64,000 nt of DNA from the NCBI GenBank assembly GCA_031763025.1, contig JASSKH010000029.1, positions 1,984,001-2,048,000 on the forward strand, given 5' to 3'. Both the position numbers and the translations under genes were made by a program. The notes below the pieces were generated by a model. The model searched no databases. It saw nothing but the letters and a program-made list of their open reading frames with translations, and had not been told where the DNA came from. Below, piece after piece: positions 1-64,000 of the stretch; within the stretch, counting starts at the first letter, position 1; every line of letters starts with the position of its first letter. This DNA is from Macrocystis pyrifera. Lineage: Eukaryota; Sar; Phaeophyceae; Laminariales; Laminariaceae.

Positions 1-42
1 GGACCGCTGGTGCGGAGGCTATGGCAGGAGGCGACCTCGCAG
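1..42 (+). CDS. COG2: COG2 exon, 5' truncated by window edge
   Basis: Reads GPLVRRLWQEATSQ, then donor gtggcg. It ends in phase 0 and joins the next exon, which begins AVKGITATYRM; plant COG2 has a comparable helix just before GITATYRM. The exon start lies outside the window. Confidence 0.75.
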
Positions 43-626
43 GTGGCGGGCAGTGCAAGGCCATCCTGCAGGTGTATGTCTGTTTGTTTAGGTCTATCTG
101 CGTGTGCTTCTGCGACCGTATGTATGTATGTATGTATGTATGTATGTATGTATGTATGTATGTATGTATGTCTATCTGTCTGCACGTTTGTCTGTCTGTT
201 CGTATATACGTGTCTGTGTCTATGTGTCCGTTTTGTTTTGTTTCGTGTATTCGTCTGTGTCTGCAAGACATGAGCCCTCGCCTACAATTCTGCTGCATCC
301 TCAGTGGTTTTTGAACACAACCTAGCTCTTATTTTATCGTGGTCTAGTGCAGGCACCCGCTGATTCAATACTTCGTGTTTCCTCGGGTGGGGCCGCGAGG
401 TGGATTTTGACGACAGTCAGCATTTAACGTGTTTGAAGCGTTGTGCGTTGTGAGGCGTCGGACCCGTAGCTCTAATTAGTATCGTAACTGTCGCAAGAAA
501 AAGGGCTGAAGGATTTCTACTTGTAACCGTAGTCCACTTGTGTGCATATCGACCAAGGCGGACGCTTCGGAGAAACTCGAAAGGTTTCCCTGCTTGGTTT
601 GCCCGAGTTCGGAAATAGAGAACTCG

Positions 627-667
<41 letters not shown>

Positions 668-2785
668 TTCCCATACGACTCCGCCATGCATGCATATATC
701 GAGTACACCCCCCCCATCTTGGTTTATTGGCACCAGAATCGCACGATAAAAATACGGTGAAAAAAACGATCGCACTCGTAGACTACATGCCACAGCACAC
801 TATTAGTATTGGATTCATCGTTCTGTTAATCTCTCCGCCGCGTTCCGCTCTTGTTGTGTTTTTTTTTTACGGTAGTTGTGCCGTCCCAATGATTATTTCG
901 CTTTCTCTCTCTCGCGATTATTTTGTTACTTGTTTTGGAGCGTTTTGTGAGTTTCCACCGGGGTTCACGGGGGAAAAACGAAACCGGCTTGTTTTTGTCC
1001 AAGTGTGGGGGGGCGGGGGGTACACGAATAACGAGTCAACCTGATTATAAAAAAATGTCGTTGTTTTTTAGTTCATCCCGGAAATTTCTCACCGTTGACC
1101 TTGCGAAGGGTACAAGCAACGTACGTACACAGAGGTCGTTCATCTCTTTTTTTTTTTTGTGTGTACTCCTGGTTTCCAGGACAAGTTATTCAAACCTTGC
1201 AGGCGTTCTGTTGCCGCCGCTACCGCTCCTCTCCTCGAAAGGGGATGTACACCGTGCATGACCCCATACGTATCCCGTGGTGCGATGGACGTATGTACCC
1301 CACACAGCTTGCAGAGATAAGCTTCGATGAAATCCTCGATCTCAATCACAGCTGTTTTTTTTATTTTAATTTTGTAGCATTTTTTTATGAGTATACCTGG
1401 TACATCCTAACGTGCTGCTTCTGTCGCGTGCGTGTTGTGTGGTCTTGTTTTGTGTTGTTTCGTTTCGTTCCAGGCGGTGAAAGGCATCACCGCCACCTAC
1501 CGCATGACGAACAAACCGGCCCCCCACCGGCCGTCTCCGTTCGTGCCCAACGTGCTCCGCGCGCTTCGGGAGTTCGACGCGAGATGGGGGGCGAGCTCGG
1601 CGAGCGGGGGACAGCAGGGGCCGAAGAGTGGGGGCGGGAGCGGCGGGTGGAAAGATGGTGTTGTTCTTGAAATCTGCGCCAGGTACGTTTGTACATTTTT
1701 TTTTTTTTTTTTCATTTTTGGCATTGCAGAACTTGGCTTTGGTTCTGACGAGCGCAAAATTTCCTCATTTCTGTGTTTCTGTTTTGTTTTTTTTTGGAGA
1801 GGGGGGAGTGTTGGGATTATTCGAGTTTTTTTCCACTTGCTGTATGCTCACCTTTTTTTTTTTTTTTAGCTGTGATTTTTGCGCGCAGTAGTCGGTCTAT
1901 TGCCGTGCACGTACAACCTTTGATCTACAGTAGCTCTGGACTTGAAATTAAGGGCCGCTTGGGTAAAACTATTAACACCAAATGGTCCTTACATTTTCGT
2001 CCACAACTACGTTATTGCGGGGGGGCTTATGTAATAAGCAGAACCCACGATGGACCCAAAAGGCCAGTTACCCCCCCCCGTGTTCCCCCGCAGTATTTAG
2101 TTCTGATTTATATATTCCCCCATATTAGTAAGAATTAATTTTGTTCTGGGGGCTCTGGAATACACAGCCGTCGAGGGGGTTTCCATTCCCTCGCGCCGCC
2201 TGAAGGGATTTGTTCCCGGTTTCTCGACAGGGTAGGCGAGGCAGTGTAGAGTGTAGATGTCGCTGCGCGTCGACATGTAAAGGCCGGATGAGATGAGATG
2301 AAAAGAAACACGGATAGTAGTATCATACTACCTGGGATAAGAACATCGTATGCCAGCAGGTGGCGAATTTGTGCGGATAGATCGTCATGTCGTGCTGGGT
2401 TGCGCAACACGTTTCCGGAAATGTCATGTCATGCTCGGTGGTAGAACTTGGTGCCGCGGAACGGCGTTCGGGTGTGTGGTATTTTGTTCCGCGGAGTTTG
2501 TCGTTGCTGTTCCACGTGTCATGCCATGCCGGGGTTTCACTTCCCGTGCCACCAAGTGGCACTTTGTTCCGCAAAATGTCATGCCGAGTAGCACTTTGTG
2601 CCGCATTTATGTCTGGTTGTGCCGCAAGCGGTCATGCCGTGTAACGTATTTTGGCCACAAGACGTTCTATGCCGAATAGGAACATTTTGCCCCAAAAGAT
2701 CGTACGGAGTAGGATTTGTCCCGCAAAAAATAACAGTTGTGCCGCAAACGGTAATTTTCAACCCATCCTCGCTTTGACCCGCTGT

Positions 2786-2845
<60 letters not shown>

Positions 2846-4471
2846 CCAGGTACCTAGAAATTGTATCGGAGTTACTGCTAACCGTGAGACAGATGGAAAA
2901 CACCCTCAACAAGCGGAGGGTGACGGCACGGAGGGGGTCCCGCGCGGGAGCTGCCGACCAGGGCCCGTCGGACAAGGACAAGATTATGATGCAGGCGAGT
3001 GGAACAACGCTTGCGGGAATGTTTCGCGGGTGGCGGCCGATGATGAGAATGCGTCGGCCCGCTGGACCGCTTGCGTGCCTGCCTGCCTGCCTGCCTGCCT
3101 TGAGGCGGTAGTTGAAGTTTATTAGAAATATATCTGTGGTGGTGGTTGGATGGAGGGCCTGTGTGTCCGCCGTGCCCGCCTACTTGCAACCGATGGTTTG
3201 AAAGTTCTTGGAAATGTATCGCCAGTGGTGGTGGGGCCACACTTGTCGGCCTTGCCCTGCTTGCCTTGTCCTGCCTGCCTGCAACCGGTGGTTGAAAACT
3301 CTTGGAAAATTCTCTGGCGGTCGGCGGTGGGAACACGATTTTGTCGGCCGACCCGGCCTCTACGGCAGGGGGAGAGGCACACCCCCATGTCCTCCTCTCC
3401 GGGTTTAGGCCGCTAAGGGGAGAGGCCGTGTGCGGTGCTCCAGAATAATCAAAGGTAGCCGCTCGCCGCAGAGGGCGTGAAACTTTCTTGCCCTACGGTG
3501 GCCCGCCTGCTTTGTGTGGATTGTCGGTTCGCAGGGCCGTGTTGAAGTGATCATTAGCCGCGGTGCTGCTAGAAATCGAGCCGAGCGATTCTTAGGTTGA
3601 GGTTGTTCGTAGCCTCAAGAAACGGTAGCCCAGAGTGCACGGCAGTCTATGGATGGATGCGTTTCAGGACATGTATTCATTGGCCTCCCACACGAACATG
3701 GGATTGGTCGCAGCAGTCGTATTGGCGCTCGTATACACTGCTGTGCACCTTTTTTTTTTACGTGGGGGCGATGGTTTTCTGCGGCGGTGTATTTTGAGCC
3801 CTTCCTGGGATGCGTTAGAGTTGGCCGTACGTGTGCTGCTTAGGCTTTACTGCTGCTGTGCGCGGGTTTTGGTTGGAGGTGGCGGCTTTTTAGGAGCGGA
3901 TGTATGGAGCGACTGCGGTTCGAGCGACGCGCTCGCTGTTTGCAGCCTTGGTTGGTTCGTCCCGTCTTTCGAAAAATCTACACGAGGTGACAGTTTCACT
4001 GGGTGGGTGGGGATAGGTTTGGAGGTAATTGTTTCAAACGAGAAAGGTAATCGTTGGGCGGGGTGATTGGACGTATTTCTCAGGGCTGTTCAAGTGGTGC
4101 TGTTGTTGATGATGATGATGTTGTTGTGGTCTGACGACGTCTTCTAACGCGTACAACTGCTCGCTCTCCTCTTCGCTCCCCCTCCCCCCCCCGCGAGGGT
4201 CTATGGTCATACGACTACGGCCATGCATGATAATGAAAACACCCCCCCCCCCCCCCTCCCACCCCCCCCGCTACTCCTCCCCCTCCTCCTTCCCCGCTTC
4301 CCCGCCATCATCCAACAGCTTCGACTGGATGTGGACGAGTTCGGAAAGGAGGCTGGCCGCCTCGGCGTCGACGTGTCCCGGTTCGCCCCCTACGAGCAGC
4401 TGCTGGAGGTGGTCGAAGCAGGCCGGGCCGGAGATGGTGGTGCCTCCGCCGGCGGCCCAACCTCGCGCTGA
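1..4471 (+). CDS. COG2: Conserved oligomeric Golgi complex subunit 2 (COG2), 3' part
   Basis: Subunit of lobe A of the COG tethering complex, which captures recycling vesicles at the Golgi membrane. Four exons are seen: 1-42 (cut by the window edge), 1474-1682, 2850-2994 and 4319-4471. The joined frame carries the family's C-terminal signature GITATYRMTNK, then EICARYLEIVSELL, DKDKIMMQ, LDVDEFGKEAGRLGVD and APYEQLLEVVE, in the same order as in plant COG2. Splice phases agree throughout (0, 2, 0). Intron 3 has a GC-AG boundary (donor GCGAGT at 2995). Intron 2 ends in a 57-base C tract just before the acceptor. The stop codon TGA ends at 4471. The part seen is about the last 180 residues of a protein that is usually 700-800 residues long. 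Convergent with the STK11IP-like gene. Confidence 0.93.
119..168 (+). repeat. ATGT microsatellite
   Basis: About 12 copies of GTAT/ATGT in COG2 intron 1; the flanks (TCTGTCTGTC) are worn relatives. Confidence 0.95.
672..707 (-). repeat. Family P fragment between two C tracts
   Basis: Short piece CATACGACTCCGCCATGCAT and GAGTAC, with a C tract of about 41 on one side (627-667) and C8 on the other. Family P orientation is given by TACTCGAT...GGCCGTAG on the element's plus strand. Confidence 0.8.
1474..1682 (+). CDS. COG2: COG2 exon with GITATYRMTNK motif
   Basis: The acceptor is cgttccag. The exon reads AVKGITATYRMTNKPAP, PFVPNVLRALREFD, then a glycine/serine-rich insert and GVVLEICA. The donor is gtacgt and the end is phase 2. 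The G/S-rich insert replaces the usual linker before the last helical domain. Confidence 0.92.
1939..2012 (+). repeat. Family H-like fragment
   Basis: AACACCAAATGGTCCTTAC and TTTTCGTCCACAACTACG resemble the right half of family H. In COG2 intron 2. Confidence 0.5.
2385..2760 (+). repeat. Degenerate minisatellite in COG2 intron 2
   Basis: Units of roughly 35-45 bases built on CACTTTGTTCCGCAAAATG and GTCATGCCG recur about eight times with many changes. Confidence 0.75.
2787..2843 (+). repeat. C57 tract at the COG2 3' splice site
   Basis: Unbroken C run ending six bases before the intron's last base; only GGCCAG separates it from the exon. Confidence 0.97.
2850..2994 (+). CDS. COG2: COG2 exon with DKDKI motif and GC donor
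   Basis: The acceptor ggccag follows a 57-base C tract. The exon reads YLEIVSELLLTVRQMENTLN, then a basic stretch, then SDKDKIMMQ. The next intron starts GCGAGT instead of GT. The exon is 145 bases (1 plus 48 codons), so it enters with one base and leaves in phase 0. Confidence 0.92.
3064..3340 (+). repeat. CCTG run and three ~100-bp tandem units in COG2 intron 3
   Basis: GCCT repeats at 3071-3102, then three units with GGCGGTAGTTGAAG, CCGATGGTTTGAAAG and CCGGTGGTTGAAAAC, each followed by CTTGGAAAT or a variant and a GTGGTGG-type end. Confidence 0.75.
4193..4241 (-). repeat. Family P fragment before the last COG2 exon
   Basis: Carries GGTCTATGGTCATACGAC and GGCCATGCATGA, flanked by C tracts on both sides (4184-4192 and 4242-4256). 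It lies in the last COG2 intron. Confidence 0.85.
4319..4471 (+). CDS. COG2: COG2 last exon
   Basis: A pyrimidine-rich stretch ends at catccaacag. The exon reads LRLDVDEFGKEAGRLGVD, RFAPYEQLLEVVEAG, then a short G/A/S tail and a TGA stop. This matches the family's last conserved helix pair (LDIQEYG and IASYRSL in plants). Confidence 0.93.
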   Translation, partial: LRLDVDEFGKEAGRLGVDVSRFAPYEQLLEVVEAGRAGDGGASAGGPTSR

Positions 4472-6320
4472 TTGTGTTCTGTTCCTGGCAGGGTTGTCGC
4501 GCCAGGTTGTTTCCTCCCCCCCCGCGATAGCCCGTGGTGTCCCACAACCGCGAACAGAATGACATACAGTAATTGACACAATGACACGGATGCGGAAGAA
4601 GCGTGGATTTTTGTTGTTCGTTGCTCGCCGGAGTTTTTTTTTGTTTTGTTTTGTTTTTGGAAAAAGCCTTTTGGAGGTCGGGTTGTCTTGTTTATGAATG
4701 GGAGGGACCTGGTTTTGAGGAATTTTCTGAGAATTTTCGTTTCAGACGGTAGTGCGAGCGCTGTGAAGGGCAGGGATTTACGGGGGGGTGCCGTATGTGT
4801 GGGTTGGGTTTTATCCCGAAGCCGTGTGGGTCGGGCTTTATCCCGAACCCGAAAGGAAAAAGGATTTTTCCAGGAAGTTTCCTGGACCCATGGGAAAGAG
4901 TTGACGATGTCTACTGTTTCTGGGGGACGTAGCAGTCAGAACCTACTTTGAGGTGTACACATGTGGGTATATACCTGGTATGTTTTTCAGGTGCGTCGTG
5001 GGTTCTGGTTACTATACGAGATGGGGTAGCACGTATTTGCCTTACCAGGCAGTTTTGTTTACTGCTGGGGCTTCTCAACTCAGAAACTACGTATTAATAA
5101 TATCATTTGTTTTTTACAGCATTTTTTTTCGATGTTATAGACCTCGTAGGCCATGGTATTGCTGGTCGGGAAATATGCGTGTACTTTCCCCAAAGCCGTT
5201 TGTGGGGAGTCTCAGAAAATACGGTTGAGGAGGGGACCATAGTAAATAGGACCTACCGTAACCCAAAAACCTATATGTTCACCTATTTCTACTGAAAATA
5301 TTTGGTCCTATTTACTAGGATCCCCGTAATAGAGTAGGTACGCTCCTATCTTGGCATGCGTCTTCTGCGAAACTGATCCTACTCTAGTTCTTAAATTTCT
5401 TCCGCGTCCGTCGGACGCTGATTATTTTAAGAGACGAAAATGCTGTCTCGAGTTCCGGTTTTGTATTTGTTCGAAGAGGGGATCTGATTCCATGGAAACG
5501 TTTGAAGTTACCTCCCGGGGCAATGGTGGGGCGGTGGCGGGGCGGCGGAGGGAGGGGGGGGGGGGTTGGAGAGGGGAAATGGACGGGCTGTGTGTGTTGA
5601 TTTTAACCCTGACCCGAAGGACCCCGAACCTGGACGCGGAAGGAACGTTCCCAGAAACGTTCTCAGACGAGATCCCTTCTATCCAGTAGTCTACACTTGT
5701 GATCCAACTGTCTCCCTGATCAGGGATCGGGCCATAGGTAGGGAAGAGGGTTACCCTTTTACGGGGCTGTCTTCGGTAATTACCGCGGTGGATATTTTTT
5801 TCAACCTTTGCATCCAACTATTTTGAGTCGTTGACTTTATGAAATCACACATGAAAACAAAACAAAGGTGGGCTCCGCGGGCTTCGAATGCACCACTTGC
5901 TTCCCTTTACGAGTAGAACCTTTCGAACTGATTTGAGCACGAGAAAATGTGATATTTATCCACCGCAGTTAATTTTCTAGGTGATTTCATCACGGTTCGT
6001 AATCAGCCGTTATTATAGTAAAATATTTACTCGCCGATTTTTCACGTCTTCTTTTTCTATATGCCGTTTTTTTTAAAGCTTCATGGTACGTAACGTATCG
6101 AAGTTTTACCGTAGAAGCCCAAAAAATGAAAAAAAAACAAGTGCCGAAGACACCCCTGCCCCCTGCCCATTTATTCATTCCAACGTGTAGGCCACTATAG
6201 CGTGAGCGGCCGGCCCTGTATACCTCACCCAAATACGGACCGGTTGATGTTTCGTTCGCGCAAGGCACAACAAACTTATCTAAGGTAGCAGGTACGTATT
6301 GTGTGGCGGTTCGCATTGCA
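4472..6320. other. Intergenic, no gene recognised
   Basis: Downstream of COG2. Holds one family M element (5232-5331). The rest shows only short, unsupported open frames, including a proline-poor G-rich one near 5550. Confidence 0.6.
5232..5331 (+). repeat. Family M MITE
   Basis: GGACCATAGTAAATAGGACC at the left and GGTCCTATTTACTAGGATCC then CCGTAATAG at the right; near-palindromic ends around an AT-rich core with TACCGTA and TTTGGTCC. Confidence 0.88.
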
Positions 6321-6325
6321 AGATT

Positions 6326-7400
6326 ATCACTTTTATGAAACTGAGTCTCTATTTTGGAAGTTGCAGATCTGTCTGTCGGTCTGTCCGCATCTCTTATATT
6401 TTCGAATTTATATTAGTTCGTTCCAACAATCGATACATTGGTTCCCTACAGAGGATGTTCGTACGAGGTATTCGACTCTTACATACCCTTATATACTAAA
6501 ACATACCATACCACCAGGCCATATTTAGCCTTAAAATATATCCAACACACCGTACCAAGAACGCGCGGAGATAATCACGCCTCCGCCTTACCGAAGTCCT
6601 GGCCACTACGACGTGGGGAGCGCAGCTGTGCCTTGCCGACTCGACTCCGACGTACCGCCGCCTTGCATGAGCGCCTCACGTGTTCTTCACATGTGTGTTG
6701 AAACGTTTTGATTTTTTGTGTGATATTGCTTCTCGATTCGGACTGCGTGCCTTCTTGTTTCCGTCTTTTTGCTAGAACGCATTTTGCAGAAATGTTGCAC
6801 GGCGCGTCCAGCCTTTCGAGTTCTGCGCAGCTACATTTATGGTAACTGTTCGGTCGACAGAGTGTTGTTTACGGGGTGCATGTACGTAACGATCATTGGC
6901 GAAAAGTCAACTTGTGTGCCTTTTGTCATCTTGGATTTCACTGCGGCGTTTTATTTGGTATGGCTGTGTTCGCGACACGTCGAGGTCATCGCAATCTGCG
7001 CGATGCGACTGTGAAGTTATGTTTTGTTTTTTTGCTTCGAAATAGCGGCAACTGCAGCATCTTCAAACAAGTAATATTCTACGTGGCAAATATCGACGTC
7101 GCGAGATAATTTTCATACCTCGGTCCAACCTTTTTTTATTATATGGTAACACCTAGGGAACAGCAGGGCAACCCTTGCCCTGCCCTAGATATAAATAATA
7201 TATCCACCACGACGTACCACGATACCATACCATCATCGTATTAGTTCGTTCCAATAACCGACATATTAGTTCGATACAGAGGTTATTCATACGAGGAATT
7301 CGACTCTTACATACCCTTATATTCATGCTACCAGGCAATATTTAGCCATACAATCTATCCAACACACCGTACCACTATACCATGCCATCAACATATCATA
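6326..7400. repeat. Two direct copies of an AT-rich dispersed repeat
   Basis: 6400-6560 and 7225-7375 share ATTAGTTCGTTCCAA, TATTCGACTCTTACATACC, CCAGGC and ATCCAACACACCGTACCA. The part before the first copy (6326-6395: GGAAGTTGCAGATCTGTC) recurs inverted at 45590-45645. Confidence 0.78.
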
Positions 7401-7429
7401 TCACATACCGTGGTTTTTTTATATAATAT

Positions 7430-7745
7430 ACCATGGTATCCACCAAACTGTATCATGATACCATAAAACATACAATATCACGTACCGTGCCACACCATAC
7501 ACCATGCCACGCCATACCGTACCACGTACCAAACCATACCCATACTACCACTCGAGGGGCTCAACCTATGATACCTCGCGGGCGTTTATTACCTTCGGTG
7601 TTCCTTGGCCTGGCAGTCGGAACAGTAGCACGGCAGGGCTGACCCTCGACCCAGTTCAACACGGGCGTTCATCGCCTTCGATGTGCCTTAGCCTGGCAGT
7701 CAGAACAGTAGCACAGCAAGGCCGGCCCTCGATCGAGTTCAATTT
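7430..7745 (+). repeat. Composite repeat: CCATA run plus 80-bp tandem units (inverted copy at 44700-45115)
   Basis: A CCATA/CATAC-rich part is followed by two and a half units of about 80 bases with CCTGGCAGTCGGAACAGTAG and GACCCTCGACCCAGTTCAA. The same arrangement lies inverted at 44700-45115. Confidence 0.85.
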
Positions 7746-8089
7746 CCAACCCTCGCAATGAAGGCATTCGCGCGAGAGGCATGGGGTGGTGCATATCTGG
7801 ATACAGCAGAATTCATTACTGTATGCAAGACGTTGGGGTATGGTTGCTGCGGAGACTGCAGTCCCCCCGCCGAAACTTCACTCGACTTGGTGGAGTCGTC
7901 TGTCTCAATACCTCGAACCCGTCACACGCCAAAAGCGCCATAGGGAAATATACCAGTGGTCGGTTTGGCCGCTTGTTGACGGCATCTGTACATGAAAAAA
8001 CGAAACCAAAACGCAGGCGGTAGTAGTATATCTTATGACTTGGGATCTGTATGGGTTCGAGAAAAAAACGAGGATCTGGGGCGTTTCGC

Positions 8090-8345
8090 ACACGGATTTG
8101 GCCGTGGGTGTGGGGGCAGGGGTCTACACAGGGCGGAACCAGCCGAGGAAGCTCGGGCCGGCGCGGGCGAGGGAGGTGATGGTACCGAGTGCGACGGGAT
8201 TGGCCTTCACTTGGAAATCGAGGGGTCTGGCCCGGTGGGAGGGGACAGAGAGAGCCAGGCCTCGGGCCATCGGCGAGAGCGAGGTAGAGGCCACCTCGGG
8301 TGTCGGCGGCCGCTGGCGGTTGGAGGGGGAGTCGTGAGGACGCGG
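8090..8345. other. GC-rich open region of unknown meaning
   Basis: Unlike its AT-richer surroundings this stretch is GC-rich and open on both strands. Plus frame: YTGRNQPRKLGPARAREV; minus frame: FQVKANPVALGTITSLARAG. No match to a family I know and no clear splice sites. It may be an orphan exon, a CpG-rich regulatory stretch or chance. Confidence 0.25.
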
Positions 8346-8465
8346 GCGGCCGCTCCGGCGACCAGGCGTGGAGTAGTTGTCGAACACACGAGCGAAGCAA
8401 GAAGCGTGTCTCTAACCCCAGCCTTCCGCGTTGCATCTCTCGAATTTGTACGATAATATACATGG

Positions 8466-8545
8466 GTTTTTGAAAAGATCTGGTCGAGAGCGTTCCGAAA
8501 ATATAATGTCCGACTCGAGCACCCTTTTACCGTTTTGTCGAGAAA
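8466..8545 (+). repeat. Repeat shared with 13034-13115
   Basis: GGTCTGGTCGAGAG-type start (AGATCTGGTCGAGAGCG), TTCCGAAAATATAATGTCCG, AGCACCCTT; the second copy has TTCCGAAAACATAATGTTCG. Confidence 0.8.
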
Positions 8546-9085
8546 CCAAGCGCTGCGAAACAGCGGAAGGAGGTGTGAACACCCGCGGCGCGGCATGATG
8601 GTTCTTGGGGTGTTGGTGTGCGCTATTCGTAGCGCCGCAGTTATCACTCTCTTAAATGGCTACAAATGCCCTCAAAGGGTTGCACGGCTCGTCGTCGTCC
8701 AACAACCGCAAAAAGCCTGGAGATCCCTCATATGGGCGTAGAGCGTCTCGAAGTGTGTTTGACGAAATAAATTCCACACACACCACAGCGTTTCAGAAGA
8801 CACAACAGGTTCAATGAACATGCTGCGCTTTTGCATCTTGCCATGCCAAGCTCGAGCCCCCCACGGGTAAGCGGTGACTACGGCGTACAGCACAGCACGA
8901 GCTCGCAGCCACCCCATCACAAGGCCAACAAAAATAACCCTATTTGTTTTTCATTGGTACTGCCGCCAAAAGTGTCCAGCTCTGTGCCAACGTAATCTGT
9001 CTCCAAAACTCGTGTGCAGTTCTTAAGGGGTTGTGGTGACGGCCTCTCACCCCCCGAGAGAAGAAGAGAGGGAAAACCTGCACAC

Positions 9086-9312
9086 GTTGGACAGATCAGG
9101 AACATCACGATCTCGACCACACGCATCCTAACCTGCCGCTACGATAGGTTGCGCAGAGATAGACCCAGCCAAGAACACATGTCCCAGATCATGCAGGTCG
9201 TACGGTTCCCGCCAGGCAACATCAGAGAGCTCAATCATACAGATCAGGGAGCTAGCTGCCCTGAAATATCTAGACCATCACGTGGAATGATCTGCAGACG
9301 ATCTGTAGACGG
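9086..9312 (+). repeat. Family D element
   Basis: TTGGACAGATCAGG on the left; middle blocks CATCCTAACCTGCCGCTACG and GGTTCCCGCCAGGCAACAT; right end GATCTGCAGACGATCTGTAG. Downstream of the STK11IP-like stop codon. Confidence 0.82.
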
Positions 9313-9791
9313 GTGTGTGGAAGGCTATCGCTTCCACCAAGAAGCTTGCCGCCTCTGCCTGACCCTCTCGAGCGACAGGCGCAGCAGGGTCGAAGCCACT
9401 CTCTCCGCGCTCCCCCTCGTGCGGCACTGCAGTCGCCACTGACGACGGGGGTCGAACGATCGTTCCCCCTTCAGTTCGATCATCACCTGAATTTTCGCGA
9501 GTATTCGTGGCAGAGGGACACGTAAAAATCGGCGGGTTATATATACTCAGGTAAGTTGTCCGAATAATATCAAAGCACATCGATCTATTTGAGTGGTTGG
9601 CGACACAAAACGTGTTCTACATGTCAGATTGAGTAATTGAACTTACGGGTGACGGGGTACAGAACGAGGGCTTTGTTTGAACATGAAACAAGCTTCGAAG
9701 CTTAGAGAGGGGGGGGGGGGGGCTACACAGTCTGAAACTACCAGTAGACGAGAAAATTGAAAAGAAAGAACGTGGGTTTGGGGGGTTGGGA

Positions 9792-10057
9792 TCAGTCCTT
9801 TGATAGATCCCGGGAAGCGCGGTGTTGGATCCCCCCGTGGGCAAAGGCCACTCGGTTGTACGAAAATAGATGTGACGAACTGCGCTGAGAAAGCGCCTCT
9901 TCTAGGGTCTCCTCGATCTTCTCCGGGCAACACGTCAGGGAAGCAGACGCCAATCGAGTGAAGGAGGCTTCGACAAACCGGCCCTCGGACCTTCTGCACC
10001 GTACATCACGCCAGTCCCGCACATCGCACGGGAACCGGCCACGCGTGCCTCCAAAAC
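9792..10057 (-). CDS. STK11IP: STK11IP-like last exon
   Basis: The acceptor gatgcag plus two bases completes a serine codon in phase. Reads RFPCDVRDWRDVRC, SEGRFVEASFTRLAS, CPEKIEETLEEALSQ and ends at a TGA at 9794-9792. The family also ends shortly after this block (RLESFW ... EELFSIGL ... EAL). Confidence 0.75.
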
Positions 10058-12296
10058 CTGCATCATAGGACGCCGTTACCCATCTCCCCCGACACAAATA
10101 TCGGGGGCTGTCTTGAAACTAAGGACTAGGCTTTGGCGACGAGCAAATATAAGAGCAAACAACAGCAGCAACACTTACACATCTCGGACAGATAGATCAG
10201 GTAGATCATGATCTACCGTAGATCATTTAGTTCCTCATCTGCCGTTGCGAGAGGCTGTGCAGGATCCGCATAGTACAAATCCAAACAAGGAAACATGCGC
10301 TACAGTAGATCATGCAGGGTATACGGGTCCCACCCGGCAACAAGAGCTAGATCACGCAGATCATTCAGATAATACAGATCATACAGAGCACCCTTGAAAG
10401 ATCTAGATCGTCAGTTGAGAACTGCTGATGATCTGCCCGAGGTGCGCAAAATTTCAAAGAAGTCACTGCTAAACACGGTCACCTGTTCAGGCGCCAGTTC
10501 TTCTTGGCGCACGGCAATAATATCAGCCAAGTCCACGGCATCCACGCACACCATCTCCACAGGCCCACCGCGAGCTCCGGTCTCGCCAGCAGCCCCGGCC
10601 TCACCCTCAACCCCAGCAGCGCCGGGATCGCCTTCGTCGCTGGCAGGGTAACCTCCTCTTCTCGCCGAAGCAGAGGACCTCGCGTCGACAAATGAAGGTC
10701 TGCGAAGATGCGCATCAGCTGTCGACCAACCCCTGTCTCCATAAAACGCGTCGGGGGGGCCAACTCCCCCAGGCAGGAGAGACCTCGGAAGGCTTGCGGG
10801 TGATCTCGGGGTGTAACCCGCCGAGGGTGTTCCTCGCGTTGGAAGGCGGCTGTGGTCCTCATCCATGATCGCCAGCTGTTCGTGCAAGAGGTGCAGCGGA
10901 CAGGTACAACATGTGTGCATCTTGCAACGGTCAGGACAAAAACAAGACGTTTTACGCGCGGCGCTGCAGACGGTAGACGAGTAGTATGACGATATGCAGA
11001 TCCGAGCTTTGCATATATACGCTGACTGCAACCATCGTGCTGGCGAGAAAGACGCCTGCTTGCAGCACCGCCGCCGCCGCCGCCGCGTCTGCTGCCGAAC
11101 CAACCGCTGTTACTCTTTACTGCACACCTCAGCGCAGCCAAAACGAAAAAAAAACTACCGGGCACGCAACAGCCGGCAGTAGAACAGTACACAAGAGCAG
11201 ACAGATCCGATACCCCACTTCATGAGCTATATGCCTCTTCGATCGTTCGGCGCAGATAGGCCCCTGCTATATTCCGAACCGGGGATGATACCCTACAGTC
11301 CACGGGTACGGCGGGACTGGGGGGTTCCCCCGAGGGGCAACTCCCGCCGCGCGTGCCGCGGTCTCCCATTGGCCGAGGGCGGGGGGGGGGGGGGGGGGGG
11401 GGGGGGGGCGCAATGGGATTGGGGCTCGTAAAACGCTGGAATGGAACGTGTATGCCTATCATATTATCATAGATACACGATCTACTGCTGTGTGTACCAT
11501 CTTTGTCGGGCTAAATCTGTATCACACAGCCCTTCCGCGCATGCTTGTTGGGCGGGACCCTCAAGACACGGCGCTTGCACAACGTTTCACAACGACCAAT
11601 GCCTCCAGCTAAGGAAGCGGCATCTACTTCGGGGGGGGCTATTTATCAGGACCAAATGTGCTCAGCAAAAACCACTGGAATGTATAGGTTTTTGTGTATG
11701 AGAGGGGTCCTGACTACTATCGTCCCCCGTAATAGCTCCCATTTTTTCTGAGGCTCCTCGCTTGATTACAGTGCTGGAGCCCTCGACCTCGCCCAAAACA
11801 ACGACTACATATCCATCAAGATTAGCAATCCCCATCGCAAAACATTAGCGGCATTCCCAGTGACGTTAGCCCTCCTAAAGCCGCAGCGCCGTTCTGGGGG
11901 TAGTTTATCCCCGAAATCGGACCGCAGTCCTGACTGAATTCAAGGAGCCTGGTCAGTCTCAGTGACACAGCAGTTTGGCCACAGAGTGCTACCCCTGTTC
12001 TGGTAGCATGCCTCCACATCACATGAGCGGCATTCCCCGTGACACTAGGCGGATCTTCAGTGCCCTCAACCCTTTCAAAGTTGCAGTTCCATTTCGGGGA
12101 TGGCCCCACCCAAAACTTCTGAGTAGATCGTCCCGTAAAAACGGGACTGCGGGTCGAAAAGGGTCAACTAGCACGGGTTCAATATACGGGGTTGATGGCT
12201 CGTCCGGCGTGTCCGGCGTGGCGGTGACGCTCTCTCAACGGGTAGGACATCAACAAGACAGAACATTTATTCCATGACGGCAAAAGTTCGGAGGGG

Positions 12297-12330
<34 letters not shown>

Positions 12331-12421
12331 GCTGCAGCGTGTTTCGTGATCCCCGACAATTCACAGGTATAGCGCGGTTAAGAAATGAAATGAGAGGATA
12401 ACTCATTCAACACGAGCAGTG

Positions 12422-12460
<39 letters not shown>

Positions 12461-15400
12461 TTTTTTTTTTGTTATCCTTCCGGCGGATCGGTAAAAATAA
12501 AGCTTAAGCTCAGCGTTAGTGCATGAACTGCTGTAGAGTGGGATGCTACTTCACGGGCACGCTTGAAGCACTTCGAAAACGTTCAGACACTTACGGCCCC
12601 CGTTACTCGAACGCCACAACCTCGTCCCGGTCAACGCCAAACCACTACGGTAGTGCTTCCCTCAGGCGCTCCCCGTGCTTTCTTTCTTCGCGCCGTCAGA
12701 GCCTCGTTTGTCGCTTCGATAAAAGGGCGCGGCCCGCTCGACACGAAATGTTTGGAAAGCAAACGGGACAAAAAAACACCTCTCACCTGTGAGAAGGTAA
12801 GGGTGGAAATTTTCCCCCCAACACTCATATTTGCTATTAATAGCTTCGTGTGATATACTCATTATTCTAACATCAAAGGGTTTCCAAGAGTGATCCACAA
12901 AATAAGACACGTCTTTTTTAGGCAACGAATCCCGCTGCCTATCTCAGCTACCGCAAAGAGCACCGACTGAGATCGTTTCTTCAGGGCTCGTTTCTTCCAG
13001 AACTAGGGGGGGGGGGGGTTTGCCAAATACCGACCAAGGTGTTTTCGGAAAGGTCTGGTCGAGAGAGAGAGCCTTCCGAAAACATAATGTTCGACTAAAG
13101 CACCCTTAGCGTTGTCGAGCAAAGCGACCGATGAAAAACGACCGCATCTCTTGCGCGACCTCGACACCCTTTACGGCATGTGAGTTAGCTATATCGGCGA
13201 ACCCGCCACACACTGCACCTGTTCCTTGGTGGCGACGAGGGTGCGCGGGCCCACGACCCACGGCCGCAACTCCCACCGCTGCATCAGCAGCTGGAACAGC
13301 ACAACAGCTCCCTCGCCGCCATCACCGTCCAAATCTGCGACAACGTCACCTCCATCGATCACCCCCCCGCCGCCGCTGCCGCCGCTGCCGCCGCTGTCAC
13401 CGCCACCGTTGACGACAGTAGTGCGGACGTTCTCGCTCCTACCGCGGCTTAGGAGAGACCAGGCGGTTTCGGCCGGAGAAAGCGAACTCGAGTCAGTGGC
13501 AGGAGCAGGAGGAGGAGTAGGAGATGACGACGGGGGACGAACAACACCACTGCTGTTGTCGTCGTTTTTTCGCAGGAAGAGGCGCAGCACACTCCTGAAC
13601 CAGACCGTCCCCACACGGCCCCTGGGGCGGTGCTGAACCCTCGCCGGCGGCAGCAACATTGTTGTCCTTATCGGCGGGGTCACTATCTCGCCCTGCGGAC
13701 GACACGGCACCCTCGCCGGCGGTCGCCGTGTCACGACCGGCCGGGTTCCCCTCCTCCCCAGCCTCCACAGCGCCTTGACCTTGATCCGTTTCACAAGCAG
13801 GGCCCGAGCCGCCACCGCCAACGCCACACTCCCCCTCGTTTCCTGCGACGACGGCGACGTCATCCGCCCACTTTCCGAAGAGTCCGAATAGTCCGCCCTT
13901 CGTGGGGTTGACCGGGCTCGACAGACTATTGTTAACAGCAGGCTGGCTGTTGGAGACCCGGGTGGGCGTTCTTCGGGCGGAAGAGGGGATCCCGGGAAGG
14001 GCATTGGCGATAGCCTGTGCGCGCGTGGATTGAAAGAAGACATGATGTTATCAAAAGCATCGCACAACAAACGAAGGCGGGAGCGGAGAGCGTGGTTTCG
14101 TGAAACTCGAAGGGGGCCCTGGCGACAGATAAGCCTGTCCGTGGATTTGCAAGAAAGCCATTTGAAACAAAATAAATCGCAAACAAACAAAAGGCGGAGG
14201 CGAAGCGGACAGCGTGATTCCGTGGTTTCGATGACCTCGACATACCGGTAGTACACCGGTGAGGGGAACAAAAATCAAGAACTTGCACCATGCCTGCGCG
14301 GGTCGAAAAAAAAACATGACGGCAATACACTGCGGGGGCGGGGAGCGATCCATTGAGTAATTTCGACACACGCTTCTGTAAAAAGCGTACAAAAGAGAAC
14401 TTGCACCGTGCCCTGCCGAGCGTGCCTTCGTGGCCGGACTGGGTACGTAGTCCGGTCGCGGGACACCCTTTACGATTGGCGACGTCAGGTCGAGGATCGC
14501 AAGAAAACATAATTGCAGCACTTTGTTCGGCATTTTTTTCCGCGGGATTCGGGGAAATCCCGTGCTCCCGCGATAAATTCAAGTTCCACGTCCGCACAAA
14601 CGCGTCCCGCACAAATTCTAATATTCCGCTCCCGCGCCACGGAAAAGCGGAAATCCCGTTCCCGCACAAAAACGCGTCCCGCACAAAATAAAATCGGCTC
14701 CTCGCTTGTCTGTTACTCTGCTGCGCGCAGCGAGGTAGGTCTCGGTGACGAACCGTCGCCCAAAACATGCATCAAGGGGTTTCGCCGTGTATGCTCGAGC
14801 CGCTGAGGCGCACCTCCAGCCAACGATAAAATAGGTGGTGAGGGGCAAAACGCCACAGCAAGCCCAACGATCCAATTGGCCTTTAGATGGCGCCGCGAGA
14901 GTATCCGGGAAAAAAGGCAGGTGTACGCCGCGCGGTTAACCACGCCGATAGCAGACACCTCCGCCGCCCCCCCCCCCCCCCCCCCCCCTTCTGTGCTCAG
15001 TCTCGAAAGGGTTGCGTGGTCAAGGGCCAAAATACTACGGCGAGTAGCAAGTGAGTACCCCCCCCCCTTCTTCTGGTCTCTGGGCTGTTCTCCGTGTCTA
15101 CCGCTCGAGACCGGAACGCTCCAACCACCTAGTACGGGGGTCCATAGTTAACGGGACCAAATTTTGTTAGTAAAAGTAGGTAAATATATAGGATTTTATG
15201 TATACCATAGGTCCTGTTAACTATGGACCCCCGTAATAGTCGCGGCCCAGCCTATATACATCACCGCTACGGCTGCATCAGCTGACGCGTTTCACGACAC
15301 GCGTGGCAACCCACAGTACATGTGGTGTGGCTCCCCGCTTGAGCTATATAGCTCGCCTAACCCTAACCCTAGATTCGAGAAACGCGGCAAGCTAAAGCCT

Positions 15401-16301
15401 GACCTAAAATATCATGGGTTATTGCGGTGGGTCGTCACGGACCCAAAGCAAACGAATATCCCCTGTGTTCAAACCAACTGAAGTGTACCAAATTCCTCCG
15501 CGTGTAACATTCGCAAATTTTTCCTCGTCCCCTCCTCTAACACGTCGCGTTCCTCCTCGTGCAGTTCACATTCTCCTACTGATGGTGACGATGGTGATGA
15601 TGCTGTTCGCCATAATAGCTCTCACTTCGATGAGATCCTGCCTGCGGTCACGAAACATGGCTGTCACAAAAATTCATCTCGATGGGAGAACACAAATAAT
15701 TACGGAACAGCGCGCACGACAGTATCATACCAGTCCGTAAGGGCAATGGTGCTAACGACCTGTGTTACACCATCCCGTATCAAATAGCACCAGGAACATA
15801 TCCATGGTATTAATAGTATATGTACACTCGGAAAAAAAAAGAAAAGAAAAATGACAAAAAAAAAGAAAATGCAGAAAGGGTTTTAAAAAAAAAAAAACAG
15901 AGAGAAACAAAGGAAAATTAAAAAAAAAAAAAAAAAAGAGAGAAACGAAGCACACATGCGCTCAGGGCAAGGCGCAGGCCGAGTCCCGAGGACAAGTCTG
16001 CTGTTTGCTGGTACCATCCGCCCTACGATGTGTCCGGCTGATGGGTCAACACAAGGACGCCGCAAGAAGACAACAAGAGGGTAAACAAACACAAACAGCT
16101 AACAACACACAAAAAACGAGCAGTCCTGTGTCCAGTTGGTGGGTCAAGTAGGACAAACCCAACACAAGGGGGGCTACTGTAGAAAGAAAACGTCGACAAA
16201 AACGAAAAAAAAAAAAAAAAAACAAAAAAAACAAAAAAATAGCTGATATAGGGTCACACAAACAGAAACATAAGATGACGGCAGCAGACGCAGAATGGCA
16301 A

Positions 16302-16356
<55 letters not shown>

Positions 16357-19300
16357 ACCATCGATTTGGCAGGAAATACGGCCACACGACACACAAGAAA
16401 AAAGCAAAAAAACAAAAACACAACAGGGAATGTACCACAGCATTGGCCGTCTCAATCAGAAAGACGGGCAGTGCCGCGCTTCGGCGAGTTCCTTCGCTTC
16501 ATTATCCGGCCCAGCTGTTGTTGCCACGCCTCCTTAAACGCGGCTCCTCTTCCTTGCCCCCCCTGGGCCTTGGGCCCAACGGCGTCCTACAGTAAGTTGC
16601 TGCGCATTTTGTACCTCGAGCGCTTTTTTGTTACGATCATCACAGCAGGTTTCCCCCTAGTAGTTGCCTAACGAAAAAAACGTGGTCAAATAGACATGGA
16701 GCGCAACTATTTTGGGAAGCGCCGCGGTTAGGACGCCACGTCGGTCGAGCACATCTTTTAAACATCCCCCGACAAATCATCTACCAGGTACAGATAGATC
16801 ATGATCTAGGTCATCTACGGCAGTTCCTCAGCTATGCCGTTGTGAGACGCGGTGCAGGATCCGTACGGTATAGATCATACCCAGGAAACATGTGCTACTG
16901 GAGGCCATGCAGAGTAGCACACAGCTCCCACCCGGCACCATGAGCTACTGTAGACCATACAGATCATACAGATCATCTGCTTGTGAAAGAGTTAGATCAT
17001 GAAGTGGGAATGATCTGTATATGACCTGTAGATAATCCGTTCGAGGTGCGTTTCTTTCTTTGGTCCCAAAAGCGCAACTCCTGCCGTACCGCGGCTCATA
17101 CACACACGCGCTTGCCTCTAGCGTGGCCTCGTCCCGGTTTTCCACGACCATGGCGGGAAGGCCCAAAGCGGTCCTGGCCTTCGTCGCCAGAGGCTCCAGC
17201 GTCTGCAGCAGGTTGAACGTTCGAGATCTGGACGCGGGCAGCGACGGCGGCGGCGGGAGCGTAGCGTGTTCACTAGACGACTTGGAATGCCTGAAGGTTG
17301 TCCCTCCCGTCTGCTCTATTTGCTGGTACTACTGTCTCCAGCTAGTCGGATCGAGGGCGGCTGTGACACCAGGGAGCGGGAAGCAACGGCGGCGGAAACG
17401 GAACGGGTTCCCCGCACGACTCGGACTGGCTTAGGTTTGGTTGTTGTCCATCCCACATGCACTACTTTCTCCGGCTCCCTCCCCGTCGTAACTCAAGACG
17501 GCTGTAGTCACCAATATGCGGTAGCACAGAAGGGGTTTCAGTGAAGTTGGCACAGCCTATGGAGAGCGGCTGTACCCTCTGCATGCGGCTACATGCTCGA
17601 CATGCCCGGTTTTGTACTTAAGGGCTGCTTGCCATCGGTGGGGATATTCTTCGTCGAAGAGGCGCGAGGGGCTGCCAGCGAGGGGCCGCCCACACCGTGC
17701 TCCACGGAAGGGAATGCATCAAACAGGTGAAAGGGGTCTCCAACAGCTCGCGTTATCGCGCGGTTTATAGGGGGGGCGTACTCATTTGTTGCTTACCTTA
17801 GCCATTTGACCATTGACCACGCATCCCTTTCGAGAGGGAGCACCGCTCCTACTCCTAATGGAGACACCTCCAACAATTGGGCGCTCATTACGTTGCTTCC
17901 ATATACTACACATAAACTTTTTGCTAATCTCATGGAACGGTGCCCGTCAGATAGACACGAGAGCGGTCACCGACAGCACGCTACGTCGAAGCGAATATAG
18001 GGGCGAGGGGTCACAAACGGCGCAGTGCACGGAAATCTGTGTATCAAAGAGGTGAGAAGAGTTTCCAACCAACAGCTCGCTTTGTCGAAAGGTGTACGTC
18101 AAAGAGGGGCGAGGGGTTTTCAACAGCTCGCTTCAGCAAAAGCTGTGCATCAAAGAGGCGCAAGCGTGTCACCAACCCCTCGCTTCATCGAAGGAAGTTC
18201 CCGCAAGGAGGGGTCGGGGGGGAGGTGTCATGCCATGCACGGCCGTAGTCGAATAACCATAGACTCTCGCACCCCTACAATGCCGGGACGGAGCACGTTG
18301 GATTTGCCCGCCACGCAGACATCGCCTGCACCAAGCGCGACCCGCCGTGAAGTGTTGGGCGAATCTCATGAAGGGTGAGCCGCAACCTACTAAGAACCGC
18401 TTTTGAGGCGGACTACGCACAAGGATGACAGCTTCGAATGAATTGGGGGGGGGGGGGGCGCCGCCAACATCCCGTTCCGCCGACGGGTCCACGTCGACCG
18501 CTTGCAGTTGGCAGGAAGCACGATCGACGCCCTACCGCATCCGACATTTTGCGGTAGCTCCTCACCTATCCCTGGTCAAAATCACCACCGACGTCCTCTC
18601 CTCCGGCGCCTCGCCGGGCTTCGAGGCGACACGCTCAATCGCGGTGACATCCCGCCGCCGACATCGTCTCGAACATAAGCAAAAACATCGCTCCCTCCCG
18701 CCGCCGCTATTGCAACCACTGACCCGGCCGGTGCCGCCGCCGCCGCCGCCGCCCCACCCATACTCGCGCCGGGACCGGGATAAGCAGCATTGAAGTGCAT
18801 CTCCAGCTTCTGGAGGCGAAAGCCGATGGTGGTCCTCTCGAAGCAAGTCAGCGGCAACACCAAGAGGACCATCGGTCGCGGCGCCTGATGAAGTGGTTGC
18901 AGGGGGGGCACATCATAGAGGAGGGGATCCCGCCACACGCGGCGTAGGTGTATTTGTCAGGGCTGTAGGTTGGGTGGAATTCAGGGCTTTACGGCAGTAG
19001 TCGATTTACTTGGGGGGTGTAGAAGAAATTACGCAATTAATCTTTATTAAAAAAATATATATGCAGCGGTGCCAAATACCATATATCCCATTTTTGGGGT
19101 TTCCACACATGTAGGAAGGCTAACGCTTGTGTATGATAAGACCAATCACGTCTTGGCCTTCGCAAAAATAACGAAATTCAGAAGTCGAATGTTTGGCACC
19201 GCTGCAACTAACCATATTAAACAAAAAAAACAATGAACAGTCCGTAGGTTACAGTGAGCCAACTCACCAACCTCGCGAGGTGTTTTGGGAAATAAAAAAA

Positions 19301-19783
19301 AACGAGGAGGGGGGGGGGGGGGGGGGGGGTTTTGTACTCGATAGGAGAGATGTACTCGATCTCATGCATGGCCGTAGTCGTATGACCATAGACCCTCGCA
19401 TCCCTACAATGCCGGGACGGAGCATGTCGGGTTTTCATCGACCAGGCAGACATTGCTTGCACCAAGCGCGAAGCGCCGTGAGGTGTCCGGCGAGTCGCAT
19501 GAAGGGTGAGCTGCATCCTACTAAGAACCGCTTGTGAGGCGGACTTGTATATGGATGACAGCTTCAATGAGTTAGTTTAATTTCCGGTGTGGCCAGGGGG
19601 GGGGTGTACTCACTATCATGCATGGCCATAGTCGTATGACCATAGACCCTCGCATCCCTACAATGCCGCGACGGAGCACATCGGGTCTTCACCGACCAGG
19701 CAGACATTGGGAATTGTACCAAGCGCGAAGCGTCGTAGGGGTGTTCGGCGAGGCGCAAGACGGGTAAGCTGCATCCTGGGGGG

Positions 19784-19817
<34 letters not shown>

Positions 19818-22154
19818 GTCTCGGGGACGGGAGGTGGGCGCTGATCGCTGCTTGCTTGAAGCGGCATCACGGCCAGCAGTCGGCAACAGAAGCACCGACA
19901 AAACAAACGCCATCACTCAACCCTAACAACCCCATAGGAGAGGGACCCCATAGGAGAGGGGGTTGGCGTGTTCTTCTTGCTAGACCCAAACAACTGCAAA
20001 TGCGAAAACGTTGGCGTGTCTTTGGTGATGGAAATAAAGCTGACACCCACACACGTCCAAATCCGACACTGGAGATCAAAGTTTAGGGAGGCGGGGGGGG
20101 GGGGGGGGGGGGGGTCTACTCATACCATGCATGGCCGTGATCGTATGACCATAAGACCCTCGCATCCCTACAATGCCGGGACGCGGGACGGAGCACGTCG
20201 GATTTTCATCGATCAGGCAGAGATTGTATCACGCACGAAACGCCGTAAGGTGTCGGGCGAGTCGCATGAGTGAGCTGCATCCTGCTACGAATCGCTTGTA
20301 GGGGGGCTGGGGGGTGGGGTACTCAAGGTATGCTGAAAAGTAGTTCGATCTAACCACCCAGGATCCGCGCTGTGTCTCCCCGAACGCCTCGCGGTAGCAA
20401 GCACACAGACACAAGACAAAGCAGCGCTATGGCATCGACGGGTTGCCGCTCCTGCGAACGGGAGATACGACAACCGACAACACAACGACGAAAACACTCC
20501 TAAGCTCCGTCACAAGTGCCGTGGCAGACACCGCAAGACTCAACAACGATACCAGCGTGAGAATCACTACGGCACGGAGAGGGGCTTGCAGCTCCTGCGA
20601 AGGGAGGGAACAAAACGACAATGCAACAACAACAACAACAGCAACAACAACAACAACAAAAATAACAACAACAAAAAACAACAAAAACAACAAAAACAAC
20701 AACTAAAACAACAACAACAACAACAACAACAACAAAAACAAAAACAAAAACAAAAAATGTGTGTGCCATGCGCCAGACACCGCAGCAGTCGACAACAGCT
20801 GAATAAATGGGTATCACTGGGGCAGCAATCAGGCATACGCCTCGTAAGGCATGCCTTATCGCTCAACCGAGGAACTGCCCATCAAGACACATGCCTAAAA
20901 AAGGCATGCCTTATCGCCATAATCACCCAGCAATGCACGCCATCGTCACCCCAACACGGCATGGCACTATCACCCATGTTAGGCATGCCTACGCCTCATC
21001 ACCCATATAATGCATGCCTTTTATCACCAAACAAGGCATGCATCTTCAACCAACGAGGCAGACATGCACTATCACCCATCAAGACATGCCGCAAGCCTCA
21101 CCAACCAGTGACGCATGCCTTACCCCCACACAAGGCATGCCTCATTATCGCTGGAATACCACTCATTCGTGTTTTCGATACACCTGCAGCAGGCCATGGG
21201 GATTCGATTCGAATGTCCATCGGGCAACCGCACTCTCCTTTTCGAGTCAAGAGTCATTTTTTCTTTTGGGGGGGGGGGGGGGTGAGGTACACATATATAA
21301 CACACAGCTCCCTCCTCTAGCGATGACGAGCGTCGGAAAAATGAATAACAGCGTACACTTCCCTATCGTAGTAGCATGCATCTGGCGCATGCCACGAAGG
21401 GCGTGCGCCTTACGCGTTCTCGAGCACTTCGCATACAGATCGCTGAATCTCACCCAAGATTTTTTTTTTGCCTTGTTTTTTCGGCAGACGCGTAGTTAAC
21501 CCGATGAACTACAGCAGGGGCACCACGAACACCGATCACGGAGGCCCAAAACAAGCCCAGACCGCCCCCACTTTGGTGAGTTGTATCTCAAGAACCACGG
21601 CGTGAATCGAAAACGCTGTCTGTTCTCAAACGCACGCGGTTGATGATAGGCTGGCTTTCCACCGGTGTTACATGTTGTGTTTTTCATAAATACATTGAGA
21701 AGCCTTCCCTGCCCCCGTTTTGGGCCTCTATGTATCACGTGCCACCGTGACAGTGTAGAACACCAAAGGCATTCCATTAATAGCAGATACTCGGTTAAGG
21801 AGACACGGTCAAGAAATATATACACATATATATATATGGGCCAAAACTTCGCCACCTCTCTCTTATGGTAGCAGCACGCATCATTCTTGCCTCGGAGAAG
21901 AGCGCGTCCTTCCTCGCGAAGGCTCCGTCGACGAGGAAAACAGATGTTTCGGTGGCCACGACCACGCACGCCACCTCCCCCTGCGCAACGGGACACAACA
22001 ACAAACAACAGTAACAACCCGCGGGGTTTCCATGCAAGGTGGTGGCGAACGAGAAGAGGGGACGGGGAGACATCACCAAAAAATGTCGAGTGCAGGTATA
22101 GGCTCACGTGCGGGTAGGCAGGAGGGACAGGATGAAAGGTCCGAGCCATACCAT

Positions 22155-22198
<44 letters not shown>

Positions 22199-25100
22199 AG
22201 GTATCAGCCCGGAAGGATTGAGCGACCAGGTCCCGGACAGGCTCGGACGGGGCGGGGGGTAGAGGATGAACAAACAGCGAGAGGCAGCGTCGAACCGTTA
22301 GGTTGCTGTCGGTTGCCTTCTCAACAGCGGGCGCGGCGCCGACAGCGCGCGACGCACGCGGCAGTTCGAGCGCCGGAGAAACAGCATCATGCTCGTTCGG
22401 TCCAGCGCCAACTGCTGCCAAGCGGAAGGTCAGCCGCCGCGCAGCACGACTATAGCGCCGCGAACCTTGCTACAGTAGGAGGGAGAGGAGCTTGACCGCG
22501 GCGTGGACCGTTGCCGCCAACCAACCGCGAGCCGCACACGAGCTAAGGCGCAGACGATCTCCCGCGGGCCCCAAAACCTACAGTACCCGTAAATCTCCCA
22601 CCGTGCCAGCACTCCAGCCCGAGATCCCGATGCCCGGCGGCTATTACTTGCCGCTGACAACGCTACCACCGTCCCGACAATTCGTGGTCGAGGCACAGAA
22701 AACACCGTCGCACCATGGTCATGCCCTTCGCCTCCCCCTCCAGGCCTCTCCGGCGCACGATCTGCAACAGCCCGGCCGCTTGCAACTCCTCCACCGAGCG
22801 CGCGCCCCACCCGCCTAGGTCGGTGCTAGGTCCGGAAAAGCTCGCGGTGCGGGCCCTTGACACCGAGCTGGAAGGAGTACCGCCTCTGCTACCGCCCCCG
22901 AAACTCCCGCTACCGCCTCCGCTACCCCCTCCGCTGCTGGCTCTGCTGCTGCTGCCGGCGAATTTTCCATCGACGCCGCCTCCGCCGCCGCTGCCGCTGC
23001 GTGCGGAAGGCGTTTCGGAAGCTCGGAAGTCTCGGGGGTAGACGGGCCGGCAGGGCAGAACCGTTTCTCGAAACACGGCAACGACGTTGACGTGGCGTCG
23101 CTTGGCTGCCTCTCGATGGGCGCGCATCGCCGCCGGGAGATATTCGTCGTTGTAGGAGAGATACGGCACGCCGCTGAACACCTGCAAATACACACAGGGG
23201 GGCACGCGAAAACGGGGGGCGGGACGGGGTGGCGGGACGGGGCGGGGGGGGGGGGGGGGGGGTACTCGATTTCATGCATGGCCGTAGTCGTATGACCATG
23301 GACCCTCTCATCCCTACAATGCCGGGACGGAGCACGTCAGGTCTTCACCGACCAGGTAGACATCGCTAGCACCAGGGGGGGGGGAGGGGAATGAGATGGT
23401 TGATCTGTTGTGCCCTATAAAAGGCCATCGGAAGGCTTTCACCTAAAGTTTTCCCGGAGCCGCAGTAGTGTTTGCGACTTGGCCCAGCTGCTTCAAAACA
23501 ACGGTTGGTAGTCCACACAACACCTCCATCCCCTCTTCATTCCGACTAAATCCCAGACGTGTATATCAAGCCCGGTTCAGAACAAAATGGTTGAAATTCT
23601 CTCGAGCGACATTGAAGCGAAAACGCCTCTTTATAACCGAAAAAAAAACACAATGTGTGGATTCGCAACGGCCGTGCCTTAGACACCTGGTGTCTGTTAA
23701 CGTAACCGCAACAAGATTTATCGGGATGTTGAACTCTAGGGCTTGTTGGGCCACCTTCGAGGCCTGACGTTTTGCCGACGGGCTTCCGCTACCTGCACAC
23801 GGTAATTCGCGTCTCAACAGAATATTTCTCTTTCTCACCAAAGAACATCGACGCCGCAAGGTCATACGAGTCCCACCCCAGCGGCTCCCATGACACGCAG
23901 GAGAGGCTGTGCCGCACGCAACAACAAAAACAACAAAACGCACCTGCTGGCGGAAGTAAAGTTCGAGATGCTCCGCGATCAGCAGGCCAGCGTAGGCCGT
24001 ATCGCCCCGATAGCCGTCTGCGCCTTCTTCTTCTACCAAGGCAGCGGCAGCAGCAGCAGCAGCAGCTACCATCTCGCCGTCCACCGCCTTGCCCTCCTTC
24101 CCTCCGCCCCGGCAGCCACTATCGAGGAAGTTTGTGTCGAGGTGGAAGACAAGGCTTTGCCCCTGCTTGGCTTACTGCGCCCCCTTACCCTCGCCGCCCA
24201 CCGCCTCCACCACCGTTGCCGCCGCCGCCACCGCCACGGTCACTCCTCTCTCCTCTTCCCCGCCAAAGGGGCCCTTCGCGGGCAAGCAGCGCCCCGCCTC
24301 TGTTCCCGTCATCCACTCTTCGGGCAGCGCCGCCTGCGCTGTCGCAGTCAAGAATTCCCCTTCCCCTTCGCCACGGCCAGCGGACGAATCGCCATCGCGC
24401 CCGCTGACACCCCTCGTGGCGGCAGCGTCGAAACCCTTTCCTTCAACGTCTGGCGGGGTACGGGGGGGCACGGCGTCATCCTCGAGGAAATCGCCCTCGA
24501 GGACATCTTTAGGATTTCCGCCGTATTTTCGCTCAGAGGATGCTGCCGCCGCCGCCACCGCCGGAGACGCCGCATGAGGAGTCCCCGACACTTTACCCCT
24601 TGACGCGATTTTTCCCCAGCCGGGCGATTCCACTTCAGCATCAGAACCTAAACGTGCCCCCGATCCCAACCCCATCTCGGTCGGCCTCGCTATGCACTCT
24701 TGTTCCTCGTCGTTCGGCGCCGCCGGCGATGCTCCTCCCTGATCTCTGCCGAGACCTCCCGGGGGCACCACCGCCGCTGCGACTCCGGTGCGCCCGGCGC
24801 TGGCGCCGCCGGCGACTTCGCCGGCAGCCGCGTCGCCACCCACGGCGGCAGCAATCTCGCCCGCCGGTTCCGAACCCGCCACGGAGCGACCGGGGTCACC
24901 GGAACAGACGGAGGGCTTGAAAGGCGACGATGGCGAAATACACCGTGTCCTCGCCGATGGACTATGCTCTGCCTTGCCCCCATCGCCAGTGGCGGTGTCC
25001 GGGAGCGTCGCGGGGGGGCGGGTCTCGCCGAAAGCCGACGGCTCGCCGTGCGGCGTCTTCCTTGGCCGCGACGCCTCGTTGCAACTCCAACCTCGCCGTT

Positions 25101-27611
25101 CCGACGATAAAGAAGTCGGAGATATTTCCGAAGAAATTTCTTTCGCGTCGCGGACCACGTCAGGCGAATGCCGCAACTGTTGGTCGGCCAGAAGACGGGA
25201 AAAATGGGAAAAAAGATAAGCTGTAAGGCGAAACGATTAAAACAAATAAACAAAAGCGCTGCATCGGAATAAACCAGAACTATTGTGCCCCTGCCCTGTC
25301 CCCGTCTCCGCCTCCCCCCCAACCCCCGCAAGCTTAGGTGCAGCCCGAACAAAAGAGCGTAGTGGAGCGATTTTTTTTTTTTTTGCCACCGGCCTGGCAC
25401 TCTGTGCTTGCACTTCTGTACAAAATCAGTGCTATCATCACCTCAAGAGCAATTCTCCCTGGTTTCGCCTGCACTAGTCGCGGGGAAAGGGGGGGGAAAG
25501 CGGATTTCACCGCCGTACGATTAACATGACACGATCATCATTTACGGCGTAGCGATCGGTCCCGTCGATGCAACACCCCTGCTCCCCGCTCCACGCCCGC
25601 CTCCTCATACCCCAGTCTTTCACACCTAGGCCAGACGATTATCTATCAATCTATCACATCATCTGGCCCCTGAGCTGCCGCTGCCAAGAGGCTGTGCAGG
25701 GTATGTCTACATTATTAATAGTACAGATCCAGCTCAGGGAATACGGACGAGCATGGTACAGCAGATCATGTGGACTGATACGGACCCACCCCACCCGACA
25801 ACATGAGCTACATAGATCATACAACATCTGGGGAATGAATAAGCCTGCCTTGGGAGGTCTAGACGGGCAAGTGGGAATCGATGGTCTTGCCTGAGTTGTG
25901 CGATCCTTCAGACTCTAAACCAGGACGTCGACATGACAGCACTCGATCCCAGCACGTCCGGCGTGTCTAAAAACGAAAAAAAAAACAAAACGATGTCGAA
26001 GACACAAAACGGGGATAGGAAACCTCTACGTATTGGTGCCCGTGTCGCGTCTCACCAGGTCGTTGTCAAGCCGGTCCCACTCGCCGTCCGACTGGGTGTC
26101 CGAGGAAGAAGAGGACCGGCCAATCGTGCGCGACACCCCACCATCCTTCGGCGTGCGGCATTCGGGCGCATCGGAATCCGAGACGAACTCACGCGTTTGA
26201 GGGGTCGGTGTGTCCTTTGTCAGCCTGTCAACCTGCCGCGAACGCAACGCGAAAGAAAAAGAAAAAAAAAAAGATGGCATGCGAGAAAGAGAAAAGGGCG
26301 TGGCTGTCAGTTCTTGCGGTGTTTCGAGAGGCGATGGAAACGATGGCAGTGGACTGCTTTACATCTCACGGCTTGAAATCTCTCACTTCGGTTTAGCGGT
26401 TTCGCGGTTTCGCGGTTTTCGTGAATCATACTAAGCCTGGGTAGCGCTGGGCGTCGTACGTTAAAAGAACGGTGCAACGTGAAGGCAACAACAGCGACAG
26501 CAGCAACAACAGCGACAGCATCAGCAGCAACAGCAACAGCAGCGACAACAATGCCCACAACACCAACAACAACAAAAACCGAACAAACGACAAACATCAG
26601 TCAGTACCCATACCAACAAAAAACACCACCACCACCTCCAACAACAACAACAACAACCACTTCATTTCCATAAAACGTCAAAAGCGAGCCACAACCCCAA
26701 CCCCCTGGCCGCCCGCGTCCCCGACCTTATAGTCCATCTTCCCCTCCGCGGGTAAAGGCACCGTGCAAAAGGAGAGCGACACCAGCTGCTGTCGCTGCTG
26801 CGACCCTCGCCCCAACACCATCCCCGCCGCGGCGTCCCCGCCCGCAGCCGCCGACATCGACGGTGGAGCGTCCTCGATAACAACAGTCCGCGCGCCTCTC
26901 CTCCCCCTCGCGTAGCGCAGGCCTGCAGTGTTTCCGGTGCTGGCCCGGCGCGGTGGGAGGGACGAGCCAGCCTTCTGCCGGTAGCCGCCCGCCGCCGCCG
27001 CCTCCACTACCGGGTGCCACCACCCCAGAAGAGAGACCCCCATAACTTCCCCCGCTGAAGCGGCGGCTGGCGTAACGACCATCGCTATCGTGGCGGCGAT
27101 GTCCAATCGACCAGTCGGCGAAAGACGTGGGAGCCGCCACCTCAAAGGAGCTCGAGGTAGCGGTACCGGGGGTCGCCGAACCGTGCGCCCGATGACCGGC
27201 CGTGGTCCGCTCCGCTCCAGGCTGGCGATCCGTACTCGCGGTACGATCTGGAGCATCGCGATACGTCCCAGTTCGAACCGTCCCGGTTCGATCCGACCCG
27301 GTCCGATCCGTTCCAGTTCGATCCATCGCGGCGAGGTCCCACGTCGTCGTCGTCGACGTCGACGACGACGGCAACGTTGGAGGCTGCCCCCTCAGAGCGC
27401 TTTCACCGCCGTTCACCCTCCTCCTCCCCCGCCGTCGGGAGACGCGCCCAGCCGCGGGAGGTGAGGCGTCTAGGTGGGGGGGCCAACAACGCCGGGGCGA
27501 ACACGCCTCTTCCGCGTGCCGACGATGCCGCTGGCCGACCCGTCGACTTCTCCCAAGAAGCGGGCGAAGATAACCGGTTGAAGGACGGGGTCGGGGAGGC
27601 CTGAGGGAAGA

Positions 27612-27653
<42 letters not shown>

Positions 27654-28145
27654 TGGGGGGGGCGGGGCGTGACGACGGGGTGTGGTCGCGGGGTTGAACA
27701 AATAACCAGAGCAAACGAATACCTTGTTATCACAACAACAAAAAACAAAAACAAACAAACAAACGAGGCAAACAAGGCAAACAAACAAAAAACACAAACA
27801 CAAACAAAAAACACAACAAAACAAAAACGAAAACAAAACACAGCACAAAAACAAGACAGACGTTCACCTCCACCACATCGGCAAAGCGAAGCCGCATGAG
27901 CTGCCCCAGCTCCTTCCTGGAGGGGAGCCGCCCGTCCAACTCGACCCCGCCCGAGCCAAACGCCTCCCTCGAAACGGCCCCATCCCCGCCCACCAAGCCC
28001 ATACCAACCCCACCCCCAACGCCAGACAGCTTCGCTGCTCTCTCCAACTCGCCCCCCCTCCCCTGATACAAAAGGCTTAAAACCGAAACCCGGTACTTCT
28101 TCCGCTCCCTGGTCGATGAGGAGGACGGCGAAGGGAATGGGGGCG

Positions 28146-28181
<36 letters not shown>

Positions 28182-29707
28182 ACCTGATGTCATGAATGAC
28201 CGTAGTCGTATGACCGTAGACCCTCGTATCCCTACAATGCCGGGACGGAGCACGTCGGGTTTTCACCGACCAGGCAGACAATGCTTGCACCAAGCGCGAA
28301 GCGGCGTGAGGTGTTCGGCGAGTTGCATGAGGAGCGGGGCGGGGGGGTGGTGTCAGATTGAAGCGCTTCAGGTTCCCGTGGACGAGCGCTGGTCGCATCG
28401 AGGGCGGTGGCAGAGAGCTACTATTGCCGGGTGGCATAGTAAATAGGACCTACGGTACACACAAAAAAAAACTATACATTTACATTTTTTTAGTAACAAT
28501 ATTTGGTCTTATATTTTCTATGGCCCCCCGTAAGAGAGGGGCGAGCCACGTGCGCTCAATACACAGCTGTTAAGTAAATCAACCATACGTCACGGGGGGA
28601 CATAGGTTAGAAGGATCGAATACGCTTCATAAACATGCATAGGTGGGTCCATCGCTGGTCTTGAGTACCATGCCCGCCCCGTAACACAATGTTTTCCTGT
28701 GAGAGTAGACGGTTCGGCGTACATCAACAGGACCAGGCAAAAAAAATCCGCGTTAACACTGTCAATTGTCCGGACGGGCCCATCAGCGGTTGCGGCGGGA
28801 TTGGGCGGTGACTGCCGCCAGCCACGATTTCCGTTCGTACATGCCGCCACGCGTCACAGCAGGGCGGGACGGATACGAAACTGCTCCTAACCTGTTTCCC
28901 ACTGCAATTCCTTTCCAACTAGACTTCTGAGTAATGTTTCCCCTCTACCCTCTCACACTTCCCCCCTCATGTTACCTCCCCCCCCCCACCCCAGGCGAAC
29001 ACCTCGCGGCGCTTCGAGCTTTTGATGCACGCAACGCCTGCCCGGTCGGTGAAAACCCGGCTTTCTCCGTCCCGGCATCACAGTAACGCGAGGAGGATTT
29101 ATGGCCATACGACTACGGCTATAAATGACACTAGTACACCCCGCCGCACCCCGCTTCTCCCTTGCGCCACTCACTCCGCCTCCAGAGGGTTTCCTTCGAG
29201 CGTCACGCGGCGCAGCAGCGGCAGCGTCGACAAGCGGGAGGCCTCCTCCAGCCCGCGTACTCGGTTGCGGGAGAGGTCGACCTCTTCAAGGGAAAACACG
29301 CGCTCCAGGCCCCTGGTGCTTCTGATGCGGTTTCCCTCGAGGCGCAGGGAGCGGAGTTTCCCAGAACGGTATGGATGTTAGCCACCGACCTGCGTCTCGA
29401 TGGGGGGACGGCAAGAGGGGAAGGGGTGCTCGTGTCATGCGTGGCCGTAGTCGTAGGACCATAGATCCTCGCATCCTTACAACGCCAGGACGGACCAAAG
29501 TTGGGTTTTCACCGACCAGGCCGACACTGCCTGCACCAAGCGCGAAGCGCCGCGAGGTGTTGGGCAAGTCGCATGGAGGGTCAGCTGCATCCTACTAAGA
29601 ACCGCTTGTGAGGCAGACTTGCAATGGATGACAGCTTTGAATGAACAAGTATATATACAGGGGGGAAGGAGGCAATTATATGGTCAGTTGGGGGGTGGGG
29701 GGGGGGT

Positions 29708-29738
<31 letters not shown>

Positions 29739-32700
29739 GGGGGTTGTGTACTACTAGTTAGAGGGAGAGGTGGGGGGTAGGGGGTTTCGTATTTTTCGTT
29801 GAAGGGAGGGTTGGGGGGGGGGGGCTGCATACTGATGGTCAGTGGGAGAGGTGGTGGTGCGTATTAATTGTTAAGGGCTTGGGGGGGCTTAGACAAAACG
29901 GCGGAAATATACTTGAATGTTGAACCCTACACGCAACCTCAACCCCAACCGCCCAAGGAGATTTCTCGAAGATATCATCCGGAGTGGTGGCAAAGGCTGC
30001 AAAGATCTTGGCCGAGCTTTGATTAAAAAAAAAAAAAAAAATCCGAAACGTTCTTGACTATGAACTCTTAACCCTGAACGACAACCCCGACCGGCTGGAA
30101 TTGTTTTCGGGATGAAGATGGAATGAGTAGTTTTAGTTTCCGTATCACACCGGCGACGAGATGACACACAGCCTGGGACGAATTCTTCCCAAGCCGGCTT
30201 CTCCGAAACTACGGCGGGGACACGCACACATAACGAAAAAAAAAAAAAACGGCAGCGTTGTTGGGAAGGTCTCTCTCCTCGAGGTCATCCCATGATGGTC
30301 CCAAAAAACCTCGGCATTTGTGTCCTTCGTTGTTGAGAGAACACCAGAGTGGGGAAAAAAAAAAAAAAAAAAAAAAAAAAAAACGTCCTAGAGAAGGAAG
30401 GTGTGCTATCTTCTCTTCTCACCCGGTGTGAACGATGTCATACGGCACTTTGCGAAATCACACACCTGGTAGACACTACAGGTGGTGGCGGCGGCGGCGG
30501 CGGGGGGGGGGGGGGGGGCGGGGGTAGCGGTACCCGCGGGAATGGTAGCGAGGGCAGTTGATGTGGTGGCCGCGGCGAGGCGGAAGGGTAAGAGGGGTGG
30601 TCCTGCTACCACGGGTGAGTCTCGCTACATACGTCCGCGGATTTCTCGCGTACGAATTTTCGAAATTAGGAGGGAAGGGTCCACTGACCACAGCCATGGC
30701 GGGAACAGGCGGGGCTAAACTACCGGGGTCAAGCCCCTGCCGTGCGTGGTACAGCCGTGGGATGCGGCTCGCCGGTGAGGTCTAGCGTCCACAGTAGACG
30801 ACGACGATGCCAACGATGCCGCTACGGAAGCTCTCGCTCCCGCACAGAAGAGGAGACCTCAAACACATGCCGCCTAACAGAAAGACACATGTCACACAAA
30901 CACACAAACACAAACACACAAACACACACGTCACCCACCCTCACTCGCCCCCCCCCCCCCCCCCCCCTCCCCCCCCCTGCTTCCGCCCCCGAGCCCAACC
31001 CTGTCGGGGAACTCACTCGAGATGATTGAAGCTCAGGTCCAACTCTTCAAGCGAAGCGCAGTCCTGGAAAAAGTCGACCGAGGATAGACGGTTGTGCGCC
31101 AGCGACAGCCGCCTCACTCGGGGAAGAAGGCGCAGGGATGGGTCAAGCTCGCGGAGGCCACACCTAGAGACGCTGCTCACGGTGGAGCAGGGCGGGCCGG
31201 GTTGAGGAGGGGCGGGGCGGAGCGGAGCGGAGCGGGCGAAGCAAGAGGGGTGTGGGCAGAAAGAGAGGGAGGTGGTGATGTTGGTGGTGGTGGTGGTGAC
31301 GGTGGTAGTGGCGGTGGTCGGGAACAAACAGCCTCAGGAAAGATAAGACACCAAAGAAGATCGCACCAATAATCCTCTTTGGAAAACCCAACGTCTGAGA
31401 ACGAATGAAAAAAATAAACAATTCGTGGGCGCGTTATCGAGAGAGTCTGCGGCGTGTCGACCTCACCTCCGCTCTCCCCTTCCTCCACCCTCAAGCCCCC
31501 CCCTCACCCCCGCCCCGCGGCTCCCTCCGTCGGACCCTTGCTACCGCCCGACCTACGACGCTACCGCGGTGGCGCATCGTACACCAACACGCACCTCAAA
31601 GTCTTGAGCAGGGACCAGTGGAGCTCCGGCGTTCCCGTGCCAAGGCGCAACTGCAACCCTCGAAGGCCGCACCTGCCACCTCCACCGCCATCGCTATTGC
31701 CGTCACCAACACCGCGTCTGTCAACTTGCTTCCGTCCCGCGGCCCCAACCTCAGCTGCACCGGCAGGGACCCCGTCTTCTCTCCCCGATCTTGACCCCAG
31801 CTCCGCTCCGTTGGTACGCGCCAGGCCCTTCGCGCGCGGGGCCGGGGGAAGCTCTCCCGAGAGGTCAAAGCCGGCGGTGGCTAAGGCGGAGCGGCGTCCG
31901 TGGCCTACCACGGCGTGTGGGGGGGCCAGCAGCGCCACAAGGCTAACCAGCGGGGCACCGACGAAGCGCAGAGACTTGAGCTGGAGGCGGAGGGCGAAGA
32001 TACCTTAGTCGTCGACGGGTAGCGGTGAGAAAGGTGCAGATCCAAAATACAGTGAAAAAGAGGCGTGTTGGTGGGTTGGTGGGAGGACGGTTGCGGGCGA
32101 GGGAAGGGCAGGATCAAGGGTACAAAACAAAAAGGGGGGTCTAGCCCTCTATATTGACTGCACAAAGCATCGAAGTCGAAGTTCAAGCGGTGTAACCTTT
32201 TACGACGATACCAACACCCGAATTGCCAGTCCGCTGGTTCCCAAAGCGTGAGCATCGTTTTGGCAGGGCACAAGAGGGTTAATCGGCGTGGGGGGGGGGG
32301 CCCGACCCGACGACCGCAACAAGGATACCTTTTCGCGACGGGTAATTGTAAAAGATCATCACCACACGATCATGCAGATTATTGGGCTCCCACCCGGCGA
32401 TACGAGCTACTGTAGATCACACAGATCAGTACTATATCAGTCCTGAAGGATCTAGATCATGAAGTACACAGCAATGCTCTCTCCGACGCGTGCGAGGTGC
32501 TTGTAAGTTTGTAGGGCATTATGATACCGTCACACATCGAATATGACACCCTCCCCCCCCTGGGACGTTTTCCGAAACCGGGTCTTCTCTCCAAAACCAA
32601 AGGAGGACACACACAATGAAAAAGTGCAGCAAATATCTCGCCGATGTTATTCCACAGGCGTACGAGTTGTATGCAGGCGTTTACACGCTCCCCGTCGTCG

Positions 32701-33709
32701 GGAAACCAGCTCTCGGAACATCGTCCGGGGGGGGGTGTTGCATCCAATCACACGATGTGATACACGGTACCTTGTATGCTCTAGGGGATACCCGGGTACC
32801 TACCCGAGTACAAGCAGAGCGGTCAGAATTTGGTACCCGGTTGACACCCGAGAGTACAGACCACTCTGGGCGCAAATATAATAACCGGTTGGTCTCTCAT
32901 GTTAATGTCCGGATGGTCCTTATGTTTCCGTCCAGAGGGGTGACCTACAAACCAGGACAACCCGCACCAAAGGATACATTCTCGCGACTGGTACCCGTGT
33001 ACCTGGTATACAGTAGAATATACAAGGTTCTCCGATTCGGAGGCATTCGGACGTGGGGTAACCTGACGCAAAAAGGTAAAAGCCGACGACGTTTTTTGTG
33101 TGCGGCCGAAAACAATGTAAATCCGACCAGCCGTCGGAAAAAAAAAATCAGTCTGTCCTACTCTGTGGGCGTGAAGATAAGGACCGCTTGGTCGGAATTA
33201 GAATGTCTAAACTGTCCTTGTATTTCCACCCAGAGTGGTAACGACCAGCGAAAAAAGCAACGACCAGGGAAAGGAATAACGACCACCGAAAGGAAATCGA
33301 CACATGAATACATGTGTACACAAAACATAACAGCGACCAAACAAAGAGCGCGAGGTACATACGTAGAGCGGACGGATGGGTGGGGAGCCTACGGGGAAGA
33401 TTTCAACAGCAAAAACGAGCGACGCCACGAAAAAAAAGATGGGAGATACGAAGATAACAAATAGTCTCCGACCACCCCCCAGCTTCGATATTCAAGCTGG
33501 GGATTGGGGGTTGGGGAGGGCGGGGGTGAGGAAGGGGGGGGGGGGGGGGGGGGGGGCAATATCACACCTTGGAGATATTCCAGAGGGATGCCATCCAGTC
33601 GCAGGTCTTGTAGCGCGGGGAAGGCTTGCAGCTCTACCGGATGCTCTGGGGCCGGAGATGAACCCCTGTGACGCGAAGTGGGATGACAAGACGAGTGGTG
33701 GCAACGGCA

Positions 33710-33745
<36 letters not shown>

Positions 33746-35293
33746 GCAGACGGTGGCACGGCAAGGGCGGTCATGGAGGTAGGGGGCCTTGCGCGACCCC
33801 TCGCGGACGGTGCCGAGGGCGTGTCCGCCTGCCTGAATGTAAAACCCCTTTTTACCACTGGAAATAACCATCCCGTACTATATAACTCAACGTACTTGGT
33901 CTCCAAAAAACGTGGGGGGATCTCTGAATGGTTGAGCCAGACACAAAAAGCAGGCGAGAACAAGAAATACCATTATCATACCGTACCATACCATACCATA
34001 TCATACTATATCATACCATACCATACCAAATCGTACCATACCATACCATACCATACCGTACCATACCATACCATACCATACCGTACCATACCATACCAGA
34101 CCATACCATAGCATAGCATAGCATACCATTACATACAATACCATACCATACCATATCAAACCGTACCATACCATACAATACTATACCATATCATACCATA
34201 TCGTACCATACAATACCATACCGTACTATAACATACCATACCGTACCATACCATACCATACTATAACATACCGTACCATACCATACCATACCATAATATA
34301 CCGTACGATACCGTACCATACCATACAATACCATATCATACCACCCTCATACCATACCGCACCGTATCGTACCAAACCGTACCATACCATATCATTCCGT
34401 GTCATACCATACCATATCATACAATGCCATACCATACGGCACCAAACCATACCATACCATACAATTCAAGCACCGCGACATTTATCCTTGTCAGTAAATT
34501 CATGGGCAGCCACAGTCGGGGCATAAGGGAGGGGCACAAGCACAAAGCTCGTGCAACGTCTCCCTTGTAAGCCCTCAGATCGTCGTCGAGGTCAGTGACG
34601 AAGCCAGTCCCCGTGCAGGATCCCAACTGCCATATAAACATTGCCCATCATGTTGCACAATACACTACCCCCCCCCCCCCCCCCTTTTGGGTTGGTGTCG
34701 GTTGGCAAAGACACTGTAAAACATGCCGCTCACTACGTGAGCTAGACATCCAGGGTACCTTTTTTTTTTTTTTTTTTTTTGGCGATCGCCCACAGCTGGT
34801 CGTCTAGTTAGATCATTTGTGCGAGGTAAAGAACCTTTACTCTGCACAAGGGAATTGATCGTATCACGTAGTGTTCAAGGTAAGACACCCAGGAGGCAGT
34901 TACATAGTACTCCCATTGCTGTCTCTGGAAGTGGCTACACCGGAAATTAAACTAACTCATTGAAGCTGTCATCCATATGCAAGTCCGCCTCACAAGCGGT
35001 TCTTAGTAGGATGCAGCTCACCCTTCATGTGACTCGCCGGAAACCTCACGGCGCTTCGCGCTTGGTGCAAGCAATGTCTGCCTGGTCGGTGAAAACCCGA
35101 CATGCTCCGTCCCGGCATTGTAGGGATGCGAGGGTCTATGGTCATACGACTACGGCCATGCATGAGATCGAGTACATCTCTCCTATCGAGTACCCCCCCC
35201 CCCCCCCCCCCCCGCGCCCTCTAACTGCTCCGTCTCCAAACGGATGTGTGGTCAATTTTCAAACGACTAAGGCAGACAAAAAAAAATGAGCAC

Positions 35294-35325
<32 letters not shown>

Positions 35326-37240
35326 TTCCAGCGCAAAAACCTCAACCAGTCCAGTCAACCTTCCGTACACCCAGCCTCCCTACGAGACGGAAAATTAACC
35401 TGTCTGGACAACCCTCCGCGCCCCCGTCTCCACTCCAACTCCACCCCCCTCCTCCTTTCTAACGAAGCACTGGATCGACACGCCCAGTAATCCTGCACGC
35501 TCCGCAATTCCTGCAGCACTGACCTCTGCACCCGTAGAGTCGTGACGCCCCTCGACAGGCGGAACAACCGCCACGCCATGGCGGCGTCGACCCCCACTGC
35601 CGAACGCATCCGGCTGTCGACAGCCCGATCGAAGCTACTGCCGGACCTGCCCTCGTACCCCGGGCGCCTGCTCCCGCCGTTGCGACTATAGCTCCTGCCA
35701 CCGTCACGGCCGCCGCCACCGCCACCGCCAAGACCAACACAACTACCAGCAACACCACCACCACCACCACCACCACCACCACCACCAACCCCACCCCAAC
35801 CACCACCACCAATACCGACACCACCACCGACACCGCCACCACCCCACCCACCCTTTCCGCTCCGCGGGCGTCACCTGCGCGACGAGCCAGTGGAAGAAAA
35901 CCGCCTCCTTGGAGGGCGCGCCGTAACGCCTCCACGGCCGCGAGGTCTAGCATTACCACCCCATCCGGACGCCCACTCCCACCACCATCACCACCACCCC
36001 CGCTAAAGCTGTCGCTACCACCTACGCCAGCACCGCCGATACTGCTATCATCGCTGGCATCGGGTGTCATAGGCAGCGGGTCCAACGCGCTGGCGAGGGT
36101 CTAGAAAAGGTGGATGGGTGCGAGTGAAGCGGCGGCGGCGGGAAAGAGGCGTTCATGAAGGCTGTTTCAAGGGTTGACTGAAGAAATTATGAACAGAACG
36201 AGTCGCCACTGGTTATGGTCCGGCGGCGGCGAATTGATGGTTGGACGACGGGAATGACTGATATGGTCGGCGGAATCGTCGATCGGTCGGCGGAGCCGCC
36301 GCTTGGTCGGGATTATCGAGTGTTTGATTGGTCTCCCGGACCGCTGATCACTCATTGGGCAGTGGAATCGCCGACTGGTTGGCGAAATCGCTGTCCAATT
36401 TTCGCTGGCACGCTTGGCGTCGAACCCCAAGAAACTACTGTACCGACACCATCACTAACACCAACACCAATAACACAACAACATCAACGACGTCGAAGAC
36501 CAGCACCACCGCCACCACCAAGACCAAGAACAAAATCTCCTCACCTCAAGCGTAGATGCTGTAAGGGTTGACCGAAGAACTCAGAAAGAGTCGCCACTAA
36601 TTTGGTCCGGCGGCGAATTTCTAGCTATTCAAAATTGCCGATCCGTCGCCGGAATTGTTGACTGGCAGGCAGAGACGCTGATTGGTCGGGACAAATCCAA
36701 CTAATGACTGGTCGGCGGAACCGCTGATTCTTCATCGGTCAGTGGAATCGCTGATTGGTTGTGGCGGAAATCGCTGTTCGTTTCCCCCGCTGGCCCATTC
36801 GGCTTCAATCTCAACAAGAAGAAAAAAAAACTACCGCCATCACCAACACCACCAACACCACCACCAACAACAACATTTGACACCACCACCACCATCGCAA
36901 TACAAACAAAAACAGCCCTCACCTCAAGCGTAGCACGCGCCCACCCCCCATCCCCTTCGCCCCCGCCCCCTCCTCTCGTCTCCATGCCCGCCGCCGACCC
37001 CGCCCCCGATGCGGCTCTCGGTAGGCTGAAAAACTTCGAAACCCGAGCCGACAGCGGTTCCGCCGCCTCCGTACGCGTGACAGAACCGAGAGGATTTCGA
37101 TTCTCCCTCTCCACCGTGCGGCGAGATTGTTTCCCAAGAGGCATTTTCCCACCAGGCGTTTTCGTCGGGGGGTCGGGGAGCGCTGGAGACCAGGTCCAAT
37201 TGTCTTCGCCGACGTCGAAGACACTCGGATCGTCGCCCAC
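9792..37240 (-). CDS. STK11IP: STK11IP/LIP1-like leucine-rich repeat and PH-like protein
   Basis: Minus-strand gene of about 27 kb. Recognised exons in transcript order: ~37240-36923, 36100-35875, ~35700-35482, ~33665-33568, 32003-31595, 31163-31017, 29389-29175, 28108-27868, 27600-27417, ~27340-26726, 26232-26056, 25176-24189, ~24160-23944, 23181-22670, 18884-18566, 17290-~17105, 14014-13219, 10875-10467, 10057-9792. The order of conserved blocks follows animal STK11IP: an N-terminal helix, LRRs (RRLSLAHNRL, ELDLSFNHLE, SLRLEGNRI, VTLEGNPL), a short LDGR block, disordered middle, the HLELYFRQQVFSG block, a PH-like strand set (TIGFRLQKLEMHF) and C-terminal LAIMDEDHSRLP and VDLADIIAVR. In animals the protein binds the kinase STK11/LKB1 and sits on endolysosomes; its job here is not known. 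Most exact exons agree in phase. The N-terminus, exons 3-4, 10, 13 and 15-16 are approximate; two exons have one-base homopolymer frame breaks and an in-frame TAA lies near 24172. Confidence 0.78.
10183..10440 (+). repeat. Family D element, best-preserved ends
   Basis: Left end TCGGACAGATAGATCAG and right end TGATGATCTGCCCGA form imperfect inverted repeats. Inside are GAGGCTGTGCAGGATCCG, CATGCGCTACAGTAGATC and CCCACCCGGCAAC. It occupies most of the last intron of the STK11IP-like gene. Confidence 0.88.
10467..10875 (-). CDS. STK11IP: STK11IP-like exon 18
   Basis: The acceptor cacgaacag starts LAIMDEDHSRLP, directly continuing PRTLVATKEQ as in the family's STLFLLDED. It then has a disordered loop, VEMVCVDAVDLADIIAVR and PEQVTVFS. 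The donor gtgact is in phase 1. A family D repeat begins 27 bases into the last intron. Confidence 0.82.
11381..11408 (+). repeat. G28 tract flanked by an inverted repeat
   Basis: TCCCATTGG lies just left and CAATGGGA just right of the tract, so the ends can pair across it. No family P copy is inserted here. Confidence 0.9.
11635..11733 (+). repeat. Family M MITE, diverged
   Basis: GGGGGCTATTTATCAGGACC on the left, TAGGTTTTTGTGTATG in the core, and CTATCGTCCCCCGTAATAG on the right. Confidence 0.75.
12298..12328 (+). repeat. G31 tract
   Basis: Unbroken G run without a family P copy, in an intron of the STK11IP-like gene. Confidence 0.95.
12423..12457 (+). repeat. GT dinucleotide microsatellite followed by a T run
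   Basis: About 17 GT units, then T13. Confidence 0.95.
13034..13115 (+). repeat. Repeat shared with 8466-8545
   Basis: AAAGGTCTGGTCGAGAGAGAG, CTTCCGAAAACATAATG, TAAAGCACCCTTAGCG. In an intron of the STK11IP-like gene. Confidence 0.8.
13219..14014 (-). CDS. STK11IP: STK11IP-like exon 17
   Basis: The acceptor cgcacag starts AIANALPGIPSS, continuing to NPTKGGLFGLFGKWADD and a disordered stretch. The frame switches at an A6 run (plus-strand T run 13566-13571) and ends LLMQRWELRPWVVGP, RTLVATKEQ with donor gtgcag. Minus one base it is 265 codons in phase 0 at both ends. It corresponds to the YLRAFLVEGPSTC segment of the family. Confidence 0.7.
15133..15239 (+). repeat. Family M MITE
   Basis: ACGGGGGTCCATAGTTAACG on the left, CTATGGACCCCCGTAATAG on the right, terminal inverted repeats of about 25 bases. 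Confidence 0.92.
15760..16300. repeat. A-rich intron stretch
   Basis: Several A runs of 10-19 with AGAGAAA and ACAAA between them. No coding or structural signal. Confidence 0.7.
16302..16355 (+). repeat. G54 tract
   Basis: Unbroken G run followed by TACCATCG; no family P match beyond the first bases TACC. Confidence 0.95.
16763..17048 (+). repeat. Family D element
   Basis: GACAAATCATCTACCAGG to ATAATCCGTTCGAGGTGCG, with CAGATCATACAGATC repeats and CCCACCCGGCACC inside. It abuts STK11IP-like exon 16. Confidence 0.87.
17105..17290 (-). CDS. STK11IP: STK11IP-like exon 16
   Basis: The acceptor aaccttcag plus one base completes the arginine split at TRD(R). Reads HSKSSSEHATLPPP, then the amphipathic helix NLLQTLEPLATKARTA, then ENRDEATLEAS. 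The donor is not fixed; a family D element begins a few tens of bases further on. Confidence 0.5.
17640..18200 (+). repeat. Degenerate tandem repeat of about 55-60 bases
   Basis: GTGCATCAAAGAGG or a variant, GGGGTTTCCAACAGCTCGC and TCGTCGAAAG recur four to five times; the best units are at 18015-18190. A family P copy follows. Confidence 0.78.
18224..18445 (+). repeat. Family P copy, about 220 bp
   Basis: Runs from TGTCATGCCATGCACGGCC to GACAGCTTCGAATGAATT and ends in G12. The left end follows GGGGGGAGG. In an intron of the STK11IP-like gene. Confidence 0.9.
18566..18884 (-). CDS. STK11IP: STK11IP-like exon 15 (PH-like strands)
   Basis: The acceptor cttcatcag starts PRPMVLLVLPLTCFER, TTIGFRLQKLEMHF; the end reads TSVVILTRDR with donor gtgagg. 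It matches the LSGIELGLAGQSLRLEW and RCVLLPRDARH strands of animal STK11IP. The two parts are in different frames across a CGG repeat near 18730-18755, so a small intron or a base error lies between. Confidence 0.6.
19330..19595 (+). repeat. Family P copy, subfamily with doubled TACTCGAT
   Basis: Begins after a G tract with GTACTCGATAGGAGAGATG, repeats GTACTCGAT and continues to TTTCCGGTGTGGCCA, followed by G9. The doubled start is shared with the full copy at 34685-35192. Confidence 0.92.
19605..19777 (+). repeat. Family P copy directly behind the previous one
   Basis: Starts TGTACTCACTATCATGCATG right after the G9 that ends the previous copy. It stops at GCTGCATCCT, then a G tract of about 38 broken by one A. 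Confidence 0.9.
20115..20300 (+). repeat. Family P copy
   Basis: Preceded by a G tract of about 22. Runs from TCTACTCATACCATGCATGG to AATCGCTTGTA and is followed by GGGGGGCTGGGGGGTGGGG and then TACTC, possibly the start of another tiny fragment. Confidence 0.9.
20615..20758 (+). repeat. CAA microsatellite
   Basis: Long run of CAA/AAC units with AAACAA variants, in an intron of the STK11IP-like gene. Confidence 0.95.
20825..21155 (+). repeat. Spaced GGCATGCC repeats
   Basis: The palindrome GGCATGCC or a one-base variant (GGCATGCAT, GACATGCC) recurs about ten times, roughly every 25-40 bases, with TTATC/CATCACC-like linkers. Confidence 0.8.
22155..22197 (+). repeat. G43 tract
   Basis: Unbroken G run without a family P copy, in an intron of the STK11IP-like gene. 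Confidence 0.95.
22670..23181 (-). CDS. STK11IP: STK11IP-like exon 14 (start of PH-like module)
   Basis: The acceptor atttgcag starts VFSGVPYLSYNDEYLP and HVNVVAVFRETVLPC, then a G/S-rich loop, then GMTMVRRCFLCLDHEL, which matches EFMCLVVVSDRRLYLL in the family. The donor gtggta is weak, so the 3' end may be off by some bases. Confidence 0.7.
23263..23374 (+). repeat. Family P copy, short
   Basis: G tract, then TACTCGATTTCATGCATGG; ends at GCTAGCACCA, followed by G10. Confidence 0.92.
23944..24160 (-). CDS. STK11IP: STK11IP-like exon 13 (HLELYF block)
   Basis: Reads LVFHLDTNFLDSG, a poly-alanine stretch from a GCT repeat, YRGDTAYAGLL and AEHLELYFRQQ, then donor gtgcgt. It aligns with VDHRLRLFLDVEVFS of animal STK11IP once joined to the next exon. 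The acceptor was not fixed: only about 25 bases separate it from the previous possible donor. Confidence 0.6.
24189..25176 (-). CDS. STK11IP: STK11IP-like exon 12 (long disordered exon)
   Basis: The acceptor gaccaacag starts LRHSPDVVRDAKEISS and about 330 residues of Gly/Ala/Glu-rich disordered protein stay open. A good donor, gtaagg, follows 24189, and an in-frame TAA lies 15 bases past it at 24174-24172. The same frame then stays open into the next block. Confidence 0.6.
25630..25890 (+). repeat. Family D element, diverged
   Basis: CCAGACGATTATCTATC, GAGGCTGTGCAGGGTATG, CCCACCCGACAACATGAGC. In the intron between exons 11 and 12 of the STK11IP-like gene. Confidence 0.78.
26056..26232 (-). 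CDS. STK11IP: STK11IP-like exon 11 (serine/acid-rich)
   Basis: Acceptor cgcggcag, donor gtgaga, exactly 59 codons, phase 0 at both ends. Reads VDRLTKDTPTPQ then a serine/aspartate-rich tail SSSSSDTQSDGEWDRL. No domain is seen; a disordered linker with many phosphorylatable serines. Confidence 0.65.
26470..26665 (+). repeat. CAG/CAA/ACC microsatellite block
   Basis: Successive AGCAACAACAGCGAC, CAACAACAAC and CCACCACC runs in an intron of the STK11IP-like gene. Confidence 0.9.
26726..27340 (-). CDS. STK11IP: STK11IP-like exon 10 (disordered, start uncertain)
   Basis: The 3' half reads GARTVVIEDAPPSM, which recalls the family's basic VRVRRASISEP motif, and ends at LPAEGKMDYK with a possible donor gtcggg in phase 0. 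The 5' part contains a tandem repeat encoding Arg-Thr-Gly-Asp-like units. Two frames are open there, so the start is a guess. Confidence 0.45.
27417..27600 (-). CDS. STK11IP: STK11IP-like exon 9 (disordered)
   Basis: The acceptor ttccctcag lies just behind a 38-base C tract on the coding strand. Phase 0 gives ASPTPSFNRLSSPASWEK, then a basic, proline-rich stretch. The donor gtgaac gives phase 1. Low-complexity sequence makes frame choice depend on phase alone. Confidence 0.55.
27614..27651 (+). repeat. G38 tract (C on the coding strand) at a 3' splice site
   Basis: On the minus strand the C tract lies directly upstream of the acceptor ttccctcag of STK11IP-like exon 9. Confidence 0.95.
27868..28108 (-). 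CDS. STK11IP: STK11IP-like exon 8 (post-LRR block)
   Basis: The acceptor atcgaccag plus one base completes the codon split at NPLEAE. Reads ERKKYRVSVLSLLYQ, a G-rich linker, VELDGRLPSRKELGQ and LRFADVVE, matching the family's FLLDGKVLSLTDF segment. The donor is gtgaac, phase 0. Confidence 0.85.
28181..28334 (+). repeat. Family P copy
   Basis: Follows a G tract of about 30. Starts TACCTGATGTCATGAATGAC and ends near GTTGCATGAGGA, followed by GCGGGGCGGGGGGG. In an intron of the STK11IP-like gene. Confidence 0.9.
28430..28537 (+). repeat. Family M MITE
   Basis: GGTGGCATAGTAAATAGGACC on the left is slightly worn; the right end reads CTATGGCCCCCCGTAAGAG. It sits just past a family P copy in an intron of the STK11IP-like gene. 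Confidence 0.85.
28993..29138 (-). repeat. Family P copy, reversed
   Basis: A C-rich tract, then AGGCGAACACCTCGCGGCG through GGTCGGTGAAAACC to CTAGTACACCCC. More diverged than most copies. Confidence 0.85.
29175..29389 (-). CDS. STK11IP: STK11IP-like exon 7 (LRRs)
   Basis: The acceptor gacgcag starts SVANIHTVL in one frame and continues LRSLRLEGNRI, SLEEVDLSRNRVRGLEEA, LLRRVTLEGNPLEAE in another; the switch falls at a GGG run (plus-strand 29360-29362). With one more G the exon is 216 bases and both outer phases match its neighbours. The donor is gtgagt. Confidence 0.88.
29427..29648 (+). repeat. Family P copy
   Basis: Runs from TGCTCGTGTCATGCGTGGCC to ATGACAGCTTTGAATGA, with GGGGAAGGGG on the left and GGGGGG about 15 bases past the right end. 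Confidence 0.9.
29655..29890 (+). repeat. G-rich degenerate minisatellite
   Basis: Units with GAGGGAGAGGTGGGG and TACTAGTTA/TACTGATGGTCAG between long G runs; many G4-capable stretches. Confidence 0.75.
31017..31163 (-). CDS. STK11IP: STK11IP-like exon 6 (LRRs)
   Basis: The acceptor cgtctctag is followed by CGLRELDPSLRLLPRV, RRLSLAHNRLSSVDFF and CASLEELDLSFNHLE. The donor is gtgagt, phase 2. It matches the DSSLRLLSALRFLNLSHN block of the animal protein very well. These are the clearest LRRs in the gene. Confidence 0.92.
31595..32003 (-). CDS. STK11IP: STK11IP-like exon 5 (LRR with long insert)
   Basis: The acceptor is cgactaag. Reads IFALRLQLKSLRFVGAPL, SLVALLAPP, then a disordered G/A/R-rich insert of about 70 residues, then GLQLRLG and PELHWSLLKTLR. 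The donor is gtgcgt, phase 2. The first part aligns with GIYSQLETLICSRSL of animal STK11IP. Confidence 0.78.
32340..32512 (+). repeat. Family D element, partial
   Basis: The right two thirds only: CTCCCACCCGGCGATACG, GAGCTACTGTAGATCACAC, AAGGATCTAGATCATGAAG, ending GTGCGAGGTGC. Confidence 0.78.
32861..32941 (+). repeat. Family H hairpin element
   Basis: CCACTCTGGGCGCAAATATA ... TTATGTTTCCGTCCAGAGGGG: a roughly 80-base element whose halves are inverted copies, with TGGTC/GGTCC near the centre. Confidence 0.75.
33158..33240 (+). repeat. Family H hairpin element
   Basis: TACTCTGTGGGCGTGAAGATAA ... TTGTATTTCCACCCAGAGTGG, 220 bases from the previous copy. Confidence 0.72.
33568..33665 (-). CDS. 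STK11IP: STK11IP-like exon 4 (first LRR)
   Basis: Reads VELQAFPALQDLRL then DGIPLEYLQ, matching the family's FPFKSLRHLELRGVPL block. The donor gtgtga gives phase 1, which completes a glycine codon with the next exon. The acceptor gtcacag near 33666 is the best candidate. Confidence 0.7.
33965..34465 (+). repeat. CCATA pentanucleotide satellite, about 500 bp
   Basis: Almost only CCATA units with CCGTA, TCATA and CAATA variants, in the intron before STK11IP-like exon 4. Smaller relatives lie at 7380-7550 and 44990-45110. Confidence 0.95.
34668..35213 (-). repeat. Family P full-length copy with C tracts at both ends
   Basis: Core 34685-35192, with C17 on the left and C21 on the right. Contains all blocks: doubled TACTCGAT end, GGCCGTAGTCGTATGACC, the CTTGTGAGGCGGAC block, CCGGTGTAGCCAC, an internal A tract (T22 on the plus strand) and the far end CCAACCGACACCAACCC. 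About 500 bp without the tracts. No coding capacity. Confidence 0.93.
35295..35323 (+). repeat. C29 tract
   Basis: Unbroken C run, 80 bases from the C tract that ends a full family P copy. Confidence 0.95.
35482..35700 (-). CDS. STK11IP: STK11IP-like exon 3 (approximate)
   Basis: The frame reads AMAWRLFRLSRGVTTL, then RVQRSVLQELRSVQDYW, with LRR-like spacing of leucines. The proposed donor is gtgtcg at 35481. The start is unresolved, and its phase does not fit exon 2 cleanly. Confidence 0.45.
35700..36060. repeat. ACC/CCG trinucleotide-rich stretch
   Basis: ACC repeats near 35750-35840 fill the intron between exons 2 and 3 of the STK11IP-like gene; the 35875-36060 part lies within exon 2 and encodes a G/S-rich tract. 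Confidence 0.75.
35875..36100 (-). CDS. STK11IP: STK11IP-like exon 2
   Basis: The acceptor ttttctag is followed in phase 0 by TLASALDPLP, an acidic/G/S-rich stretch and then VVMLDLAAVEALRRAL, which resembles the helix before the first LRR in animal STK11IP. The donor is gtgacg, phase 1. Confidence 0.6.
36168..36950 (-). repeat. Tandem duplication of exon 1 end plus intron, STK11IP-like gene
   Basis: Two direct copies of about 385 bases (roughly 36560-36950 and 36168-36560). Each begins, in transcript sense, with the exon end and donor CTACGCTTGAGGTGAGG, runs through a TGG-rich repeat and ends in a block containing GTGGCGACTC. The upstream copy contains the real exon end at 36923. Confidence 0.85.
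36923..37240 (-). CDS. STK11IP: STK11IP-like exon 1 of those seen (N-terminal, disordered)
   Basis: Open frame reading GDDPSVFDVGEDNWTW through a charged and G-rich stretch to WARATLE, then donor gtgagg in phase 0. The first in-frame ATG is at 37144 (reads MPLGKQSRR); otherwise the exon starts at an acceptor near 37250. No upstream exon was recognised. Confidence 0.55.
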
Positions 37241-37616
37241 GCCAAGCCCGCTGTTTTTTCAACGTTGGTCGTTGAAAGGACAGGGTAGGGGTGGGGGTGG
37301 GATGGGAGAGGCCGTCACACGAGAAAAACGCTGTCGGAAGCGCACATGGGACGGCAGGGAGTGGGCGACACTTGTTTCATCCTACTTTCCTCGATTATTC
37401 ATTGTATTTCCCTTTCGCTCGTCCCTGCCACTTCCACCCCCCCCTCACTCTCTCCCTTCCTTCCCCCCGCCCCCCTCCCCGGCCCGCCTCCCTCCCTGCA
37501 CAGCTCCCGCCCCCCTTCCCTTGGACAGCAGGCACGATCAGCAAGGCCCACGGAACGGTTTCTTGCACGACGGCGCAAAGCTGAGGTTGTATTGCGCGAG
37601 GAAGTATATCAAGAGA

Positions 37617-38130
37617 GGGGGGGGTGTACTCGATATCATGCATGGCCGTAGTCATATGACCATAGACACTCGCATACTACAATATCGGGACGGAGCACGT
37701 CGAGCTTTCACCGACCAGGCAGATATTGCTTGCTGCAAGCGCGAAGCGCCGTGAGGTGTTTGGCGAGTCGCATGAAGGGTGAGCTGCACCCTACTGAGAA
37801 TCGCTTATGAGGCGGATTCGCACATGAACGACAGCTTCAAGGAATTGGTTATTTTCCGGCGTGGGCACTTCGAGGGACAGCAATGGGGTTACTATGTAAC
37901 AGCCTCGTAGGTGTTTTGCCATATAGATAACTTGACGCGATCATTCTCCTTGTATGGAGTAAAGTTTCTTCACCCCGCACAGATGATCTATAACTCGATT
38001 GCCAGTTGTAACCGACCACCAAAAAAAAAAAAAAAATGGTCCCCTGGTTGTCTACCTCACGTAGGTTTGTTGCACAGTGTCGTTGCCAACCGACGCCAAC
38101 CCAACATATATATAATATATAGGGGGGGGG
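37617..38130 (+). repeat. Family P full-length copy with G tracts at both ends
   Basis: G8, then TGTACTCGATATCATGCATG and all internal blocks, including the internal A16 tract near 38022-38037 and the far end CCAACCGACGCCAACCC, a short AT stretch and G9. Homologous along its whole length to the copy at 34668. Confidence 0.93.
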
Positions 38131-38222
38131 TGCTTGGCCTTTGCTTCCCCAATGACCACCATAGGGCGCGCCGATTGTACATATCAAGTGGCTTACGTTA
38201 TCGGCGATGCTGAACTACATAT

Positions 38223-38328
38223 TACGGGGAACCATAGTAAATAGGACTAAATATCCTTAGTAAAAATAGGGAAATGTATAGTTTTTTGTGTGTACCGTCG
38301 GTCCTATTTACTATGGTCCCCCGTAACA
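38223..38328 (+). repeat. Family M MITE
   Basis: ACGGGGAACCATAGTAAATA to TACTATGGTCCCCCGTAAC. First of three family M insertions within 1.8 kb. Confidence 0.92.
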
Positions 38329-38606
38329 TTAGTTTTGTAAAATAACCACACCATATACCCACTCATTTGTGTTTGGTTTTTCTTGTCCATTTGGACGCTT
38401 TTTAGCCTGTTTTCGTGACGACGGGCTACATTTGAGAGAAATGAGCTAGTGTGATAACATCACCATCACCAGTCACTACTAGCGCAGTCACCACCGTGGT
38501 CAATGGCCGCAAGCCACTATTAATAATTCATCCAAACATAGCGGAAGAAGCGAGGCTCTTCCCGACCGTGTACCACGGTGGAAACATCTCCTCATAACTC
38601 TACCAT

Positions 38607-38690
38607 TACGGGGGGGCATAGTAAATAGGACCAAATACCGTTGGTAAAAATAGGTAAATATTTAGTTTTCGTGTGTACCGTTTTTTTTTT
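38607..38690 (+). repeat. Family M MITE, left part only
   Basis: ATTACGGGGGGGCATAGTAA through TAGTTTTCGTGTGTACCG, then a T21 run replaces the right inverted repeat. Confidence 0.85.
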
Positions 38691-38851
38691 TTTTTTTTTC
38701 TCCATCACTTTTACTTTCCAGCCCACTCGTAACGTTTCCGGTGCATGAATCCGACTGGCGAGTTCGATAAAACAGCTATTTTGACCAAAATGTTGCGCCA
38801 TCGCAACATCGCAGCAGCTATTAATAATCATATCCCTGGTACGTACCCGTA

Positions 38852-40026
38852 CGGCGGGCCATAGTAAATAGGACCAAATATTGTCAGTAAAAATAAGTCA
38901 ATAGAGTGTTTGCGATAGAGGTAAAAAAAAAAAAAAAACTTTACTTCCGCTAAAAAAAGTGAATTTCCTTCCCTTCCTGATTTCGGTGTGTTTGCGAGTG
39001 AGGTAAATCAAATCCTGCAGGCGACGCCTCCGAAAATAAGAAGGGAAGTGGGGAGGTGAGGCAACGCGGCAAACAAAAAAAGAACGAATGCTGTGAACGG
39101 AAAAAAAAAAAAAAACAGCGTGCGAGTAGCGACGGCAGCCCAGCAACGTTTCGGCGGCACAGTTGACCGCGAAGCCACCACAGCCATCCCACGACTACAA
39201 GCAGCAATAGCAGCTAGCTGGCGCTAGACGCAGCTAGGGCCAGCGTGAGCAACAAAAATAAACAGCGTCAGCACCAGCACCAGCACCAGCAAGCACCAGC
39301 ACCAACCAGCTTCCATTTTTGGATTGCTGTTGCTGCTGGTGCTGCTGCTGGTGCTGCTGCTGTTGCTGCGCTCGGCCTACGCACGCCACAGCGCCGGCGC
39401 GCTCCGCTCCGCCGCCGACGCCGACGCCGCCGACGCTGCCGCTGCTGCTGCTGCTGCAGCCGTAGTATGGTGAAATCGAAATGATACACGAGCTGTCATG
39501 CTGTCGCGCTCTCTACGAGCACGAGTACGAGTACGAGTGTGAATACGAGTCCTTTTTTGGGACGACGCATCCTCCACGTCGTCACCAAGCGGGCGAAAGC
39601 GTGTACCGTAGCAGCGGCGGCGACCCGCTGGCACGATCCAACGCCGCTCGTGCGCGCTATACCCAAGCTACACCTCTCGAGCCTCTCTGCTCCCAGCGGT
39701 TGTCGTGGTGCGTACGGCAAGCAGCATGGTGGCATGGAAGATGCTCGGTGTTTTGATCCTTCGAGATTTTAGTTGCGTTCGGCGTCGGGATAATGCTCGG
39801 TGCGTGTAGGCCAATGAAACAGAGAGCCAAAAGTTACCGTAACTTTCGCTGAAATCCTTACTTCGCTGAAGTCTTTTCCGGCCGTTTTTTCAGAAATTTA
39901 CCTCAAAAATTTACCTCGGGAGAATTTTTAGAGAAGTAAAAGTAAAAAAAAACAAAATCGCAAACACTCCAATATATAGGTTTTGGCATGTACCGTAGGT
40001 CCTGTTTACTATGGTCTCCCGTAATA
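38852..40026 (+). repeat. Family M MITE split by a nested transposon
   Basis: The left part 38852-38903 starts CGGCGGGCCATAGTAAATAG; the right part 39970-40026 ends CTATGGTCTCCCGTAATA. Removing the insert and one CAATA copy restores the family core. Confidence 0.92.
38904..39969. mobile_element. Nonautonomous DNA transposon, 1066 bp, nested in a family M MITE
   Basis: Perfect 13-base inverted ends GAGTGTTTGCGAT ... ATCGCAAACACTC, flanked by direct CAATA at 38899-38903 and 39970-39974. Further inside, AAGTAAA/TTTACTT blocks add to the inverted repeat. No transposase frame; the middle holds CAGCACCAGCACC-type repeats. Superfamily not assigned: a 5-bp duplication with GAGTG ends fits none of the common ones clearly. 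Confidence 0.92.
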
Positions 40027-40029
40027 TGA

Positions 40030-43000
40030 TGTACCTCTGGTATACTCCCAAGTACGTACAGCAGTAGCAGCAAGAATTCTTAGTAAAAAAAGACAGGACG
40101 AGAAATCATGAGACGATCAGCTTTATTGACGAACGAGCACACGACGAGGGCAAAGGAGCACCGCTGTCCCGGAGCAACACCCCGCGAGGGCCAGCGGGAG
40201 GAGGTTCGACGGCAGTGCCGGGGACGCAGTGATGCTTTGGGCCAGTGCATTGTTGGAGACACGTCTCTGCTCAAGACTGGAAGCCAGCTCAGTGAGGCAA
40301 CATCATATGACGCCGACTGAGGTTATTTACGCCACGTATAATACATACCCTGAAAGCAACCTACAGAAACGCGCCGTGGTTCGGGCACCACATTAGCCTC
40401 TCGCCAAACGTACTGCCGCCAAAATCAAGACACTCACCTACTGCATAAGGAGGTGAACATAGTTTCAGCGAGAAGAGTCACAGCCGCCCCTACCGATGAT
40501 GCTCAGAAGCTTCGCCAGGTATGTTGTCTCCAGCGGGAGCAACTAGAATCAATGCGCCGTTGCCGTAAAAACTTGATGTGCAACTTGACTGCAATATCTC
40601 CTCTCTGCCAAGCTCCGGTGCTTGCTGATGGCACAATAGCCTGACGACCACTTCTCCGCTTAGATTACTGTGGTGCTGTTGGCTCTGCACCCGGTGTCAT
40701 CGTGTCGTACAGGCAGCACGCAGGGCGCAGCAACTCAAACAAACGCGTTCTTGATGCTGCAAGTGACACTTCTACCCCCTCCCAAATCACGCAGGTGGAA
40801 CATCGTGGAACACCCACTAGATTGAAAGATTCAGATTCTCGAAGATGCACCAGAGGGGCGAGAGTACGAGGCTTTACCCGTCAAAGTAGGAGTTCGACGC
40901 TCACAGCAGTACATATGCCTGTAGTAGCGGAGTGTCTAGTGCTTTGCGCGTGCCTGGGCTGACGGTGATACCCATGCGTGTCGACATAAAAACAGCGACA
41001 AGTACAGATGCGGTCTTATCATCAACCCACCACACTGCAGTAGATAGAACGCGCAACAAGCACGACGCATACATGTACGAGTACGTTGAACGACCATACA
41101 CTGCACATACATGCATGCGCGTGCTTGCATCTCCAAACGTTACACTCCGGCAGACACACCGCTCACCCCAGAAGGCAAGGCTGCTTCGTGTGGCAGCGGA
41201 TGCCGTAACCATAATGTATTTTCGACACTTACTTTTTAAAAAGTCCACCACCGTGTGTATGCTTGTCGCTGTGCGCGGGTCCTACTACTACTACTGTAAA
41301 AGGGTACCAGGTACTGACTGTACACGGTATAATTAACAGCGTCACCGCATTCTACGGCAGGGTGTGACCTTATCTGATTTAGGCTCCTTTTAAGAGCATG
41401 ATGATGATCTTCATGTAGCACCGAAGTATATATTTTGATTCAAAAACCGACTGTGAGAAACATTCTGAGCGGCAGTTTTGTAAGACTTAATTATTAATAG
41501 TCCTCTGGGGCTGTTGGGTAATCAATCGGTGGTTTACCCGATAGCATGCAGTCGGCAACCCAGTACCAGTAGATACTGGAACACCTTCACATTCGACGTA
41601 GTCGGCAGGACGCGAGATCGAATCCCAGTTTCAACGTCGTTCCTTTTGTGGAAGCGCTTTTGTTCGTGCGTCCCTAAAACGTAAGAACATCTCGCCCTGG
41701 TTCCCCAGGTTAGTCCACGTGCGTACGGCAGCATACAGTGGTACCGTCCCAAAGATACCGCCGTTCAGCGGGCGGCGGGGGGGGGGGGTTGTAAGTTTAC
41801 GTAGGGTTCCTTTTTCCGTGCTTCGCTCGTTTTTTTCTTCCCCCTCTTCCTGGAAATGAATGTTTATTAGTGATCAACACTGATGAAGCTCATGTTATAT
41901 TTTTCGTGTGCCCGAAGACGGAAAATAAATAAGTCTCTCTATTTCCAGTACGAATTAATTAAATTGAAATTGGGGTCAATTTATTTACTTGTTTTGGTCA
42001 GATAGCATTTCCGAATCGCAAAAAAAAATAATTAACGAAAGGTTCCTCGAAGATTTTATATTTGAAACGCAGGGTCTCATGCGGGTCAATACATGCAAAA
42101 ACCGTTTCGCAAAGCGAATCCAACAACAGCATGCAAAAGAGTACTGTGTCGGATGGCAAACACGATAATAATCATGCCGATAAAATAGGTGAAGCACAGG
42201 CCGCAGATGGTACACCTTTTGGTTAGTTTCCTAAGTTGAGGAGCGCATCTGTCAACAAGACAAGTTTGGGTCGACATCAATTACCCCCCGCCCTCCCCCG
42301 TCCTACCGCAGCATAAGAAACGCGACGACACCGCCCTCCAAATTATAGCATGTACCAGATACAACCCGCACAGTGTACATACACAACGTGTATAAAGCGA
42401 GAACACCGCTACAGTAGTAGCGGAGGGAGAACAAAAGGGGGCCAGGCATACTGTACATCGCCGGGGGGGGCGGGGAGCGCACGAGGTGAGCAGGCCAAAA
42501 TTCACAACGAAAAACGCGCTCAACGTGGAGACTACTGCTGTACACGTAACAAAAACCAGAGAGCTTGCACCCCCGCTACTCCCACTGTTACGGGTACCCG
42601 TGGTGGTCCAAGGCCGATAGCCGGTTGAAGCAAATCGCGGATCCACCAGACGCACAAAGTACGAAACAGCACTTAAGAAACGGGGAGTTACCGAGAAGAA
42701 AGTCTGACTCGCCTTTTGCGCGAAAGCTAAGCCGTTTTCGGTTCAGTATTACTGGAATTCGTGTCAGGCACATCCTGCCTCGAAAAAAACTTGAGCCTGT
42801 AGTCCAATTGCTTTTTTTTGTTGATCCCTTTCTGGGCCCAGATATTACCATCAAGAGGCGATAAATAAGTAAAAGTGCTCAAATCTCGTCAACCTTCTAC
42901 AAGAAGTACTTGTATACCTGGTACTCTTTAGTACTGCAGTCCCGTTGTGGCGACGAATTGCTTGGAAATTAACTGGTTCATCCCCCAAACCGGACTGCAG

Positions 43001-44700
43001 TTTGCCCAAAACGGGTTGAGAAGAATAAACAGGTCGTGCACAGGGTGTGGTGGATGTCGACGGGCAGAAACGAAGGTTCAACTGGAAGAACACACACAGT
43101 AGGAAGAGCGGTTACTATCGATGGCAGTCAGTATAGCACACGTTCATCATCGTCATGCTGCGCGAGCATCCTACATTTTCTCGCGTTGATATGTACCCCA
43201 CGGACACATCCGCTACCTCAGCAGAGCCTGGGCTGCTTGCTTCGTGTCGCCGATGCTATAAAAATCATCACTAAATTTGCAACATGTTTCCCCTATACTA
43301 TAGTCAATTGAACCATCAAAGGGGTTGAGGCGATGGTGGAACCCTCAGGGCATCTGTTGTCAAGTAGGCGCGAGTAGGCGTTCTTGGCAAAAATGTAGAC
43401 GCGACTTGGAAATACATTTAATTAAAGGGTTTGCAAACTAGATCAATTTTTTCTCGGCTTCAGAAACCTGGGGATAGGGGGTGGACAAGTTCCACCTAGG
43501 CCTTGAGTGGTGTCGCGCACTGTAATCTTCGATACCAGGTAGTCGAGTGCTGAGAGCTGCGAAGGTACCGCCTGTTGTTAGAGGGGGCAAAGACAACACC
43601 CGTTTTGAAAATAGCCTTTGCCGAACGGAAGGGGGGGGGGGGTAGCTATTTGTAGTACGTACAACAGGCACACCATAGACATGAATACTGTTGTAATTGC
43701 CATCGCCCTCGATGAAACGCGTTCGAGCGCTGTTCTCAGTTTGCTTGCCTTATTTTTTGTAAAGTCGGCGAGAGTGGCGAGAGAGACCGTTCGGTACCAG
43801 CACAGACGGCACCTCAGCTGGCGGGGTTGGCTTAGACTGAGCTGCATGCTTGCTATCGGCACTACTCGTGGCCGTACTGGGCGGGGATAAGGGATATTCA
43901 TCTTGGTGCGTAAAGAGTATTCAACATCCTACAACACTTCTGCTTCGTGTCGTTGGTAGTGATGCACCAGACTCTTCCACGGCCTACTGTTTCTAGAAGA
44001 GTTGGAATGACCAACGTGACAGATCCACGGCAGTGGTCAAGCTCCTAACTGCGTTAAGCTACTATGTTGGTGGTTGTTGTGTTGTCATGGATGTGTTGTT
44101 AGCGTTCTCAGTCTCGTCATATCGTACTAACGACAGATGTCCCGCCAGCTGGACCGGAACAGGCGACAGGCGCTGCCAGCCGGGAGGGACTCCGGACACA
44201 CAACAAACCAGGGACGACCCGGGGACACAGGAACAACACTTCGGTTTCAACTGTAGTGCTACCAGCCTCAGGACACCACAGCGGCACGGGCACCTGCACC
44301 AGTTAGTTGTACAAGATTCGGATCGATTTCATTGATATAATCGGTTTTTGCCGTGATAACTACATGACTTAAGTGATGCGCGTCACAGCGCAGAAACCTT
44401 TTGTACAACTACTACAACTTCCTATCGCGCAAGTTTGTCTCTGTCTAGGATAAGGCATGGACACTGGTTGTCCTGGATGTTCACGGGTGGAGATAGCAGT
44501 TTAGTGTGAAGAACACACAGACCCACACCCTTTACCAGGCGGTGTGTCGTGCCAGGTAGCCCTGTTTTCGTATACCACGTGAAAATGAACACCATGAATT
44601 ACACATACAACAATTCGATATTCATACAAATCGACGAAGCGAGGAAAGCGCATGGCTCGAGTTGCTGCATACCAGCCTACGCCTCTCGCTCGAATGCCTA
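40030..44700. other. Intergenic, no gene recognised
   Basis: Short open frames only. Two stretches (40100-40320 and 40450-40645) keep modest frames with KLRQVCCLQREQLESM-like sequence but have no family match or clear splice sites. Small G runs at 41777 and 43630. Confidence 0.55.
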
Positions 44701-45115
44701 CATTGCGAGCGTTGGAAGTTTAACTGGGTCGAGGGCCAGCCTTGCTCTGCTACTGTTCTGACTGCAAGGCACATCGAAGGCGGTAAACGCGCGTGTTGAA
44801 CTGGGTCGAGGGGTAGCCTTGCTGTGCTACTGTTCCGACTGCCAGGCTTAAAGGCACATCGAAGGCGATGAACGCCCGTGTTGAACTGGGTCGAGGGTCA
44901 GCCCTGCTGTGTTACTGTTCTGACTGCCAGGCTATGACACACCGAAGGTAGAAAACGCCCGCGAGGTATCATAGGTTGAACCCTCGGGTAGTATGGGTAT
45001 GGTATAGTACGGTACGGTATGGCATGGTGTTTGGTGTGGCACGGTACGTAGTGTTGTATGTTGGTATGGTATCATGATGATACGGTTTGGTGGATATACT
45101 ATATGGAAAAATCAC
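44700..45115 (-). repeat. Composite repeat, inverted partner of 7430-7745
   Basis: Three units with TGTTGAACTGGGTCGAGGG and CTACTGTTCTGACTGCCAGG, then GAGGTATCATAGGTTGAACC and a TATGG-rich part, in the reverse order of 7430-7745. Confidence 0.85.
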
Positions 45116-46680
45116 GGAATGTTGATATGGTATGTTGGTGGTTTACTGCTACTGTTGTTGCCTGTTTGATAATTACTGCGATTTCTGTAGAGCAGGAAGC
45201 GAACCTGCCGAAAACGCCACAGAATATAGTGCAAACCCCATAGGGTCAAAACTATGCAGCCAGAAGCGACCTTGCACGGCCGTTAGCGAGCGGTGGGCAA
45301 CGACCTCATTAACGCAGTTACCCAACCGCGCTGAGCGAGCCACTCGTCCATAAGATGATCCCACTTTTGTTACGATCAATGCGCTGTAGCCAATTTGCGA
45401 AATATTTCCGTGCTCGTTTCTGACTCTGGTACAAGCGATTGTCTACGAGCGATTGTACCCCGGTGAGGCTAGGTCGCGTACGTAGCTCAAGGCGTATAGG
45501 CTTCCGTTGAATCCGAAATTTGACCCAGACTGCTCGGGAGTGGTTTGGGACCAGATTTAGCGAGGATTGGAGTTTCCTTGTGACTGGACATACAGACAGA
45601 CAGACAGATTTGCAATTACCAAAATAGAGACTCCGTTTTACAAACTGAGAATAGTCCGACCCTCAGCTGTCTCGCTTGGAATATTCTCCCACGCCACCGC
45701 CTTCCTTTGCCCGTGGTTGCCTCGGCCCGTAACTGCCGATCGACAAGGTATTCGTTTTCGTTCGAGTTATTTTTTTCTTATCTTTTTCGTTTATTGATCG
45801 TTTTTTTCGAAAGTCACACCCAGCACAGCTCAGCTCATATTAATCCCAAGATAAAAGTATCTCACCCTTTTTTCAAGAGATGCATTTTTCAAGGGTCCTT
45901 CAAGATATCATATCAAACGAAGTGCTACGTACAGTAGTAAAACAAACAAGGCACAAAGCATACCCAGCTCAACTCAGCTCAGCTAAGCTCAGGTCAGAGA
46001 AGCAGCGAAGCACTAATTCAGCGGCGTAGCGGTAGCTTTCGTACATACCAGGTACGTATCGATCAAGTTTACTAACTACGAAGTACCGCATTGAATACAG
46101 TAGCCAGAAGGAAAGTCACACCCAGCTCAGCTCATCGCAGTGCAGTGCCATGCGGTGCTGTGCCGTGACGTGCTGTTTATTTCACACATATAAAAAAGAG
46201 TACATACGTACATACCATGCGTGCATGCGGCGTCAGGGTTGATTTTCAGGAGCATGGAGCTCTTGGAATTTGCCAAGTCGCCTGTTTGCACCTACACGTT
46301 TGGACGACCTATCTGTTGCGATCCATTATTCATTGTGAGCGAGCATACCGGGCGGAATCGCCCGCTACGCGAAGCGCCTTGTATCATATAAGGAAACCGC
46401 CGGCATGTATACAAGACGCGAACATAAAACCGAAAACGTCCATGTATGTATACACTCTTGCTTGCGGGAAAAAAAAGCATGCACCCACCTGTCCAAGGCA
46501 TGCGGACCCCAATCGGTGCTCTCAAAATTGCTACAAAAATTATCGATCTAAACTCCCGAGTTCTCTTTCAGGCTAAAATCAGCAGCTTATATCTCGTATA
46601 TTGAAACTTGCCTGGTATACAAGTATGATAGGAGGAGCCTATTCACGACGACAGAGGGCAAAAATGTAGTCGCCAGTAGC
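45116..46680. other. Intergenic, no gene recognised
   Basis: Contains the 45590-45645 match to 6326-6395 (CAGACAGACAGATTTGCAA, AAAATAGAGACTC) and AGCTC-rich short repeats near 45960-46000 and 46120-46150. Nothing coding was recognised. Confidence 0.55.
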
Positions 46681-46689
46681 TATTGCAGG

Positions 46690-47670
46690 CAAACACCCAC
46701 GGCAGCCAGCACGAGGTCGACATCAAGACAAGACCTAGCCAGCAACAAGCTAGTAACACGACACGCCAGCACCACGCCAGCTACAAACCAAAACCTAGCC
46801 AGCACCAGGCTAAACCTAGCATAGGTATCCAAGGCACATAGCCAGACAGCTAAGCCAGTGTCTAGGTCACGTTTAGCCAGCGCCCAGCAAAGCCCCCGGC
46901 CAACAGCAAGCCATCACCAGCCTAGCGAACACTCAGTGAGGGACTAATGAGCACCCATGAGAAGCATTGCCAACGTTTAGACCACGTCTGGCCAGCACCT
47001 ACCGAGGCAAAGCACCTGACAAACACTACATCACCACCAAGGCGACATAATGCCAGCACCCAGCCAACATCCAGTCACGACGCCTAGCTATCATAGCAGC
47101 GAGCGATTGATAGTACCGCGCCAACATATCGCGCGCAGTTAACAACCAGCTACCGTCAGAAGACAAACACCTGGCCGACACCAAAAGCCAGCGCTAGGCC
47201 AGCACTAAGCCATCACCTAGCCAATTTTAGCAAGCACTAAGCCAGCACCTAGCCGGCGTCTAACCGGCGCCCATGCAGTGCCACCAAAGCGTGCACCAAC
47301 GTCAACGCCTGGAAACACCTACCTATGGCGGTAGCATAATGTTAACACACCACCTAGCCACCAACAAGCTTGGCATCGTAGCGAGCGACAATTGGCCACC
47401 TAGCAAGCAACAAGGGGGCATCCCGCCAGCACCAAATCAACCACCAGAGAAGTATTTTAGCCGGCACCAAGCCATGAAAATACCGCCTAGCAAGCATCAA
47501 GGAATTATGTAGCCAGCAGTAAGCTACCAACAAGTCACCAACAAGCAAAGAAAGCATCTGGCCGACACCAATATGTCACCAAGCAATCAGCATCAAAATA
47601 GCCACCAAGTCAGACACCCAACCAGAGCCTACAGCCAGAACCTGGCCAGCACCTCGGCCAGATACATTTT
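46690..47670 (+). repeat. Degenerate minisatellite of CCAGCACCTAG units, about 1 kb
   Basis: AGCCAGCACC, AAGCCAGCAC, CTAGCCAGC and close variants recur some 60-80 times at irregular spacing of about 11-16 bases. Downstream of USP. Confidence 0.85.
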
Positions 47671-47767
47671 AACATCCAGCGTCGGCGGGATTCGACACGT
47701 CGTCCACGATCCTGCGAGAACATCGAGGTGCGGTATACAGAGACGAACGGCAGGCAAGGAAGGGTGT

Positions 47768-48002
47768 CAGATATCGGATAGACAGAACATCTACAGATAG
47801 ATCATCTAGATCCTAACCTGCCGTAATGAGCTGTTGCGCAGGATATGCAGAGTACAGATCCAGTCCAGAAAGCATTTGCTACGTAGAACGTGCGGAGTTT
47901 ACGTCTCCCGCCCGGGAATGTGAGCTACATCATACAGATCATACAGATCATTCAGATCATCTGCCTTGAAATATCCAAGAAAATGAAGCGGTATAATTGG
48001 TA
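47768..48002 (+). repeat. Family D element
   Basis: ATCGGATAGACAGAACATC, GATCCTAACCTGCCGTAATG, GTCTCCCGCCCGGGAATG, three CAGATCAT repeats, then ATCTGCCTTGAAATATCC. Downstream of USP. Confidence 0.82.
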
Positions 48003-48506
48003 ACCCACCTGTCCGACGTGTGAAGGGGGTTTGTGCAGAAATACTTATCGTCGACAAGATTTCTGCTTTGTCGATGAGAGCGGTCACAGACTTCGCCCAC
48101 AAGCGAACAACATACAACGGAAATATAGGGCACGCACGCAAAAGCGAAACATTTACATAAATCGGTTCGCACACGAATTGGTAAGAGAGTCGTGTCGAAC
48201 TAATAGCAGCGGGCCGCGAGAGCTGAGAACGCTCTTCGCCGCGGATGGCAGCGTTGCAACTGAGCAGCAGGTAACAGATGCTGCTGTCGTTATAGTAGCA
48301 GGCGTTCATGGCCATGATCTTAGCCCCCTGTGTAAAAAACAAACTGAAGTTATTCCTCAACAACCCCTCTCTTCCCGAACGAATCTGCGGCAGTTCCACA
48401 TCGCCACATTTCCACATTTTCCACATAATCAATTTTGTTTCCATTTTCAAGTTTACAATTGTTACAATAGTTCAGAATTTCAGAATTTCAGAATGTCTCG
48501 CGCCCC

Positions 48507-48731
48507 TCACCTCTCTCCTTCGGCAACGCGGACGCTATGGGTCGCCTTCTTGTCGAACCGGAAACCCCTGATCTGTATAGCCTCCGGTAGGGAACCCCCT
48601 CCCTCACCGCCGCCGCCGCCCGCTTCGTCCCCCGTCCCCTCTCCCCTATCGGCCTTCGAAAGAGGGGTGGGAACCCACCCTTCGTTCTTCACGGTAAGGT
48701 TGCGGACCACCAGCGACGCTCCGGCTTCCAC
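48507..48731 (-). CDS. USP: USP last exon
   Basis: The acceptor tactggaccag starts [19 protein letters not shown], then a G/E-rich loop, then [18 protein letters not shown] and a TGA stop. KNEGW and IRGF are the family's C-terminal motifs (NNKGW and IRGFKL in plants). Confidence 0.94.
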   Translation of the reverse strand: MEAGASLVVRNLTVKNEGWVPTPLSKADRGEGTGDEAGGGGGEGGGSLPEAIQIRGFRFDKKATHSVRVAEGER

Positions 48732-51700
48732 CTGGTCCAGTAACAACGACAGTGCTAATAATTGAAACAACTGTTGAGTAGGGCAGGGCACTCGGCTTCT
48801 ACCTTAGGTATTGGCATGAATAGAAACAACAACCGTAACAGCCACTGAGACAACTCCGGTGAAAAAAGTAGGGCTTTCGGGTTACCTCGTAGGTATTTTG
48901 TAGTGCAAATAGGAGAACTACAACAATACGGTGCAGGACAAGACGCGCCCGTGGCGGCAGTACCAACCATTGAGTCTACTGTACCTACGACAAAATACAA
49001 ACCACTTGATACCTTGTGGCTACGCGCCAGTGGAGGTCACAGCAACCATTTGCTTAACAAAAAAAAGTCGCCGCACAGCGAAAGGCGCGCCCTTGATGTG
49101 CGAATAGGAACACAATGGAAGTAGGTAACCGAGCGGCGGAGCGTAAGACGGCGCCGCAGGGCAAGGCGTGCTTGCGGCAATCGTGGGAAGGCATTCGTCA
49201 GCGGTGGACACCCTGGCGAAGTAGAAACCCTAACCGCAACCCTGATTTCGGCCAATATCAACACGCAAACGCTACGCGAGCAACAACATTGCGCGTTCGA
49301 AGCGAAACCAAAATCGAACTCTGACCTAGACTACCGATATACCCACAATCACACCCTAGCTCTAACCCTTCCTTTAGCCTCAACCCTTAACGCTATCCCT
49401 ATCCCCACGCCTACAGCTGTCATAATCCGTACCCTTCGCTTTCTTCCTTTAACCCTAACGCGCCCCTGTACATCAAGGGCGCCGTTGAGCACGAGGCCCT
49501 CAATGGTATCGTAGCCCTTCCCCGTGACCCTTTCCCGCACCCTATCCCCCACCCCCACCCGCAACCTCAAAGGTATCCGCGCAGATATTATCTCAAGGGC
49601 GCGGTCGAGAACGAGGCTCTCGACGATGGTAATGGTGCGCTTCCCGCCGTGATGCCTACTCCCACCTGTCTACCCCACCTTCAACCCTATCCCAACCCCT
49701 GCCACCATCCCTAACACTACCAACGCAGCTGTATCTCAAGAGCACCGTCGAGCACGAGGCCCTCGATGTTAGCCACCAGCCTTCCTTGTGGCCCCTTTCC
49801 CTACTCCCGCCCCAACCCCCACCCCTATCTCCGCCCCTTCTACCCCCCCACCCCCTCCTTCCCCTCCCCCTAGCCCGCTACGTTTTAATCCTACCCTCGT
49901 CTCCATCCCTCCCCCATGTGCAAGCAAATCTGCTTCACAAGGAGTTCTTGGTAGGAAGCAGCTCACCCTTCATACGATTCGCCCAACACCTCACGGTGCT
50001 TCGCGCTTGGTGCAAGCAATGTCTGCCTGGTCGGTGAAAACCCGACATGCTCCGTCCCGGTATTCTAAGGATGCGAGGATCTATGGTCGTACGACTACGG
50101 CCATGCATGAAAACGAGTACCCCCCCCCCCCCCTCCCCCTACCACTCCAAGCCCAATCCTAATCCCAACCCTACCTGTATCTCAAGGGCGCCGTCAAGCA
50201 CGAGGCCCTCGATGGTAACGTCCCCCTTCCCCGTGATGACGAGGGTGGAGCGGGCGGTAACCGAAAACCGCCGATGGGGTAGGAAAACGCCTCCGGAGCT
50301 CCGAGTAGAAAACCGCGAAGGAGGGGCCGAGGACCACCTGCGGCCCGAGAGATGCGCTCACACCGGCCCACTCCTTTTGTATTTCATAGGGGATGGTGGC
50401 GGCGGTGGGGGGAGGTGTTGGTGGCGACGATGATGGAGGCGGTGTAGGAGAGGGAGGGGGGGGGGGGGGGGGGGGGGGTTAGGAGAGAAGACAAAGGAGA
50501 ATTGAAAAATCAACAAGCGTAGAAAAAAAAGAACCGAAATGACTAAAACGCGTTGTTGTCATTGTTGTGTTCGTCCTTCCTGTTTTCGTTGCTTTTGCTG
50601 TATGCACGGCAGGGCGCACGAGAAAAAAAAAAACACAGACACAAACAGACGAAGCGGAAACGGCAAACGGACCCCAAAACCGAAAACGTCAACGAAAACA
50701 ACACCGGCAAACGAAACGTCAAACCAAAACCGAAACCGGCAACAAAATCCAAAACCGAAAACGGCGACAAAATCCAAAACCGAAAACGAAACCTGAACCG
50801 AAACCGAAAATGGCGACGAAAGCGACAACGAATGCGACAACGAAAGAGCAAACGAAAACGGAAACGGCAGCAAAAACAAGCACCAACACTCACCTGCTCC
50901 CCGCCTTCCTCAACCTTGCACCCGGCCTTCCGCATCATCTCCGCCCACACCCGGTACTGGTCGGCTTCCGCCGAAACCGCCGCCGCCGGGGGAGTTCCAC
51001 TCGCCTTTTTCCAGAGGCGGGAAGGGGAAGGGGGTGAGGACGCGGATGAGAGGGCTTCGCAGATATGCTACACGAACTAAAGCTGATGAGAGCAAACGCG
51101 CCGAAACCTTGCCCCTTGTCACACAACGTAGGGTCACTTTTAGCAAAGGGGAGGGGGGGGGGGTTACTCATGTCGTGCATAGCCGTAGTCGTAGGACCAT
51201 AGAACCTCGCATCGTGTGGTCGCTTTTAGTAGAGGGGGGGGGTCCACTCGTGTCATGGGGAGAGCTTTGTCGTACCAAACGTGGCAAGATGAGCGCCGTC
51301 CTACGCGCCTATGCAGATACTCCTCGACAGGTCACAAAACCTCACAACGAAAGCTGTAAAAATAGTAGCAAGACCGCAAGGCCCCTGTTCGAGAGATATG
51401 CCCCACTAGTTCATGCGGCAGATAATTCATCATTGCTTCTCTTTACACTTGAAGGGCACGCATGGCGGTAGTCATATGACCATAGACCCTCGCATCCCTA
51501 CAATGCTGGGGCGGAGCATGTCGGGTTTTCACCCACCGGTCAGAGGGGAGGGTGGGGGGGGAAAGAGGGGGGAAAGCACGCGAACGTGCATGGTAGATGT
51601 GCTGCTCGTACACTACTGTTGAGGTCAAAAAGTGTTCAAAACATGCAAGAGTGCGTCCCATACCGGTACCATTCATCACCAAGTTTTCGTGAGAATCAGT

Positions 51701-53438
51701 TTTACTTTCCTGGTTTCGGACAAGCCGTCACCACACGGCGTCCTCCCTTCTCCCCGCCCGGTACTTGCATCCACATTTATCGCGCAAACGGGAGGGTCCA
51801 TCTATTCAGCATTCCCACTGCTCGTCGATTTTCATCAAAATCGTTTTTTTTGTTGTTGTCAAAGTTTTCGCGCGAAATCAACGCCTCTCGCGCATCTCCG
51901 CGACATGAGAAAAACGCACAAAGGCGTCTCTTTTCGGGGCGGGGGGGAACCGCAACAACCGGCGCTGCTGCTGCTGCTTATAGTGGCAGTAGTGGTCCTC
52001 CGTCAGCCAGCACTCCTGCCACTAATAGTGTTTCATCCGGCCGGCGTTGCTCCTAGCGTTTCAGCAGCAAGCACTACCGCCGTCGCTGCTGCTACTGACT
52101 GCGCCGTCGCCTGTAGCATGCGCTCGCAAAATCGCCCTTGCCATAGACAGCGTACGGGATTAAACCTTTTCGCGCTGCAGTCCCGTTTCAGGGACATGCC
52201 ACTCAAATTCTAAGCCTCATACTTATCGGAGAGCTTTTTTTCCAGCCAAAGTTTGGAAATAATTGGAGATATGTATCAAGATACGGAGACGTTCTGCCAC
52301 TATTCGTGAAATTCTCCAGATGCAAAAAAAATCAGGTTTTCGTTAAATTTCACATATTTGGAAAAAAAAAAAAGATCAGGAAAATCTGGAAGATTAAGAA
52401 ATTCGCGCGAAAAAAACATGGAAAATATGGGGAAAAAAAAGCTCCCCGACAAGAATGACTCTAAGCACTTTGTCTCGAAAACGGGATTTTTTTGCGGTCC
52501 CTAAAGGAATCAAAGCAAACCCCTTGACCCCTTTCAAGCTGCACCCGCGTTGTTGTTGATGGAGCTAGGGGGGGGGGGGGTGGGTGGGAGGCATCGCGGC
52601 TCGCTAGGTTAGTTGGTTTCTGGCACAGCAAGTGTTTTCCGTGAGCGAGGCTCTGTTTCAAGCCTATCCTCAAATATATCCTCGCGTATATATCTGTTTT
52701 TTGGTCGCCCGCCTGTACCTAGTTTCCGACGAAGCATTGTCGCTAGCCGAAGACAGCACACGGTCGCAACAAACCCTTACCCCCTTCGAAACTGCACACG
52801 CGCTGATGCTGATGCTGATGCTGATGCTGATGCTGATGCTGATGCTGATGCTGATGCTGATGCTGATGCTGATGCTGATGCTGATGCTGATGCTGATGGT
52901 GTTGCGGGTGGCGCACCGCGGCTCGCTACGTAGGCTCTTTGATTTCTTGCCATGACAAGTATTTTCCGTGAGCGAGGCTCTGTACAAGTCTCCCTAGGTA
53001 TACTCCGTATATTTTTTTTCCTTGTCGCCCACCCGTAACCCTGTCAGGCTATTACGGAGGACCATAGTAAATAGGACCAACTGTTGTTCGTGGAAATAAG
53101 TAAATATATCGGTTTTTATGTATGCCATAGGTCCTATTAACTATGGACCCCCGTAATAGTATACTATTCGCTACGATGATATAACGAGCTTCACAAATAT
53201 GGAAAAAAATTGGACCGTAGCCACTTAATTTGAACACGCCGCCGAGAGTGCTATGGAACCCATAGATACCAAATGCCCCCAGCGACACACATAGCGATCT
53301 AAACTACTGTAGATTATTATGTTCGTTCTTTTGAACAGCAGTGCGCCTGAGCTTGGGCAGCATCAGCTACGTTGTTCTGGCACGCAGAGAGACGCCAAAA
53401 CAACCATTGTTTTCGGCTGCGAGCAGCAGCGGCATCAG

Positions 53439-53470
<32 letters not shown>

Positions 53471-56400
53471 TCGCAGAGATGGCGACCGAAAACACAACGA
53501 GAGTTTGCTCTCGTGAACAGCAGCCGTACCTGACCCTCGGCAGCACACCATGCTGCACCGTTCTTGTGGAGGCGGCGATCACAACAGCGAGATCTTTGCT
53601 CTCGCAAAACAGCGGCGTACCTCGACCCTTGGCGGCATCCCCTATACATTGACGGTAGCACAGGTAGCAACCAAAAAAAAAAACATGGTTGGCTTGGCTC
53701 TTGTCCAAAACAGTGTACCTGAGCTTTGGCGGCGTCAGAGGTGTTGTTCTTGCACGGCGAGAAGCACAACCAAGGGTCGACGCTGGTGAACCCCACCTTG
53801 GCCTCCGACCCCAGCGACTTCGGGTAGTCCTGCGACCGATCAAATCAGTGCGGGCGGTGCAAAAGCACGAAGCGCGGTAACCACTGTCAATCCTGCGATA
53901 ACGACGTAACTCTGACTCCCAAGAAGTTCTTACCCCAAGCCTGAGTGCACTTGAATGAGGGGTAAAGCGCCGCACGCCGAAATACGGGTGCAGATATTTT
54001 TTTTTCCCCGGACGTGTTTTCTGGGTTGTATGTGGCGTCGGGGCAAAGTGTGGAGATGGGGGGGGGGGGGGGGGGGCGGGTAGGAGGGTGCAAGGCGTAT
54101 TGCAAGAGGGAAACGACAAGCGGAGCAAAGCCGAAACCATGCTATCGCCCTCTTGTGTACAGGTGGGGGAGGGTGCGCGACTCAAGGCGAACGTTCCTGC
54201 CACAGGAGATAACGCGAGCTCGGGGAGCTATTGAAACCCCGGCAGCGCGTAAATATATACATAGCACGAAGGTGGTGGCGTCATACGATACCGTTGAGAG
54301 GTATGTATCGCTTCCCATTGCGGGTCCATCACCGCCACGACTACCAGCGCCAACAAAACCAACACAAACAACGCCTCCACCACGACAACCACAACCAGCA
54401 CAATCGCCGCCGCGCACCTGCATCATGCACTCCAAGCGCGTAGGCTTCTTGAAGGTCACTTTCGTTTCGTCCGCGTACTGCGAGATTCAAAACGGGGAAA
54501 AGAACGCGAGTTGGGGAGAAGGGAGGGAGAGGGGACGGTCGGGGGGTGATGCATTTGTTTTCGCGCCCCGACAGCGGGCGTCATCTCCCCAAAAACGACA
54601 CGACCAAATGAACCAACCAAACAAACCAAAGAAAAAAACAATTAAAAAAGCACGATAGGTACGAGTTTTGTGTATCGATTAAAGAGCAGTACGACACCTA
54701 ACACCGAAACACACAACCATGTACCAGTCTGACTCGAAATATAGGCACATTTCGTACCTAAATATTAATTCCAAACGATCCTTATATATTGGGTCAGAGT
54801 GGTATTACATAGTTGGGGGGGGGGGGGCCATAGTAAACAGGACCAAATATTGTTGGAAAAAAAAATAGGTAAAATATATAGGATTTTATGTATACCATAG
54901 GTCCTATTAACTATGGACCCCCGTAATAGTTGCCAAGATAAGTTGCAAAGACACAAAATGGACAAACTTTGCGCTGTTTTCAGTTTGTTGCTGTTGACTT
55001 TTACCAGGTAGCTGTTTTCATGTTTTTTTTTCAACAATTTCAGCTGTTTTCACTCTGTTTTGGACACATTTTAGCTGTTTTCAGTCTGCTTTGAACGACG
55101 GAGCAAACAAGAGCCGAACTGTACCAGAACAAAAGTCGTCGCCTCACCTTCGGGTTGACGAACTCGTCGAGCATGCCGCGGGTCCTTTCCAGAACCTTCT
55201 CGTGGTGTGCAGTTGTTCAAAAACGTTTAGCGCCGGAACAAGGTGAGCGATATACCCGGCACGATACGGGCATGAAGCAAAACCGTATTTATATATACAG
55301 CAGCCGAATCGTCTCAAGCGTCGGTGGCAAAAGCCAAGCAGCAAAACAAATACAACACTAGTAGCAGCAGCAACGATTCACGGCAAACCATCGGCTGCGA
55401 AGAACCAGCAGATAGTCAAAGGTACCGAGCCACCATTAGAAAACCAACAGCAGTGAAACACCGACAGCAAAACGCCAGTCACAAAGAAAACGAAGGGTAG
55501 CAAACAATACACCAGTGGAAAAAAAATACACCAGCAACAAGAAAAACGATACCGGGTATCCTATGTGTGGAGACAATATCGAAACATCACCACCACCAAC
55601 ATCACCAAAATCACCACTACCAACAACACCACCAGCACCCCTACTACCCCCCACCCCCTCGCCACCACCCCCACCACCCCCGCCCCTCTCTACCCCCAAC
55701 CCCATCCCTACCGCTACCTCTACCATCCCCACCACCACCACCACCAACACCAACAAACACCACCACACCACCACCACCATCATCACCAACACCAACACCA
55801 TCATCACCAACACCACCACCATCATCATGACCACCACCAATAACACACACCATCACCACCACCACCACCACTCTCCCGAACATACCTCGCTGTAAGGGTC
55901 GAGCGTTTGTTGGTGTCGCGTATCTCTTTCGTTTCTTTCACTCTCTTTTTTTTCTTCGCTTTGTCTTTTCCGTCCTTCTTTGTTTTTTTCCGCGGAAGAC
56001 GAGCTGGTTGATGTTGCCTGGGTAAGGGCTAAACCCAGTGTTCGGGTCGTTCACGTCCCCGCTTCCCTCCCCCCCCTCGCGAAGCAAAGGGTCCAGCTGG
56101 TTGTATTCCACGTTAAGCTGCGAGCACGGCAAGTCAAGAGGCATATACACACTCATATATAAGTACGTAATTGCTCTCGCTATGTAGGAGCTCGTCCCCG
56201 TGGGTATTTGTAAACCGGCGTTGACTGCTACCGTGTGAGCTGATGGAATGCAGCGTGTTTTTTTGTTTCTTGCTTTTTGCAGAGATGAACCGCTTTGTCG
56301 AAGATTTGCGGTCGGACGACGCGGAGGTCCGACTTTGCCATTGTTCGCAGGGAGTTCGACTTCACCCAGGTACCGGTAAAAAAATAGGCTCCGACACTTT

Positions 56401-56477
56401 TAGGCGGTCGCGTACATAAGCAACTCGCTTCGCTCGAAATTTCAAAAGGGTTTCCCGGGACGACGGAGGAGGGGAAA

Positions 56478-56567
<90 letters not shown>

Positions 56568-59500
56568 GTACTCGATATCATGCATGGCCGTAGTCGTATG
56601 ACCATAGAGGAGGGCGTAGGCTTGGCCGAAGGGTTTCACACGAAACCTCCCGACGAGCACAACAGCAACCAGAACACGAAGTATATCAGCAACAGCATCA
56701 CCACCATTACCGCCACAAACCACGGCCACCACCACCACTATCACCGCTACCACGTCACCCACCGCCACCATCACTACCATCACCGTCGCCACAACCGATG
56801 CCACCATCAATAACACCACCGGCGCCATCGCCATCGTCGCCACCACCACCACGACAACCGCCCCCACCACCCCCACCATCACCACGCTACTTCTGCTCTC
56901 GTCTCACCGTCATCTGGCTGCCGTCTTTGCGCGTCAGCTTAGCGATACCCCCAACGGCCTGCTTGGCTTTGCGCGGCACCGCCATGCTGTTCACCTCCAA
57001 CTCCATGGACGAGCTAACGCCGAGAACCGGCGCCAGCGTGTGTAACGCGAGGCCGTTGGTGTCCTTCGTATGCGTAAGAGTTTTTTGGGGCCGGGGTTAG
57101 CAGCGGAAAAGCACAAGATCAGCAAAAACACGTTGAACCCCCCCCCCCCCCCGACAAAACATGTTGAAAACAACATCAACAATCATGCCCCACTGAAAGG
57201 CGACATCGTGGCAGCTAACTTTACCGTTGCCGCAACTGCCACGATCACGGCTACCGCTACCGCTACAGCCACCGTCACCAGAACCACCACGGATGTGTTA
57301 CCACCGATACTACGACCATGACCTCCACCATCACCACGATTGCTACAGCTACCGTCGCCGTTCCGCTCCCACCACTGTCACCGGTACCGTTACTATTACG
57401 GGGGTCTATAGTAAATAGGACCTACGGTACACACAAAAACCTATATATTTACCTATTTTTACCAACAATATTTGGTCCTATTTACTATGGTCCCCCGTAA
57501 TAGTACCGTCGCCGTTACTGGTGCGAATACCCTTTGCCGCTGCCTGAACCGCTGCGGATGCAACCGCTGTCAGCAGTGCCGTTAACGTTACCATTGTCGT
57601 TCCCGATGCCGTTGCAGTCAGTTACCTTTGTCCTTACCGTTGCCGCTGTTGTACCGCCACCGTTACTGCTACTGTTACCATTACTGTTACCGCCGCAATT
57701 ACCGTTGTTGCTCCCGTTATCACCGCCATTACCGCCACCGCTACAGATGCCGCAACAGGCGCCGTTACCGTTTCAGCCACCGCCACCGTTACCGTTCCCA
57801 GTACTCGTTGCCACTATACTTGTCGCTTAGGCTGTCATTACCGCCACCATCACCGCCATCAATACCGCTGACCTTACCACCAATATTGCCACCACTAATG
57901 CTGCCGTTATCCCCACCATTACCGCCACCGCTGCCGCCACAGCTATCGCCACCGTTGCGTATACCGTCGCCATTACCGATACCGCTGCAATTACCCTTAC
58001 TGCTGTCAATACCGCCACCGCCATCACCGCCATCACCGCCACCGCTACCGCTGCAAATTGCGCGACCATTACCGCCACCGCTACCGCTGCCATCGTAGCC
58101 ACCAATACCACCACCGCCACCACTACAGCTACAGCTAACGTCACGGTTACCGCTGCCGTTCCTATTACAATCACCTATACCGCCACTTGTCACCGTTTCC
58201 TGCATGAACACCACCCACTTGCAGCTGTCTTCCTTCCACCTTCCCAAGGTGCTGGCGCTACCGCTGTCGCCCCCGCTACCATTCCCATTACAATTACCGC
58301 CACCGCTACAGTTACCGTTACCGCTACTATTACCTCTATCGCTACCGCTACCATTATCATCATCACCATCGTCGCCACCTACGACTTACCACCACCGCTA
58401 CAGCCACCGTCGCCATGGCCATTACCGCTGTCATTACCGCTGCCGCCACAGCCACCGTCACCTATGCCACTAACGCTACCGCCCCCATTGCTGCTGCCGC
58501 CAAACTGTCCCCGTTACCTGCATGAAGACGACCCACTTGCATCCATCGTGCTTCCACCTCCTCAAGGTCTCGGTGCTGTGCATGAGGGCATGGACATCGC
58601 CGTGGCCGTGGGGCTTCGTCAGGATGGCAAACTTGTCGTCCGGGTCTAGCGACAAGGCTCCGTTGGAGTCCTGACATGGGACGAGATAGCGACAAAAAAA
58701 ACGAGTTAGGAGTTTTAGAGAGGGGATAAGTTGTCGGGGGGTTCAGTTCGGGGGGAAGGCAGGCCGGAAGGTAGGAAGAGGGATAGGCACAAGAGATAGG
58801 GTGACAGAGGAGAGGGGGAGGTGATGTGGAGGGCTAGAGAGAATGGAGGGAGGGAGTGAGGACATCACGGAAGGGAAGGGGGGGGGGGGGGGAGGGAGGG
58901 AGGGAGGGGTCAGCAAAGAGATCGAGGGAGGGGAGTGGAAAGGGAAGGAGGGGGGGATGGGCAAGGAGTCCATGGAGGGGAAAAGAGGCAGCGGAGGGAG
59001 AGGAACAGAGGGAGAGAGGTGGAGGAACGGGGAGACTAGAATAGTTAACTGGGCCAGTTGGCATTGCTTTCGTCACAACGTCTCTCACCTTGTTTACCTT
59101 GTCAACATTAGCGTGGTAAAAGCGACAAACAACCACCACCACCACCACCACCACCATCATCCACCACCATCGCAACCACCACCACCACCACCACCCCCAC
59201 CTCCATGAATGTATGTCACACACTCTTGGAAGAACCGAGAACTCATCCACACCTTGCCATACAAATCCATGCCACAATGAAAGACCACGACCACCACCTC
59301 GCCAACACCCACCACCACCACCATCACCACCGTCACCACCAGCTCACAAAGACAAGCCACATATTCTTCAACACCGAAACACATCCACACCTTGCCTCGC
59401 ACGCAGCTCCAGTACATGCCACTTACTAGTAAACCCACACTAACCTACCTCTCTACCACGCGTGCACCATAGAAAACAGGACCTACGGCACACACAAAAA

Positions 59501-62500
59501 ACTATATATTTATCTATTATTACTTAACAATATACGGTCCAGTTTACTATGGCCCCCCGTAATAGAAGCTTCCGAGGGGGAAAAAGTAGAAAGAAAAAAA
59601 ACGGGCACAGCGTCGGCCCAACGAAGCACCGCTGGGGTTTATAGGAGGCGTTTGTTCAGAACTGCAGTGCACTACTCGGTGTGGAAATATGAGGATAATT
59701 TTTTACTAAAGATTCAATATTGATACACGAAAACCAGGGGCACTACGTAGAAAAAAAAAAGAGCAAACGGAGCCGCACTCGCCACCATTTCGGAATTGAA
59801 AACAAACAAGCGGGTTGGGATTTTCGTCAGAAACCAGAACAAAAAACTTACTTTTTTTCATTTTTTGTACTTGATGTTAGTATACCCCCCCTGGCTGGGA
59901 CTCGAAAATAGTGTGGGGTTTCGATATACCCGTTTTTTTTTTTTTTTCGTTTTTTTCCGTGTACCCTTGTACACACGGTTCTTCAATTCCGGGAGAGAGC
60001 GGTTACGAGCTAGACAGCTGTGAGACACGCGCACAACCGTAGTCGATACTCGCATGTACTGCTGTACGTCTTTCCCTCGACGCCCGATGAGATCTCACTC
60101 GTCGTTTTTTTTTTTTCGTCTGTGTGCAGGAAAGCCCGAAAGGGTTAACACCTGGAACAGATCATGTACAGATCATTCCCACTTCCACCATCTAGATCCT
60201 TCAGGACAGCTATCTTCCTGATCCGTATAATCTATAGCTCATGTCGTCATGTCGGAACCGCATGATCTGCATGATCTAGCACACAATTCCTAGATTAGAC
60301 CTATCTACTTCAGACAGATCCTGCAAAGCATGCAATATAGGCAGGTTGGGACGTAGATGATCCAGATGATCTATCTGCAGATGATCTGCCCTACGAGTAG
60401 AACGTTTACACGCATACGAAGAGCGCTCACCTCAAGAGCAGCAACTTTCTCCTGCTTCATGAGCGTAACCTGGTCTTCCTCCAGCCCGAACCATCCCCCC
60501 TTCTCCAGCATGTCCTGCGTTCGGTCCCGAGTGTCGTCGCTGACCATGATGGATAGGGGAAGCTTGCGACCGTCCCCGTATCTAGCGGGGGGGAGCAATA
60601 ACGCGTCCGCACGGTAGAGGGGGGTTGTGCTTATGTCACGCACGGCCATGATCATATGACCATAGACCCTCGCATCTCGACCATGCCGGGACGGATTAGC
60701 ACGTCGGGTTTTTATCGACAGGGCAGGCATTACTCTTGCGCCAAGCGCGAAGCGCCGTGAGGTGTTCGGCGAGTCGCATGAAGGGTGAGCTGCATCCTAC
60801 TGATAACCGCTTGTGAGGCGGACTTTCTGGCATACGCACGGCAGCGTCGAAGGAAGCGATAGCTGATGGGGTATGGCTCGAACGTCGGGAACTGAGGTTG
60901 TGGGCAACGGCTGAAAAAATACGATGGCTCCAGGTAGAGGTGAACCTATTTACCACTGCATCCTGAAAAATAAAAAATGATGGTTTATTAATTAAGTAAT
61001 CAAGACGATTCTTGTGTTTAGGCACGGAAAGGAGGAACGCATTAAACGAAGAGGAACAATGAACAAAAATAAGTAATAAAAAGAACAGTACCCGTGTGCA
61101 AGAAAACAGAAAGAAACATTGAAAAACAAAACTAACTGAACTTCGGCAAGAAAAAATGCTGTTTGCCTTCTCGTTTGTTAGCTGTGCTGATGCAGGATCT
61201 GGGCGTTACCCGGCTGGGAAAAAAACAACAAAAGCAACAACTATCGTATGTAAGAATTGCAACCAAAATAAAATGGTAGACAAAAAAAGGGAAAATCGGA
61301 GAAAAAAAAAACACACACACACACAAAAAAAACATAAAAACAGCATAAAAACGAACGAAAACAAACAAAACCCAGGACACCCAAAAAAACATGTAAGACA
61401 ATAACACAGAAAAAAATCGCTACCGACCACCAAACATTGATATCCCCCCTTTCTGCCACTCACTTGGCCTGTAGATGGAGGATCTGTGAGATATACAGCT
61501 CAAGGTAGGACGCCATGGTGCAAGTCTCGCTCGGTAGGCGCAGCTTGATGTCGCCGTAGCCCAACCGCTCCCCCAGCCCACCCGCAACCAGAACGAACCC
61601 ACAGTATTTAACCTATGTTGTGAGAGGAGGGATTAGGGGGGGGGGGGGGGGGGGGGGCGAAGGGAGAGAGAAAGGGTAGGGAGGGAGAGGGCAGGGGAGT
61701 CAGGCCGGTGGCGGGAGGGGGGGGGTACTCATCGTCAAGCTTATGGGGGTGGAGTCATATGACCATAGACCCTAGCACCGCTCCAATGCGGGACGAGGTA
61801 GCACGTCGGGTTTCCACCGACCAGGCAGGGGGGGGGGGGGCAGGAAGGTGGGACGTGAGCACGCGAGTGCACCACGCGCAACAAGCATGACTTGTGCTGC
61901 TGTGCAATCTTAATTGCGACAGCAGTGTTGAGGATACGTCACGCAGCAACCAACACGAGAGACAGCAGCCACAAAACCAACCACACTGCTGTACGTCAAG
62001 AGCTATCATCAGCCAGCCAACACCAGCGGCATCCGCCAGAAACCCTACGTACTACCAGGTAGGTATTGGGATAAGACAACACGAGCGAGCAAAAAAAGCA
62101 GAAAAACAGCTACAGCAGTCACACCAAGGAACAACAAAAAGTTTTCGCGACAGACATCAGCAGTTAGCCGCTCCCCAACCACACACGTCAATAAGCGCCT
62201 CGCACTACTGCTCGTTGCTGCTGCTGCTGCTGCCGCCGCTGCCGCTGCTGCCGTTTCCTTGCGAAAAAAAAAACAGAAGAGCAGCTACAATACGACCGAG
62301 CAAGAAAAGCAGAACAGCTACAGCAATCAGACCACGCAAAACGAAACAGCTCTCGCGACAGACATCGGCACGTTCCCCCACCAGACACGTCATTAAATGT
62401 ATCTAGCTACTGCTCGTTGCTGCTCTGCTGCTGCCACCGCTGCTGCCGTTCCTTTGCAAAACAACACAACAACATCGACGCGAACCCGGTCTTGCTGGCC

Positions 62501-63415
62501 GCTTTGTACCCCAAATTAGGCAACCAAAAAAGCCGATAAAAACGCGGTCGTGTCAAAGTCTCGTACGCACATTCAGACAGAACACGAACTAGATCATCCC
62601 TAGACCCTAGCCTGCCGCCAGGACATGATGTGTTTAGGATCAGTGTGGTACATGTCCCACCCAGGAAACATGTGCTACGTAGGTCATGCAGAGCAGTACG
62701 GCTCCCACCGTGCGCAAGCACGAGCTGTAGATCACACAGAGCCGCGAACTGTCTGCCCTGTTGTCTGCTCTGCGAAACATCTACATCATGAAGCGGGAAG
62801 CATTGCCATGCCGCCCGGGGACGTCGTAAACCTCTCCGCACGCTGCAACTCGGACAAATTCACTACGTGCCCCCCAAGCCGTCGGGGATGTGCTTCGCGT
62901 GACCGACCTCGCGCAACCAGCGCTGCAAAACCTTGTCAATTGTTTCGCACCTCGAATTGATCTTCTACAGATCATCCATTCCCACAGTTCATGATCTAGA
63001 TCTTTCAAGGCAGATAGATCATCTGTTCCCGATCTTGAAAGATCTGTATGATCTAGCTCATGTTGCCGGGTGGGACCCGCATAAATCCTCACCATCTGGC
63101 ACATGTTTCCTGGGTTGGATTTGTGCTATGCAGATAGACCCTGCGCAAGCTCTCACAACGGCAGCTGAGGAACTAAATGATCTAGATAGGTAGATCACGA
63201 TCTATCTGTGGATGATATGTCCGAGGGTGTCAACTATGTTCGACGGCTTTCCCCTCAGAAGTCGATTATTATAGACGTTGCGGTTTTCAAGTGGCTTCAG
63301 CGCCCACCTGCTCCATCCCGCGCTGCTCCAGGGCGTCGTACTGCTCCGTCCCCAGCTCGAGGCGCTGCCCCTCCGGCACGGAGGGTTTCCATCCGGAGAG
63401 GGGGTTGCTTCCTTC
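48507..63415 (-). CDS. USP: UDP-sugar pyrophosphorylase (UTP--monosaccharide-1-phosphate uridylyltransferase)
   Basis: Makes UDP-sugars from UTP and a sugar 1-phosphate of broad type (Glc, Gal, Xyl, Ara, GlcA) in the cytosol. Exons in transcript order: 63415-63308, 61612-61464, 60581-60431, 58670-58518, 57063-56908, 56117-~56001, ~55915-55886, 55195-55148, 54477-54418, 53829-53719, 51004-50894, 50373-50175, 48731-48507. Motifs in order: [13 protein letters not shown], the nucleotide-binding [140 protein letters not shown] and the C-terminal beta-helix part. Nearly all joins agree in phase. Missing or unsure: the first N-terminal exon(s), and the join around the microexon at 55886. One exon has a one-base frame break in a T4 run. 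Three introns carry copies of the preceding exon's end. Confidence 0.95.
49470..49780 (-). repeat. Three degenerate tandem copies of the end of the USP beta-helix exon
   Basis: Within the last USP intron, three segments (about 49725-49780, 49598-49645 and 49470-49510) repeat the end of the exon at 50175 and adjoining intron: each has GAGGGCCTCGTGCT or a close variant followed by GACGGCGCCCTTGA. With the real exon they make four units; a family P element sits between the real exon and the first copy. See Part 2. Confidence 0.85.
49922..50119 (-). repeat. Family P copy in the last USP intron
   Basis: Runs from AAATCTGCTTCACAAGG to AAACGAGTA followed by C14. It separates two copies of the duplicated USP exon end. 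Confidence 0.92.
50175..50373 (-). CDS. USP: USP exon of the C-terminal beta-helix, with frame break
   Basis: Reads [36 protein letters not shown] in one frame and [29 protein letters not shown] in another. The switch falls in a T4 run (plus-strand A run 50264-50267). The exon is 199 bases; 198 would be 66 codons in phase 0 at both ends. It matches RSTLVIKG ... LEDLSLDGALVI of plant USP. Confidence 0.9.
50640..50890 (-). repeat. TTTTCGGTTTTCG-type minisatellite at the start of a USP intron
   Basis: On the plus strand AACCGAAAACGGCAAC and close variants repeat about 14 times, beginning a few bases inside the intron after exon 50894. Confidence 0.85.
50894..51004 (-). CDS. USP: USP exon [12 protein letters not shown]
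   Basis: The acceptor tggaaaaag starts [35 protein letters not shown]. The donor is gtgagt; 37 codons in phase 0. It aligns with the helix SGEMAIYRANSLILRKAGV of plant USP. The next intron opens with a TTTTCG-type minisatellite. Confidence 0.92.
51164..51257 (+). repeat. Two family P fragments
   Basis: First fragment: TTACTCATGTCGTGCATAGCC to CCTCGCATCG, with a G tract on the left. After GAGGGGGGGGG a second one starts CCACTCGTGTCATGGGG. Confidence 0.75.
51456..51543 (+). repeat. Family P fragment without a G tract at its left end
   Basis: Runs from CACGCATGGCGGTAGTC to TTTTCACCCACCGGTCAGA, then GGGGAGGGTGGGGGGGG. The left end follows TTGAAGGG, one of the few ends without a proper tract. 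Confidence 0.85.
52798..52900 (+). repeat. CTGATG hexanucleotide repeat
   Basis: About 17 near-perfect TGATGC units in a USP intron. Confidence 0.97.
53052..53159 (+). repeat. Family M MITE
   Basis: ATTACGGAGGACCATAGTAA to CTATGGACCCCCGTAATAG. Downstream of USP exon 53719 in its intron. Confidence 0.92.
53330..53660 (-). repeat. Three degenerate copies of the end of USP exon DYPK...AKAQ
   Basis: Three segments (about 53605-53660, 53517-53575 and 53330-53400) resemble the last 45 bases of exon 53719-53829 plus the first 20 bases of its intron. The furthest reads like [12 protein letters not shown] against [12 protein letters not shown] in the exon. An AT dinucleotide run separates it from the others. 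Confidence 0.82.
53441..53468 (+). repeat. AT dinucleotide microsatellite
   Basis: About 14 AT units between copies of the duplicated USP exon end. Confidence 0.95.
53719..53829 (-). CDS. USP: USP exon [15 protein letters not shown]
   Basis: Acceptor cggtcgcag, donor gtacac, 37 codons: [37 protein letters not shown]. Three degenerate copies of the end of this exon with its splice donor lie in the next intron, between 53660 and 53330. Confidence 0.95.
54418..54477 (-). CDS. USP: USP exon [12 protein letters not shown]
   Basis: Acceptor aatctcgcag, donor gtgcgc, 20 codons in phase 0: YADETKVTF then [11 protein letters not shown]. The family hallmark (S/K)[12 protein letters not shown] is split by the intron between MMQ and DYPK. 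Confidence 0.95.
54730..54808 (-). repeat. Family H-like fragment
   Basis: TTAATTCCAAACGATCCTTA and TTGGGTCAGAGTGGT resemble one half of family H, next to a family M copy. Confidence 0.5.
54816..54929 (+). repeat. Family M MITE
   Basis: A G11 run, then CCATAGTAAACAGGACC; right end CTATGGACCCCCGTAATAG. TAGTTG occurs on both sides, a possible target duplication. Confidence 0.9.
55148..55195 (-). CDS. USP: USP exon VLERTRG ... EFVNPK
   Basis: Acceptor cacgagaag, donor gtgagg, 16 codons: [16 protein letters not shown]. This matches LEETGGVISEFVNPK of plant USP and joins exactly to YADETK in the next exon. Confidence 0.88.
55590..55875 (+). repeat. CACCAC-type microsatellite in a USP intron
   Basis: ACCACC, CATCACC and CCCACC units; on the coding strand GTG/GGTGGT begins right after the microexon donor. 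Confidence 0.9.
55886..55915 (-). CDS. USP: USP microexon TLDPYSE
   Basis: A textbook donor (gag|gtatgt) is preceded by TLDPYSE, which fits the plant segment between GNINQL and LEETGG (LKLDTYVKT-like). Its acceptor is unclear. The next exon starts in phase 0 with VLERTRG. Confidence 0.55.
56001..56117 (-). CDS. USP: USP exon with VEYNQLDPL motif
   Basis: The acceptor gctcgcag starts [35 protein letters not shown]. The frame meets a stop further on, so a donor is needed near 56000; only a weak gtcttc fits after NQL. The next clear coding block is TLDPYSE. Confidence 0.88.
56478..56565 (+). repeat. G88 tract, longest in the window
   Basis: One T at 56533 breaks an otherwise pure G run that leads straight into a family P fragment. 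Confidence 0.95.
56566..56608 (+). repeat. Family P fragment of about 43 bp after an 88-base G tract
   Basis: The longest G tract in the window (56478-56565, one T inside) ends in TTGTACTCGATATCATGCAT; the element stops at TATGACCATAGA. Confidence 0.9.
56908..57063 (-). CDS. USP: USP exon with DTNGL and VPRKAK motifs
   Basis: Acceptor catacgaag, donor gtgaga, exactly 52 codons in phase 0. Reads [44 protein letters not shown], in line with plant QDTNGLLFK ... VPRKAKEAIGGIAKL. Confidence 0.95.
57396..57503 (+). repeat. Family M MITE
   Basis: TATTACGGGGGTCTATAGTA to CTATGGTCCCCCGTAATAG, the most regular copy. It lies inside the minisatellite-filled USP intron. Confidence 0.93.
57510..58515 (-). 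repeat. Intron minisatellite of GGTAACGGTGGCGG-like units
   Basis: On the plus strand ACCGCCACC, ACCGTTACC, GCCATTACCG and variants fill nearly the whole USP intron. The intron's own first bases (GTAACGGGGACAG) look like a unit. Confidence 0.88.
58195..58255 (-). repeat. Copy of the end of USP exon KPHGHGD...VVFMQ
   Basis: Translates as [16 protein letters not shown] against [16 protein letters not shown] in the real exon 300 bases upstream in the transcript. The donor base is changed (GGAAACGG for GGTAACGG). The surrounding intron, 57510-58515, is a minisatellite of ACCGCCACC/ACCGTTACC-like units. Confidence 0.85.
58518..58670 (-). CDS. USP: USP exon with KPHGHGDVH motif
   Basis: Acceptor atgtcag, donor gtaacg, 51 codons in phase 0. 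Reads [54 protein letters not shown] is the strongly conserved active-site motif of the family. A degenerate copy of the exon's last 45 bases lies about 300 bases downstream. Confidence 0.95.
58740..59040 (+). repeat. Purine-only-like GGGAGG stretch
   Basis: About 300 bases almost without pyrimidines on the plus strand (GGGAGGGAGG, GAGAGGGGG), just upstream of USP exon 58670 in the transcript, where it forms a long pyrimidine tract. Confidence 0.8.
59205..59405 (+). repeat. Tandem duplication in a USP intron
   Basis: TCATCCACACCTTGCCATAC and ACATCCACACCTTGCCTCGC lie in two units about 145 bases apart, with CACCACCACC between them. Confidence 0.7.
59464..59565 (+). repeat. Family M MITE
   Basis: Left end worn (CACCATAGAAAACAGGACC), right end intact (CTATGGCCCCCCGTAATAG). 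Confidence 0.88.
60155..60402 (-). repeat. Family D element, reversed
   Basis: Starts GAACAGATCATGTACAGATC and ends CAGATGATCTGCCCTACGAG. It begins about 25 bases inside the USP intron after exon 60431. Confidence 0.8.
60431..60581 (-). CDS. USP: USP exon with MVSDDT motif
   Basis: The acceptor ccgctag follows a short C run. Reads [45 protein letters not shown], then donor gtgagc. The block matches IMTSDDTH ... DQVTLVKQEKVPC in plant USP. 151 bases, so it enters with one base and leaves in phase 0. Confidence 0.95.
60625..60825 (+). repeat. Family P copy in a USP intron
   Basis: GAGGGGGG, then TTGTGCTTATGTCACGCACGG; runs to TGTGAGGCGGACTTTC. It lies about 40 bases from the acceptor of USP exon 60581-60431. 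Confidence 0.9.
61464..61612 (-). CDS. USP: USP exon with uridylyltransferase loop
   Basis: The acceptor acaacatag starts [19 protein letters not shown], the UTP-binding glycine-rich loop, then [19 protein letters not shown]. The donor gtgagt is in phase 2 and is completed by one base of the next exon. Confidence 0.95.
61726..61828 (+). repeat. Family P copy, short and diverged
   Basis: G9, then TACTCATCGTCAAGC; ends at GACCAGGCA, followed by G12. Confidence 0.88.
62078..62470 (+). repeat. Tandem duplication of about 200 bp in a USP intron
   Basis: Two units share CGAGCAAGAAAAGCAG-like starts, CGCGACAGACATC, TACTGCTCGTTGCTGCT and CTGCTGCCGTTCCTTTG. The first holds a longer GCTGCT run. Confidence 0.82.
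62560..62800 (+). repeat. Family D element
   Basis: AGACAGAACACGAACTAGATC, CTAGCCTGCCGCCAGG, CCAGGAAACATGTGCTACG, GATCACACAGAGCCGCG. In a USP intron. Confidence 0.8.
62945..63223 (-). repeat. Family D element, reversed
   Basis: TCTTCTACAGATCATCC, GTTGCCGGGTGGGACCCG, ACATGTTTCCTGGGTTGG, CTATCTGTGGATGATATGTCC. Opposite in direction to its neighbour 145 bases away. Confidence 0.85.
63308..63415 (-). CDS. USP: USP exon, N-terminal [13 protein letters not shown]
   Basis: Acceptor gtatttcag, donor gtgggc, 36 codons in phase 0. Reads [32 protein letters not shown]. It aligns with NPYDGFTPSVPSG in plant USP, just before the catalytic loop. Confidence 0.9.
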
Positions 63416-63701
63416 CTGAAATACGATGCCGACATTGACCCGCAAACAAACCACAGAACAAAACACACCGGCACGTTTGTCATATGACCAGGTACCAGAT
63501 ACACCAAAAGCTAACGGCCAGCTCGCGACAAGTTAACGACCAGCAAGTTATGCTAACGGCCAGCAGAGCTACGGATCGGTGCGAGTAATATGTATATATA
63601 TATATTTACATTGAAGTGTCCCAAATATAAAGCTTGAGGTTGACAATATGTGCGCCCGATCTTCCAGTCTGAAATGAGATTGGGCAGCTCAACGTAAACA
63701 C

Positions 63702-63742
63702 CAAACACGTGCTCCCCGCCTAAAGAACGCATCACCATATCA
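63702..63742 (-). CDS. USP: Possible N-terminal USP exon
   Basis: Between acceptor ttttcag and donor gtgttt the frame reads MVMRSLGGEHVF, which recalls the plant N-terminal motif LMDMGQEHLF. Only 41 bases, and the following N-terminal segment (YPGGLAAY-like) was not found, so this is a weak call. Confidence 0.25.
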
Positions 63743-63869
63743 CTGAAAACCGGTAAAAAAAAACGCGCGCCTACACCCCACACAACCACCGCACACCAGA
63801 ACAGCCACACGCAACCACTCGAGGCTCACCGTTGCTATCCGCTGTAACAACGTATCGCCACATGACAAT

Positions 63870-63954
63870 ACCCCTATGTCCGGAAAAGTAAGGACCATTT
63901 GGATGTTGATATTAAAGACCAAGCGGTTATTACATTCCCAGACATAGTGGTACG
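63870..63954 (-). repeat. Family H hairpin element
   Basis: CCCTATGTCCGGAAAAGTAAG ... ATTACATTCCCAGACATAGTGG; the reverse complement aligns with the copy at 32861. Confidence 0.72.
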
Positions 63955-64000
63955 AACTAAACCGACACGGACATCCCCGCCGCTAGCACAAGGAGCCGCC

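Follow-up and report, generated by a model that had tools for sequence, protein, structure and literature searches.

Between positions 34668 and 38130 of the window (the whole 64-kb stretch of DNA that was analysed, with a GC fraction of 0.536) lie two full-length copies of a non-coding mobile element, at 34668-35213 on the minus strand and 37617-38130 on the plus strand, together with a single truncated member of a related family (35214-35323, minus strand) and other sequence between them. The element is ∼500-550 bp long, and with two long copies as blastn queries, 18 copies of it were found in the window. They are listed below, oriented with the constant end, TACTCGAT.., on the left.

627..715, minus strand: truncated copy of ∼31 bp; G8 left, G41 right
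4193..4256, minus strand: truncated 47-bp copy; G15 left, G9 right
18216..18458, plus strand: truncated copy; G7 left, G14 right
19309..19604, plus strand: truncated copy with 97% identity to the 34668 copy across 286 bp; G21 on the left, and a right G9 shared as left tract by the next copy (19596..19816)
19596..19816, plus strand: truncated copy, second of this head-to-tail pair; right end G8-A-G30
20093..20319, plus strand: truncated copy; G22 left, right G-rich tract leading into GGGGTACTC (possibly a further minimal copy)
23244..23384, plus strand: truncated copy; G19 left, G10 right
28147..28347, plus strand: truncated copy; G34 on the left, and on the right a G-rich tract with interruptions that includes G7
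28978..29145, minus strand: diverged truncated copy; short G runs left, G10 right
29417..29650, plus strand: truncated copy; G-rich flanks, with G10 and G30 tracts further right
34668..35213, minus strand: full-length copy with a 508-bp body; C17 and C21 tracts at the two ends on the plus strand
37617..38130, plus strand: full-length copy; G8 and G9 tracts at the two ends, the right one preceded by a TA-rich stretch
49914..50133, minus strand: truncated copy; G14 left, GGGGGAGGG right
51153..51242, plus strand: truncated 48-bp copy; G11 left, and a 25-bp flank present on both sides with 5 differences
51457..51561, plus strand: copy without the constant end; G8 tract right
56478..56610, plus strand: truncated 40-bp copy behind G55-T-G32
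60600..60855, plus strand: diverged truncated copy, an exception with only short G runs alongside
61717..61840, plus strand: truncated copy; G9 left, G13 right

The core of the element, GGCCGTAGTCGTATGACC, was present at 15 places in the window with up to three mismatches, compared with 0.06 expected by chance. The blastn count of 18 copies confirms the ∼18 copies with a common core given in a preliminary description of this DNA. One end of the 18 copies is constant, and the other is cut at many points. The element is short, with a model of ∼500-525 bp, and lacks coding capacity, the longest open stretch in the two full-length window copies being 90 codons. Its far end, ..CCAACCGACGCCAACCCAA or a close variant, is common to 10 of the 11 copies whose model end is at least 480, and in most of the copies reaching this position a TA-rich stretch precedes the following G-rich tract. 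In one subfamily, 18 bp of the constant end are duplicated (TACTCGATAGGAGAGATG TACTCGATC..), an arrangement found in the window at 19335-19352 and 35175-35192, and frequent among the young copies sampled. Classification as a DNA transposon or MITE was considered and rejected, since the outermost 40 bases at each end of the 34668 copy show no inverted repeat, and one end varies.

The window also contains a MITE-like family with inverted ends GGGGACCATAGTAAATAGGACC..GGTCCTATTTACTATGGTCCCC, seen in many of the sampled loci as well:

5232-5332, 15129-15240, 28419-28536, 38220-38326, 53049-53161, 54822-54933, 57391-57503 and 59466-59565: MITE-like family

A long (CCATA)n-like pentanucleotide array with many variants occupies positions 34001-34460. 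On the minus strand of 28900-31200, motifs resembling those of LRR exons were recognized by eye (..LPLLRRVTLEGNPLEAE, ..VRRLSLAHNRLSSVDFF), with copies of the element in the apparent introns.

Copy ends were scored for a G run of at least 6 on the same strand within 20 bp. Such a run was found at the constant end in 15 of the 18 window copies, at the variable end in 14, and at both ends in 12, while random placement of intervals (2000 trials) gave means of 0.38, 0.38 and 0.0135, respectively, with a maximum of 1 for both ends. Control repeat families of the window had such runs at 1 of 24 ends (the MITE-like family) and 0 of 22 ends (two others), for a total of 1 in 46. The exceptions among the element copies were c60600, with a run on neither side, c28987 and c51457, which lacked a left run, and c49924, c51153 and c56478, which had no right run of at least 6 within 20 bp. 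These counts agree with the preliminary description, in which the constant end abutted a G tract in nearly all copies and the other end usually met a tract on the same strand. The tract lengths given there, 6 to 88 G, need amending at the upper limit, where the largest tract in the window is 55 plus 32 G split by a single T, and not 88 pure G. When all G or C runs of at least 10 in the window were considered, 20 of 46 lay within 25 bp of a copy and 26 did not, although one of these 26 (56478-56532) is parted by only a single T from an occupied run; G runs therefore also exist without recognizable copies.

The window is part of contig C210 of the genome searched, which comprised 537,376,219 bases in 223 contigs. 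A brown-algal origin is suspected, in view of GC and intron values given in PMC6418280. At up to two mismatches, the core matched 33,248 times (16,779 + 16,469), compared with 4 + 2 matches for a reversed-pattern control, and a 35-base pattern from the constant end had 4,237 exact matches, with none for its control. Flanks were examined in a 288-kb sample made up of the window, eight core-centred loci (L004-L011), and 200 kb chosen regardless of copies (L012-L031, half of these loci lying beside the window). A profile search detected 44 copies in this sample, with G runs of at least 6 on the left in 32, on the right in 32, and C runs of this length in none. A second set of loci, L032-L091, comprised the 60 first-listed exact matches to the 35-mer, from contigs C125 and C126; because they were chosen as exact matches, these are young copies and not a random sample. 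They contributed 85 new copies, and after 11 at locus edges were left out, the 74 with both flanks had a G run on the left in 61 and on the right in 50, and a C run on the left in 2 and on the right in 0. The two copies with a left C run of at least 6 lack the constant end in the model, and they are among the 20 that were omitted, for short flanks or a missing constant end, from the 129 copies, so that 109 were analysed.

Tabulation of tracts, strand and truncation points, which had been proposed as a check, was carried out on these 109 copies. A G run was present on the left (constant end) in 94 and on the right (variable end) in 75, with 68 copies having both and 8 neither, and there were no C runs; 15 copies had no left run of at least 6, and 34 no right run. 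The orientation of the copies is set by the G strand, and insertion into one kind of simple repeat is a trait of microsatellite-specific non-LTR retrotransposons. Model position 505 or beyond was reached by 39 copies, while the other 70 were cut at 59 different points, consistent with the many internal cut-off points reported earlier. The frequency of runs at both ends, in the window and in this larger set, supports the original proposal of a retroposon targeting G·C tracts. Head-to-tail arrays were common, since neighbours within 60 bp of each other formed 25 same-strand pairs and 1 opposite pair, and in the latter each copy faces its own G strand. The gap between same-strand neighbours had a G fraction of 0.36-0.93, and at L022 three copies stand in a row. 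At L060 (283-740), a truncated element of ∼142 bp occurs as three tandem copies, all cut at almost the same point, which probably arose by later tandem amplification.

Target-site duplications, a trait of target-primed retroposons, were sought in the same 109 copies by requiring that the left repeat end 0-4 nt before the element and that the right repeat start near the cut end, with no demand for G. A copy's own two flanks scored at least 9 in 17 of 109 cases, compared with 5 of 872 mismatched pairs. Three of the 17 were set aside (two copies of the L060 tandem array and one all-G pair, L045), leaving 14 copies with a duplication of 10-26 bp, each ending in at least 3 G before the element, as in GTGCGCGGGGTGGGGG (L077), GGGGGGAGTTGAGGGGGG (L084), ATCGGCTGGGGGGGGG (L075), CTCGGTCGGGGGGGG (L058) and ATCAAGGGGG (L039); an all-G duplication is not recognizable in this way, and 14 of 109 counts only the recognized ones. 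The G run of the duplication lies at the constant-end junction, the opposite border is of mixed sequence, and in 10 of 14 cases the spacer between run and element is TG directly. As judged from the right-hand repeat, the G run at the site before insertion ranged from 4 (L076) and 5 (L039) to at least 35 (L011). None of the 14 duplications is in the window, where both window-only duplication tests gave p 0.30, and only the 51153 copy, with its imperfect 25-bp repeat, stood out. The duplications are largely G, as had been suggested, but those recognized also include mixed bases upstream of the run. Because the first nick and the primer in target-primed reverse transcription lie at the 3′ end of the RNA, and the G run of the duplication sits at the constant end, we place the RNA 3′ end there, which supports the earlier view that the variable end arises by 5′ truncation.

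The form of the duplications bears on the idea that the copies are repair patches at breaks in quadruplex-forming G runs, or products of recombination between G runs, with no dedicated target-specific enzyme. Long G runs are known to be prone to breaks, more than half of the runs of at least 10 in the window (26 of 46) have no copy nearby, and the threefold 142-bp array in L060 looks like tandem amplification, all of which would fit this explanation. We nevertheless consider it unlikely, since in every copy with a recognized duplication the constant end adjoins the end of the duplication's G run and the duplicated stretch measures 10-26 bp, which is what primed reverse transcription should produce, and since the three other repeat families of the window so rarely have runs at their ends. 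Sequencing or assembly errors in homopolymers could explain why tract lengths differ between near-identical duplicates, but artefacts would not associate with one strand, with one end of the element, and with duplicated mixed bases, and we regard this source of the runs as wholly implausible.

A different explanation is that the runs are made by the element itself, a long C tail on the RNA being copied into the left tract while G-rich flanks lengthen by slippage, with a target that is only weakly G-rich. The window copies taken alone favour this explanation, in that runs at the constant end are shorter in more diverged copies (rho -0.73, p 0.0006), a trend absent at the variable end (rho 0.06); the left/right difference was significant in four of five subsets, with p 0.054 in the smallest. 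In contrast, no such asymmetry was present in the 109 copies, where similarity to the model gave rho 0.11 (p 0.28) for left runs and rho 0.33 (p 0.0004) for right runs, and for this reason a decaying C tail, inferred from the window only, was dropped as a main claim. Other observations on the side of a tail are the 13 extra G on the left at L070, and the right tracts of 16 and 12 in the near-identical duplicates L006 and L007. However, in 10 of the 14 duplications TG and then the element follow straight after the G run with no extra G, and several right duplication copies hold more G than the left.

The state of the site before insertion is relevant to the same question. The copies at L006 and L007 lie in near-identical flanks (∼99%), and these flanks, as well as L022 around 871, resemble a repeat that, as judged from a translated motif, may be DIRS-like. 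The L022 paralog is ∼67% identical to the L006/L007 flanks and is empty (CCGTCGCATAGTGGGGCGAGGAAAAGACGG), whereas the occupied site reads CCGTCGCAT-G14-TG-element-..ATTGGGC-G16 or G12-AGTGAAG... It was the only empty site found in a search that covered 44 copies. Instead of a long G tract, it has only the short G-rich motif GTGGGGCGAGG, and its G4, compared with G14 directly after GCAT in the occupied site, is again what a copied tail would leave. The target may therefore be a short G-rich motif, with runs that may lengthen later, and the L022 site weakens the strict claim that long tracts existed beforehand; it may reflect either a short target followed by growth of the run, or, at ∼67% identity, a direct ancestor with a longer run. 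Empty sites without a G tract had been named as evidence against targeting, and this one diverged paralogous site goes part of the way in that direction. Taking these observations into account, a tail-made origin of the runs is possible but doubtful, and in the best reading the G runs belong mostly to the target, with no need for a long C tail. The preliminary description had left the choice between targeting of G tracts and a C tail, and while targeting is upheld, a long tail is not required where TG and the element directly follow the run.

A second, protein-coding family has ∼70 bp of the constant end in common with the element, as determined by alignment. Its copies in the window are:

14967..15067, minus strand: second family, truncated copy between G10 and G22
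17770..17933, plus strand: second family (LINE-like), 3′ end behind G7
35214..35323, minus strand: second family, truncated copy in a head-to-tail array, with G29 on one side and the full-length copy's G21 on the other

A 25-mer of this family matched the genome 10,170 times at up to two mismatches (control 0), and a G run of at least 6 was present at the common end in 14 of 18 sampled copies, the 18 being 22 matches minus four repeats of the same place. Its open frames are on the strand ending in C and read towards the constant end, with a TGA stop codon ∼5 nt before the C run. A frame of 129 aa was found again, with 92-100% identity, at the 150 best-scoring places out of 16,311 first-look candidates. 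Among these 150 the open frames measure 131-633 aa, with one internal stop in 8; the 633-codon frame is that at C207:7793173-7793562. In L092 plus L033 the last 129 codons form part of a 224-codon frame, and upstream in this copy a 212-codon stretch in another frame begins in and beyond the C62 tract at which the copy is cut. Differences between copies numbered 75, 58 and 93 by codon position, a weak third-position excess. A long open frame ending near the 3′ end, combined with many 5′-truncated copies, is a trait of non-LTR retrotransposons, and a CPCG..H..C motif with an upstream PKLEYAGEVWEGN..LETVQ stretch resembles the part of a LINE protein that follows the reverse transcriptase domain. 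This likeness was not supported by searches covering the 3′ part of a few copies, which gave no Pfam match and only a chance match in PDB; BLASTP against the post-YADD region of another LINE was negative.

An RVT_1 match at L093 was considered as the reverse transcriptase of this partner and rejected, because it is part of another LINE family, whose reverse transcriptase has a YADD motif and which was also found at L023 (8860-9691) and L028 (1-642). In this search 150 of 7470 candidates in the genome were scored, and L093, the best of the 150 listed, was the sole one examined. The 150 listed matches have near-equal scores (123.5-127.2 bits), and several have open frames of more than 1,000 codons. 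Given the second family as a putative LINE partner, the 3′ end common to both families is as expected of a SINE.

The origin of the element's RNA was examined by homology searches. The window had no Rfam match at the gathering score, positions 34600-38200 at E<=5 gave three sub-threshold miRNA matches outside the element, and ARAGORN found no tRNA. Box scans of the two full-length window copies placed A and B boxes at chance level, so that in these searches no Pol III head derived from tRNA, 5S or 7SL RNA was found. The term SINE-like used in the preliminary description is thus apt for a short, non-coding element whose 3′ end is common with a partner, while the name SINE itself is unproved by the search for a Pol III head. 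The strand with the C tail folded more stably than the other strand in 12 of 14 copies, but RNAalifold detected no strong common structure on either strand, and we therefore claim no stem-loop. Outside this genome, IMG/VR had 3 matches to an 18-mer, in unrelated sequence, and none to a 24-mer, and GTDB genomes had no match to another 24-mer. Within the window, Pfam revealed nothing convincing in 20 of the 490 ORFs of at least 70 aa. An A-like word, TGGCCGTAGTCG, and a B-like word, GGTTTTCACC, do lie ∼60 nt apart near the constant end, which raised the opposite polarity, in which a Pol III transcript would begin at the constant end and the copies would be truncated at the 3′ side. However, box A words at up to two mismatches were no commoner than in shuffled sequence, the B-like word was not within two mismatches of the box, Rfam and ARAGORN gave no match, and the frame of the coding family with the same end runs in the direction of that end and terminates shortly ahead of it, making this polarity very improbable.

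Taken together, these results make it quite probable that a LINE-like element and its SINE-like parasite insert by target-primed reverse transcription, with the 3′ end of the RNA set against a G run. The short non-coding retroposon would depend for its movement on the machinery of a LINE-like element in this genome, the second family being the putative supplier of the enzymes. The 5′ end of its RNA would correspond to the variable end and the 3′ end (..ATCGAGTACA then C) to the constant end. An endonuclease would nick the G-rich strand within a G run or where the run ends, allowing the nicked strand to pair with C at the RNA 3′ end and prime reverse transcription. Early stops would give 5′ truncation, and a cut of the second strand ∼10-26 bases upstream would give the duplication. 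The G run left beside a copy could then receive the next one, building head-to-tail arrays with G-rich gaps. The junctions at G runs, the truncation of the other end, the duplications, the orientation by G strand and the end common with a coding family were observed; we infer nicking of the G strand, priming by G·C pairing and supply of an enzyme by the second family. We also lean, with little more than even confidence, towards a stronger version, in which a LINE and its short parasite are specific for mononucleotide G runs, a short 3′ C stretch picks the site by pairing with the nicked G strand, and each insertion leaves G runs on which later copies can land, the pair thereby creating its own niche, and head-to-tail arrays, genome-wide.

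If this model is correct, homopolymer G would be the simplest possible target site, and targeting of G runs would account in part for how many long G runs this genome has and for the strand on which they lie. The system would also offer a natural test of whether the choice of target can be governed by RNA-DNA pairing at the primer, and the runs next to copies are a natural record of G-run instability. A G run seems to be an uncommon target for mobile elements of this kind, and searches of the open-licence PMC literature listed no retroposon specific for G or C runs. Known targets of site-specific retroposons include structural RNA genes, spliced-leader exons, transposons, telomeres and microsatellites (see also PMC4640811).

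The nearest description, compared as a description only and from the sections of the paper available, is that of RTEX-N1_Ec32 from the brown alga Ectocarpus, a non-autonomous element of ∼600 bp with >6000 copies, whose 3′ end is common with autonomous RTE-X LINEs and whose 5′ origin is unknown (PMC12477816). It was classed with LINEs by its authors, because some systems demand a Pol III promoter for SINEs (PMC12477816). Size, abundance, the LINE-common 3′ end and the unknown 5′ origin are similar in the two elements, but in those sections neither a G or C tract nor a preferred target is described for RTEX-N1_Ec32 (PMC12477816). In Lepidoptera, according to the accessible part of that report, RTE elements seed microsatellites at their 3′ ends, and their 5′-truncated copies, like those described here, adjoin simple repeats at the 3′ end; there, however, the element brings the repeat with it, so that it is found between the duplications, whereas the present G run is mostly inside the duplication (PMC2887409). 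Pairs of SINEs and LINEs with tails other than A, such as p-SINE and Au with T tails, resemble the present pair in that a short element carries the 3′ end of a LINE, although no tRNA, 5S or 7SL head was found here, and no C tail is included among the tails in the portion consulted (PMC3747384). Non-LTR retrotransposons specific for microsatellites, described in the excerpt available, include Togen, which inserts into (TG)n, and some HERO families, and these are also LINEs that insert into simple repeats (PMC4640811). The Togen target is a dinucleotide, in contrast to a run of one base that may be as short as 4-6 G, and the present system, unlike Togen as presented there, has a SINE-like partner (PMC4640811). 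Since microsatellite-specific LINEs are already known, what we call new here is a LINE-like and SINE-like pair that has the G run as its simple-repeat target.
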